DNA of 64,000 nt. Origin: Owenia fusiformis (taxonomy: Eukaryota; Annelida; Polychaeta; Sabellida; Oweniidae). The stretch covers positions 22,395,181 to 22,459,180 of the forward strand of contig CAIIXF020000010.1 of the NCBI GenBank assembly GCA_903813345.2. The letters run 5' to 3'. Below, in pieces: positions 1 through 64,000 of this stretch (within the stretch, counting starts at the first letter, position 1; the number at the start of each line of letters is the position of its first letter). Both the position numbers and the translations under genes were made by a program. Under the pieces are notes generated by a model, which saw nothing but the letters and a program-made list of their open reading frames with translations, made no database searches and had not been told where the DNA came from.

Positions 1-2637
1 AAACGAAAAATGCTTGGTAAATGAAACATTAATCATAATTTTATTCCACACTTGGGCAGATATATTTTAGTTTAGTTATAGTAGGTTATTGGAGTTGGGA
101 TAATCCCAATATCCTGAATCTCAAATGGAGTCTCTTCATTTTTGAATATTCAATTTTTGCCACTTACTCTTATGCTTTGTTTTGTTGCTCATAGCTTAAA
201 TAAAAGCATTCGCGTGAATACAAAATATGTGTTAATAAAAAGGAATATACTGAATTTTTAGGGCAACCATATGCATGACGTACTCAACATATATTCTGAA
301 CAGTCAGATCGAATAGGAAAGAACTAAATCATACCAAAGACAAGAAAAAATCAAATTAGTCTAGTATTAGTCAGTGCATAAATGGTATAAAAATGAATGA
401 CACCTAAGTTTGTTCAACATGATTTACAAATATACTCTGTCCTTGTCAGAAGTTAACAGTTTAATTAAGAAGTGCACGTGTTTATTTTCACTGTCTAATC
501 CGATGCTTTCAATGATTCATAGTTTTTATACAGTTCCAATCAATATAATCCCTTGGTTGCCATGAGGAGCTGAAGATTTTTTTCATGGAAAACTTCCAAT
601 ATTCTAGTACGGTTCTTATGAAGTAAAGTCAATGAGAGCACCATGTGTAGTTAACATAAATTGAATAGATGATGAGTGGGGTGAAAATAAATGAATCAAA
701 AGAGATGGTTATAGCAACCTTATTCACTTAAAGGCCCCGGGACATTTGGTGAGGATATATCTTTTCCTCCAGTTCACAAACATAGTTGATAAATATCTAG
801 TAATAGTATGGTTTGGTATGGTATGGTATATGATATGGTATGGTATGGTATAAAACTGAAGACACAAATATGAAAATGAGTTTTTACATTATATTTAGTG
901 AGGTTTTATTAGTTTATACGTGATCCAAAGGAGGCCTTTTGAGCGGCGTTGTATATAAGTATATCTGACGATCTTAAAGGCCATCCTTGGTCCAAGGGTA
1001 TTTCAATTTATTCCATTAGCTGGGACATCTTGAAGGATGCTTAAAGATACATTGTGTCTTTAATATCAGACATGATGCAGAGTTGCATATCAAATCTTCA
1101 CAAGTATTATGAAACACATGTAAATATTATTAGATGAATCATCTTGGGTGGATTTGAAAACAGGCATAATATTGAATAACAGGACACATATTTTTTCTAA
1201 TTTCGAAATTGTTTTCCTTCTGCATGACTCTTATTAAAATGTCTAATACGCTTATTCGTTACTCCGCGGTGGTACAAATTACGTCAATAACTGGCCATGT
1301 ATCAAATGTCGTTATTATCACATTACTAGCATACGTGATGCCATCGTGACGGATATACATCACATTCTTGACAAGTATGCTGAGGACAAAATGGATTGTA
1401 ATTGCATGTTTGTCTCTCGTATTGTCTCACGTATACCCTCTTGTACAAGTTTGCCTCACACGTCATTCACATTTCTATGTTTCCACCCCACTTGTCTTAA
1501 GTCAAGCCCCTGTGCATCTCAGGAGAGGATGGCAGATGCTAAATTTAGGACTTCCTGCCTTCCTTCCCACAATCATATATGCAGTGCCTCTTGACGTCTT
1601 CATAGCCCATTCTAAAACACAGATTTCCCTTCAACCATACGCACATCTTACTACCCGCTTTCTTTCCCCCCACTGCATGTGTATGTACATGTTCATCGTG
1701 CTCATCTACGACATTTCAAATCTTGTATCAAATCTCTCGGTCGCACCACGCCCTCCCCCTGACAATGAAATGGTTGCTGATGAGATAAAACAGCGAAGGG
1801 GGCTAGGATACTGTAACCATGGTATCATAATTACAAACATCAAGAAAGTGACCTTCAAACTTACTTGTTTTTAGCCATCTCACGTTTGGATAAAGTTTTA
1901 TGATTGCATGTCATGGTTGTTTTCTGCAACGATGTATATAATGTCTACGATTAGAGAGTAGTTATACTCATAATTTGATTATAATGAATAGTCGGAATTA
2001 TGATATACTACACAACATAAAGAAAATCTATAAATGAGGCACAAAAACATCTTCGATATTTGTAGAGTTCCTGCAAGCTACAGCATAATAAACTCCATAT
2101 AATTAGGAATTAAAAAATGTGTGTATATGTAAATCTACTCACCAAAAATAAGTTACAAAATAGAGCTGTTATATTTTCCGTGAGGATATCACAGATTTCA
2201 CAAGATATGTTCCGTATCCACCGAGAGTCCTCCAAAGTTGTTTCCCGTTCTTGTTACTCGTTCTTTATGGAATAGTGTTAGATGACAATTCCTAAGACTA
2301 AATTGGTTTTCACAGATTGTAAATTTCTTAGAAGCTAATTTAATTTGGCGATATTCAGCTAAGTTGTTAAAGGTCCTGTGTATATCAGCATCTGATCTGA
2401 ATGATTTAGTAGTCTGCAGATATAGACCTTTGAGAGATCGAGATCGCAATAGGTCTTATTATCTAATAAATGACAGTACGTTAGATGTTATCCAAACACA
2501 ATACGACATAGATATGCTTGCTCACATTATTGGGTATTTAAATATTACGGCTTGATCAATATCCGTAGCGTCTACCATAGTAGCATTGAGTCACGCCCAC
2601 TTCTTCAATATAGTCACCATAGTTTAATAAGCCCTTT
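1..2637. other. AT-rich non-coding stretch
   Basis: No convincing gene is seen. Open frames are short, overlap one another and lack domain-like composition. The only structured item is a short GGTAT microsatellite, listed separately. Confidence 0.6.
807..852. repeat. (GGTAT)n microsatellite
   Basis: Imperfect tandem pentamers of TATGG/GGTAT, interrupted once by a TATGATATGG variant. No coding potential or link to a neighbouring element is visible. Confidence 0.85.
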
Positions 2638-4107
2638 TACTTGTATCCCTTTCTTGTCTCTCTACCCCCTTCACATGTCTGTTTTACCATCACCATTTTC
2701 TTGTATGCCTTTCTACCCAATCTCTACCCTATCTACTTGTATGTCTCTGCACCCAATTTACTTGTATGTCTCTCTACCAAATGTACTTGTATGTCTCTCT
2801 ATCCTATCTACTTGTATGTCTCTGCACCCAATTTACTTGTATGTCTCTCTACCCTATCTACTTGTATGTCTCTGCACCCAATTAACTTGTATGTCTCTCT
2901 ACCCAATTCACTTGTATGTCTCTGCACCCAATTTACTTATATGTCTCTACCCAATGTATTTGCATGTCTCTGCACCCAATTTACTTGTATGTCTCTGCAC
3001 CCAATTTACTTGTATGTCTCTCTACCCTATGCACTTGTATGTCTCTCTGCCCAATGTATTTGTATGCCTCTGCACCCAATTTACTTGTATGTCTCTACCC
3101 AATGTATTTGCTGTCTCTGCACCCAATTTACTTGTATGTCTCTGCACCCAATTTACTTGTATGTCTCTCTACCCAATGCACTTGTTTGTCTCTCTATCCA
3201 AATTACTTGTATGTCTCACTATCCAACGTACTTGTATGTCTCTGCACCCAATTCACTTGTATGTCTTTGCAGCCAATTTACTAGTATGTCTCTCTACCCT
3301 ATGTACTTGTATGTCTCTCTGCCCAATGTATTTTTATGCCTCTGCACCCAATTTACTTGTATGTCTCTCTACACAATATATTTGTATATCTCTCTACCCA
3401 GTTTACTTGTATGTATTTGCACACAATTCACTTGTATATCTCTCTACCCAATTTACTTGTATGTCTCTCTACCCAATCTACTTGTATGTCTCTGCTCCCA
3501 TTTTACTTGTACGTTTCTCTACCCAATCTACTTGAATGTATCTGCAAACAAATTTACTTCTATGTCTCCCTACCCAGTGTTCTTTTATGTCTCTCTATTC
3601 AATTTACATATATCTCTCTTATCCCATTCACGTGTGTGTTTTATACCCAATTTACTTCCATGCTTCTCTCCCAATTTACTTGTATCTCTCTTTATCTAAT
3701 TTACTTGTATGTTTCTTTACTCAATTTACTTGTCTACCTACCCAATTCACGTGTATGCCTATCTACCGCATTTAGGTGTATGCTCCACTACTAACCAATT
3801 CCCTAGTATGTCTCTCTACCCAATTAACTTGTCTCTTTCTTGCATGTTTTTCTTCCCAAATTCCTTGTTTTTCGTCCTACCCAATTTACTTGTGTGTCGT
3901 TCTACTCAATTTATTTGTATGTCTCTCTAACCAACTTACTTGTTTGTACTCAATTTACTTGTATGCCTCTACCCAAGTTAGTTGTGTGTCCCTCTACCCA
4001 ATTTATTTGTATGTTTCTCGAGCCAACTTACTTGTTTGTCATTCAATCCAATTTACTTGTATGTCTCTCTACCCAATTTATTTGTATGTTTTTCTCCCCT
4101 GTTTACC
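2638..4107 (+). repeat. 25-bp minisatellite array (about 55 copies)
   Basis: A degenerate tandem array of a 25-bp unit that begins ACTTGTATGTCTCTCTACCC and ends with AATTT or a close variant. Two subtypes, TCTCTACCC and TCTGCACCC, alternate irregularly. Occasional 2-bp deletions shorten single units. Copies decay towards both ends, and the part after about 3.55 kb is the most divergent. Since 25 is not divisible by 3 and the unit has no stop in any forward frame, all three plus frames stay open for up to about 350 codons with the same Leu/Tyr/Cys/Ser-rich period. I regard these frames as by-products of the repeat, not genes. Confidence 0.93.
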
Positions 4108-6719
4108 TATCACCAACTATCTTTGCCAAATCAAGCTTTACGAGTCTATCTCAGAGAGAATTCTTATTGTAAAAGATTACATGCTACTATAAGTACCTTT
4201 CTAGTTTGCAAATAGTCTCTAGCCTCTGTGACTCCCCCCCCCCTCATTACTTGACTAAACATCTTCTCACACAGCTTGTTGCTTGTTGGCAAGAGCTTAG
4301 AGCTAGATTAGTTTGCAAACCAAAAGATGTGATGAGGATATTATCCTTATAGAATTATTATCAGCGTTTTGCATCACACCTCGCCTCCAAATGCCTTTGT
4401 CGTATAACAAAGGGAGTTGATATTGGCCCATCTCTGAGCAAAATAAAAAAAGAAAATAACGGAAAGGGATTTACTTTGTATAAGGTATATTTTTATTGGT
4501 AAATTGTTTATAATAGAAGTGTAGTAGTTAACTAAACAATAAAATAAATAAAAATACATTAAGACCGACTCTAGCTACCAGCCTGTGTATTCATGCATAT
4601 TGGATATTTGCCGAAAGTTATTGACATTTTTTAGTTTGGTCCATAGGAAATCAATGCACACTGTTTGTGATAGACATTCAAATTACACCTTAATACTACG
4701 GTAAGATTTCGCTATATTATCTTTTCCTAATGTATCAATTTCATCAATCCAATGGCAGTGTGTCTCTTGGAATTGATTGACTCTCTACCTAAGTACATTA
4801 CAGTCTCGATCCAATATTATCAACCTCATAGGTAACTATTTAATGACACGATACAGAAAATCTTGTTACGATTTAATTACAGAATTAATTTTGGACTCAT
4901 GCAACAGATATGCTAAAGCAATGTACATTCAAGTTGTAAACTGGTAATTTAAAAACACTGCCCCAGTACTCTTCTCGATTCATCCACATCCCCATGTACT
5001 CGATATTGTACTTACTATGGATCTGACACACAGTGAAGTGTGGCTTATGAGAGACGTGACACTTCTAGTTAATATGGTCTTTGGTGGCGATGACATAACG
5101 ACATAAGATGTTTTTCCACTTATGACATGTTCCTTACTAGTCACGATGTCGTAATATAAGAGAGTAGTTGAATTTGACAGTAAGGAAAGGGTATCTGTGC
5201 TCCACTGACATTTTCTAGTCATGACTAAAAAGCAAAAGGCGAGCCCTTTTCGTAGAAGTTGATTAATTCCCCCTTTTTAACCCAATGTAGACTGAGCGTT
5301 CAAAAAGCTCGATGCTTATACATTAGTGCTTGGTGTGTATTACTGTGTAAGTGGGGCTAGTGCTTATTCTTAAATTTGTTGTTTCTTATTAAACTAATTG
5401 ACAGTGTTTGGTCTTTATTTGTATCCATATCAACACACAACGTGTATGGGCGAAGGGGAGCCACTTGTCTTAAAACGTTAATGCAAAAATATCATTCAGA
5501 ATTTTTCCAATAAAAACTATTGATATAAGTCCATTTAGTGATCTGTATCTCATTTAGCATTTTGCCAGATCCATCAAAGAAATCGATCATGATGTTAATG
5601 AGTGACATCTTTAAATACTTATAATACCATAAATGAAATGATGTAGCATTGACAGCGCACATCCTTCGGCACATCTATTCCGTCGGGTTGCTACGCCGTT
5701 GTGAGTCAAAAATTCAACAGCCGTCGTTAAAAAGGGAATGTGCAGCTGCTTTTGATCCCCATTTCCAATCATGCAAGTGCTATAGCTTGGATCCACCTTA
5801 AATGTGCCAAGTTGAGGTCGATTCGTAACTTATTTTAAAGCATGTTAGCATTAACCTTTTATATTGACTCGTTGATGACACATTTTGTCGCTATGGTATA
5901 CGAGTACAATAAACTAAATAATATTACAAATTATAAAGTGTTCCTCATTTTATTAAGTATGACAAGAATTACATAGTCTACGTTCATTGAGGTTTTGACG
6001 ACCACATTCTGGATTAAACAATATGTAAACTTTGCTAAATCCTAATGTTTCGATGGATCTTAAAAAACTTTTTTAATGTCAATAAATATTCAATTTTGAA
6101 TTTACAAAGTTAAATCCTATTTTTATTATTATAGACGGAAGTATTTTCTGAATTTTAAAAAGTTTGTTGAGATTAAAAAATAATGTAAATGATCAATCTA
6201 TCGGTTTTGTCAATGAGTGAAAACATACAAGATATGTACGTAGTATCAGGAAGTTCTGAAAAATCAATCTAAAAATGCATTAATTCAATAGCAGTCACCC
6301 GCAAAAGGAGGAAATGATCCGACACTTTTGTTTTAAAAGAAGGAAGTATATATGTAGATGGTTTCGATCACTCTATATTTTTAATCAATATTTTCACTGG
6401 TCGATATCAAGCGAAGGTAACTGCTGTCACCTTCGCATTCAAGATGGCGGACGAAAATTGTCGATTTCAAATTTTTGGTTTTCATCGAATTAAAAAACAA
6501 CTCATTTTAAAATTTAAAGAAACCTTCCTGGTTGGCCCATGTACCATTACATATACATTACGTTGTAGTATGCTGCATTTTGACAATGCTTCCTCCCATA
6601 CCTCAAACTCCCCATACAACTCTTGAAGTGCTAAAAGTGATTTAGGGCACGTGGATTAGCACACACTAAAATAAATAGTTCATTATGTCAACTATTTAAC
6701 AATAGATTTAGGAAGCTGT
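4108..6719. other. Non-coding intergenic stretch
   Basis: AT-rich sequence with a short poly-C run near 4.23 kb and no supportable gene. Small frames on both strands show no recognisable domain. Confidence 0.55.
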
Positions 6720-7760
6720 CTACTTTAAAAACAATTTTAGTGGATGAGGCAATGGTAAATGTGCATCGCTGAAGACGATGTTCTTTTTCGTCTGTTTTCT
6801 AATACACAATCTACTTAGACTCTGTAATGAGGGTACAACCTGGCTTACATTCTCATCCACAAAAATGTTAAGGGATTGAAGTGTGCCACTTGAACAATTA
6901 TATCCATTGTGATACAATGCTTGGAAGAGATTGTTGGCTTTGATATATGGGATGTCCCGTTGCATCCCAGGGTCCCCTCTCTTGTAGTTGTAATGTAATA
7001 AACATTTAATGATGTAATTGGCAATTGCATCTTGTGCTATCTTGCTTCTAGCAATCGAGATGCATACAAGCATAAGTTCATTATTTTCTATCTGCTCAAG
7101 GTTTGTCGCTTGTTGCTTCTCCCATATATCCAAAAATGGTTGATTTTGTCGCTCGAGACAGAATGGATCTGCTCCATAACGATACAGTGGCAGAACAAGT
7201 TTTTTGTGGTGGGTCATGATTATGTTAAAAATTGCTCGTTTTATGTTGTAGTTGACATATGGCTTTGACATATGGTTAATAATCAGTAGTACACCTTTGA
7301 GATTCCATTCACTGTGGCCCATCATATTGCATAAAACGGATTCATCCACTTTGTAGAATCCATGTTGTAATAAAGCACTTAGTATATACACCGCATCACT
7401 AATGGATGTATTGCTTTCATCAGTTTCTTTTTGATCCTTCAAGGTTTGATCATTCGATTCTTGAAGCCCACGCTTGAATGGTACATCCCCAATAGATTCA
7501 TACATAACAGCTTTAATGGATTTCGATAGCGCAGTTGCTCCTGTATCATTTTTGACATCATATTGTTTGGGGTCACTCCGATTAAGAATCATCTCTACAG
7601 CGATTCTAGAGTTATTCTCAACTGACAATAACAATATTGTGTCACCGTTTTTATTGAGTTTTGTGTTCAAGTCAAAGTCATCATCCATCAGATTATTGAA
7701 GTCTTCAATATTTTGTTCAGTGATGATCATGCGAGCACGTTTTCCGACTTGATTGCCCAT
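6720..7760 (-). CDS. Intronless ankyrin-repeat/SOCS-box-like protein (346 aa)
   Basis: Likely substrate adaptor of an Elongin B/C-Cullin5 ubiquitin ligase, similar in layout to the ASB family. Residues about 33-90 read as one to two ankyrin-like repeats (NGDTILLLSVEN, then NDTGATALSKSI); a further degenerate helical stretch follows, with YGADP near residue 195. The C-terminus has the SOCS-box pattern: SLQSLSRLCI at 311-320 as the Elongin (BC) box and LPLPHPLKLFL at 335-345 as the Cul5 box. The usual BC-box cysteine is Ser316 here. The start MGNQVGKR leaves a Gly2, but position 6 is not Ser/Thr, so myristoylation is weakly supported. The gene is one uninterrupted exon with a TATA box about 37 bp before the ATG. 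ASB genes normally have introns, so this may be a retrocopy or a lineage-specific family. The SOCS call rests on motif reading by eye. Confidence 0.68.
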   Translation of the reverse strand: MGNQVGKRARMIITEQNIEDFNNLMDDDFDLNTKLNKNGDTILLLSVENNSRIAVEMILNRSDPKQYDVKNDTGATALSKSIKAVMYESIGDVPFKRGLQESNDQTLKDQKETDESNTSISDAVYILSALLQHGFYKVDESVLCNMMGHSEWNLKGVLLIINHMSKPYVNYNIKRAIFNIIMTHHKKLVLPLYRYGADPFCLERQNQPFLDIWEKQQATNLEQIENNELMLVCISIARSKIAQDAIANYIIKCLLHYNYKRGDPGMQRDIPYIKANNLFQALYHNGYNCSSGTLQSLNIFVDENVSQVVPSLQSLSRLCIRKQTKKNIVFSDAHLPLPHPLKLFLK

Positions 7761-7796
7761 GTTATATTAGTGTATCTGTAAATATTTGCAGATTCA

Positions 7797-7802
7797 TTTA
7801 TA
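7797..7802 (-). promoter_or_regulatory. TATA box of the ankyrin/SOCS-like gene
   Basis: On the minus strand the sequence reads CTTATAAATG, with TATAAA about 37 bp upstream of the start codon. This implies a very short 5' UTR. The 2.3 kb transposon begins only about 70 bp further upstream, so regulatory DNA beyond the core promoter would lie inside the element. Confidence 0.5.
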
Positions 7803-7873
7803 AGATGAAAAACTAGTTTCCGTTCGATACGAAGATCGTTTATAATTTCAACTGATTTCATTCTCAGCTTTTA

Positions 7874-10212
7874 CACAGGCTGGTATCGAAAAATTTGTCC
7901 GCTGTGACGGAGCGTGCTATTTTTAATAGAAACACTAGGAGATCCACACAATTTTTTACTCATATGTTTCCTTATATCAAAGAAAATTACCTACTACATG
8001 CAATTGATTATCATTTGCGGGTAATTTTAACTTTTGTTTGGAGTCCAACAACGCTAAGAGTAAAAGCTATTGAAAACGGCGCGGTAGTATCATACTCCAA
8101 AATGTACTATTTCTTTTATTTCTTTTTAATGGTACAATATAGTGACTCGATGTTTTCAGCATAACTCTGACGCTATTGATGACAACTTGATGTATTGGGT
8201 TTTATTAATTTTTTATAAAAAATAATGTTTACATTTTTGTCCGCTGTGACGGAGCAGTTTCAAATCTGAAATACGTGAAGAATTAAAGATTTATAATTAT
8301 CTTTTACAACTACACTTTAGAGGAGCGAACGTGTCAAATCTCTTTCGTAAAGTATTCTGAAAAATGAAACGTGATAAAAGTAAATAATTTAAATTCTGAG
8401 ATGTATATACGACCACTCCTTAAGCCTTTTCCTCAGTTTGTACTGCTAACCAACTTATTCATGGTAACTCATTAAAATGATAGTCTACTTCATTTCAGAA
8501 TAGGGTATTTACCTTTCGTAGTGCCTACTGTGGATCCATCACCTGATATGGTCAGTTTTATTAAGCATTACCTTGTATTGTTGAATCAATCACAGATGTT
8601 TTAGTTCCACAACGTTCGAACTAATTTTTGGGGTAAAGCATCAACATGTGAATTTATACAGTAATATTACGTGATAAAAGGTTATACATCCGTCGGAATG
8701 CAGGATGCCTGTGCACTATTTTGAATAAATTCATATTAGCCCTATTTACACTACTAGTGACATTCCACGACGTCTTGGCGGAAACGTATTAGAAATATTG
8801 TGTTGAATTTACACCATGTTGATTTATGTTGATTTCAGTACAAATCTCGGAACAATGCTCAAAGAGTGGTCGTTTTTATATCTCAGATTTACATTACCCC
8901 AGATCTCCCAGACTACTATACTTGTCATAATCTAGGAAAGTGACGTTCTCTCCTCTAACCCCCTTATCACACCAAACTAGTTCTTACCCGTTCTTGCCAG
9001 TCCTACGAAAACGTCGTAAAACGGGCTCAATCTGGCTGTGGTCACAGTCTTCAATACGTCCATCTCATTCGCAGTTCGTTCAGGTCGCACCACGTCGGTG
9101 TGCAACGTCGTGCAACGTCGTATAACGCGTCCCTTAGTCTAGAAGGTCATCATGACCTGATTACAGAACGGTATGGTCGCCATCGAATTTTGAATCATTT
9201 CAAAATTCTAAAATCACCTTCCCGTCTGAGAGCGTTCATGAAGTTCGTAAATAGTCCTTATAAAGTTGCAGCTACGTTCATTCCCTTCGCACACAGTTTA
9301 AAATCAGTTTTGAAGAACGTAGTGGCAACTTGTTTGGTGTGATAGCTATATTTTTGCTAACTCGTTCATAAGCAGTCCTTAATATGTTTTACTCAGTTAA
9401 AACCCGTTTGCAATTAGTTCTACCTCGTTCTCAGTACGTCCTCAGACAGTTCAACTCGTTGTAAAAACGTGCCTATTAGGATTGAAGTACGACGGTTCCG
9501 TTCGTAGTATGTCCAGCTCGTCGTTAGTACGTTGTCACTCGTTCTAATTGTAGAACGTGACGACCACGAGAGCATTTTGAGCATCAGGCATGTTGTAAGT
9601 TCTAGAGGACCTACCCGTTCAAGTACGTTCGATGAAGTTGGTAAATAGACCCCAAACGGTTCCAAGTACGTCCAGTCCGTTCGTACACAGTTGAAGCCCG
9701 TACCGTTTTCGAGAACGTAGTGAGAACTAATTTGTTGTGATAGTAGGGTTGGGGTACTTTTAAAATATATAATTTGAATCTTAAATTCTTAAAATAGTTT
9801 AAGCTGCTCCGTCTCAGCCATCAAAAAATTTAAACATTATTTTTTATAAAAAATATTAAGAATACCCAATACATCAAGATCTCATGAGTACCTTAAGAGT
9901 TATGCTGAGAACATGTAAACATTATCGTGTCACCATATTGTACCATTAAAAAGAAATAAAAGCAATGGTACATTTTAGAGTATGATACTTCGGCGCCGTT
10001 TTCAATAGCTTTTACTCTTAGCGTTGTTGGACTTCAAACAGAAGTTAAAGTTACCCGCAAATGATATATCCATTGCATGGAGTAAGTTATTTTCTTTAGT
10101 ACTCGTATAGCGAAACATATGAGTAAAAAATGAATTGTGCGGGTTTCTTAGTGTTTCTATGCAAAATAGCACGCTCCGTCACAGCGGACAAATATTTCGA
10201 TACCAGCCTGTG
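7874..10212. mobile_element. 2.3 kb non-autonomous DNA element with ~400 bp TIRs
   Basis: The ends are inverted copies: CACAGGCTGGTATCG on the left and CGATACCAGCCTGTG on the right. The similarity continues inward for roughly 400 bp with scattered differences. Both TIRs contain TTGTCCGCTGTGACGGAGC close to the tip, and a second copy lies at the inner edge of the left TIR (about 8240-8260; degenerate on the right near 9805). TTTTA lies on both sides (7869-7873, 10213-10217) and could be a 5-bp target duplication, but it is low complexity. No transposase is seen. The superfamily is not assigned. Confidence 0.8.
8955..9755. mobile_element. Foldback element nested inside the 2.3 kb element
   Basis: About 35 bp at the left (TATCACACCAAACTAGTTCT) is an inverted copy of the right side (AGAACTAATTTGTTGTGATA). 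Inside, a segment of about 110 bp occurs twice in direct orientation with drift (about 9236-9346 and 9628-9745), and CGTTC/ACGTC words are unusually dense. No coding capacity or clear target duplication is seen. Confidence 0.55.
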
Positions 10213-12144
10213 TTTTAAATCATGAAAATGTAACTAACATTTGAAATGGTCGGAGATCATTGGCATTTCTGTATAATTCTTGCCCGATCGTTGTGATATT
10301 AGCAGACACGCAATCTCTCGATCCAAAACAACGACTAAAGACGAGGTGTGAGAAACATTATTACAAATCAACAATCTTGCAAATGACATTACATGACATG
10401 CATGCCTATTTTCCAAAAAGAAAATTTTGCAACAATTTTGACTTTCATGATAACCCATTCATTTCAAAAATCTGGCAATAATTCGAAAAAGTATACATTC
10501 CCCTATTGAATTTTAATGATTTGGACTTCTGCTTCTAGTCTTCTAGACCCTGGACTATCTACTCCACTATCAAACAAATGTGTTCTTTAGATATGAGTAA
10601 GGTCCAGAGTCTTGAAGCAAGACTATTCTACTACATAAATATTTCAATAATTTCTAAATTAAATTGTTTCAAACATTTTACATTTCGTAGTCAAACATTG
10701 CTTTTACCTTTATCATTAGATTCGAAACCGAAATTCTATTGCTTACAGCTTCCCTTTAATATCATTGTCGTTATTATTTCTTCGAAGTCGGCAATGTCTC
10801 GGAACTGTGATATTGCATTTAGAAATGAGAAAAACTACTGTGAGTTCATTTTAAAAAGCGGATCATCAAACATTGGCGTCAGAAGGGGGAGGGTGTTGGG
10901 GGTGACCGCCCCCCTCCCCCCTTTCCCTGATTTTTTTAGATTTAAAACCTAGCCTAGGATTGAAAGCTCTAGAGCTAATTAAAATCAACGTGTAATAATG
11001 ACAGAAATGATTGTATGTCAGTATGTAGGCTACATCAAGCAGATTTTTCATATTATATTTAATTACCATGTATAGTTTCTCAGAAACCCATACAGTATGT
11101 AAATACTTTGAAGAATAAGTGCAAAATGTATATTTTAGCAAAAGTCTAGGTTGAATATTGTGCTGAGATATGTTCAGAATGATAAAGAGAGGGTCTAATT
11201 TTGAAAACTTTCTGGGAGCACGCCCTCCGACCCCCCCTAGATTGCGCTTCGCGTGCGGTGCGCTTCACGCATGACCCATCCATACCCAAAAGTCGCCCTC
11301 TCCTTTGGCAAATTCTTGTGACGCCCCTGTCAAAACATATATGACTTTACAAAGTGCGTAGTTGGCCGATAGTCTTGCATTGAAACTCTGCAACCATGTT
11401 CGCCAGAATAAGAGATAGAAGAATGGCTTACAGGGCATTGACGCAAGACTGATAACTTGGAAATCTAAGCTGAGCAGTGCAATCCACACAATCAGCAAAC
11501 GGAAGGTACAAAGAATGTCAAAAAGCATCCCAATGTTGCCCTTACGTACAACCCTAACTTCATTTTCTGAAAAACATTGAGACATCCTGCAAACAGATAT
11601 AGCAGTTATTGAAGATTGAAAAAAATGCGGAAATTCACAAGAAATGCGAAAGGCATCTGTTGACAAATAACCTTTGATTGCCATACCTGGTAATTGTATA
11701 CTTGTTTCAGTTCTGTTCATCTTCATAACCATGACGTACCGATTCGTCCAGTGTTCCCCCGTCACAATTTGAAGGCCACTTTAGTCGGTTATCACTTACC
11801 GATAAAACGGGAATCACACATTTACATCCATAAGGTACCCTTGTATTGATTAATTCAGATTTTATTACATTTTCTGTTACCTCGAGATGTTAAATATTAA
11901 CCAAAATCAAATATGTTTTCTTCATCTTAATGTTTCTATCAAAAAAACATTGGTCCCTTACCTTTGAAATGGGAATTACCCGGGGAGTTGTAATTACTAG
12001 CTGCCGGATATTGATTTCATATAGAAAATATAGTAAACATAAACATAATAGTCCATAACCCCTATGAAATCTCTAGGACGTCCAATAAAGGAGCTGGTAG
12101 CACACCTTTCCACAAAGTCAGGAAAATCGAAAAATTCCGCTGCG
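10213..12144. other. Intergenic stretch without a supported gene
   Basis: Apart from the G/C-run repeat at 10.88-11.33 kb, nothing can be assigned. A 166-codon minus-strand frame at 11265-11765 was considered and rejected. Confidence 0.5.
10875..11325. repeat. Interspersed repeat with G/C runs
   Basis: It is bounded by short inverted words (GGCGTCA at the left, TGACGCC at the right) and has poly-G/poly-C blocks just inside both ends. Similar tracts next to 'GGGCGTAGC'-type words occur at 17.0 kb, 37.2 kb and 58.8 kb, which suggests a dispersed non-coding family. The boundaries are approximate. Confidence 0.4.
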
Positions 12145-12152
12145 CCATTGGC

Positions 12153-12698
12153 TTATCCCGTTCCCGGACTATAGTCCTGCACTGATCGCATTCATTTGCC
12201 TGTACGATTACAACTTGGGAGAATTATCTACGCCCCTTACACTTAAGATACCTACCTCAATGCATTATAGAACTCAAGATGTAACTTCTAATATATTGGA
12301 ACCGCCGATTGTCTGGGTATATCGGCAGAACGGGAACATTTTCTCTTTTTCATCGAGAGAGATTCCATCACTTTTCAAAATGGCGGTTGGATTTAAAAGG
12401 GGAATCCCCCGTTTGGCTGTCCCGGATGTAGCCCGGAAGTACCAATATGGAGGAATTTGACGGCTGAAATAAGTTAAATGTTACACGCAAATATTGCGAT
12501 CAAAAACGAAAATGTCTTCGTTCTGCCGATAAACCCAGACAATTGTGGATTCAACTACACGAAAAGAATGCTAAATTACCAAGGAATCTATTGAAGTAGG
12601 TATCTGAAGTGAAAGATCAGTAAAAAATTCTCCCATGTTGTAATCGCACAGGCAAAAGATTGAGATGTTCACAGGACCATAGTCCGGGAACGGGATAA
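12153..12698. mobile_element. MITE, hAT-like by 8-bp target duplication
   Basis: The exact 8-bp duplication CCATTGGC lies at 12145-12152 and 12699-12706. The TIRs start TTATCCCGTTCCCGGACTAT; 27 bp match with a single difference, and weaker inverted similarity runs inward for about 200 bp (for example ATATCGGCAGAACG on the left and CGTTCTGCCGATA on the right). The element is 546 bp with no coding frame. An 8-bp duplication fits hAT or P-type transposases, but the terminal bases are not the classic hAT CAG/TAG, so the superfamily is tentative. Confidence 0.85.
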
Positions 12699-12971
12699 CC
12701 ATTGGCTATATGCAAATGATTGAAATCGATGACGTCAATGATAGAAAAATTTTGGGGAATTAGTACAGCCAGTATATGAATATTTTGACTTAACTTGATA
12801 AAAATTACTATATTTGCCCAATGCAGTAAATATTTTTAATGAAATATGAAATATGGACGGGGAACTTTCATCTCAAATCTTAAATAGTTTAATTTAATCG
12901 ATTTTCTTTATAGAACTAATGTTTATTAAGATTTATAATTCTCAGTTCCTCACACATCTCATGCGATTGTT

Positions 12972-13212
12972 TTTACGCGGTATATGGCATACATTTATGG
13001 TTGCGTGGTATTTGTGATACAAGTGAATATGGCATATTCACCTGCGGTATCTGACATATTCCGCAAGTGAGTATGGCATATTCCGCATTGACAAAAATGA
13101 TATAGTGAATACCTCATATTCACCTGCGTAGAGCGTAATATGACATATTCACTCGGAGAATATGACATACACGTTGCGGAATATGGAATTTACCGCGCGG
13201 TGAACGTCATAC
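12972..13212. repeat. TATGGCATATTC repeat cluster (copy 1)
   Basis: Short, often palindromic words such as GAATATGGCATATTC and TGACATATTC alternate with GCGG/CCGC words. The region begins TTTTACGCGGTATATGGCAT and ends with inverted versions of the same words (ACCGCGCGG...). A related cluster lies at about 29.78-29.89 kb, so this is a dispersed foldback family. Confidence 0.55.
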
Positions 13213-15160
13213 AAAATTCCCTTGATTTGATTGGTTTAGAAAATCAACACTAAACGTAAAACTATAATCGATTGCCATTATTTTTACCGCTTCGAGCAAT
13301 AAACTATGAATACTGGAGTGATTGAGTAAGTTTATTACGTGTGATCGGTAAATGATACTTCTGAAAGTATCAGTAACGTATTAAGGTTGCCTAAAGTGCT
13401 GCTTGTTTTTTTGTGAAACCACTCAGTAAAATTACGATTTCTCTGCACCCTGATGTCCAATCAACATTATCCAGTTTCCCAAATTTATGAAAGAATTCCG
13501 AGAAATTATTTTTTCTTTGAAATTATACGACGTTGAGGAAATTAAGACGTTCACCCATGCTATAAAATCGACCCTTCACTGTTTTCATAGCAGCTGAGCT
13601 CATGTAACGCAATGAATTACTCTTGGGCCAAGGATGCGTTCACCATGACATTGTTACTTCTCCCCAAAGTCAATCGGGTTACCAACCCCAAAAGCCTAAC
13701 CACGTCGGGAAAGAAAGTATTCTCAGTCACCATATGCATCAAATAAGTCTATTGAGTTGAAGTCGCCACTTTCAAAAAGTCTTTCAAAAGACAACTGTTT
13801 CAGGAAACACGTAAGTAAATCCGGTTGTACCATAAACTTCCTAAGTAGCATTTGGTTGTCCATATTGATTGTTTAATGTAAACATGTTATACAATGTCAA
13901 CATATTGTTTCCACGTCCACGCCAACCTAATTAAAAAGTATTTTGGACTGGTAAACATGTCTCCCTTGCCTTGCATGATTGCCTGATTCAAGTAGGTTGT
14001 GAGAAGCTCTAAGGGTAGAATAGAGCAGCAGATTTATACACACATCACACATACATCTATAATCATTCATTTATGCAACTTTTGTAAAAAAAACAACAAC
14101 AATAACACTGTACTATCGTGTATTTCATCAAACGTTTGCGGAGACATTTACTTTTTGCCTAATTTATGCTAAATTTATTTAAATTTTTCCAAATCTGCTA
14201 AATGTGGTATCCCAAATGTTGACCAGATTTGTTCATTTGGAACATTTAAGGGAATACTATTAATTTATATTTCTCTAATTTGTCCCGTTCTTTTCAAAGG
14301 TCCATTTACGGGTAAATCACGAAATAAGTTTCATGTTTCAACCATCCTGAATAATTAAGTCGCAAATTAAATAGCTCAAGACCATAACAGAGCACAAACT
14401 TACAGAAATTATCAGATATAAAACCGTCCAAATTTAATTCAAGGTTAGGTTATGTTATACAGTTATACAGTTATTTTGAATTTTCAATCACTTCCAGAAT
14501 GTGCTATTCAAATATATAGGGCGCAAAAATTGGCAAGAAAGTGAGTAGCGATGAGGGAAAACAATTTATGAAGTGAGTCCTGACCAAAAATAATAAAGTT
14601 TGCTTCCTTGAATCAAACACTGCTCAAATTTTGATTTTATTATATGTGTTTCCAAAATGAAGACATTTGTGATCCATTGTTGAAACATCTTCTTCATAAT
14701 CAATGCATCCGTGTTATCTCCAGCCAGTTCATATTATTACCACCTTGCCAGGCCAGTTTTGGGGGTTTTAGTGCTAGTTTAGAAGGCATTCATTTTACTA
14801 TATCGACCTTAGCAATATCTGACGTCATAGTGGCGGTCAATATAGCCGGTCAAGAATGCATTTAACGACCGGTAATTTTCCCTGGGAAATTAGATATCGT
14901 TCAGTGCGTAAGATTTTCTTGCTGTTTCAGTCCTTATCATTAACGGTGGTAATAATACTAATAACGTCATTTCTGTAGGCAATATAGTGAAATATTTCAC
15001 TATATTGCCCTTCGAAATAACGTTATTGTACTAACAATATATTATCATTGTGAGTTATCGTTATACTTGCTATTTGTTTTTATAATTACAGCATGAAAAA
15101 GTATGAACATTTTTAGTAAGAGTTTTTTCTAGTGTTCAGAATATTTTAATACATCACGGG
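13213..15160. other. Non-coding flank of the Polinton-like insertion
   Basis: AT-rich sequence. No gene is seen; the only structured item is the 32-bp palindrome at 14978-15009. Confidence 0.5.
14978..15009. repeat. 32-bp perfect palindrome
   Basis: GGCAATATAGTGAAAT is followed directly by its reverse complement, with no spacer. Outside it, AATAACG (left) and CGTTATT (right) form a second, interrupted inverted pair, so the whole could be a small foldback element or a hairpin. Confidence 0.85.
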
Positions 15161-15235
15161 CATTGCAGTAGTATACGGCGGGCCTTTCGACCCCCTACCG
15201 GCACCGGTACTTACTGTTCCACGTTCCACGTTCCA

Positions 15236-15261
15236 CCGGAAGTGACGTCATAGGTCACGTG
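15236..15261 (+). promoter_or_regulatory. ETS-CRE composite plus E-box in the TIR
   Basis: CCGGAAGTGACGTCA (15236-15250) joins an ETS site to a full CRE and is followed by AGGTCACGTG, which contains an E-box. The same block is present in the right outer TIR (28819-28833, inverted) and, with one change after the CRE, in the right arm's inner TIR (24762-24776). It is a plausible host-factor-driven promoter or enhancer; no transcription data are available. Confidence 0.45.
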
Positions 15262-16984
15262 TTCCACGTTCCACCGGAAATGACGCAATGTGCACTGGGA
15301 GTAACATAACTGGTCAAAGGTTACTGATAATTGATAAGAGAGGAGTAAACTGATAAGATAATCAAACAAACTGGTCAAAGGTTACTGATAATTGATAAGA
15401 GAGAGCTCAATTGATAAGATAATCAAACAATCACTGTTAAGGTAACCTGGTGACTATGTGATAAGTTATCTTGTTTACTTCATGGATGTTTCATTGTTAT
15501 AGGTCAAAGGTTGATAACAAACTGATAAAATAGCACTATATAAAATAGAGAATATTGCTTTGTTATAAGCAGTGTCTATTTGTAAGAATCTCTTGTAATC
15601 AGCAGTAATCAGCAAAAATACTCAGCACATATAAACAGAGACAATACAGAGACAATACTCGCTGCATATATGGAACACTCTGTATATTCAGGTATTGCTC
15701 CCCTTTATTTGTAGAACAGCACATATAAGCACTGATTATATGTGAAGTTAAGAATACTCAAATATATGCAAACGCAATACTCTGTAACTGTGCAATATAT
15801 TCACACATTATAATTGCTTCTTTCTGATTATATTAAGCTATTTCTAAGTTGCACTGCTCATTTTATAATTGAGCATACAAACATAAAACAGACTATTTGT
15901 GCGTATTTTTCTTTTAAGCATGATAAAACAATACAACTAAAGAATGTAAGTACCGTCCGTAGTTCTTAATGAATATGACTTTACCTGTGTATAATAAGCA
16001 ACTAGATGGATTTTGAAATGATCTATTTTTACTATAATTATGATTATGATTTTGGACAACTTTACAGTCGCGCCAGAAAAGATAGATCTTCCTTGTAGTT
16101 ATCAAAAGTTGCTAATACAAATAGCTTGTGCAAACACGTGTTTTGTATGGTTATCCCCCCCCCCGACCGAAAGCTGGCTACACAATCTCTATCTCTACTC
16201 AATGCAACCTAATTCTTCCTGAGAAGGTATTAAATCTTGGATTATGCATGGGAATTCAATTTTTTACTTTTTCAAATCGCCGCTTTAATTGTTTCCAATT
16301 CCTCATGATCAAAGCAAATGGAAGTCTAGACTTTTTTGGTCATGTTTTCGATTTCAATTATAATCCACACATCAATTCAAAATCATAAAATATAAACCAC
16401 TGGAGCAACGTCCAACAGCTTTTAATCCGCTTAATAAGTTATCAAAACACATTCTTGCCTTTGAATTAAAGCCCATGTTAAATTTCTCCCGGTAAAGTCG
16501 GTATTTAAAAAAAAATTATGACAGGTAATGGAATCGAAAGAAGATTTTATAGTGTTTATGTTTCAATCAGTGTTGATTTCATTGTCTTATATAACTCATT
16601 TACATGAGTTTTCTATTTCCGATGCTTGGTCATAGTTTGCCCGGATAGTTTGTTTATAATAAATTGATTTAAGTTTAAATGGAAAATAAAGATAGTATTC
16701 CAATTTGAATTTTACAAACTGGGTATCAAAAAGCCGGCTTTTTAACTTCAGTTTGAAACTGGCTTTTTTAATGCTGCTTTTTCAGAACTATAGGTTGTAA
16801 ATGCGGTTGCCTTCGTGTACATTTCTATGTTTCGGTGCAGTTTTGTGAAACAAAATGTCATTTTTTGATAATTTGACAATATGAGAATGAAGAGACAAAA
16901 CCCGGGAATTAACAGTTATACAGGCTACATTCCGTCTCATTATCTATGTCGTGATCATTCTAACATAATTCCCATACCTGTTTA

Positions 16985-17215
16985 CAGCTGGGTGTAGGTT
17001 CGCATGGGCGTAGCCAAGGCGGGGGGGTGACACGTGCGCTTGCATTCCCCACCCTCTCAATAAGAAAAAGCAATTTTGCAAAATATGAAAAAACATTGAC
17101 GTCGACATCCAAAAGTTCCGGGGGTAAACGCCGTTCCGGGCCTCGCTTCGTTCGCATTTAGGCAAACCCAAGAAATCTCACCCCCTGAACAATTGCTGAC
17201 TCTGCCCTTGTTCAA
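16985..17215. repeat. GGGCGTAGCC-type repeat inside the CACTA element
   Basis: Starts near CATGGGCGTAGCC followed by a poly-G run, and has GC-rich sequence unlike its AT-rich surroundings. Related poly-G/GGGCGTAGC sequences occur at 10.9, 37.2 and 58.8 kb. It seems to be a secondary insertion; exact edges are not determined. Confidence 0.35.
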
Positions 17216-20200
17216 ATAGTGATTATACATAAGGTTATAAGGTTAGCCATTTTGTGAAATCAAATGAGATAACCTTGACACTAAAATCTATATTCTACAT
17301 GTTCTTTGCATGAAATATCAATTGCGTTTAAAATGAACTTTTTTGAAAGTATGTGAGCCCCCCCCCCCCAGGCAAAAGCTGACAACGAGCCTGTAATATG
17401 ATGAATTGCCTCAGTCTCTTCTCAATTGTGTAATAAGATATTAGGGGACATACATTATTCAGGTGACTTTACTGAGTTAAACTTGCAAACAATATATTTC
17501 ACAATACATGTTTTCTGTAATGCATTTTATCAGAGATAGCCTTGTTTCCATTTCGAATTGGATCTTGCTTTGTTTCTCATTTCCAAATATATTCACGAAA
17601 TTTGAAAGATTCGGTATGCTCAATTGATTATTTGATAATAAAGATAAAGAAACGGGCACATTTATTGCAACTGTTTCATTTGACAGATCAATTAATAAGT
17701 TTTGTGCATGGTAGAGCAAACTAACAAAAAATACCTTTTGACATGCCAGAGCAATATACAAAACTTTAATCCCTTATTATTCAATTCTTGCAAATGAGTT
17801 AAGTTCTCACTAATATTAATCCGTTTGTTATAGTTATTATATGGATTAATTTCTACAGCCGGTGGTTCTAATTTCCGCATAAAAATTATTTTGCAAGGTA
17901 AGTTTACATGTATGTAACGATTGTATAGTCCCCGTGCTACATTGTATAATTAAATTTCTGTTAAATTCAGAAATTAACCGATTATCTCTGAAGGAATACA
18001 AAAGGTAGTTCAACATTTTTAAGAATATAACAAGGCGGGCATGGATACCACGGGGGGGGGGGACTTAGCTAGATTATAATCAGATGTTTGTATTGTTCAC
18101 TTCTAAGGATGTTATTTTAGCAAGTAATGCAATCAGACGGCTTATGTTCAATGGTGTTACTTATAATTAGTGCTGGGATGATTTTTAAATCCATGGGAAA
18201 GTAATATCTGAGATCAAGGCATTTGTTGAAATAAAATATTGAGATTTTAATGATTATTATTGAGACTTTAATGATTTGCTTAAATCATGGTAAATGGCTT
18301 TTGAAACATTTGATTGCAACAGATATTTCAGTTTGGAACAAAATACTCAACCGGGCCGATGAATTGCAGCAAATGTGACCTAGGCATTAGCGAGGAAAAT
18401 ACATTTGACCCAATAATTCCTTGCTGAATCCCTATATAGATAAGATATATATCAAGGCCTACACAAATATTAAATAAGGGTTCCAACAAACACTTTATCA
18501 GTAATCTTAACAACTAAATAAGCCATTTATCTGATTAAAGTATGTCTATCAATTTCTTGATTGCAGATTATTAAAGAGATATTATGTCGGGAGGGGGTCC
18601 AAGATTAATACAATTCTTAAATCACCAGAATGTCATTCAGATTTAATTCTATGAATAAGCTTATTATTTGAAATTAAAACTGAATACATAAAAAAGTGAA
18701 TTATTAGTTTGTATTTTGAATGCCAAGAATGAAAGGGTAATTCTATACAAATCACGAATGCTTCTCCAAACATCCGGCAACAATTGTGCAATTGTGTCAG
18801 GTAATTAGCACTGTTTATGTTTAGATTACTTATTAGAGATGTCAAATCATGGGTTCATCAATATGTAGCATTATGATTGTTCAATATAGCAGCAAAATGT
18901 TGCAGAATTTAGTCTTTCATGTTTTAACAATATCTATTGTTATTGAATAACTGAAGATTAGGGAAGGGTGGATATTGAGCAAGCTGCATGTCTCCGAGCT
19001 ATTGTGCACAAGTAATGATCGTACGTGACACGCACAAAGGTGGTTGACATTTTACTTTGCTTTGCTTGCTCTACGAGTAGTCAATAAATATAAAGCCATA
19101 TGGTGAGAATGTCTACACATTGGCGCAATTTAGCCAGACAGTCGTTTGCTCCACGCCAGACCCTGGAACACGATGAAGCCTCTCGTAAGTGAAAGTTTAG
19201 CTTACTTCTATTTCTCTTTTTATTTCTCTTAATGGATAGATGATTGAGTTTTGATATAAGTAGGTTCGATGAATAAAAACACAATAAAGTCACTTGGCAA
19301 ATTGTTGTAAATATAAGACTTGGCATTGATCTTGATAATTTAATTAATTGATTGTCTTGGAAGGTCCATTATACTGTATGGCTGAACAGTATGCTATAAA
19401 CTGGTGTCTTTGTATCATTGATTAAAATACACAGGAGTGTCTATGTATTTTCAGAGCAGTGTCTCCAGAGCAGTGTATTTGTGTGCAGTGACAGATTTCT
19501 CGCAAAAAAAGAAATCATGTGATAGCTGAATTTACATAGATATTGAGAAACTTGTAGAAGAAAGGAGTTTGAATGGGGAAAGCAGAAATCGGTATCGTAC
19601 GAGAATGTGCTACCGGAAGACAGACCATATCTAACTACAAAAACACAGTTTTCTAGATCAAGCAATATGCATACATTGATTTGGAGCATAATTAGTTCGC
19701 ACCATTTTAAAGATAGAAATATAATGTTACATCATGTACAATGCAATGTAAATATATTTGTTTAGCAGTATACAGGATTGGCCAAAACATAATAATCCTA
19801 TCTATATCCATCAAAATGTTTCATCATATTTTTTTAGTATTGAACATCATGTCATTGTTTTTGAAAATGATTTTAAATACACATCTAAAGAAATTTAAAA
19901 TAAAGTATAAAAAACGTTAAAGCTGTTTATGTGCACTTTTTTCTAACTTGTGTTAACGTGTATATTCAGTTTTAACTCCCGTTTATGCCTGGGTTGATGC
20001 CCAATTCACAAAACAGCGTCTACCAGTCCTCCTAAATAAGCAAAAATATGCATATTTTGTGCTGCATATGATCATAAAGCAATGTCAAATATACCGATCT
20101 TGGCTCCATATATGCTAATGTAGTTAGTTTATATTCTTGTGCATGTCTCAATATAATAACATGCTGCATATCACTTATCTCAAAATATGCAGGAATACTC

Positions 20201-20349
20201 ATGAAAAATGGCGTATATGCAGATCATATGCAAATATAACCAGTGCTAATTTCTATATATATCTAGTATACTCAACTGCTTATATTTGTCTATCCCAAAT
20301 AAGCAGGTATATGCAGTTTCTGCGCTGCATATAATCACAAGTAAACAGC

Positions 20350-20660
20350 AAATATGCAAAGTATGTCTGAATATAAGCAAATATACTCAGTGACAGTACC
20401 CGTATATTCAGTCAGTATTCTCTGTGGATGTTTGTTATATGCAAATGTACGCAGCAAATATGCAAGTATTGCTGAATATAAGCAGTTGTAATAAGTGACA
20501 ATACGCGTATATGCAGTCAGTATTCTCTGTGTATGTTAGTTATATGCAAATGTACGCAGCAAATATGCAAGTTATGTCTGAATATAAGCAGTTGTAATTA
20601 GTGACAATACGCGTATATGCAGTCAGTATTCTCTGTGTATGTTTGTTATATGCAGCTGCA
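20350..20660 (+). repeat. Three tandem ~105-bp subterminal repeats of the CACTA element
   Basis: Units begin at about 20350, 20456 and 20561 (AAATATGCAA...). They share CTGAATATAAGCA, GTGACA.TAC.CGTATAT.CAG and CAGTATTCTCTGTG. The two right-hand units are more alike. Subterminal repeats of this kind are usual transposase-binding regions in CACTA elements. Confidence 0.85.
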
Positions 20661-21711
20661 TATATTTGTGTTCCATATATGCAGTTATTGTCTGCGTTCT
20701 GTCAGTGATGATTACTGTTTATAACATGCAATTCGAAGCAAATAAACACCAGAATTGCTCGTTATTTGCAAGCAATATTCGTTTTTTTATACAGTGTAGT
20801 AAAAAAGATAACTGCAGAACCATTTCAACCAAACAGGTTTTAGCTTGCAGAATTATTTTAACCAATCAGAGTACAGTAATTTTTAACCAATCAGGTTTTG
20901 ACTTGCAGAATCATTTTAACCAATCAGGGCACAGTATGTTTGGATTATTTTAACCAATTATGTTTAGAGTTTCAGAATAATTTTAACCAATCGGGTTGCG
21001 GTATATTCTCATCCAATCAGATAAAAGAAAATCTCCCAATAGAGGAGAATTTCTGCACAATTTAACAAGTTCAGACAGGTATTGAATATTTATAACCAAA
21101 AAGTCTCCTGAGTTATTTTAGAATATTTTTAAATTGTCAAGTTGATCAATTTGTGCTAATTTTTTCTCCAAACGATTACTTGATTCTTACTTTGGAGTCA
21201 TTTTAGAATATTTTTCCAATCTTCACGCTTGAGTGATTTTCGCTTATTTCTTGAGTTTGAGGTATTTAATCACCAAATGGACACTGTATTCTTACTCCCG
21301 ATACATTTTACAATTTTCACGCTTGAGTGATTTTTGGTGATTCCTGGAGTTTCAGGCATTCTTTTACCAAACGATCACTTGATTCTTACTCCTGGGTCAT
21401 TTTAAAGTATTTTTTGAAGTGTCAAGTTTGGGCGATTTCAGTCACTGTTGATCGATTTCTGCTAATTTTTTGGAGTTTAAGGCATTTTCACAAAATAGAC
21501 ACCCACCCACTATACAAAATAACACGCTTTAATAGGCATCTGTTAATTTAACATGCCACTGATAAAAATATAAACCCCTACAAGATAAATAATAAAAAAT
21601 GCTAACGTTAACAGTTTTACAGCAGAACATTTTCGACCAATCAAAGTGTATATGCAAATGAGCTGCAGAACCATTTCAATCAATCAGATCAGATTATTGC
21701 ACTCTTCGACC

Positions 21712-21716
21712 CCACC

Positions 21717-21764
<48 letters not shown>

Positions 21765-21776
21765 GCCGCCGCCTCC
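21712..21776 (-). repeat. GCC/GGC tract at the inner edge of the left outer TIR
   Basis: Nearly pure CCGCCG(CCA) repeats just after a CTTCGACCCC word. Four such tracts exist, one at the inner edge of each TIR of both arms (others at about 23941-24060, 25301-25397 and 27561-27622), and their lengths differ. Confidence 0.85.
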
Positions 21777-21897
21777 ACAGCCGCCACTATCAACAACAAC
21801 CCAACAATAACAGTAAAATGCATTTTAGTGCTTTAGTTGTTTATTTAATATACATATTGTCATTTATACAAATTATTTCATAGTCCATTGTTGATGA

Positions 21898-22332
21898 TCA
21901 CTGTCTGCGTTGACGTTTTCCAGGTGGGCCAGAATACACCATAACATCCCTCTTTTTCTTAGGTTTCTCAAAAAGTCTATTCATCACATTTCCATTATAG
22001 GTGTGGTCAAAGGAATCATTGTCACTCATTTGTCTGTAAACTCTCTTTGATGGCCGATCCCGTTCAGCCATTTCTTTCTGCTGCTTGTCAATTTCTGCCT
22101 TTGCCCTCTGATAAACAGCTTCAGTGGGACTGACGTGTTGAACAATTGGTTCGCGGACTGATGACACTGGTATCCACTTGAGTTTTCCTCGCCTACCATA
22201 TCCAGCGTGTTCTATGACTCTACCTTCTACCTGGGCTCGTATAAACTTCTTCCACACTTCTGGGTCATCCACATAAGGCACTATCTTAGGCATTGTTGCT
22301 TCATCCGTTTCTCTCAAACATCTGATGCTCAT
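21898..22332 (-). CDS. Small basic protein of the Polinton-like element, left arm (144 aa)
   Basis: Identical in protein sequence to the right-arm copy at 27003-27437, where the protein is described. It lies 60 bp downstream of the ATPase gene on the same strand. On the far side are a polyadenylation-like AATAAA and the outer TIR. The identity suggests a recent duplication or ongoing gene conversion between the arms. Confidence 0.75.
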   Translation of the reverse strand: MSIRCLRETDEATMPKIVPYVDDPEVWKKFIRAQVEGRVIEHAGYGRRGKLKWIPVSSVREPIVQHVSPTEAVYQRAKAEIDKQQKEMAERDRPSKRVYRQMSDNDSFDHTYNGNVMNRLFEKPKKKRDVMVYSGPPGKRQRRQ

Positions 22333-22392
22333 GACTAAGGTTTCTCTTTATATTCTCATCGTAGTGACTAAAAGGGACTACCGAACGTTCAT

Positions 22393-23829
22393 TCACAAAA
22401 TCTCACTACGTTCTTCTTCCATCTCACCAGATGTATCTGTATCTTCTGAATCATGTCCGTCAATAGACGCTTCATCGTTAAACATTTCATCAGCGATATA
22501 AGAATATTTGGCCAAAGTTTTTCTGATAGCTCTCGACAGAGACATGTCTTGATCAACTAAGAATTCAATTTCTTCTACTATTTCTCGATGTACATCGGCA
22601 TCTTTGACTTCAATAAATAACCTCAGAATTTCACCATAGTCATTTAAAAACTCAGATTTTGCTTTGGGATAAAGTTTTGCTTTGAGCTTTTGAGTAATTT
22701 CCTTCTCTGGTAATCCCCTGGTAGTGTATTTTTCATACAAAGTGTCAGCTTCTTTTTTCAATACATCCAACACGTTCTGCTTCAGAGTAGAAAATGTATA
22801 ATTTTCCTTCAAATCTTCAGCATGGGGTTCATTTTTACCAGAGTCTTCATATTGGCAATATTTTTGATGTATGTCTGCATGTTTTGTGGTAATCAACACT
22901 GTTCCACAGTCTTTACAATGGGGGAGATGTAAAACGGAGGGGTTTCTTAGAGTAACATCATCCATTGGACCTGGATACGTAGCATCCAGCTGAGTTGGTT
23001 GAACAATGGTATTTGGTCGGAATTCCGACATATCTTGCCTCTGTTGAGCAGTGGAGCTCCCTGCCGTGTTATAAAAATGTTGAAATGATGTATATGGAAC
23101 ACTTTCTGCAACTTGCTGCAATGCATTAGGCTTAAGCCTCGAACCATCTTCAGTTTCTTGCTTCAGATCCACCACTAAGTAACCAAATGGATTTTCCGTA
23201 GCTTGTCTGTAAATGTCAAGTAAAATATGTGTCTTTCCAGGATACATTTGAGATGCCAAAACACTTATCTGTCTTTGATCCCTCGGGTTCTTGAACACAA
23301 CCAAGTAATGGCTGTTTAAGCTCATTGTTCTGCTTTCTCCATTGGGTGGGAAAATATTTTGTTGTAGCGTGATAATGGATATATTTTTGTGATGAGAACC
23401 CGCTGTGTATAGCAATGTAACTGCCTTGTTAAGGTCCGCCATGAGATCATCTATCACAACCAAATTGGTCACATTTCCATCGAAGTAATCGGGCTTCATC
23501 AAGTCATCGCAAAGTCCCATAACAAACTCGATATGAGGCTGTTTTCTCTTTATTTCTGCATACAAAGGCTGCCATTGTTTGAAGAACCATACTATTCTTT
23601 GTGGTGGTGGATTGATTAATTGTTCGGCTCTATCAATAAGGTCGACAACATAGGTTGTCTTTCCACATCCAGTAGGACCTGCGACAATTTTAGTAAATGG
23701 ATGCCTGAACTGTATAGGTGAGTCGAGATCGAAGTTAGTCTCATCTTTTTTGTGAATGTTTCTCATATGTCTCAGAAGAATATCCTTCCTGGCAAATGTG
23801 CCAGAACACACGGAGCAAATATAATCCAT
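22393..23829 (-). CDS. Zinc-finger P-loop ATPase, left arm (478 aa)
   Basis: Identical in protein sequence to the right-arm ATPase at 25506-26942, where the domains are given. It is transcribed away from the shared centre of the palindrome, so the two ATPase genes are divergent. The frame is intact, with the start and TATA-bearing leader conserved, so nothing here shows inactivation. The CACTA insertion lies beyond the downstream small gene and does not interrupt the coding region. Confidence 0.8.
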   Translation of the reverse strand: MDYICSVCSGTFARKDILLRHMRNIHKKDETNFDLDSPIQFRHPFTKIVAGPTGCGKTTYVVDLIDRAEQLINPPPQRIVWFFKQWQPLYAEIKRKQPHIEFVMGLCDDLMKPDYFDGNVTNLVVIDDLMADLNKAVTLLYTAGSHHKNISIITLQQNIFPPNGESRTMSLNSHYLVVFKNPRDQRQISVLASQMYPGKTHILLDIYRQATENPFGYLVVDLKQETEDGSRLKPNALQQVAESVPYTSFQHFYNTAGSSTAQQRQDMSEFRPNTIVQPTQLDATYPGPMDDVTLRNPSVLHLPHCKDCGTVLITTKHADIHQKYCQYEDSGKNEPHAEDLKENYTFSTLKQNVLDVLKKEADTLYEKYTTRGLPEKEITQKLKAKLYPKAKSEFLNDYGEILRLFIEVKDADVHREIVEEIEFLVDQDMSLSRAIRKTLAKYSYIADEMFNDEASIDGHDSEDTDTSGEMEEERSEIL

Positions 23830-23937
23830 GTTGCCACGTAGATGAGGTTGCGCTGAATGAATGAATCAAGCCTGCTTTTCACTTATATAGTTTTAATACA
23901 TCCCTCTGTTGAATAAAATATGATGAAGGCACAAAAG

Positions 23938-23951
23938 GTGGAGGCGGCGGC

Positions 23952-24029
<78 letters not shown>

Positions 24030-24651
24030 GGCGGTGGCGGCGGCGGCGGCGGCGGTGGTGGGGTCGAAGAGTGCAATAATCTGATCTGATTGATTGAAAT
24101 GGTTCTGCAGCTCATTTGCATATACACTTTGATTGGTCGAAAATGTTCTGCTGTAAAACTGTTAACGTTAGCATTTTTTATTATTTATCTTGTAGGGGTT
24201 TATATTTTTATCAGTGGCATGTTAAATTAACAGATGCCTATTAAAGCGTGTTATTTTGTATAGTGGGTGGGTGTCTATTTTGTGAAAATGCCTTAAACTC
24301 CAAAAAATTAGCAGAAATCGATCAACAGTGACTGAAATCGCCCAAACTTGACACTTCAAAAAATACTTTTTTACCATAGTCACCAGGTTACCTTAACAGT
24401 GATTGTTTGATTATCTTATCAATTGAGCTCTCTCTTATCAATTATCAGTAACCTTTGACCAGTTTGTTTGATTATCTTATCAGTTAACTCCTCTCTTATC
24501 AATTATCAGTAACCTTTGACCAGTTATGTTACTCCCAGTGCACATTGCGTCATTTCCGGTGGAACGTGGAACACGTGACCTATGACGTCACTTCCGGTGG
24601 AACGTGGAACAGTAAGTACCGGTGCCGGTAGGGGGTCGAAAGGCCCGCCGT
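23938..24651. repeat. Left-arm inner short TIR
   Basis: Inverted counterpart of 24700-25397, about 0.7 kb from the GCC tract to the truncated tip. The terminal ATACTACT expected at the end is missing: sequence stops at GCCCGCCGT and runs straight into a 40-nt inverted copy of itself. Confidence 0.85.
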
Positions 24652-24691
24652 ACGGCGGGCCTTTCGACCCCCTACCGGCACCGGTACTTAC
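24612..24691. repeat. 80-bp perfect palindrome at the dimer centre
   Basis: Forty bases ending GGCCCGCCGT are followed with no spacer by their exact reverse complement (symmetry point 24651/24652). An 8-bp linker, GTAAGTGT, then leads to the complete tip AGTAGTATAC of the right arm. ACTTACGTAAGT at the linker forms a further small palindrome. Confidence 0.93.
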
Positions 24692-24699
24692 GTAAGTGT

Positions 24700-25311
24700 A
24701 GTAGTATACGGCGGGCCTTTCGACCCCCTACCGGCACCGGTACTAACTGTTCCACGTTCCACCGGAAGTGACGTCAAAGGTCACGTGTTCCACGTTCCAC
24801 CGGAAATGACGCAATGTGCACTGGGAGTAACATAACTGGTCAAAGGTTACTGATAATTGATAAGAGAGGAGTTAACTGATAAGATAATCAAACAAACTGG
24901 TCAAAGGTTACTGATAATTGATAAGAGAGAGCTCAATTGATAAGATAATCAAACAATCACTGTTAAGGTAACCTGGTGACTATGGTAAAAAAGTATTTTT
25001 TGAAGTGTCAAGTTTGGGCGATTTCAGTCACTGTTGATCGATTTCTGCTAATTTTTTGGAGTTTAAGGCATTTTCACAAAATAGACACCCACCCACTATA
25101 CAAAATAACACGCTTTAATAGGCATCTGTTAATTTAACATGCCACTGATAAAAATATAAACCCCTACAAGATAAATAATAAAAAATGCTAACGTTAACAG
25201 TTTTACAGCAGAACATTTTCGACCAATCAAAGTGTATATGCAAATGAGCTGCAGAACCATTTCAATCAATCAGATCAGATTATTGCACTCTTCGACCCCA
25301 CCACCGCCGCC

Positions 25312-25379
<68 letters not shown>

Positions 25380-25397
25380 CACCGCCGCCGCCTCCAC
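24700..25397. repeat. Right-arm inner short TIR
   Basis: Starts AGTAGTATACGGCGGG and runs to the end of the GCC tract. Compared with the outer TIR (27557-28902) it lacks about 650 bp between GTGACTATG and AAGTATTTTTTGAAG, including the CCAAT-repeat block. It keeps the ETS-CRE block and the paired 61-bp repeats. It contains the upstream promoter region of the ATPase gene. Confidence 0.88.
25223..25245 (+). promoter_or_regulatory. CCAAT box and octamer upstream of the ATPase gene
   Basis: GACCAATC (CCAAT at 25223-25227) is followed by a perfect octamer, ATGCAAAT (25238-25245). The same pair occurs in the outer TIRs. Together with the GCC tract and the TATA box it suggests a host-style RNA polymerase II promoter. 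Confidence 0.45.
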
Positions 25398-25445
25398 CTT
25401 TTGTGCCTTCATCATATTTTATTCAACAGAGGGATGTATTAAAAC

Positions 25446-25453
25446 TATATAAG
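25446..25453 (+). promoter_or_regulatory. TATA box of the right-arm ATPase gene
   Basis: TATATAAG lies about 55 bp before the ATG at 25506, after the GCC tract. The left arm has the same sequence in mirror position near 23882. The spacing leaves a leader of about 25-30 nt. Confidence 0.6.
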
Positions 25454-25505
25454 TGAAAAGCAGGCTTGATTCATTCATTCAGCGCAACCTCATCTACGTG
25501 GCAAC

Positions 25506-26942
25506 ATGGATTATATTTGCTCCGTGTGTTCTGGCACATTTGCCAGGAAGGATATTCTTCTGAGACATATGAGAAACATTCACAAAAAAGATGAGACTAA
25601 CTTCGATCTCGACTCACCTATACAGTTCAGGCATCCATTTACTAAAATTGTCGCAGGTCCTACTGGATGTGGAAAGACAACCTATGTTGTCGACCTTATT
25701 GATAGAGCCGAACAATTAATCAATCCACCACCACAAAGAATAGTATGGTTCTTCAAACAATGGCAGCCTTTGTATGCAGAAATAAAGAGAAAACAGCCTC
25801 ATATCGAGTTTGTTATGGGACTTTGCGATGACTTGATGAAGCCCGATTACTTCGATGGAAATGTGACCAATTTGGTTGTGATAGATGATCTCATGGCGGA
25901 CCTTAACAAGGCAGTTACATTGCTATACACAGCGGGTTCTCATCACAAAAATATATCCATTATCACGCTACAACAAAATATTTTCCCACCCAATGGAGAA
26001 AGCAGAACAATGAGCTTAAACAGCCATTACTTGGTTGTGTTCAAGAACCCGAGGGATCAAAGACAGATAAGTGTTTTGGCATCTCAAATGTATCCTGGAA
26101 AGACACATATTTTACTTGACATTTACAGACAAGCTACGGAAAATCCATTTGGTTACTTAGTGGTGGATCTGAAGCAAGAAACTGAAGATGGTTCGAGGCT
26201 TAAGCCTAATGCATTGCAGCAAGTTGCAGAAAGTGTTCCATATACATCATTTCAACATTTTTATAACACGGCAGGGAGCTCCACTGCTCAACAGAGGCAA
26301 GATATGTCGGAATTCCGACCAAATACCATTGTTCAACCAACTCAGCTGGATGCTACGTATCCAGGTCCAATGGATGATGTTACTCTAAGAAACCCCTCCG
26401 TTTTACATCTCCCCCATTGTAAAGACTGTGGAACAGTGTTGATTACCACAAAACATGCAGACATACATCAAAAATATTGCCAATATGAAGACTCTGGTAA
26501 AAATGAACCCCATGCTGAAGATTTGAAGGAAAATTATACATTTTCTACTCTGAAGCAGAACGTGTTGGATGTATTGAAAAAAGAAGCTGACACTTTGTAT
26601 GAAAAATACACTACCAGGGGATTACCAGAGAAGGAAATTACTCAAAAGCTCAAAGCAAAACTTTATCCCAAAGCAAAATCTGAGTTTTTAAATGACTATG
26701 GTGAAATTCTGAGGTTATTTATTGAAGTCAAAGATGCCGATGTACATCGAGAAATAGTAGAAGAAATTGAATTCTTAGTTGATCAAGACATGTCTCTGTC
26801 GAGAGCTATCAGAAAAACTTTGGCCAAATATTCTTATATCGCTGATGAAATGTTTAACGATGAAGCGTCTATTGACGGACATGATTCAGAAGATACAGAT
26901 ACATCTGGTGAGATGGAAGAAGAACGTAGTGAGATTTTGTGA
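25506..26942 (+). CDS. Zinc-finger P-loop ATPase of the packaging (A32/FtsK-HerA) type, right arm (478 aa)
   Basis: Probably an NTP-driven DNA-translocating enzyme of the kind that packages genomes in Polinton-like and related DNA viruses. Residues 5-26 form a C2H2 zinc finger (C5, C8, H21, H26). The P-loop GPTGCGKT is at 51-58 and Walker B LVVIDD at 123-128. GSHHKNISIITLQQN (144-158) has the look of the sensor strand in this family, and KNPRD and MYPGKT follow at 180-200. A second C2HC finger uses C305, C308, H321 and C325. The C-terminal 150 residues are helical and charged and end in an acidic tail. At 478 aa it is longer than the usual ~250-aa packaging ATPase because of the two fingers and the tail. 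The start is set by the TATA box and the finger beginning at residue 4. The A32-type assignment is from motif memory; a DNA-binding ATPase with another role is possible. Confidence 0.82.
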   Translation: MDYICSVCSGTFARKDILLRHMRNIHKKDETNFDLDSPIQFRHPFTKIVAGPTGCGKTTYVVDLIDRAEQLINPPPQRIVWFFKQWQPLYAEIKRKQPHIEFVMGLCDDLMKPDYFDGNVTNLVVIDDLMADLNKAVTLLYTAGSHHKNISIITLQQNIFPPNGESRTMSLNSHYLVVFKNPRDQRQISVLASQMYPGKTHILLDIYRQATENPFGYLVVDLKQETEDGSRLKPNALQQVAESVPYTSFQHFYNTAGSSTAQQRQDMSEFRPNTIVQPTQLDATYPGPMDDVTLRNPSVLHLPHCKDCGTVLITTKHADIHQKYCQYEDSGKNEPHAEDLKENYTFSTLKQNVLDVLKKEADTLYEKYTTRGLPEKEITQKLKAKLYPKAKSEFLNDYGEILRLFIEVKDADVHREIVEEIEFLVDQDMSLSRAIRKTLAKYSYIADEMFNDEASIDGHDSEDTDTSGEMEEERSEIL

Positions 26943-26982
26943 ATGAACGTTCGGTAGTCCCTTTTAGTCACTACGATGAGAA

Positions 26983-26988
26983 TATAAA
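26983..26988 (+). promoter_or_regulatory. TATAAA between the two genes
   Basis: TATAAA sits in the 60-bp gap between the ATPase stop and the next ATG, only about 14 bp before that ATG. It could serve as a TATA box only if transcription starts inside the frame or the leader is extremely short, so it may be incidental. The left arm has the same sequence. Confidence 0.25.
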
Positions 26989-27002
26989 GAGAAACCTTAG
27001 TC

Positions 27003-27437
27003 ATGAGCATCAGATGTTTGAGAGAAACGGATGAAGCAACAATGCCTAAGATAGTGCCTTATGTGGATGACCCAGAAGTGTGGAAGAAGTTTATACGAGC
27101 CCAGGTAGAAGGTAGAGTCATAGAACACGCTGGATATGGTAGGCGAGGAAAACTCAAGTGGATACCAGTGTCATCAGTCCGCGAACCAATTGTTCAACAC
27201 GTCAGTCCCACTGAAGCTGTTTATCAGAGGGCAAAGGCAGAAATTGACAAGCAGCAGAAAGAAATGGCTGAACGGGATCGGCCATCAAAGAGAGTTTACA
27301 GACAAATGAGTGACAATGATTCCTTTGACCACACCTATAATGGAAATGTGATGAATAGACTTTTTGAGAAACCTAAGAAAAAGAGGGATGTTATGGTGTA
27401 TTCTGGCCCACCTGGAAAACGTCAACGCAGACAGTGA
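27003..27437 (+). CDS. Small basic protein of the Polinton-like element, right arm (144 aa)
   Basis: I do not recognise a family. What can be seen: a GYGRRGK motif at 44-50, a charged helical middle (about 70-95, rich in Glu, Lys and Gln), a nuclear-localisation-like KPKKKR at 123-128, and a basic tail PPGKRQRRQ. The composition fits a nucleic-acid-binding or core protein. It follows the ATPase gene by 60 bp on the same strand, so the two may share a transcript or be expressed separately. AATAAA at 27490-27495 is a likely polyadenylation signal. The left-arm copy (21898-22332) is identical in protein sequence. Any link to virion proteins is a guess from the company it keeps. Confidence 0.72.
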   Translation: MSIRCLRETDEATMPKIVPYVDDPEVWKKFIRAQVEGRVIEHAGYGRRGKLKWIPVSSVREPIVQHVSPTEAVYQRAKAEIDKQQKEMAERDRPSKRVYRQMSDNDSFDHTYNGNVMNRLFEKPKKKRDVMVYSGPPGKRQRRQ

Positions 27438-27489
27438 TCATCAACAATGGACTATGAAATAATTTGTATAAATGACAATATGTATATTA

Positions 27490-27495
27490 AATAAA
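27490..27495 (+). terminator. Polyadenylation signal after the small basic gene
   Basis: AATAAA lies about 53 bp after the stop codon and just before the GCC tract and outer TIR. The mirror sequence is present in the left arm near 21845. Confidence 0.55.
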
Positions 27496-27556
27496 CAACT
27501 AAAGCACTAAAATGCATTTTACTGTTATTGTTGGGTTGTTGTTGATAGTGGCGGCT

Positions 27557-27570
27557 GTGGAGGCGGCGGC

Positions 27571-27618
<48 letters not shown>

Positions 27619-28902
27619 GGTGGGGTCGAAGAGTGCAATAATCTGATCTGATTGATTGAAATGGTTCTGCAGCTCATTTGCATATACACTTTGATTGGTC
27701 GAAAATGTTCTGCTGTAAAACTGTTAACGTTAGCATTTTTTATTATTTATCTTGTAGGGGTTTATATTTTTATCAGTGGCATGTTAAATTAACAGATGCC
27801 TATTAAAGCGTGTTATTTTGTATAGTGGGTGGGTGTCTATTTTGTGAAAATGCCTTAAACTCCAAAAAATTAGCAGAAATCGATCAACAGTGACTGAAAT
27901 CGCCCAAACTTGACACTTCAAAAAATACTTTAAAATGACCCAGGAGTAAGAATCAAGTGATCGTTTGGTAAAAGAATGCCTGAAACTCCAGGAATCACCA
28001 AAAATCACTCAAGCGTGAAAATTGTAAAATGTATCGGGAGTAAGAATACAGTGTCCATTTGGTGATTAAATACCTCAAACTCAAGAAATAAGCGAAAATC
28101 ACTCAAGCGTGAAGATTGGAAAAATATTCTAAAATGACTCCAAAGTAAGAATCAAGTAATCGTTTGGAGAAAAAATTAGCACAAATTGATCAACTTGACA
28201 ATTTAAAAATATTCTAAAATAACTCAGGAGACTTTTTGGTTATAAATATTCAATACCTGTCTGAACTTGTTAAATTGTGCAGAAATTCTCCTCTATTGGG
28301 AGATTTTCTTTTATCTGATTGGATGAGAATATACCGCAACCCGATTGGTTAAAATTATTCTGAAACTCTAAACATAATTGGTTAAAATAATCCAAACATA
28401 CTGTGCCCTGATTGGTTAAAATGATTCTGCAAGTCAAAACCTGATTGGTTAAAAATTACTGTACTCTGATTGGTTAAAATAATTCTGCAAGCTAAAACCT
28501 GTTTGGTTGAAATGGTTCTGCAGTTATCTTTTTTACTATTTTATCAGTTTGTTATCAACCTTTGACCTATAACAATGAAACATCCATGAAGTAAACAAGA
28601 TAACTTATCACATAGTCACCAGGTTACCTTAACAGTGATTGTTTGATTATCTTATCAATTGAGCTCTCTCTTATCAATTATCAGTAACCTTTGACCAGTT
28701 TGTTTGATTATCTTATCAGTTTACTCCTCTCTTATCAATTATCAGTAACCTTTGACCAGTTATGTTACTCCCAGTGCACATTGCGTCATTTCCGGTGGAA
28801 CGTGGAACACGTGACCTATGACGTCACTTCCGGTGGAACGTGGAACGTGGAACAGTAAGTACCGGTGCCGGTAGGGGGTCGAAAGGCCCGCCGTATACTA
28901 CT
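27557..28902. repeat. Right-arm outer long TIR (1.35 kb)
   Basis: From GTGGAGGCGGCGG to the tip GTATACTACT. It carries the complete set of TIR parts: GCC tract, octamer, diverged ~100-bp repeats, the CCAAT-repeat block (here read as CTGATTGGTTAAAA), the paired 61-bp repeats, and the ETS-CRE block. It holds the intact site that corresponds to the CACTA insertion in the left arm. Confidence 0.9.
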
Positions 28903-28908
28903 CATTGC

Positions 28909-29780
28909 ATCACTGAGCTTTCACCAAAATTCTCTTTGGGGAGAAGTAAAGCCTCTCAATATTATTCATTTTTTTCTTTTGCTCCGAGGGACAATTTTAG
29001 CCTCCATGGCCTGGAAGCTCTAATACTGACCCAACTAAAAGAAAATAAATGTATATTACCATGAACTCATAAATACGTTTAATGTTAAATCAACGTAAAT
29101 CTTATTTAATACGTGTTTAGTGAGGTAAGATCAAGATAATTTAAAGAAACAATGTCATGAAAAACGTCGTAAACCTCCTTAACGCCGTATACCTTCAAAG
29201 AAAAAATAATTTGTCAAATTTTTTCATTGATTTGGGAAACTGAAGTGTCTGAATGATGTATAAAAATTGCATTGTTAATCTAATCAATATTTCAAGATGT
29301 TACGGTTAGAATTATAGAAACTATGATCATTTTTGTGAAAAGATTATAATTTGTTGTGCTTTCTAGAAGGTTTGAGAAGTTCAAGACCGTGTTCGGACGA
29401 AATTTTGAGACGCAGTGATACAAGAGGTATATCTGCATGGTATGGTCAATGTTTCTACGAAAGGGAAAGAACCATATTCTGTCAAAACGTCGAAATAAAT
29501 GAGTACTTACAAATCTCCCGCTTCACGAACCTACGTTCGTTTATTTATGTGTAAAAATGTTTCCCTTGAAGTGTGTTTTTGCGTGTAACACATACATAAA
29601 ACAACATGAAACAATACAGGTACCATTGGTGTATGTTATCAAAGTGTATTAGTTCATATATTCAATGCACTGACCTGTGGGTTCAGTAATCAGCATAATA
29701 ATTTATAGACTTTAACCCGTTCGTCGAATCGATGTAATTGACAATTGCTTACTTCCGTATCGCGTTCTTATTGGTTAATG
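28909..29780. other. Non-coding stretch
   Basis: No gene or repeat structure was recognised; only short frames occur. Confidence 0.5.
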
Positions 29781-29893
29781 TGTGTGCCATATACCGCATG
29801 TGAATCTGTCATACAACGCAAGTGAATATGCCATATTCGTAGTGGAATATGACATATATTTGTATTGTGTTTACCGCGTAACAATTGTACACA
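29781..29893. repeat. TATGGCATATTC repeat cluster (copy 2)
   Basis: Contains GTGCCATATACCGCATGTGA, GAATATGCCATATTC and TTTACCGCGTAA, matching the vocabulary of the 12.97-13.21 kb cluster in inverted order. Treated as a shorter member of the same foldback family. Confidence 0.45.
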
Positions 29894-29983
29894 AAAAAGT
29901 GAATGGTGAAGTGACACAAGCAACTCGATTACATTATCTGGTCGTGGTCCTATTAAATGGCATCTTACGTCGTAGTATTTAAC

Positions 29984-31108
29984 CCGGTGTCAGAGTAAAT
30001 ATAGTCTCCCTGAATATATAGTCCGTAGGACCATACACCCTAGGACACCAGGTCCTATTTTCTGTATTGGTATACAATATAACCCCGGACTATATTTACT
30101 GGCGGACTATAAATACGTTGATATAAATACGGTTAGATTTTGGTCCTATCTGTTATCTTTATTTTTAATGTATAGATGTCGTACTATAGTAGTTCTTTAA
30201 TCTATACTTATATGATATCTTATCAATGAATTCAAAAACACTGATGGCATCCAATCACCTTTAGTGTAGTGGTTAGAACAGTCTTCTGACTGCTGTCTAT
30301 GGTGTGGATCAACTCCCACTCTTTCCTTATTTTTTTTATTTCTTTACTATATTCTGTATAAAATGGAACTAAACTGCATTGGCATATTCGTTTCCTCAAT
30401 TTGTTGTGATGATTTTTAATACTAATTCACGTAAAGGAGACTATACTTTCTACGTAATTCTGTCCCTGAGACAACTTATTCTTAATTTTCAAGATGTACG
30501 TGTCCATGCGGACTATATTTTCTGGTTGCTCCAGTCCCCAGGACAACTTATCCTAATTTTTCTAGTTATAGATGTCCAGGGAGACTTTGTTATCTACTTA
30601 CATTTGTCTAGAGACTATAAAATACTGGGTGGTATAGTCCCATTGGTAATACAATCAGTCAACATTACATAAAATACCGTGTTTTTTACAGAATGTTTTC
30701 AATGATTGGTTTAAGACAAAAACATTGTTGAATTCAGTTGTCCATATCAATACCAATCCTTTGTGCCTTGAATGAAATCGAATAAATATTCATTTCGTTA
30801 TTATGTTCTATTTTCACAGAAAAATGAAATGGCAAGGGTGACAAAAGATCATGGCATTATTATTTTATTATTTCTCAGGACTAAGAAAAGAACTAAGAAA
30901 ATATGGTCCGGTGTGACTTGTAAGAGACCATAATTTGGTATTTAAAGTCCGCCCCGGACACCCAGTTCTAGCACACGGACTAAAATATCTAAGGAAATAT
31001 AGTCCATCAGACTTGTTATTCTAGATAATATAGTCCAGGACAATATTTTCCAGGACTTATAGTCCAGCGGACCATATTTAGTACGGTCTATATATACGTT
31101 GACACCGG
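29984..31108. mobile_element. 1.1 kb TIR element rich in TATAGTCC
   Basis: The ends are CCGGTGTCAGAGTAAATATA and, inverted, CCGGTGTCAACGTATATATA. The words TATAGTCC/GGACTATA recur many times near both ends in both orientations, as expected for subterminal binding sites. No transposase frame is present. No exact target duplication was found; the flanks ATTTAAC and AAATAAC are only similar. Confidence 0.65.
30255..30335 (+). repeat. tRNA-like sequence (possible SINE head) inside the 1.1 kb element
   Basis: An A-box-like TAGTGTAGTGGTTAGA (30262-30277) and a B-box-like GGATCAACTCC (30306-30316) have roughly tRNA spacing, with a 7-base loop TTCTGAC between partly pairing arms. The anticodon position would be CTG. 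The acceptor stem does not pair well, so this is a tRNA pseudogene or tRNA-derived SINE piece, not a working tRNA. Confidence 0.4.
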
Positions 31109-31593
31109 AAATAACCTTCATCCACCAAACGTGGAGAACGCCAATGGGCTTATTCTCCATTCCAAGAACCTGTTGAAGTTTGCGAAACGCAAATTTCTGT
31201 GAGGACAGTTATATCATTACTGTATTATTTTCCAAGTGAAATAGGTTAACTAACGTTTACGATAGCTGATGTAGTGTTACTGTACCTTTTAGTTAAAGTT
31301 AAGGATTTAATTGAGAAGTGCAAATGTTTTCAATTTTAAACAAATCATTCATCAAATAACCTTGACGATCGACGATTAATTTAATTTAAATGAATTATCT
31401 ATCTATATATTTCATGAGACATATAGTGGTTAACTAATGCTAATGTCTGCTGTTCACATCCAGTCGCCGTCTATGATCGGTTACTGACCGGCAGTGAATC
31501 TTTTCAATGTTCTCCTAATTTTAAACGGAAAGGACCACGAGTTGTTTGTAGAATGAATCTGGGGAGGTTTTTCATGCATTTTCATTCTTTGAG

Positions 31594-31747
31594 GAATTTC
31601 CCATAGTAATCCGATAGTATGGTATATGCACACCTTATTGGGTTGTTATGGTTTAGGACAAGCCAATGAGGTGTGTATTAATTATCAACTTTCCTTTTAT
31701 CTCAAAATCTACTTGGAACTTTACCATTGAATTACTATGGGAAATTC
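31594..31747. repeat. 154-bp foldback sequence
   Basis: The perfect 17-bp inverted ends GAATTTCCCATAGTAAT enclose a second inverted pair (CACACCTTATTGG, CCAATGAGGTGTGT). The fold would be a long interrupted hairpin. It may be a small MITE; no target duplication was identified. Confidence 0.65.
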
Positions 31748-32170
31748 GTCAAACAGAAAATTCTTGGGATTAAAAGAGACTCATCTCTAACCTAGCCGAT
31801 TTGGGGGTACCCTGAAGGGTTTCATATATGCTTTCATTTAATGTAAAAAACATTGAATGTTCGCCATCAAAATATTTCATTACATCGTCTAAAAGATGGG
31901 TGTGACGTTACGGAAAAAACGTCTCAATTTACCTGCTTCGCTAGAATACGCTTGCTTTAAAAGCGGCACGTTCTTAATTTATCGATGAATGATAGGAAAA
32001 TCGTCAAACGGCCACCACGATTGTTTTTAATTTACGGCATTTGATAAGCTGAGGCCTTTTGATGCCAATTATTTTTCATGGGTACAAATAAAGCATGGTA
32101 AGAACAGCTAAGATAAAGGATTTTGACCCCTTACCCAAGTTCGGCAATGCAATTGACGCCATATAAAAAT

Positions 32171-32242
32171 TTTAATTGTATTCCAATTTTCATAAACTTT
32201 GACATTTTTAATTGTATTCCAATTTTCATAAACTTTGACATT
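32171..32242. repeat. 36-bp tandem duplication
   Basis: Two adjacent copies of a 36-bp unit containing TTAATTGTATTCCAATTTTC and ending CATAAACTTTGACA. They are almost identical, so the duplication is recent. Confidence 0.85.
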
Positions 32243-33414
32243 TTTTGAGGAAAAAACTAAAACATTGACATATTGTTCTTATTGTTTCAAATAATACTTC
32301 ACGTACCCCTTAATAACATTTGAAAATATATAAAGGTTCCACCGTCGATTTTTTTCTGTTATTTATTTTCGGAGTTTCGGCTTTTTCCTATATTTTCAAG
32401 AATTTCATCAATTATCACCAACAACTTTTTTAGTGCGAAACGGAAAGCCGGTTAAGGTATTTTTTCAGCAAATGGAATTTAAAAAAATCAAGACATATGC
32501 ATCTTAGCCCAGTCAATAATGGCTCGATAGTTCGCGATCATATATATTCTTAGATTTTTGGCACATAGACTAATATGGACATTCTAAAAATTTTGATCCG
32601 CATTGCCAAGCGCGGATCGCACTCCTTCTTGGTGAAAATCCAAGATGGCCGCCAAAATTGCCGACAATTATATAATATTAATTTGATAATTTTTTTCATT
32701 TCTTTTTTTTCAATAAAATGTGGTTAATTAGTATTTTTCAACATCAATTTATAATATTTCTACCCTGAAAAATATTTAGATTATCTAAAAAGAAGATTTT
32801 GGTTGTTCATTCCCCCCATTTTTAAGATTTCGTCCAAATTTTCGATAAATCATTAAAATGTGTACATTTCATATATACTGTAGTACTGCACCTATCATAT
32901 CTCTATCCTTTTTTCATCAGAATATATTAGGTTTGATTCTTTTCCAAACAATATTTAGATAAACACATAATGAAGAATGTCCCCCATAGCGCCACCTATT
33001 GGTGAAATTGTTCAAAATCAAAACTGTGTTTTATAATATATTGAACTGTTGAAGGAAGCGTGTAATAGTTTGGAGAGCCAAGATTTGATCTGTATCATGT
33101 ACCATGCATAATAAAAAACTATTCTATAGTATTATTTTTCAGTAGAATGCCAACTCTTAAGATGTCAACCATATAAATTTGGGGGGGGGGGTAAATAGGG
33201 GGTATCTTGCATTATCTTGTATCTTGCATTACTTTAGTTATTTTAATGAATACTCTCCATATTTGAACCCTTACTTTAGTTATTCTAATGAATACTCTCC
33301 ATTACAGGCACACAATGATGTGCATACTAGAGCAGCCTTCAAGCTGGTACATCTTGATGGGAAACAGTGCTTCTGACAACCACACTTTACCAATGGTTGA
33401 CTAGCATCAGTCAT

Positions 33415-34925
33415 CTGCTTTAAGGTAGTCCTGTGTGGCTTCTAAGTGTTGTCTCTTGGCTCTGTTCTCCAGCCCCAGTTCTTTGGAGATGGAATGATAC
33501 CCGGGGAATGATAGGATTTGGTTTGTTAAACTGACCCCAGATATATATGTACACCTTGGTACAATGCTCCCCTTGCAGTGTTGCATTAAGGCGTCAGCTG
33601 TTGGAGGAATGTGGTCAATAATGAAGTAGTCTTTAGTAAAAATGTATTCTTTCTTGCAGTGTTGATTGAGGTGTCATTGCTGAATTTATCATACAGCAAC
33701 ATAACATTAATAAAGGATCATCTATTAGACTGAGGAGTGCATTCATCAGTTGTGAAAATGAGTTTCATCTGTCCCATGCTATAATTCTGCCCCTGTTTCC
33801 ATGGAATCAAGGTGTAACTTGTCAATGAGTGGAATAATGGCAGACATAGACTTTTTGAGGCCCAATGGAATTCACCATTTCATGTGCTGCCAAGTACCTG
33901 AACTGTCAAATCCAACTCATATTGGTTCATTCAGAAAAAATGTGTTGATTGCGTGCAAGATTATTTGTCTTTGGTGGATTGTTTTTGTGGATTGGCACAT
34001 GACATCCTGATCAAAGGTTGCGAGAAGTCTTTTTCGTTCATGAATAATTATATTGCTCACATTTGCAGTAAGGATTTGAAACAGTTCTCTCTTGTTTTAC
34101 TCCAAGCACAAACAATCTTGCCAGTTTCTGTTAGGGAATTTTCAGGATAAATATGCCTCCTTTTACTGTTTCCTCTCTTATTTATTATACCAGACTCTAA
34201 ACTGTTACATGTAGTTTCATAACTGTCCAAAACAATATCTAGATGGTATGATTTCGTTATGTCATGTGCCTTGTTGTTTTAGTCAGTTTAGTTTCCCTTA
34301 ATGAATTCACCAAGCACTGATTGGTGTGTTGCGTTAAATTGGTTCATGTCACGGATAAAACTGGTAGCCACCTTGACTAGTTTGTGTGATTGAGTATAAA
34401 AAGGCATGGCAACAACTCAGAAAGGGTATCTTTGTATAGGCTGAAGTTGCCCTCTCAAAAGTTTAAGATCCATTACCATCGACCAGAACTTAAATTGGAA
34501 AGAGCCATTCAGCTGGGACTGTTTTTTCACCCAGTCATCCAACTCAAACTGAGGTTATTCATCAAGATCACAACACAAACAATGTGTCTCAAAGGCTTTT
34601 TTGTCAAGAATATAAAGACTACAGGCAGTGATATGATGTGTTCTGCAAGTTAGTGCGAGATGGTTAACTTTGATAAAGGAATCAGCTTTATCAAATGTGG
34701 CTATGGCAGCTTGAGAGAGGGAGATTGTCCATCCAGGGTTCTCTCATAGATTGCCCAAGATGTGAAATGCTCCCATCTCAGTGTGTATTCCACCAAGTAT
34801 CCTTATCAGCTTCGCTTTTTCTCCAATCTCCTCTTGCCATTGTCCACTATTACTGCTTGAACAGTGCAAAGAGGGGCTGTTCGGCAGCAAGTACAGGTGT
34901 TTGGTCTGGGTTGATATAATTTGTT
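33415..34925 (-). pseudogene. Decayed multi-frame protein remnant
   Basis: Reading the minus strand from 34925 down gives protein-like pieces in shifting frames: a piece containing QTPVLAAEQPLFALFKQ, then KLIRILGGIHTEMGAFHILG, then a THHITACSLYIL-like piece. Later come LLATFDQDVMCQS, VGFDSSGTWQHMKW (after a stop) and, near 33.6 kb, HCKKEYIFTKDYFIIDHIPP. Several stops and frame changes separate them. The style recalls large uncharacterised proteins that occur in many copies in invertebrate genomes, but I cannot name the family. Its place inside the 4.2 kb TIR element suggests it was the element's own gene or a captured one. The short plus-strand frames over it are shadows. Confidence 0.45.
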
Positions 34926-35189
34926 GACTTTATACACGTCAACATGAGAGACAATGAATATTAGACTTTAAACTGACTTCAATATAACTAAAATGGAGAA
35001 AATTGTAATACAGTTCTGTTATACTTCAGAGTGCAGAAACACTCAGAAAATCAAGATGGGTGACATGCCTCAATATATACCCACAAACCTTATCCCCACT
35101 TACATACCCCCTCCCCCTTCATATAACTCTCATTTCTACTTTCTACAACTTACATGTTGTTGAATCTAGAAACAATAACATTTTTATTC

Positions 35190-36746
35190 CAGATAACAGT
35201 TACTTAAGAATAAGCAAATTGGGTCAGCATGAATAAAATAATAATAATTATTAATTTATGTTTCAGTTTAATGCATATACCTATAGGTGGGGCTGCACAA
35301 CACTCGTCTTTATTGGCTATAATGAAATATTTTGACAGATATATGTTGAATGTTATCACTAAGCATTGATAAAATATAAACTTGTCAAATTTTATTGAAA
35401 AGAAGAAGTGAATAAGGGAATAACGCAGATGCGAGTAGGTAGTTACCATTTTCGCCACCAGGTGGCTCGTTCGGGTCAGATAACATGGCGGGTATAGTAG
35501 AAAGTTCCCTTTAACTTAAATTACATCTGTTTTAATAGTTCAATTTTTATATAACCCTTATGTATCCAATAGTTATGCAAATTAAAATATGTCCAGTAAA
35601 AGAAAATGTTAACTGTCCAATACAAGAAAAGATATTTCACTTTTTGTGATTTTGTAACATGGGGTCTATGAGGAATCAACCCGAGCTAGAAGTCACATTT
35701 CAAAAAAAATTAAGTTTTCAAAGTTGATAAACAATTTTCGAAACCATTTTTCTAGAAGTACTTTTACATGTAGATTTCAAATATGACATCACTTTGACTG
35801 AATTTTGAATATTTAATGACGTAAATCAAGATTATTTCTATTCGCATCTAGTCTATTGTTTATTATTTTGACGTTAATTTTTGTATGATTTTATCAAAAG
35901 GTGGTGCTGTAAAAGCAATTTCTTATATTTATAATAACTGTTTGGTGGGAATATTATTAAATAATAACTGAAGACACTAATTTATCACATTTTATTGAAA
36001 TAAAAGCAGAAAAAAAATTATCAAAAAAATATTCTTATTTGACGATTATTTTGGCGGCCATTTTGAATTTTAACCTCGAAGGAGATAGAATCGTGCTTGG
36101 CAATGCGGATCGAGATCTTTAAAATATCCATATTAGTCTGTGTGCCGAAAATCTAACATTTTCATTACAGATAACAGTTATTTAAGAATAAGCAAATTGG
36201 GTCAGCATGAATAAAATAATAATCATTAATTTATGTTTCAGAGCAGTTCAATGTATATACCTATAGGTGGGGCTGCCGAACACTCTTCTTTATTGATTAT
36301 AATGAAATATTTTGACAGATATACACTGTATGTTGAATATTATCAGTAAGCATTGATAAAATATAACCTTGTCTTTTATTGAAAAGAAGTAGTGAATAAG
36401 GGAAATGTTTGTTATTTTGACGTCAATTTTGGTATAATTTTATCAAAAGATGGTGCTATTAAAGCAATTTCTTATGTTTATACTTAATAAAAAATTCATT
36501 TGGTAGGAATATTATTAGATAATACCTGAAGACACTAATTTATCACATTTTATTGAAATAAAGGCAGTAAAAAAAATTATCAAAAAAATATACATATTTG
36601 ACGATAATTTTGGCGGCCATCTTGAATTTTCACCATGAAGGAGTGCGATTCGCGCTTGGCAATGCGGATCAAAATTTTTAGAATGTCCATATTAGTCTGT
36701 GTGCTGAAAATCTAAGAATATATATGATCGTGAACTATCACCATGT
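35190..36746. repeat. Partial tandem duplication of the element's right end
   Basis: Two direct copies start at CAGATAACAGTTA (35190 and 36168). The first has about 400 bp of extra sequence in the middle (about 35430-35870). Each copy ends with a version of the right TIR (around 36040-36165 and 36600-36746). Confidence 0.7.
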
Positions 36747-37399
36747 TAGAAACCCATTAGTGATTTGACTATCTCCTTAAACATTGCTTCAAATGTTGCT
36801 GCGCTATAGTGTGCTACGGATCCTTCATATTCGGAAGTCATACCATGGACTTAAAGCCTATATACTGGACGAGCGTGGTGTAAAAGTCAGTGGTTTTGAA
36901 AAATGGCAAATTTCTCTTTATGTAGATTAATTGTGGTTTATTATTCTACATTGATTCTAAAAACTATTGGTGTCTAGTTTTCAGCGTTTTTGAAATATGT
37001 AGATTTATACCCCCTGGTGTGATTTTAAGGGGGTACTAGGAAAGCCATGTATATATACAGTACAACCAATCATCTTGATATTTACAGGTAATCATCTACT
37101 TATCATGTTCTACCATAATGACAAGTTTCATCAAAGTTGGTCAACTGGTTGCTTTGGTAACGGAGATCATATGTTAAAAAAGTACACATTTTCGTAAAAC
37201 TCTAAAAAAATGCCTCATGCACCCCCCCCCCATGAGAAATCCTAATTACGCCACTGCTAATTCAATTGAGTAACTTTTAATCAGAGAATTGCATTTTGGG
37301 TCACTCTGTAGAATTCAGCAGGAGGTCTATTATTATACCTTCATATGGTAGTGACACCTATTAAACAATAAAGTTCCTCAAAGAAAGCTACAAAGTAAA
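36747..37399. other. Non-coding stretch with a poly-C repeat fragment
   Basis: Contains ATGCACCCCCCCCCCATGAG near 37.2 kb, similar to the G/C-run repeats elsewhere in the window. Nothing else is assigned. Confidence 0.4.
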
Positions 37400-38762
37400 C
37401 CTAATTTACCGGTTACGAATTTCTAGCTTTATATCCACAAAACATATGTACCACTCTCCTGAGATTGAAACTTTTATGTCATCTGAAGTTACAGTCCACC
37501 AGGATGAGTTCACTAATTCTAAAGATGCTCAATGTGATAAAATTAAAGAATTATTGGACAAGACCACGGCACAGGACACAATCATTTTCACGGACGGATC
37601 AGCTCAGGGAAATCCAGGGCCAACGGGGGCTGCTGCCATAATCTACATCAATGGACTCAGCTCTACACCGATCTGTCTAGGTAAACCAGTGTCGAAACAA
37701 GGTAATAATTACCATGCCGAGATCTACGCACTACGTCTAGCCATGGAATTCACCTGCAATTCACAAACAAACAAGAATATCATAATATTGAGTGACTGCC
37801 AACCAGCCATCATATCATCATTCAATTCCACCAAACTAAAATCACTCAACCAGGACATTCTCTGCATAAGGGACAAATGCAAAACTCTTATCAGCCAAGA
37901 CAAAATATTGAATGTCCACTGGGTCCCAGGACATCTGGGAATCACTGGGAATGAATTGGCAGACAAGTCAGCAAAGTGTGCTGCTAAATGTACTAATCAA
38001 CTTATGCCATCCAATGCAACAAAATCAACAGCATATAAACTGATAAAAGATAACTCTTTATTAATATGGCAGAGAAGATTCAATAATTCTGTCAAAGTCA
38101 GTCAGTTACAACCAAGTATCACCAAGGTTAAAACTAAAAAACCCATTATAGCTATAGGTAATAGAAAAGCCCGCAATGTTATAAATCAGATCATATCTGG
38201 CCATACAAAGCTCAATAGCCATCATAGTAAGATCAATCCCAATGTTGAATCTCCGAACTGTCCTCACTGCAAAATCCCTGAGACTATAAAACATTATGTT
38301 TTTGACTGTTCCAGATTTGAGACACAGAGGGAACAATTGATGGCAGATGTCAACTTTCTACTTCTGGGAGTAAATCATAACCCATATATCACCATCAGGA
38401 CTCTAACTGGCCTAGATAGTGAAATTGACGACAATATAAACACTAAGATCCTCCAGAAATTCCAGGCTTATATAGCCTCGACAAGGAGATTCTAAATTAA
38501 AGAACTTTGTATATAGTAGGAGATAGTGACTCTTTCTCAGGTTAGCTGAAGTAAGCTAACTCATCTACATTTTTATTAAGCTTTCAACTCCTAATACATC
38601 AAAATTAAGCGCTCTCTCTCCAAACCACAAGTACAAAGTATAAGTGATAATTACAAGTGAGAAATGAAACACAAGTGATAAACTGTAGCAAGTGTTCAAA
38701 GGCAGCATAACAGTGCCAATGGCCTTAGACACAAAGGCCTAAAGGAAGAAGAAGAAGAAGAA
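37400..38762 (+). mobile_element. 5'-truncated non-LTR retrotransposon, 3' end
   Basis: Consists of the RNase H-containing end of the pol frame, a short 3' UTR, and a (GAA)n tail at about 38745-38762. Short simple-repeat tails and 5' truncation are typical of non-LTR elements such as the I/ingi-like groups that carry RNase H. The left boundary is uncertain, since the frame stays open for at least 50 bp upstream of the first ATG. Confidence 0.75.
37446..38495 (+). CDS. Pol C-terminal fragment: RNase H plus zinc-knuckle-like motif (349 aa)
   Basis: RNase HI of a non-LTR retrotransposon, which would remove the RNA strand during reverse transcription. The four acidic residues are all present: D50 in FTDGSA, E92 in HAEIYAL, D117 in LSDCQP and D173 in NELADKSA, with the WVPGHLGI histidine at 163. 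A CCHC-like motif follows (C272, C275, H283, C288; CPHC...H...C), usual at the end of such proteins. No reverse transcriptase or endonuclease sequence precedes it, so it is a dead-on-arrival fragment although its own frame is unbroken. The ATG used here is just the first in the open frame and is probably internal to the original polyprotein. Confidence 0.88.
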   Translation: MYHSPEIETFMSSEVTVHQDEFTNSKDAQCDKIKELLDKTTAQDTIIFTDGSAQGNPGPTGAAAIIYINGLSSTPICLGKPVSKQGNNYHAEIYALRLAMEFTCNSQTNKNIIILSDCQPAIISSFNSTKLKSLNQDILCIRDKCKTLISQDKILNVHWVPGHLGITGNELADKSAKCAAKCTNQLMPSNATKSTAYKLIKDNSLLIWQRRFNNSVKVSQLQPSITKVKTKKPIIAIGNRKARNVINQIISGHTKLNSHHSKINPNVESPNCPHCKIPETIKHYVFDCSRFETQREQLMADVNFLLLGVNHNPYITIRTLTGLDSEIDDNINTKILQKFQAYIASTRRF

Positions 38763-39289
38763 TATCCACAGTGAGTGTAAGGATGGAATTCAAAATAACA
38801 TAATTAATTTTCTTATGAAATTTATTACAGAAATATATACTTTATCAACAAACAAAGTACGTTTAACCCAATATATCGATTTGTAATCAGTTAATATAAT
38901 TTACTTTTAAGTCACATTTATAAACCGCCATTTTGTTTTGTGAGATGAATCAAAGTTGAAAAGTTTTTCTTATTTTTTTGATCAATACGTCGTATCCTGA
39001 GGTCAGAAACTATGCATAGTAATACATGAGGTACGTTATATACTTTGATAAAGTACTAAAGTCATGGTTTAGATTTCATTTGTCAAAATATATACTTTAT
39101 TCTTTGCATTTGTTTTGCTTCGTTTCATTTTTCCTTCACAAACTTTTCCTCAGTCTCAGATTCAAACCAAAATAGTAAGGTCTAAGTGTTATTTACTGTA
39201 TGTTTTGCAATTGTATTAAATATAAGATGTATTGTTGAAAACGTAAACGTGTATATATTTGATATTCGTAAAATTCCTAGAATTGTGGC
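38763..39289. other. Non-coding stretch between two elements
   Basis: AT-rich spacer with no recognised feature. Confidence 0.5.
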
Positions 39290-40316
39290 CTATACACTCA
39301 TTCTACAAAAAGCGTGACAAAAGTCTGTCAAAAAAAATTCGAAATAAAACTCTAAAACCGAACTAATTTCAGTGCTTACGTTAAAGTTTGTAGTTGACTT
39401 GTTATTCTGGCAAAGTTTGGGCAGCCTCGCTTTCGAAATGCGGAAGTTGTAATTGGCAGAAATATACAAACGTCAGGTCAAAATTTTCACTTTCGCCAAT
39501 TTACGAGTCATCGTCTTGTTAGGTATACAGCATTAATGTGTATTGATATAGTCAACAATTGTATTGGAAGAGGAAAATAAATGTTTGTTGCATGTATTGT
39601 TCAAAGAGTATCAAAAATTACATCGATTCTTAATTTTTCAACAAGATGTACGTTAACTGACCCAGGGTCTACACCCCAATAAAGCATAAAGTACGATGTA
39701 TTGTTTATTATAAAACTGATGCCATGCATCATTCTCGTCATTCATGTAGATAAATTAGGAACTTCAAACTATGCATAATTACGCTACAAATTATGGCTAT
39801 CGAGTATTGACTGCCCTTTTTGCTACATCTCTTAAGATAATGTCCTGTAGATTGCCATATTTTGTCCCGTATATTGTATTATGTATAAAATGAATAAGAC
39901 TTGATTATGGAATCAACATAAATGTACTTTATCTTCAGATGACACAAGCAAAGCTTTGAATGTTATTTCTCTTAATTAAACTCCCACAACAGTTCAGGAA
40001 AGACTGAATTACAACAAAAGTCTCGTAAATTGCATACTCAGTCGTGATGCTGGTAGCAACTGTCCAGAAGACAAACATGTATGTAACAATTTCAACCACA
40101 ACATTATTTGTTGTGCAATTACTAGTATGTAAATACCATTGAAATAAATGTGAGCCATAAACGTCATGCATTGTTCTGTCCTTTTACTGTTCACAGTGCA
40201 AAATGACTCGTAAATTAGGCACTTATGCTAGAGTCTTAATTACACAATAACAAGTTCTGTATGCAACAATATTGTATGTACAAATTATCGTATATGCGCA
40301 TGTCAAAGAAATTAAG

Positions 40317-42841
40317 TCAGACCACCATAGTGTATCTCTGAATTAATGTGCTTCCAAGTTTTAATCTCAGTTTGAGAAACTTTAAATTTGATATCTTCTC
40401 CTGCCAATTGCACTGTTGATTGGGGAGGAAACCGTTAGGTGTGAAACATTCTTCACACACACATGTAGTATCTCTGGTATGGAGAGATACGCCATCACCA
40501 GACTTCGAAGTGCAAACCCCGTGGAGTTGCATGGTACCATTGATGGGTTTTGAATTTTTATATTCAACAAGCTGGGACACACTTATCTCATACTCATCTT
40601 TGGTGACAAAAATATAGTTAATATGCTGGGATTCTTGGAGAGCCCAGCACAGGAATTCATTAGCATCTTGTATTGAAAACCCACGTTTAACAGCGTTATC
40701 CGCATCTCGTTTAGCAACCCCGCCAATCCCATCACATGGTCCTTTGCCATGGCCTGCTTCGAAGTATTGCCAAGATGCCGAACAGCCAAACCGTATTTCA
40801 TGATGCATCACAATATAAAAAATTGTTTTGTTTCGATATTGGCTACTTGGGGAATCTGTGAAATAATGTACCCTCTGTACATCTGATACCTTTTCTTTGA
40901 CAATAGGTATTAATTTTTCAATGATAGAATTGACCATTGTGGCATTGTGACTAAGAACATCACTTAAAAACACGTAGTTCAAGTGGAAAAGTTCTCCACC
41001 ATCTTCCACCTTGTAGTATACAACACACGGGTGTAGAGTAACCATCGTTTGGTTCCAATAACCACTTTGGACCTCTTCTTGAACTTGACATGTATAGTTT
41101 TCCGCAAAATCCATTTGAATAATTACATCGCGACTTGACATGTTTAGTTTCATCTGCTTGATAGCATAGTATTGCTTTTTTATTTTATCCACATGTTCCA
41201 CAAAAGCATTATACTCATTCAACATTATATCACTAAATTTTGCTCTTTCTACTTTTGTAGAGATAATTTTGCATTTCAATTTATCATCTACTTTAACCCT
41301 TTTCCATTCTTGGAATGTAACGGTTTCTTCAGCTATATTTGAAAGTGAAGTGGCTAACTGGTCTGAAGAAACATCCCTAACAAATACATCTGGATTGATG
41401 CAGGTAAAGAGATTTAATTTCTTAAGACACTGTAGTTTAAGAGTAAAATTCTGATGCTTCTGACACAGACAAGTTGATCTTGATGAAAAATTGACAAGAG
41501 TGATGAAGGAGGGACGCAGCCTGCAGAATAGAGCCCTGGATATTCTGTGCCTTGGTAACTCACTCAGGTACTTGAGATGGAGGTTGTGTAAGTAATCATT
41601 TAATACCCTCTTCTGACGAACCTGAAACATTGCATTACATCATTAAAATAACTTAACACAAAAAGTTAATAATTTGCAAATTTTCGATTTACTAGTATTT
41701 CATATATCTTTTTCAAACAACTAGAAAATTTTCAAATTATTAACTTTGTGCTTAATACAAATAAACAAATACTAGGACTTAACGTTAAATGAAAACAATC
41801 ACACATTGGTGATAACTGGATAAAGCGTTTCTTATGAATTTAAATGGTTTACTCGCATATTAAATGTTGCAATATGAGCTTTAAGAACCTATCACCCCTA
41901 TATAGCATAATGGACCAGTCTATGTAAAATATATCTATGTAGTTTTGAATCTGATACTTAAATATAGTGTTAAATGTCAACAACAGAATGTATTTACTAG
42001 TAGAATACTATGACATGTATGAGAAAATGAATACCGTTCCATCCTTGGATTTGGAGAAGTCTTGTTTTCCTGGCATCATTCTGGAGTTATCGTCTCTTTC
42101 AAAAAATTCAATCACATCACTTCTTATCTCATCATACTTTTTCTGATTGCCAATCTTTCTTGCCTTTTTCTCTCTCAATTTTCGCCATGTATACCCAGAG
42201 TTCCTAAGCTGATTTGCCAACTTGTATTTTTTCAGGATCCTTCCAGAAATAGGTTTTTTTTGGTTTGATTGTTTAAGCTCATCACTGACGCACTCTGAGA
42301 AAATAAGTTTTTTTCTAATTGTTCTAGGCACTTTGCTTGGTGAAAATCCAGATTTTTTGAGAAGTTTATCTGTTTTGCTTCTTGGGGTATTAGCGGGTTT
42401 TAAGTCATTTACTTTTTTTCTTAACCTAGAAATAATTTTTCTATTCTTTGCTGATGTCTTCTGAAGGCGTTTAATTTTTCCGTGAGCCCTAGATAGTGCA
42501 CGATTGACCCTTTTCCTGCCACTACTCTTTCTTGATTTATCTATACTGTCCATCAATGATGGCAACTGTAAATAACCAGTTGTTGAAGTAACTTCATTCT
42601 CGCTACTTGAAGAAGGCTGTGGAGTAGAGCTGTCATTCGGTTTTTGACGTTTGTTTCTAAAGTTTTGCCAATTGTTCCTGTTTATAGCTTGTTTTCTTTT
42701 TCTATCTTTTGCTGGTAGTAGTTCTAGGGGTATATAATACTTTTTAACACGTTCGCGTTCTTTCTTTAGCCAGTCCTCTCCCATTTCTTGTTTCTTTCTC
42801 TCCCTATATTCTTTCATCCTCTGTGCTTTACTCTTTGCCAT
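40317..42841 (-). CDS. Two-exon transposase-like protein (703 aa; exons 42841-42035 and 41621-40317)
   Basis: Exon 1 encodes 269 residues starting MAKSKAQRMKEYRERKKQ, a basic coiled N-terminus with several further Lys/Arg-rich stretches, probably DNA-binding. It ends ...GAACG|GTATTC. The acceptor TTTCAG|GTTCGT opens exon 2 in phase 0, giving KDGT|VRQKRVLNDYL. Exon 2 carries a cysteine/histidine-bearing segment (CLCQKH) and a likely RNase H-fold core: D440 (MDFAENY), D525 (YFTDSPSSQY) and E557 or D566 (FEAGHGKGPCDG). Many animals have multicopy proteins with this order. I infer a DDE-type transposase, but I cannot name the superfamily. The frame is intact through both exons, so the copy could be recent or active. 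Its location between perfect TIRs supports the role. Confidence 0.75.
41622..42034 (-). other. Intron of the transposase-like gene (413 bp)
   Basis: GT at 42034-42033 and AG at 41623-41622 on the minus strand, with a TTTCAG acceptor. Near its 3' end is an inverted pair (AAGTTAATAATTTGCAAATT and AAATTATTAACTTTG), which could form a hairpin in the pre-mRNA. Confidence 0.75.
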
Positions 42842-44804
42842 TGTTGCTGCAAATAGTTACTAGTTATAGTATTCAGACTGAATTAAGTTACTTAGTAATG
42901 CATGGGAAATGTGTCATATACAAATGGAAGCAATGCTTCATAATTTGAGTGTTATTAATGGGTTCAAAGTAAGGTACAACAATTACAATTTACAAGGCCA
43001 ATTTACGGGACTCATTTTGTGTACCGTACTGTGATATTGTGATGAATATGTTGGTATCATTTTTGGAGGAAATAATAAATTTAGACATTATATAAAGCTG
43101 AATTCGCAAAATCATTTCGATTATATCAAGTTTGATCCGTATATCCAATCAACTTTAGATAGGTGTAATTACACAATATACGGGACATGACACAATATAC
43201 GGGACATCATCAATTCATGATGTTGGAACATACGTGTGCATATCAAAGCAATAATTTTTCACGTTTTTCAGTCATATATTCTTTATTCATGCTATAAGAA
43301 GTGTAAACGTATCATAAGCTATCTTTATTTGAAGAGAAGAGCGACGCTTCACTGGTAAGGGGTGATAAATTACACAATATTAGTCACAAAACAAAATGCC
43401 TACCTTTCTCTTTCACTTTTCTTTCACTGTCGTAAAGTAGGATGTCGTACCCTATTATTCAATGCTGATTTATCATTAATTTTCGTATCTAATTTTAGGG
43501 GTTGTCCCGTAAATTGTGGCTCGTAAATTGTGCAATGCCGTCTTTTGGACCATGTGCCAATAAGGAAATGGACTGAGGTGCAATGTTTGTACATACGATT
43601 GAGTATTTAGTCGCCTATCCTTTTGCTAGATACATTGATATGTGTATGTGTCTGTATATTGTCAGAATTGGGTGCTCGTAAATTGGCAAGTAAAATTTAA
43701 CGTTTTTGTTTTTGTTATTCCTTATCATGCTGTTGACTCTTGGTTGAATTATATATTAAAATCACGATTCATAAATATTAACCTCTCGGGTATGAATCAT
43801 TTTGCGTGTTAAAACAGGACATAGGGGTCAGTTATCGTGTCAGTATTGTACCATATCATAGTCTGACTCGTAGATTGCCGGAAATGAGTGACTTTATTCA
43901 AAATCCCCAAAACATCAGAAAATAAACAAAACTGATGGACAATAAGCAGTAAAGTAAAGCAGAAGACCCCCTTACTACTGTGGATGTGATACATTGGGTG
44001 GATCCTATCGCATAATACCATAATGGAAGAATGAATTAAGAAATTCAATTTTGTGACACCTTGTTTTCAAGACCCCTATCGTAATTTCCGGCGTGAGACA
44101 ACAATAATAAACACAACACAGGTGAAACAATCGTATTTTTTTATTTCTAATATGGTAAAGAACATAAAACACATGATATAACAGGTATGGAATCTGTTTA
44201 TTATGATATATATACAAGATAATGTGTGTGACAGCAAAAATCACGCTTTTTGTAGAATGAGTGTATAGTTTTTGGATTCATCAGAATTGTGGCTCACACT
44301 TTTTGGGATTCCCTGGCTAATCGCCTTACTAATGTATTCCTTCAACATGCAAAACCATATTGGATAAAGTCTTCAATGACACACGGGAACACCATGACAG
44401 CGGTAAAGTCAGATATCATTGTCACAAATAGCGAACCACCATTTCAATTTTTTATCACTTGGTTCTTATTTCATAGGACCCTATTGTCGCTGATTCTGTG
44501 CTTGTATCAGTTTTTGTGATGATGTTTGATATGCAATCCCAATGTTGATCAGAATAGGTCGTGAATCGCCACAGTATACCTTCTACCACATGGTCGATGA
44601 CATGTACCATTGTCTTTCTGGATACCATTCTCAAATCCAACCGCACGCCGTCATCTTGATTTTATAGTACATTTGACCCACATTTACCATTGTCATTTCT
44701 TCAGTTCCGTTGTCCTGTGTCATATTTTGACACTATGTTTCTTTGTTAGAACATATTTAACTATGCGATGAGTAGAAAGATTGTTGTACCAGAGGAAATA
44801 ATCT

Positions 44805-46145
44805 ACAGTAAAATTTTAAATGTTTGGAAGTACTTTGAATTCAAAAAATAATCAAACAAATGACCAAATTGAAACAGTATATAAGAAATACCGTATTCTC
44901 TGTAATTACCGCCCACTCTCTAATAAGCGCCCACCCCGCTTCACAAAGTTCAAGAAACATCGAGGAATCAACAAGAATTGAAGAATATATCAGGAAAAAA
45001 ATATTTCTCAAAATCCAGGAGCGGGCGATAATAGAGTACTTACCCTAAAACTGCTGTAAACACGACGCGTTTTGTAATTCTATGCATCCTCTCGATACAT
45101 ATCTATCGATGGGTGCTTCCCACACCATACCATGCTAATATTGTCTCCAAATAGTCCATAATGAATGAAGGAATTGTTCTTTATCGGCATTCAGAAATTT
45201 CAAAAGCTACTGCGCAGATGTTCTGCGCATGTCAAGGTCGTGAACTTTCTGGTTTCTTTTTAATGTTTCTCGACTTTTACACGACTTTTGCACGAATAAT
45301 GATGATCTCTCATCAAATTAGAAATAATGTATAACTTTAGATCGATATCCAGCAGTCTCTAGTGGAAATATTGAAGGAAATAAATTAGACATAGACGGGT
45401 CTTCAACCACTGTCAATATTGTCTAAGCGATCTTTACCGTATTCTCTCCAATAACAGCACTTGTCATATTATTATAAAAATATGTTGAAGAAAATGCATT
45501 CTTGTCAAGAAAAATTGCCATACATGAAATTCCTCGGGATTTCTGATTTCTTTCATACATGGGCGCTTATTAGAATGGTCTAAATAATGTATTTTCAATT
45601 TTCTAAACGCCCTGGGCGCTAATTACAGAGAATACGGTAGAAACATACATGTATGTACAATGTTTACAGAAACCTTCAGTCAGACAGTACATGTGTAGAC
45701 ATTGATGTGCATATGAATACAAATTACATGCAGTGTTATTAAAAGCATACATCACATATTTACAGTAAAATTTTAAATGTTTGGAACTACTTTGAATTCA
45801 AAAATAGGCAAACAAATGACTATGTTGCAACAGTATATAAAAAATAGAAACATATGTACAAGTCCTAACTTTTGTATATTTCAGAAAGTTATGGATAATG
45901 TGCGCAAAGGCCTTTTGTAATTTAGGGAGTTTCAGCCATGTTAATTTTTCCAAAAATAACATGGCAGAGAAGCATCAAAATATAAGAGGCCACAGATATG
46001 ATAGCCAAACTACAAAAAACTAGAATATACAAAAGTTAAGACATGTTTAAATGTTTCTATTTTTACATATACTGTTTCAATAGCATCCTTCGATTGCTTA
46101 TATTTTAAATTCAAAGTACTTACAAACATTTAAAATTTTACTGTA
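44805..46145. mobile_element. Two MITE-type copies with TACAGTAAAATTTTAAATGT ends
   Basis: An intact copy spans about 45763-46145; its ends are ~120-bp inverted repeats (TACAGTAAAATTTTAAATGT and its inverse, plus AACAGTATAT and CTAACTTTTGTATAT inside). A left-end copy starts at about 44805 and is split by the 747-bp element at 44891-45637. No coding frame exists in either. Confidence 0.72.
44891..45637. mobile_element. MITE with TA target duplication, nested
   Basis: The ends CCGTATTCTCTGTAATTA and the inverse TAATTACAGAGAATACGG are followed inward by CGCCC/GGGCG. TA lies on each side (44889-44890, 45638-45639). The neighbouring MITE copy near 45830-45845 shows the uninterrupted sequence, with one TA, so it serves as the empty site. 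The size and TA duplication suggest a mariner/Tc1-type or similar transposase acting in trans. Confidence 0.85.
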
Positions 46146-46236
46146 GGAGCTCTATTTAACATTGCAGTTAATCAAAATCAAATTAAATCTGAATTTTTAT
46201 TGTTGTCATATTATAGATCCTTATATGTTATTTCAG

Positions 46237-46646
46237 GAACTATGATGTGAAGTGTTTGCTAAAACCTGTTCTCCAAAATGGATATTCCACGGAATACAGC
46301 ATCCGTAGACACAATCCAAAGCCATGATGAATCAGCATCATTAGATCCTTCAGTATGTAGCACAGAAAACCCTCCTCAGGATGATCACTTCGCCATAAGC
46401 GAGGCAAATTTCAACCAGGGGCAGCTAAAACTAAAAATATCAACTATACGGAAATCTGTATCTGAAGAAAGTTCCAAATCTGAAGATGACTCCACTGATA
46501 TTGTTAATGATGCTGTGTTACTTGATGATTCAAAAATGTTAGATTCTTCTGACTCCAAATGCCAGGTTGATGAAAACTCCCGGGGTGATTCCAAGTTACT
46601 CAATGAAACAGAATCTTCATTTGAAAGCTCAGAGGATGTAAACAAG
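46237..46646 (+). CDS. ASH1L: ASH1L, first coding exon (ATG at 46278)
   Basis: N-terminal 123 residues of the ASH1-like histone H3 lysine-36 methyltransferase. The exon starts after a TTTCAG acceptor (ends 46236), has 41 nt of 5' UTR with a two-codon upstream ATG (46242), and ends at AACAAG|GTAATT in phase 0. The protein is acidic and serine-rich. Residues near 38-54 read FAISEANFNQGQLKLKI, which resembles the conserved 'FSVKETNFSEGNLKLKI' block I recall from vertebrate ASH1L. That block plus the downstream exon makes the assignment firm. The reading frame runs on for ten codons into the intron before a stop, which is not biologically meaningful. A non-coding upstream exon and promoter must exist but were not located. 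Confidence 0.85.
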
Positions 46647-47228
46647 GTAATTTTTTATTGTACTTTATCTGAACACTAACGGTGAAATCCTGTTCATACA
46701 TCAAGGCATTGAAAGTCCATAAACACTTGTGGTTCAGTGGTTAGTTGACATTAAAGTATATGTGATAAACTCATTGTGAGTGATAAATCCCTTCAATAAA
46801 CAACCTAGAATAGAGGTCTATTGTTTCCAATTAATATATTGAATAAATTCTCTGCAGCCACTAGATGCTACAATCTGCAGCGTTTTACCTCAAGAATTTT
46901 GAACCAGGACTCCAATTAATGCATACCTTACTTTTCCATGACAGTGTTCTCGCCAGAAACTTAGTAGAACCCAAAGAGAAAAACTTGCCACGTATGCAAC
47001 TTTGTGGCAGTGGGCTAAGAACTATTAAGAACTCTGAATTTGGTTTTAATGTTGTAAAAACATTCCATCCTTAAGCCAGTAAACTGTTTACATCCAATCA
47101 ACATTCCAGGTGAAACATCAACATGCATGATTTGATTTATGGTTGTAACTGTTATAAATTGCAAAGTTAAAGTGGCAACAAAGAAGAAAAAATAGAGTGT
47201 AAAATGTAAAAATCAAAACAGTTTTTAT

Positions 47229-47489
47229 CAGGCCTCCTAGACTTTGACTTAGGCAGTCATCAGTTCCGACCTCGCTGACCTCGTTCCTTCCACCCGAACC
47301 ACATGCACAGTTATCACAATGCAAATATAGATTCTTTAGTCGCGAACCATCAGTTCCTCTTTATCTTCTTTCTCTACGTGCGCACTCGATGCACGATTGT
47401 TCACATTGTGAGAATGTTGTTCAGGTGCAAGGTATGTTGTCAGCAAGGTCAGAACTAATAACCGGCCGAGTTGAAGTCTAGGAGGCCTG
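47229..47489. mobile_element. 261-bp MITE with CAGGCCTCCTAGACTT ends
   Basis: Sixteen-bp perfect TIRs. The CAGGC start is hAT-like, but the flanking 8-mers (GTTTTTAT and TTTGTGAG) do not match, so no target duplication can be claimed. Confidence 0.6.
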
Positions 47490-48015
47490 TTTGTGAGCAC
47501 ACAAATGTCACATTCCTATTTTTTTCTTTAATTTGACAAGAAAATGCAGATATTTTTTTTAAGTTTTGAAAGTGATGAAATATTTAGGATCCAAAAACAT
47601 TAAAATTTATTAAAAAGTGAAGAGTATTTTTTGAAATTTATTGCCAAATTTACTTTGATAACATGCAACATCTTGACATAAAGTCAGAACTATTGGATTG
47701 TTTAGAAAAGCATAACAGCAAGTGTTGTACGCTAAAAAATTACTCTCAACTAATAAATGAATATGTTGAACATGTGTTTGGAGACAGTAGAACCACATTA
47801 GAATGATAGTGTTTTATATTCGCATGGTTCATGAAGATGCTGCCCTTTAGGCAAATATCTGTATAAATGGAGACCTGAATTGAGTTCCAACTGAGGGCTT
47901 TCAAATGAAATCAGACCTCCACAATATAAAAAGATATTCTAAATATGAAAATCTAATGTGAACATTTCTCTATGTCCTGATAATTCTTGAAGTATATGCA
48001 AATAATATTAGGTAA

Positions 48016-48087
48016 ACGATTCTCTACCCTGGGGCTAGAAGTAATTATTTCACGATTCTCTACCCTGGGGCTAGAAGTAATTATTTC
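48016..48087. repeat. 36-bp tandem duplication
   Basis: Two identical adjacent copies of a 36-bp unit beginning ACGATTCTCTACCCTGGGGC. A recent local duplication in the intron. Confidence 0.92.
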
Positions 48088-51000
48088 ACTCTGACTATTA
48101 CAAATTATCGTCACCACCAGAAGTTGTGACATATTGTTATAGTCTCCAACTTTTTGTGAATGGTGTTTGGTGAGTGGTGGTCAGTGTTTAGTGTATAGTG
48201 TATAGTGCTTGGCACCAGTAACAAATAGCAGGTGGTGACATTTTGCATGTTATTGCATTGTTTTATTTTTGATGCTGATTGGGCCTTAAAATAATATCTT
48301 GTCATTAATTTAAATGAAATTGAAAAGAAAATGTCAGCTACTTATGAAGGGATGCTGCAATACTATACTTCTGATTGGGTAAGACTAGATTAAGGGTATA
48401 TCTCTTAATCTATGAGTGTAAATGAGTGCTTTTTTATATATACTATTAAATCAGATTCTTGAAAAGGGTACGCATTCCGAGAGATGAAACCTGAAATACA
48501 TATATTAGAACCGATCTGAGACTTAAGATAAGGATACCTCAGAATTGGAATCAAGTGGGTACTGTGCCAACTTGAGGCTTTTAAGAAAGGCTATATGTTC
48601 CTTCTCTTCAAATCTGCAGTCCCAGTTTTACTTATCCTTGGGAGTCCAAGTCTCCTTGGTTGATGTAAAGAAATATTACATTTTCTTAAGTTTTGACAAA
48701 TGTCTTTCTTTACATTAATTTAATGTAGTGATATAAAATTATATTACTACACTGGATGAATTGATAGATTACAATAGTTGGATTTATACTACAGCCATAA
48801 GACATCTTGGGTAAAACCTTCTAGCATTAAAACGTTTTACAAATGTAATGTAAATCCTCATTTCTACTAAAATGTTTTAGGACCCCAGTCATAGCCAAGA
48901 CATCTTAGCGTTAACATTTTTTAAAGCGAGTGTAAATCCATCGGTTTTAGCTAAGAGCTCTTAGCCGGGTTTTGTACTTTATGCTGAATGAAAATATTGA
49001 AACTCTCTGCTTAAATTTGTCACATGGTCCTTTCTTTTGTCTTAAGTTCCATTGTTCCCAATATTGTCTCAAAATGTCTCATTTTTGCCTGGTGTTCTTT
49101 CATATTCCTAATATGCGCACCAAATCATGCTGCTCTCTTTCGTGCTTTTAACAATACTCAATAAACTCAATCATATTTCATAAGACATCTTGAAAATGCT
49201 GATGTAAACACAACATTATTTTTCTAAAACAAATTAGCCAAGATGTCTTAGAATGTCACGTGTAGTGTAAATGGGGCTATTGTAGAAGAAATCTGGCCAA
49301 CAATCTAATGAAACAAAAAAGTGATTTTGAGGATTGAAATTTGATGACATTTATTTCTGTTTATTAGGCACTTAAATACTAGGGTGTTTTTTAGAAAGAC
49401 ATGGTTTCTGTTGCTCTTTGTTCTTCTGTTTAAGGTGCTTTCAAATACAGAAATAGAAATAACATGTTTTCATTTGGTATTTTTATTTACTTCAACTATG
49501 TTGTATTGTATGTTCCAAGATTTGCAAACTTTTCTATGATTGCTGTGATGAACCTCATTTGTGAACTTCATAAGTGTACACTTAATTTCAGTTGATGCAG
49601 AGCTGAAATCATGATTTAAACTCAATGATGAATATGAATAAACAGTAGCTGATTTCTTTGTTTGAAGATTTAGCTTTGTGATTTTGACATGTAAAGTGAT
49701 ATAGGCTGACTAGGTATATCAACACTATATTTGACCTTGCATCCAGTTAGTTTTCCTTGGTTCAAATTTTAATTACAAATATTTATATTTTTTGTGACTG
49801 GTGTTTTTTGGTGTATTTATGTATCTGGGTGAAGGTTACTCAATAATTGTTGAACTTATATTGGGGAGGGGGGGATTTTCAGGAATTGAATGAGTTGGAT
49901 ATAATGAAACAATCAAATTAAACAAATACACTAATTACCCTGATAGGAGGTTTTTCCCTTATAGAATACTGTGTGTTGGCTTTAGCTTCGGGTCATATTC
50001 AGCCAGTGCTACTAGTAATAAAACTTAAAAACTATTTTGTATTTGTAATTATCGAAATATAATATCTTAATTACATCTGTGGAAAGCTTAATTAAAGGTT
50101 CCACAGATACTTGTAATTAATTTTAAATTGTCTTTCAAGGTTTTAATTTTTTGTATCCCAAAGGGTATATTTGAAGAATGTTATCCTAGCATATCAGTAA
50201 AAGAGGTGTTTTATTCCCATTGATCATGTGGCATATTGCTCAAATCTGATTTGATGAACTGAATCACATGGCTCAGCTGGGGTGTATTGATAGGGGTGTC
50301 TTCTGAGGGTATAGTATACAAAGTACAAAGCAGATGGATTCTTCATGACAGGTGTTCTTATTACTATGTATACTCTTTGTAATAGCTCAGCTTCAAATAT
50401 ACACTCTTGAAAAAGATCTCCCATTTTGAAGCCTAATACAAATCAGAATATGTAACAGAGAGGGAGACACACAACACCACAATGTGTGTCCCCATATATA
50501 GCTAACATTCGTATCACATTGAAATTCTTATAAGATCTCATCAGAGGGCAATATGGCTAGTTGATGGGGATAAAGGATATTTAAGGTATGGCTTAGTTAA
50601 TACCAGGTAGAGTTCACCTGTGGGTAAAGACCCATATTATTACTGATTCACTGAAACAGACAAATATGGATCAGGAACCCTTTCCTGGTGTGAATATAAG
50701 AGGAAAATGTTGACCTGGTGACGGAAAAGTGAACTAGAAAAAAGGATCATTTGTAATATAATATTTGTATAAATGTGAACATCTTACAGTATGTTTCCAA
50801 TCATCAAATGTTTAAACTTGAGACTACATTCTTACTCAGCTTAAACTTAAAAGATGTCTCAATCACATTTATATCAGACTCAATTCAGATAGTCACATTT
50901 ACTTTACATTCACACAGGTATCTCATCCTCCTCACTTTATACATCTTCATTTGGAAATTGAGAAGGGGGTTATAAAAGGCATATTTTCTTTAAAAAGTCT

Positions 51001-52279
51001 GATTTGAAAAAATTAGGCTTAAAAGGTCAATTCTAAGACCAAAATGAATAAAGGTCCAAACCTTGGAAAGTAGGAGGGGTTTCATTAATTTTTTTGGCAA
51101 CAAGCTTGTCTCATGATTGCTATAAGTCAGGAATGGGACAAATCATCAGTGTTGGATCAGCATATCATGATTCCAGAAGGGTGGAAAGATAATTGCTCTC
51201 TTGAGAACATCAAGATGGTTTTTATATTGATCCCATCCTACCCTCAGCAAGAGCTCAACCTAGCTTGTACTCCTCTTTAGATGGAGCTAATATAATATAC
51301 CTTATATTGAATCAGACTGCATATTCAGAAAGTCATTCCAATACATTGGCTGTTTCTTTATAAATAGTCACTCATTTCATATTCAAATTTATAAAAAGCC
51401 ATGGGTGCTACGATCATGATTATTAAGATTTAATGTGCCTTTAAATACAACTATAGAATCATCTTCAGTACTGTACTCGAGGGAAATGTAGCTAAATGAT
51501 TGAGTTCCAGTGTGATTTCTCATATCAAGCCTTGTTTCAAATAAAAGCAAGTTCTTGAAAATAGAAGTGAGCACTATGAGCAGTTAGTTGAATACGTAAG
51601 ATCACAGTTGTTTATTTATATTATACCTAGGGTTTCCAAAGTATGAAGTTTCACATTGAAAGTCAAACTAAACCAGCATAAACCTTTGGATACTAGTACA
51701 TTATTTATTTTTCCCATCTTATGATATATGAATAAATAATATGATAATCAATTTCATAAATGTTGTAATGTTGACCAAATTTGATTATATTCAAAACATA
51801 TCCACTAATAATTTGTCCAAATTGGATTAATATTGCCACATTTCAGTCAATTTGGTGAAAAATTCTGTGACTTGTGTTCTCTCTACTTTGAGTACTCAAG
51901 AGGTTTTTAAGGGGTATGTTTTTTAAATGTGTTTATTCTAAATTATAACCACAGACTGTGTATATGTCTGAATATGGTTTTCTTTCATTGAAAGTGTGTT
52001 GTTTGTTTACTCAGTCTGTTAAGAAAGCTTGGAAAGAAATGTTCATTTTCTATGCTGTGTTATCCGGATTGATGTTTCATATGGATTTGTGGTTAGAATA
52101 ATCGATTCACAACAATTGTGGCCCAGTTCCTTTTATATGGCTCGTTACTTCAAAGGATTGATATATAATCTATCTTGTGACCTTTTTTACATGGAGGAGA
52201 GGAGAGAAGCTAGGACCTATATACCCTGCGTGCAGAGTCTAGTTAAACTACACTCTGCCTAGTAGAAACCATATTACAG

Positions 52280-52600
52280 TTTAGTAGCCCCGCCCCCTCG
52301 ACGGGTACCAGTGACAGTTTGGGTAATAAAGCACTTCTGACCTACGCGCTGACCTTTCTTTCACCAATCAGTGAGCTTGAAGAAACATACGCCAAATGCG
52401 TTCTAATTAAATATGCGCATGTCATTGGTCAATTCCGGGCTCAACGACAACGTCAGAAGGAATGACCATATATAGAACGTCGGTCAAATTTGGCCGATGA
52501 ACACTGATTGGCGCGGTGAGTTCACAGGTTTATTTTAGTTTGAAAGAGTGAAGACGAAGCTCTCTTTTAAGAAGTGAAGTCAAACGAATGCAAAGGGTAA
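52280..52600 (+). promoter_or_regulatory. ASH1L: Candidate internal promoter and alternative first exon of ASH1L
   Basis: A GC-richer patch in an AT-rich intron. In order: GC box CCCCGCCCCCT (about 52288-52298), CCAAT (52364-52368), inverted CCAAT as ATTGG (52424-52428), and TATATA (52469-52474). About 120 bp of possible exon follows, then a good splice donor GGTAAGACC (GT at 52597-52598). The elements are in the sense orientation of ASH1L. A transcript starting here could splice to 60369; that exon has a Met in frame at codon 10 (MRVPAQYHHR), which would give a shorter N-terminus. This is inference from motif order only. Confidence 0.4.
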
Positions 52601-55600
52601 GACCTATAGTTTGGTGAGGTAAAAGCTATTAGATGAGGCAAGTTAAGTTTAGGCTGAAGGAGGTAGATTACTACTATATGTACTGCAAGTACATTTCAAA
52701 CATTTTAGTTGAAAAGACATCTGAAAAAATATGTTTCTGTAAAATGTTGGTGAGGCAGTTGCCTTGTCTGTCTCTTGCCTGCTTACAGCCATGATCAGTA
52801 TCATGTATGAATCTCCATTCCAATGTCATCACTAAGAGGGAATGGAGGGAGGGGGTTCAGGGTGTTAATGCAAACCTATTCTGTGTGGTCTCGTGTTTAT
52901 AAGGCTCATGCTTTTTTCCATGAAGTACAGATTCTAGTATTACTATTTAAAGTATTCAAAGAAGTATTGACGCATAATATTTCTGTTTTATGGAATGATT
53001 AAATGTTTTCTTTATTTTAAAGCAATATGAATTTAGAAATAACATGTTTTCAAGCAACTGGTACTCTTTCCTTGCAATTATATTTTGAACATTGTACATG
53101 TATTATTTGCTTTCTCTCAAGCTGCACATATGCCGGTTATCATCCTTGCAAAAGGTCATAAAGGTCATTGTTTTTGATGTATATCTAATCATAATCACAC
53201 AAAGAAATCGCTGTGATTTGTTGATAGATTAGAAATCTATTGATTTCTCTTGAAAGGGAAAGGGAGGTAGAGGTGGATTCATTTTCATCATTTTTAATTG
53301 AGTTTTAAAGCATCTGAGTTTAATTATACTGATCTATGTTGATATTCTTTGAGATCTCAAAAATCCATATAGGCTTGCATTGAATTTTTCTGAAGGTAGA
53401 AGATCAGCATGTATCTTGATCTTACAGAAGTTGTATTAGATTGCATTATTGTATTGATTACGTCAGGCGGCTGTATACTCTGAAGGACCCTTTCTTGTAA
53501 TGTCAGATTTTTATGGCAGTATTTTTATCTCAGTATGTACTCATATTTATTAATCTAACTAATGTATTCAAAAGCTATAGACTGGATATTGCCCACCACA
53601 AAATTATATTTGAAAAACTATGTCTCTTTCAAGCATATTATGTATTTTACTCAAACCAAATTATTTGAATATTTTATTGAATGTGCATATTCTCAAGTCA
53701 GATTATTGACATAGTCAGCCAAAGATCGATATGTAAAACTGTCGGAGGAAAAGTAAATAAAATGGTTAGGAGGTTTAAAGTCATACTGTGCTTTCATAAT
53801 GGCTCATCTTATTGATATTTCTCACCCTTCACAAGAGAGCAAGTTTCTATACTCTAATTTAGAGTCAAGCCTTAATCTTCTCAGAAATTCACAACAGTCC
53901 ATTCTGTCTAAATATAGCTTATATTTATTTCATATTTTCACTCTTATAAAAGCAGGCTATAAAGCTATTTTTGTTCAAATTATCAGCATTGAAACTGAAA
54001 TCACCTGCAATAGTCAGAGGGTAATGTACCTGTCCTAGAGTAATTTAGGGTCTATTCTCTGTTATTTCTGTTGAAGGCATGAATCTTGATTCTTACCCAA
54101 GACAGGATATGGCACCTAAGACTAAAAGATTGATTGTATGGTTGCTTATTTTTGTTGTTTTTTGGCTCATGTGTTTGATGGTGTCATGTGATAATCCAAC
54201 TGACCATAAACTAGCCTAAGTTAACTATACGAGATAAAATATTTGGTGTATCTACTTTCACCTATTTTTAACTACATATAACAAATATAAGCTCCAGGGG
54301 CATTTACAGAAAATAAACCATGAATCTATGTTTTTTTTGTTTTTTTACTGAATGTATTTTACTTGAAATTAATAAAAATCCTGAGAGTAAAATGATAGTG
54401 AACTAAGAAATCATGCCTGTTTATTCTTATATGTTAATATTTTGGCTAGTTTCCCATACTCATGTTTAAGAGCCTTAAATTGATTGAAATTCTGCTGAAA
54501 CCCCTTTCTGACATAAGACTATTTTATCAACTTGCCTATCATCTTAAAACACATCTTAACTTTTAAGTAGAGTCTTGAAACATTTATTACCAAACACTGA
54601 ATCAGCACCAGTAATGTAATCAGATCTGTCTGTAGCACAGATTCAAATTGACCAAATTCACTATTTATTAACATAGGAATGATGGAAATGTTTTCCAGTT
54701 ATGTGCCTAAGACTGAGCTTGTGTCATTTATTCAGGTGACATCGAATAAAGGTTGGAGAAATAGATAATAAAGGCAGGGGGCGAGCTTGGTGCATGTATG
54801 TGTTCAATGTATAGCAATGTAAAAGCTTGCTGGTTAGATGCTCTATGTTCCACGCAGTTTTAATTCCCACACTAACAGGCATTACCATGCTCACGGCATA
54901 TTACAAATCTACGCTAACAACATACTGTAGGCTCAATATTGATTTTTACAGTGGGGAAAAAGATATCTGCAGGAAAATTTTGTATGTATTTGGCCATTTG
55001 CATCTGGCATACGTATTAATACCCGATCAAGCATAAAGCTAGCGGACGATGTAACTTATCTTAATCTCTAGCTGTAGGTTCTAGTTAGGTGAAAGAAAAA
55101 CAGTCAGAGGATTTTATGTGGCTACCAAATAATAGTCTTGTATTGGATGGATATAATATGTCTCTGGCAAATATGTGGAAGATAGCATCATGTGAAAATT
55201 CTAGTAAGTAAAATGCAGATTGTAGGTTTTTATACTAAATGTGATTATATAGCAGCAAATAAGGAATGATAACATGAACAGTCTTTATGAACAGACTATG
55301 ATGAACATGTACATGCGCAGAAATGTAGAAAATTGGTTAGAGAGCCAAAAATATTTATATGACGTAAATTCAGTTGTTTATATATTTGAGAGAATTAGTG
55401 AGGATAAATATGTATTTGCATGAATATTGTCAGTGATTTTTAGATTTGATTGTATCTGACCATTTCCTTGTTATTCTACACATGTTCATATTGTCCAAGG
55501 GTGACTACCTCCCATGAGCCTTCAGCAAGTGCTATTTTGATGTTAACCTTCACCTAATTAACCTTATTCTAACTTGGTTTATTGGGAAATGCCTTCCTTT

Positions 55601-57084
55601 TCAACATAAGATTTTATAGTTGTTCTAGACCAGGAAGTATGTATCAGTTTCATAAAAAACATGACTTTATGTATACTGTAAGGGGGCTATCAAAAAAGTG
55701 AAATGTTAAAGGTTAAAGGCATTACCTTAGAACAGAGTAGGTGAGATGAGATTCTAAAAATCTCATTTTATAGGACATAAAATGATATGTCAGAATTCAG
55801 AATAAATATGTATGATTCATTCATTTTGGTCATACAGAGCTTGCAATAATAGACTGGCAATAGTGCTGTATAGAATACATTCAGGACAAAATAGAATCTG
55901 ATGAGGATGGAATATTAGTAAATAAGAAAACATAAATATATAAGAAAACATAAATATGGATTATGGGGCCCCCAAAATATACAATATCTAATAAAGTGAA
56001 TATGAAATATAAGGGAAATGAAAACAAAATTTAAATGTGAATATGAAATTGGAGTATGGGTTGTGATTGGGTAAAAAATTAATTATGGAATATGAAACTC
56101 CCCACCCATGTTCTCACTGTTTACCTCTTAGTTCCTGTACATGAAAGTACCCATTGCACATATGGATTTGTTCACTTCTCTTACACACATGCATAACACT
56201 GATAAAATCCTGTTTTTGCATTGTCTTTTTATAACAATTTAAAGATTTCATCATTACATTCTTAAAGATTTCAGTCAGCTTATCATTTTACCAGCACTAT
56301 ACTTGACATTCTGTGTCCAGATTAAGGATTGTGTTTAACTGTGAACAGTTGCGGAAGAATTAAGTTAATTTTGAAAGAGGAGGGAGAAATAATGATATTG
56401 TTGGGGAGATTCAAGGAAATGGTGAACTATCATTTTCAAATTTCCTTATATAGACGAGGGGGGGGGATGTTAAACTTAACTTCATCATTTGTACACCATC
56501 CTTTATGTGCCCAGGATACCATATGTTTCAAACCATAATTGCTTTCATTTAGTACATGGGTGGTAAAAGTCTGCCTCAGAAATAGAAGGCAGAAACATTT
56601 CATAGCTTAAAATTTAGTCTTGCATAAGTCTGGAGCACTTTCATCTGCTACCCATTTTGTAGAGGAAATTTGGGGGGTCTCAACTTAGGGATTGAAACAA
56701 GACTATTGAAAAGGCATTGTTCCATTGAATGAAGGGGATGGGGGGGGCTCACTGAATCTTTTACACCCACACCCACCCACAGAGCCTTTTTACTTGATAT
56801 TCATTATTATTGATATATATTAATATCCCATACTTAACTTAGTAGTGTTATACTTAGATAACAGGAATATGATTGATATTTGAGGTGAGCGGGAGATGTA
56901 TATCACCCACTTATCAGCGATCCCCGGGAATTTCGTTCGGTGCTTTTTGTGCACTGAAAGATTTAAACGCTGTTTACAAACAAGATGGCAGATGATCAAC
57001 AAACCAACCAAAGTTTTAAAAAACAATAAATGTTAAGAACTTTAAATTGAGATAAGATATTCATGTTTTGATTGTAATTATCCC

Positions 57085-57790
57085 ATCGAACGAAGTTCGG
57101 AGGGATATAGGGAATGCCTCCGTCCGTCTGTCCGTACATCTGGGCAATAACTCAAATACCGTTGGTCAGATTTTGCTCATATTTTCTACACATATATTTT
57201 ATAGGAATAGAAATTCCGCTCGAAAGACAGTTTTCAAAATGGCCGCTCATTTGAAAATGGCGGTCATTTTAGTGCTGATTTTACAGTAAGTTAGGTACAA
57301 TATGTAAAACTGTAATAGCAATATGTTTTAAATGTAAAAAAATTATATAGGACATTAATAAAGCTAGAAATGTAGGTATTAAAGAAGCACATGGCAGCCA
57401 TCTTGAAAAATGGCGGCCTTACTCGATATTTTACGATTTTTGCTGTAACTTAAAAAGTAGTGGAGCGATTTTGTTCATATTTGGTATGTGAATGCTATAA
57501 GCATGGCACACTGTCTAGTGACACTTTTGGTAGACAGCGGCCATTTTTCAAAATGGCCACCATTTTAACGTATTTTAGTATTACACAAAAAGTACTGAAG
57601 CGATTTTGTTCATATTTGGTATGTGGATACTATAAGCATGGCACACTGTCTAATGACACTTTTGGTAGATTCTAATGTATTTTACTATAACACGAAAAGT
57701 AGTGGAGCATTTGGTATGTGAACACACTAAGCATGGCACACTGTCTAATGACACTTTTGGAAGAAGGTGGCCATTTTGAAAAATGGCTGT
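57085..57790. repeat. Repeat cluster with AAAATGGCC motifs and 136-bp near-tandem units
   Basis: It starts with CGAACGAAGTTCGGAGGGAT and a CCGTCCGTCTGTCCG stretch. It then holds GCGATTTTGTTCATATTTGG...TAAGCATGGCACACTGTCTA units at about 57465, 57601 and (shortened) 57705. Inverted AAAATGGCC/GGCCATTTT pairs recur. A segment at 57165-57290 is closely similar to 63766-63885, so the family is dispersed. No coding capacity. Confidence 0.7.
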
Positions 57791-58803
57791 CATTTTTGCT
57801 CTATACTTTGTTTGTAAAAATGCCAGCCATGGCTGTTCGATGGGATTTGCTATGTTTTGGTGTTGCTGTTGTCTTGTTATTACAGGAGGGTTCCATAAGT
57901 TTCAATAATCTACTAAGTATAGGATAAATCAGTTATTAAATGCTTGATTTTTGATACAGGGTATATCCCTCTGTAAATACAATATATCAATCCTCAGTCC
58001 CTCAAGTAGATATATTGTATTTCCCTCAGATATACTCTGTATCAAAAACTTCCCATTAAGTAACCTCTATTTATATATTTATTTATTATTCTGATATACC
58101 AGACAGTAGAGTTGAAGTAATAAAGTATAAACATAGTTTTCAAAAAAACATACATTTTATCCATTGGTCCTAAGGATATACGTCATGTTTTATACCTTAT
58201 CTTGATGGAGCCACCCCCTATTCCCCTTTAATTTGCAGATGTCCTAACCTTGGAGCATAATGCACCAAATTGGGAATCATACTTCATTCTCCTATCATAT
58301 TACATGCTCGCTGAGGAATATAACATCCTCCCACCATATCCATGCTTTAGTATATCATGTATATCTGATAGAGAGGTGATTAATATCTGTAAGTCATTCA
58401 CAGCAATCATAAATTAGGAGAATTGATTAAATTACATGACGCACATACAGGCACCATGTAAGCACAGACCATAAGCTGCAAATCATGTTTATTATGAACA
58501 TCTCTTAGTTTATAGCTATATATTTACGTATATTAATTAACATGAAGAATCTTTAATCCCCATGAATTCACCGTACTTCTCTTTTTTGACTGTTATAGCT
58601 AATTTCATAGTTTTATTACTGCTGGATATATTTCAATGATCTCAAACAAAGCATTTCAGTTAGAGTTAGAGCCCGAAAATGTTGTCATGATTTACTTTCA
58701 ACGTAATGCTGCTTGCATATAAGCTAAATCACCAATGATCTATGATTTGTGATACCTATTAAATCTCACTTAGGTAAAGAATTGGTATTTTAGGAATATA
58801 TAT

Positions 58804-58982
58804 CATGGGCGTAGCGCCCGGTACGCTGGGTACGCACAGGCATACCAGATGGTTGCAAATCCGCTCCAAATACAACCAAATTTAAAAAATTTCCCCCAGA
58901 CCCCCTTGCTCGTTTTTGATTCACTCAACTCTTGTTCCTGTGGTGGTGGCGTACTACTTAGAAAAATAGCGCTATGCCCATG
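58804..58982. repeat. GGGCGTAGCGC foldback repeat
   Basis: The ends CATGGGCGTAGCGC and, inverted, CATGGGCATAGCGC (one mismatch) enclose 179 bp. Related GGGCGTAGC words next to G/C runs are seen at 17.0 kb. Confidence 0.55.
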
Positions 58983-58988
58983 TACATG

Positions 58989-59496
58989 TATAGTAGAACC
59001 TGTATATCTGAACACCTGGCTAATCCGAACACCTCCCAATCAACCTGAACACTTTTTTCGGTCCCATTTTTTCCTCCCATTGACGCCCATGTTAAAAAAA
59101 ACTTATAATGTGAGCACCTCCCAATTTGAACAGTGAACAGTCATATTTGAAAAATTCACTTGTCTAATCTGAACACTTTTAATAAAATTTCTGATGTTTC
59201 ACACAAAATTGCTCAAATATTGTCATGATATCAAAACTTTGGAAAAAATCTTGAATGGTCTCAATTATAATGGGGCTTTCAATCATGACTTGATACATTT
59301 GAATCAAATTTTCAAATTTCAGGAATGCCATAAAGCTATGTGGTCAGAAGAACTGTAAATATATACCGAGAATGTGTTCACATTTCTTCAGAATCCGGAA
59401 TATTGCGAATGCAAAAGCCTTGAAATGTTAACACCTCCTAATCTGAACGCTTTTAGCCGGTCCCAATGGCATTCGGATTAGACAGGTTTTACTGTA
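58989..59496. mobile_element. pogo/Tigger-like MITE (58991-59494)
   Basis: The ends TAGTAGAACCTGTATATCTG and the inverse CAGTAAAACCTGTCTAATCC match imperfectly and are flanked by TA on each side (58989-58990, 59495-59496). CAGTA.AACC ends with TA duplications are typical of pogo/Tigger non-autonomous elements. Inside, CTGAACACC/CCGAACACC words repeat, and GGTCCCA lies near each end. No transposase remains. Confidence 0.72.
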
Positions 59497-59499
59497 CAT

Positions 59500-59949
59500 T
59501 AGTGTTGTCGCGATTAATCGATACATCGCGATATACATCGCCAAAGCTGATTCTGGCGATGCATCGATGTCTGAAACAAAACATCGATGTTTTTTTTAAA
59601 AAAAAAATTTGCTAAAAGTCACCCTTTCTTATCTTATTTTGATGCAAATCGCTTACCTTTCTCATGTCTTATTTCATTTTCCAATGTTTTCTGATATTCT
59701 TTCGCTTTAAAACTGTTTTAGCCAGTCGAAATGAACCATTAATTTAAAAAAATACTTTACTTTCATTTTAACTGTTACTAGAAGTTCCCAGATGTACCGG
59801 ATGTTCGGTATTTTAGTGCATTAGCGTTCGGTATTTCAGTGCACTTTTCTCAGACTTTTTCTCGATGTACATCGCGATGTGCATCGATGTTTACTACTGA
59901 AAATTGCCGATGCATCGATGTACGATTATGGCACATCGCGACAACACTA
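59500..59949. mobile_element. hAT-like MITE with 8-bp duplication CTGTACAT
   Basis: TIRs TAGTGTTGTCGCGAT and their inverse; exact CTGTACAT at 59492-59499 and 59950-59957. The interior is packed with ATCGATG/CATCGCGAT words near both ends and AT-rich in the centre. The 450-bp size, TAG start and 8-bp duplication fit the hAT superfamily. Its target duplication overlaps the right edge of the pogo-like MITE, so this insertion is the younger one. Confidence 0.88.
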
Positions 59950-60104
59950 CTGTACATATATGTTTCTATGTATTTCCTTTGTCATTTCCTCATTAGGCAT
60001 GTTTTCCTGTTAACAGTATCAGTTGAATGTTTTAATGATAGCATTTATTTCTATTTGTTAAGAAATAGATTTCTCCCATGAAATAAGATATATGTATTCA
60101 TTAA

Positions 60105-60250
60105 GTTGAATAATTTGTCCGAATCCCATGCTTAAGGCTGATGTGAAAAAGTCACTCCATCTTGGTGGGAATCAAATCCACAACCTCCCATTGCATATTA
60201 CTTTCACTGTACATTACTACATGTATATTCCACACTGCATTGATATACAG
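60105..60250 (-). repeat. Possible tRNA-derived SINE fragment
   Basis: On the minus strand, GTGGATTTGATTCCCACC resembles a Pol III B box in its stem. It is followed by GTGACTTTTTCACATCAGCC, a SINE-like body segment. The A box is not clear. Low-confidence call. Confidence 0.35.
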
Positions 60251-60368
60251 ACCCCACCTCATTTTGGATTTATGTATCATCATCTATTGCTATTATAATT
60301 ACTAATGTATCGTTTCAGCTAAATAGATTTTGAATTGAAATTGAATGGCATTTTTTATGTTCTTTCAG

Positions 60369-63300
60369 GCTGAAGTTGACAAGAATACAGACACAATGAG
60401 GGTTCCTGCTCAATACCATCATAGATTAGCTTCACACATCAACAAACCTGATTCTATAATAGTCCAACAAGATGATAAACCCAATGGTGTCACATCTGAT
60501 AAAGACAACATGGCTGATAAACAGGAGATTGATGCACCTAATAATAATACAAATAGTAAAAGTGGTGAAGTTAAAGCAGAGGCAGACAGCAAAGCATCTG
60601 ATAATGACATTTCCTCTAAGACAACAGTATTAACATCAAGTGTGGAACAAGTTAAAACTACACAGGCAGTGATAGCCATGTCCAAACCCTCTGTGATTGA
60701 CCCAGTTGGAGTAGGGTCTAGCATAGAGAAGGTAAAAAGGAAACCAGGTAGACCTAAGAAGGTTGTCCCAACAACATTAATGGAGCCACTTCCTGATGCT
60801 TTGTTACGTTTGGATACTGCATCAAATGTGTCCCCAGACAGTGGAATATCATTAAATCCTGACTCACCCTCCTCTGGGCCTACATCAGTGTTATATCCCT
60901 CTCCCCTCGTAGGACCAACTGGGTCAGTTAATCATCATCCACATAAAAAAATCACGAAACCCCAACCCAAACCAAAAACTTCGAAATCCTCAAATAGAGC
61001 AAAGGAGCATAAACAGAAAAAATTATCTGCAAAATCAGAAGCTGCAAAGCAAAAAGAGGATGATGTTAGGATGTTACATGTGGAGGATACTATTGATTAT
61101 GTGATACACTGTGCAATGCTTGGACATTTTGAGCACCAGACTGAAGAGTTTGGACAATCTGGCCGGCCCAGGATTAAGCCTTACCCTGGCGATGAAAAAT
61201 TCTCAGTTTACGCACAAAAGAAACTTTTACTCACAAAATCAAATTTTTATAAAAAACGAATAATAGGTGAAGAAGTGAAGGTCCCACCTAAGCCATCTTC
61301 TAAACAAGCAAAGTATAAACCAAAATATGATAAACCTGGTAGGCCTTGTAAAAATCTGTGTAAAACAAAAAGAGGTCCTGGAAGGCCAAGAAAATATCCA
61401 CTAAAGACGGATGTAAAACATAAACCCAGTGTCACGTCTGAAACTATCAGTATGACTAATATAAGTGATGGAGATGAAATTTATGCAACTGGAAAAGATT
61501 CTCATCTAAGCAGTATTCATTCAGAATGCCCTTCTGGGTCATTTGAGATCTCTTCATCTTCCACTAAACCCTTATCTCCATTGCCATCTCTCATTGTCCC
61601 TACAACACCTCCCCCTCGCAAAAGACCCGGCCGTCCTCCAAGTTCTGGGAGAAAAATGTCAAAAAATATGCTCCATATGAAAACAATGGCTATTCCTACA
61701 AGCCCTAAAAGCCCCACAAAACTATCAACTCCTGTGACAGTTAAAAGAAAAGTTGGGAGACCACGGAAATCTCCAGTTCTCCCAACTACAAAGCCATTAA
61801 AATCCATGGATGTGGCCAGCAGTATGGCGAGTAAACATAATACAAGCATAGAGAGTACTATGGATTTTGGAAATTTATTACAAAGTGTCCAAGACTCTAT
61901 TCATAATCAGTTTGAGAAGCATGATGATGATTTTTCAATGTCAAATGAGAGTAGTGATAGACTAAGTACATACTCTAAGTCATCCAGAGCTAGCAAAAAC
62001 AACGAGTCATTGGATACAAGCCGTTCTTCATCAATATCTGGCACCAAATCAAAATACAAAAAACCGAAAGTGCATGTTATGATGAGGACTCGTAAAAAGC
62101 GACATAGGAAAAAGAAATCAGTATCCAGTATGAATGGTGCTAGTTCACATAATACAACAATAGAGGACCAGGAACAGGTTGATGAACTAATCAATGAACC
62201 TGAAGATATTAAACCAGTACTTCCTAAATTAGATAAAGTAGACCCTATTGACACTCCTGCATTAGACATTGACCCTTGTGACCTTTCCCCTCAAAAATCA
62301 GAAGCATCTCCAACACACAGTGTTAAATCACAACCCACATCCAAGAAGTCAGAACATGATGTTGATGAGAAATTACCTGACCTTGACATTGATATTTTCT
62401 CATCTAAGAGAAAAAAGAGAGAGTCTGTGAACTCAGATGTGTCAGCTGATGGGGCACCACCTGTGTTACAACCATATTATAAAGGTGATGGAGCCATCCG
62501 TCACCATAAAAGGAAATCTAACAAGGTCAAAAGACTCAAAAGTAAACATAAAAATATTTACGACCCAGCCTTTCTGGCTAAGGTTGAGGATATTATAAAA
62601 TCAATTAACAAAATCACACTTGGAAAGGGATATTCTCACCCTGAACATTTACCTATTGCTTTCCAAATTGGTCCTATTGTCAAGAAAAAGAAATCAAAGA
62701 AGGATCGAAGGGACAAAGAAAGGTCCTCAACAGAAGGAAGTACAAAATCTAGCCATAAGTCAAAATCACATAAAGACAAGTCTCGGTCTAAAGACTCTAA
62801 AAACAAAGACAAAGAAAAGCATAAATCTAAAGAGAAATCTGAAAAGAAACACTCAGAACACATTACATTAGATACAGAACAAAGTAAGAAGGAATTAAAA
62901 CATAAAGATAAAACTAAAATTAAAAAACCAAAGGAGAAAAAGGAAGAACCAGAAGTAAAAGTCAAACCAGACCAACCTGTGTTAAAAGATAAACCATCAA
63001 AACATAAAGATAAAGATGCTAAATCTAAACCAGATTTAAATCCTAAAGAGAAATCCAATAATAACCAACATACAGAGTCATCAAAGGTGATTACAACAGA
63101 ATCCGAGAAATCCAAACGTGGACGCAAAAAGAAGGTTCCTGTTGAAGATATGTCAATGACTTTATCAGATACAAGTACAGCCAGCCCAAACAGCCAACAA
63201 TGTCTACCATTGAAGAAAAGACACAAGTTGATCGCTGCAGCTGCTGCCAAAGAACAGGCAGAACTGATACAACACAAAGCTGATGTTGAAAAGTTAGACA

Positions 63301-63372
63301 AAGAGAAAAAGAAGCCAGGCCGTGCCAAGAAAAGAACAGCTAGTGAAAGTGATCTTGATCTTTCAAAGCAAG
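60369..63372 (+). CDS. ASH1L: ASH1L, large internal exon with AT-hooks (partial gene)
   Basis: It continues exon 1 in phase 0 (VNK|AEVDKNTDTM) after a TTCTTTCAG acceptor. The likely donor is CAAG|GTAATG at 63373 (phase 1), before a stop at 63426-63428. Several AT-hook-type motifs, which bind the AT minor groove, are seen: KRKPGRPKK (about 60736-60762), RGPGRPRKYP (61370-61400), KRPGRPPSS (61620-61648) and KRKVGRPRKSP (61744-61776), with weaker ones at 63112 and 63310. DPAFLAKVEDIIKSINKI (62563-62616) followed by LPIAFQIG matches the 'DPDFIAELEELISRLSEI...LLPTIFRIN' block I recall in vertebrate ASH1L. A long Lys/Ser/Asp-rich stretch follows. The catalytic AWS-SET and the bromo-PHD-BAH modules are not in the window. 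Minus-strand frames here, including one of 251 codons, are shadows. Confidence 0.87.
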
Positions 63373-64000
63373 GTAATGTATGGATGCGCAAACTAAAAAC
63401 TAGCTTTTTTGATATATTCAGAATTTAGGTCAAAATTCATAGTTGTATATCTACAGGGTGAGCCACAAATTATATTGTGTATCATTTTAAAGATAAATAA
63501 TTTCCCAACAATATGACTCCATCTGATTGAAAAACCTTTGTTTTCATGTGGAGCTGGAAGCTAAACTGATACCAGGGGTGTCATGGTCGACCAAAAATCA
63601 AAAAATGTATAATTTCTGAATTTCCCTTCACATCGCAGTCACAGCTGCACTATATATGTTATTGGTGAATTTTAAACTAAACTTGTATAAATGTACCTCT
63701 TTTGAAGGTGCCAAAGTTCAAATTTCCATCCATTTTCCATAATTTGGAAATCCAGTGAATATTATACTGTTGGCCCGATTTTGTTCATATTTTGTACACA
63801 TATACCTTATTGGAATAGAAGTTCTGCTCGAAATCTTATTTTCAAAATGGCCGCTCATTTGAAAATGGCGGCCATTTTAGTGCAGATTTTTATGTCAGCA
63901 TCATTGGGTGATGAAAAATCTAACTTGAAAATGAAGTTTCAGAAAAATTATTATGGAATAAATAGGTTATTGATGGTCATGATGGAATATGAATTTTTCC
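63373..64000 (+). other. ASH1L: Start of the next ASH1L intron
   Basis: Follows the GTAATG donor. It contains a copy of the AAAATGGCC repeat (63766-63885) and nothing else that I can assign. Confidence 0.6.

Follow-up and report, generated by a model that had tools for sequence, protein, structure and literature searches.

The 64,000-nt stretch of host DNA analysed here (the window), from the annelid Owenia fusiformis, a marine worm, probably contains a two-gene Polinton (Maverick) satellite that is integrated as a palindromic dimer. In agreement with the original prediction of a head-to-head pair, two nearly identical arms of 4,220 and 4,203 bp were found in inverted orientation, with the 6-mer CATTGC on both outer sides, at 15161–15166 and 28903–28908, as a 6-bp target site duplication identified by sequence. 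This duplication brackets the pair and not each arm, as had been proposed, since the 6-mers at the inner boundaries (AAGTGT and CGGCGG) do not match; two random 6-mers would agree about once in 4,096 cases. The expected AGT-type tips, AGTAGTATAC, were located at 15167, 24700 and, in reverse, 28902.

Architecture of the two arms

The right arm (24700–28902, plus strand; 4,203 bp) has both tips complete, and the left arm (15167–24652, minus strand; 4,220 bp when an insertion and its TAG copy are subtracted) is truncated at its inner tip. Positions 20797–24042 and 25293–28538 are 100% complementary across 3,246 nt, as are 15167–15533 and 28536–28902 across 367 nt, and the proteins encoded by both ORFs are the same in the left and right arm, as previously noted. 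The terminal inverted repeats (TIRs) are unequal within each arm, the outer TIR being ~1,350 bp and the inner ~670 bp, with ~680 bp missing from the latter. The outer TIR of the left arm occupies 15167–15533 (outer part, matching its counterpart in the right arm at 100% identity) and resumes at 20797–21787 (inner part), both on the plus strand, and that of the right arm lies at 27550–28902 (minus strand). The inner TIRs are at 23986–24652 in the left arm (plus strand), where those ~680 bp and the final tip bases are missing, and at 24700–25371 in the right arm (plus strand), which has two private substitutions. Both arms carry the same private TIR deletion: its junction occurs in none of the 17 other loci (L024–L040) of the tip family to which the window belongs (family A), and the undeleted sequence is visible in 15 of these 17.

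A previously overlooked insertion of 5,263 bp (15534–20796) interrupts the left arm and is present in this arm alone. CACTA/EnSpm transposons are characterised by CACT(A/G) ends and a 3-bp duplication. The insertion has both features, with ends CACTATATAA / TATACAGTG (CACTA..CAGTG) that match at 23 of 30 terminal bases and a TAG target site duplication at 15531–15533 and 20797–20799; no open frame of 120 aa lies wholly within it, nor was an ORF of transposase size found there.

Relatives in the Owenia genome

As anticipated, the genome also harbours single copies, each bracketed by a different 6-bp duplication of its own. A perfect 6-bp duplication was observed at 34 of the 36 tip pairs tested, the window included (33 of the 35 further pairs). 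The two misses are C5:30419611-30424413, whose tips are decayed, and L040, a family-A unit in which both tips are present and the flanking 6-mers are unequal (TATATC vs ACTTAT), and which counts against a strict form of the original interpretation. The first listing comprised matching 6-mer pairs only; when every tip of L024–L040 was listed regardless of flank, the L040 miss and an extra inner tip in L032 were revealed, and L026, L033 and L036, each with a single tip, were kept outside the duplication count. Other copies were expected to share the same ends, but the tips vary between subfamilies (AGTAGTATAC, AGTAGTATAG and AGTAGTATAT).

The predicted element size of 4.2 kb applies to the arms in the window and is not the usual unit size, because six single units measure 5.0–5.7 kb; six further units span 6.6–19.1 kb, and TIR-sharing family members of 3.3–3.9 kb without an ATPase match also exist. 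The TIRs of L025, L030, L031, L034 and L037 reach 1.4–1.8 kb, partly exceeding the published vertebrate range. Judged on these sequence features, the element is a Polinton/Maverick derivative: the tips (AGTAGT..ACTACT) display the AG(T) / (A)CT terminal motif of this group, and a packaging ATPase of the FtsK/A32 type is encoded. No relatives were confirmed in viral contigs.

The joint and other palindromic units

The inner joint was correctly predicted to lack a duplication; it is, however, not a simple junction, the rearrangement having been missed. The joint (24653–24699) consists of a 39-nt fold-back copy of the tip (24653–24691) and an 8-nt filler, so that a perfect palindrome with 40-bp arms, centred at 24651/24652, is followed by GTAAGTGT and then by the right arm, whose tip here is complete, the left arm being devoid of the final bases of its inner tip. 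The joint is asymmetric, sits no more than about 9 nt from a tip and contains no recognisable host flank. This proximity points to fusion before integration, as the tip is a DNA end only in a free molecule; the TIR deletion shared by the two arms and the further fused or palindromic units described below favour the same order of events, and the window copy is most likely a genome dimer generated by such end-to-end fusion.

Additional units with an inner tip that were inserted as one unit, as the prediction implied, were found at L029 and L032. L029 represents a second case of fusion, 1 nt from the tip and within a single GAAGTA duplication. In the second tip family (family B), five palindromic elements were identified with a gene for the PW-position protein (PW, see below) in both arms and one duplication around each, three of the five sharing the same centre. 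Seven inverted PW pairs were followed up in all: C6 was read whole, the tips of C12 and C1 were present at the first guessed place and those of C7 and C10 were located by pattern, while the tips of C9 and C2 were not found by either route. Among the family-A copies read, the one in the window is the only palindromic dimer.

It is unlikely, albeit worth weighing, that the palindrome arose after integration, through inverted duplication of a single unit at CATTGC by template switching between TIRs. These TIRs are long and near-identical inverted repeats, and inverted amplification at inverted repeats has a precedent in ODIRA, as described in one account (PMC4689423), which lends support to such a switch. 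Against this stand the position of the joint, about 9 nt from the tip and without recognisable host flank, the fact that CATTGC would be restored only by another exact switch, this time at the outer tip, and the recurrence of one duplication per unit in L029 and the five family-B palindromes.

Gene content and selection

The two arms hold two genes only, for a packaging ATPase (478 aa; 22393–23829, minus strand, in the left arm and 25506–26942, plus strand, in the right arm) and for PW (21898–22332, minus strand, and 27003–27437, plus strand). No third ORF of 100 aa, RVE integrase or PolB was detected in the arms, and no ORF for major or minor capsid proteins or a Ulp1-type protease was present in the arms or in eight single units read. 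All eight units read tip to tip (seven of family A, one of family B) contain the ATPase and PW as their ORFs of at least 100 aa, L037 having one extra antisense ORF of 102 aa. At 44 of 87 ATPase places PW lies within 5 kb and neither an integrase nor a PolB match falls within 20 kb, and these 44 mini loci show three gene orders; the absence of integrase holds for the loci read or scored, 111 of 523 candidates having been scored for integrase and 89 of 260 for the ATPase. Family B retains the gene pair in a different order, and in family C (15 places) the two genes are convergent, 1 kb of L081 showing the AGTAGTATTATC motif.

The ATPase possesses an N-terminal C2H2 finger, a P-loop and a second Cys/His cluster. 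Of its relatives, 35 of 56 matched Pox_A32 and 14 of 56 Adeno_IVa2, the window protein itself scoring 20 bits against the latter (cut-off 21). A relative adjoins an integrase in L001, and the neighbours of another in L002 are PolB and a protease of the adenovirus type. PW is small and basic, with an ORF of 144 aa; its homologues begin at residue 14, giving a 131-aa form that starts at 27042 in the right arm. In L042, a PW relative is situated between putative minor and major capsid protein ORFs, which were assigned by position and by eye (no Pfam match). That PW helps packaging is our guess.

Substitution ratios indicate that both genes are maintained by purifying selection, with a median dN/dS of 0.21 for the ATPase (33 pairs) and 0.16 for PW (124 pairs), in each case at dS > 0.05. 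The ATPases of the seven other close copies compared differ by 4–16 substitutions and most close copies have open frames, the ATPase frame of L030 and L032 being only 375 aa from the first ATG. Deletion derivatives are common among DNA transposons, and the units might accordingly be ordinary dead Polinton remnants that retained functionless genes by chance, as the 3.3–3.9 kb units lacking an ATPase match would suggest. We regard this as improbable in view of the dN/dS values of 0.16–0.21 among the mini-units, the open frames and the retention of the same pair across gene orders.

The search for full Polintons with the same tips was partly successful: integrase-bearing elements were recovered (C5:3929-17338 and L042), whereas PolB was not found on a same-tip element. 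C5:3929-17338 (family A) has tips with 1–2 mismatches from those of the window, PW and a CAGAGC duplication; it is at most a candidate for the family-A helper, as its integrase is broken by one TGA, no ATPase match lies inside it and its TIR identity is 73–74%. L042 (family B) encodes the ATPase, an integrase, capsid-like ORFs and PW within a TGTAAC duplication.

Other routes to the dimer

A quite doubtful proposition is that the dimer represents an obligatory stage of rolling-hairpin replication, as in parvoviruses, and not an accident. The hairpin palindrome at the joint and the five family-B palindromic units, three with the same centre, would fit; however, no palindromic dimer occurs among the other family-A copies read, a Rep-type ORF is absent, the joint is asymmetric and Polintons are regarded as protein-primed. 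A parvovirus or bidnavirus origin was itself rejected, the arms having no Rep-, PolB- or capsid-like ORF; a PDB search returned zinc fingers as top matches and PHROGs nothing of weight. Perfect palindromes are also a known artefact of long reads, and a chimeric fold-back read or library artefact was therefore considered; it is judged very unlikely, as the flanks are not palindromic, the left arm alone bears the 5.26-kb insertion with its TAG duplication, the inner TIRs are two substitutions apart and array lengths differ. Finally, two independent adjacent insertions, one having lost its inner end, would explain the truncated inner tip of the left arm but are scarcely credible and largely refuted, given that the outer 6-mers match each other and the inner ones do not, that both arms share the TIR deletion and that both genes are identical between arms, when close copies differ in their ATPase.

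A proposed satellite cycle

The units are most likely satellites of Polintons, supplying packaging genes themselves while relying on borrowed replication, capsid and integration; we infer both their dependence on a helper and their packaging role. As the unit is without its own polymerase, integrase and capsid, the protein-primed PolB of a full Polinton would copy it, and the integrase of that Polinton would recognise the shared tip and join the unit to host DNA. The finger-bearing ATPase and PW of the unit may get its DNA into capsids made by the helper. During a linear extrachromosomal stage, two sister molecules, or one copied back on itself, would have fused at their short-TIR ends, and the dimer, which still had two intact outer tips, could thus be inserted by integrase as one unit, the CACTA transposon presumably landing in the left arm later.

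It is conceivable, although we lean slightly against it, that Owenia Polintons form layered satellites, in which complete elements feed 8-kb polymerase-less ones, two-gene units have repeatedly retained the ATPase and PW as a means of directing helper capsids onto their own DNA, and palindromes are heritable, mobile lineages. Should this hold, the integrated dimers would document, in fossil form, extrachromosomal genome copying and joining. Small elements that keep only packaging-type genes under purifying selection would argue genetically that packaging takes place, and is favoured by selection, in an animal. Furthermore, the single clean 6-bp duplication around palindromic units suggests that the substrate of the integrase is a free linear molecule bearing two tips, and the joints of these units would reflect the handling of free Polinton ends. 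With this system, the specificity of helper and packaging can be tested in a worm.

Comparison with known systems

Phage-inducible satellites (PICI, P4) and virophages are small and use the capsid or polymerase of a helper, some carrying packaging or redirection genes. The genes of the Owenia units are unrelated to these, the host is an animal and the helper is inferred only. Vertebrate Mavericks have (AGT)2//(ACT)2 ends, 6-bp duplications and TIRs of 46–1,447 bp, intact elements measuring 12.7–24.6 kb, with their core genes arranged in two modules (PMC8097293). The Owenia units have in common with Polintons/Mavericks the ends, the 6-bp duplication, the long TIRs, the packaging ATPase family and the position of PW, and differ in being either two-gene units of about 4–5.7 kb or palindromes in which PW is the only gene; related copies that bear integrase and PolB are present in the same genome. 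Tlr elements of Tetrahymena were formerly proposed to be non-autonomous Polinton derivatives, according to one survey (PMC4028283), but encode capsid proteins, integrase and helicase, which the Owenia units do not. As described there, that survey set aside elements <10 kb as incomplete (PMC4028283), and such satellites may for this reason have been overlooked; no description of small, non-autonomous or palindromic Polintons was found in the open-licence literature searched, a weak negative. Maverick particles were reported as unobserved as of 2021 in one such account (PMC8097293).

Concatemers of adenovirus E4 mutants, in one account, consist of linear genomes that end joining has fused at their termini, with a loss of bases at the junction (PMC7552057), and resemble the Owenia dimer in this fusion with base loss. 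Unlike the dimer, they are neither integrated by an integrase nor inherited. Copy-back or snap-back defective genomes and AAV dimers are likewise palindromic derivatives of a linear genome, whereas the Owenia palindromes sit in host DNA within a target duplication, one form recurring at five sites.

Architecture of the dimer and of its joint

Self-comparison of the region revealed that the inverted arms of the dimer (left, 15167..24652 on the minus strand; right, 24700..28902 on the plus strand) are 100% identical over 3,246 nt (20797-24042 versus 25293-28538), as are their inverted outer ends over 367 nt (15167-15533 versus 28536-28902). As originally observed, the same proteins are encoded in each arm, i.e. 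a 478-aa packaging ATPase and a 144-aa protein in the PW position of Polintons/Mavericks (PW), and the target site duplication brackets the pair: CATTGC is present outside both outer tips, with no repeated 6-mer at the inner joint. Not mentioned in the original observation was that the left arm is split by a 5,263-bp insertion (15534-20796), whose ends are CACTA-like and which is flanked by a TAG duplication. This insertion is CACTA/EnSpm-like and non-autonomous, with repeats of approximately 105 bp close to its right end.

Arm-to-arm alignment identified two substitutions in the GGC array, two in the inner terminal inverted repeat (TIR) and one length change in the array. GGC/GGT trinucleotide arrays, the length of which varies between the arms, border each TIR copy on its inner side (at about 21717-21785, 23937-24063, 25299-25398 and 27556-27619). 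The arms share an inner-TIR deletion (GACTATG/GTAAAAAAG), for which 40 loci were compared, comprising 17 loci of the window's own family (family A, L024-L040), 20 short tip pieces and three loci of other families, the latter 23 being uninformative. The deletion was found in none of the 17 family-A loci, with the undeleted form visible in 15, and the same comparison identified two inner-TIR substitutions private to the right arm. Since the deletion is shared by the arms and found in none of these other loci, the arms most likely descend from one molecule.

At the joint (24653..24699), the left arm stops at ..GCCGTA, the remainder of its tip missing, and the sequence then doubles back over the same tip, such that 24612-24691 constitutes a perfect palindrome with 40-bp arms. 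This is followed by GTAAGTGT, the first six bases of which complete a second, 12-bp palindrome, and by the full right-arm tip from 24700. Polymerase-theta-type end joining typically leaves copied-in bases of this type. Given that the joint is situated at the extreme end of an element, with no host flank recognisable within it, an origin by fusion between free linear molecules is more probable than one in the chromosome.

Elsewhere in the window, overlapping open frames cross a tandem-repeat array of CMSLYPIYLYVS-type repeats (2474-3699), while inspection by eye identified an RNase H-like ORF (37365-38495), a transposase-like ORF (40317-41639) and a 1,027-aa open frame with AT-hook-like motifs (60345-63428), the last probably an exon of a host chromatin gene.

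Related elements in the Owenia genome

The genome searched comprises 498 Mb in 525 contigs. The family-A tip pattern (at most two mismatches) matched 41 times and its reversed control not at all; among these 41 matches, two tips in the same orientation followed by one in the opposite orientation occur in the window alone. Other copies were indeed found to possess 6-bp duplications of their own, differing from that of the window. Perfect duplications enclose 21 of 23 family-A tip pairs (window included) and 13 of 13 tested in family B (five palindromes, five 8-kb units and three 4-kb units), 34 of 36 in total. In family A, these are TATAGC (L025), GTGGAA (L028), GAAGTA (L029), GATATC (L030), CATAAT (L031), CCCATA (L032), GATGTT (L034), ACTTCG (L037), TGGGAG (L038) and CTAGTG (L039), in addition to AAGAGA, CAAGAA, CACACA (two copies with identical flanks, entered as one), GAAGGG, GGTATA, AACGAT, TATATC, CAGAGC, CCTGTT and AATGGT. 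No matching 6-mers flank the other two pairs, namely C5:30419611-30424413, where the tips are decayed, and L040:841-5528, which retains both tips with unequal flanking 6-mers (TATATC versus ACTTAT) and is possibly rearranged. Family-A tips of L024-L040 were listed regardless of flank match, besides the listing of matching pairs alone; L026, L033 and L036 carry one tip each and fall outside the count.

Two 3.55-kb TIR-sharing units (C5:23701973-23705521 and C5:23707423-23710971) have identical 81-base pieces at both ends and are probably the product of a tandem segmental duplication that included one insertion and its surroundings. A 7.1-kb element at C139:11317-18425 has family-A tips, its ATPase being just 43% and its PW 67% identical, and appears to be another ATPase+PW lineage with the same ends.

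Among further family-A copies, inner-tip or fused units were found, but not palindromic dimers. A second fused unit, L029, combines a complete element with an end piece from another, identically oriented molecule, the junction falling one base before the tip of the former, and a single GAAGTA duplication encloses both parts. In L032, the left tip recurs 128 bases further in (624-752), both copies being within one CCCATA duplication, and L038 contains extra TIR pieces; none of the three is a palindromic dimer.

Palindromic elements were found in family B, five in number, each within one perfect 6-bp duplication. The family-B tip, AGTAGATAGAAAACTGAGGGCATCAG, matched 35 times (control, 0). The tip pairs comprise six 8.0-8.5 kb units that match ATPase, integrase and PW but not PolB, four 4.0-4.5 kb units that match ATPase and PW (one, L043, read), the five palindromes (4.9-5.9 kb) and two pairs without assigned content, besides one lone tip. 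The 8.0-8.5 kb units (C1:13243971-13252138 and five others, L042 being part of one) are too short for PolB. Palindrome C6:19981511-19986530, read whole in three overlapping pieces, has arms 99.4-99.8% identical; apart from the 124-aa PW gene present in each arm, the element contains no ORF of 61 aa or longer. Tips and centres were read for the palindromes on C1 and C12 and tips alone for those on C7 and C10, the arms of these four being inferred from an inverted PW pair. By eye, the same GGAGGA-rich spacer occupies all three centres read (L064, L079 and L080), and therefore the palindrome itself was probably the mobile form on at least three occasions.

Gene content and selective constraint

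Eight single units were read letter by letter from tip to tip (L025, L028, L030, L031, L032, L034 and L037 of family A, and L043 of family B), and their ORFs of at least 100 aa are the ATPase and PW, save for one antisense 102-aa ORF in L037. Counted from the first ATG, the ATPase frame spans 375 aa in L030, which has one TGA, and in L032, which has lost the start. Median dN/dS was 0.21 for the ATPase (33 pairs with dS > 0.05; codon alignment of 12 whole frames) and 0.16 for PW (124 pairs with dS > 0.05; 18 frames), the pairs not being independent; the PW rows of L024 and L026 (0.91 and 0.76 versus the window) are inflated by differing frame ends. Among the closest copies (L026, L027 and L028), ATPase values of 0.52-0.78 derive from 4-7 changes, counts too small to weigh. 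Where read, the members of both subfamilies compared share one two-gene layout, and the constraint has therefore operated on mini-elements.

The ATPase search yielded 112 matches, 89 of its 260 candidates having been scored; removal of 25 second segments of the same genes left 87 places. PW lies within 5 kb, with no integrase match within 20 kb, at 44 of these; ten have PW and integrase, 31 have integrase with no PW match that near, and two have neither. This count used 112 of the 115 PW matches in the genome and 111 of 137 integrase matches, the other 26 being second segments; integrase-free status holds among the 111 of 523 candidates scored. No PolB match lies within 20 kb of any of the 44 integrase-free places, versus 20 of the 41 with integrase. 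ATPase is followed by PW on one strand in family A (19 places, two being the window's arms) and on C139; the order is reversed in family B (nine places), and the genes converge in family C (15 places). The ATPases of families A and B are 35% identical. Family C (C9:16769220 and 14 similar places) has an ATPase identity of 52-54% and no integrase or PolB match nearby.

Affinities of the two genes and comparison with Polintons

The 478-aa protein contains a P-loop, an N-terminal C2H2 finger and a second Cys/His cluster. Among the 56 relatives aligned (of 122 found), 35 matched Pox_A32 and 14 Adeno_IVa2. ATPase relatives adjoin an RVE integrase with a chromodomain in L001, integrases in the Owenia loci L041 and L042, and, in L002, an adenovirus-type protease and a PolB scoring 21.2 bits against DNA_pol_B_2, below the cut-off of 25.8. 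L001, L002 and L003 are Polinton-type contigs in bacterial genome bins, L001 and L003 deriving from tubeworm and mussel symbiont bins.

Full Polintons sharing the ends had been envisaged, and integrase-bearing relatives were identified. The 13.4-kb element C5:3929-17338 (CAGAGC) has family-A tips (mismatches: one in the left tip, two in the right) and contains a PW relative and a broken integrase; genome searches gave no ATPase or PolB match inside it. For family B, the larger relative is L042, the TIR of which is 99% identical over 751 bp to that of the palindrome. Matches to all four genes (PolB, ATPase, integrase and PW) occur together at C3:31.50 Mb and on C369.

By its ends, ATPase and relatives, the element in the window is a Polinton derivative, but the absence of PolB, integrase and capsid genes sets it apart from a complete Polinton. 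Because the mini-units lack known copying and insertion enzymes yet carry Polinton ends and duplications, the natural reading is that they would be mobilised in trans. We propose, based on gene identity, constraint and repeated retention, that ATPase and PW would direct helper-made capsids to the satellite DNA.

No description of a two-gene set under selection, or of palindromic units as integrated, mobile forms, was found in the open-licence literature searched. The concept of a non-autonomous Polinton has precedent, Tlr having once been described as such (PMC4028283). In L042, the PW relative (34% identical to that of the window over 87 residues) is flanked on one side by a 138-aa ORF and on the other by the open start of the following ORF; neither has a Pfam match, and from position and visual inspection they were taken to be the minor and major capsid proteins. 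The gene order of vertebrate Mavericks, as given in PMC8097293, is integrase, minor capsid, PW and major capsid, and PW there occupies the same place, between the two capsid genes, as its relative in L042.
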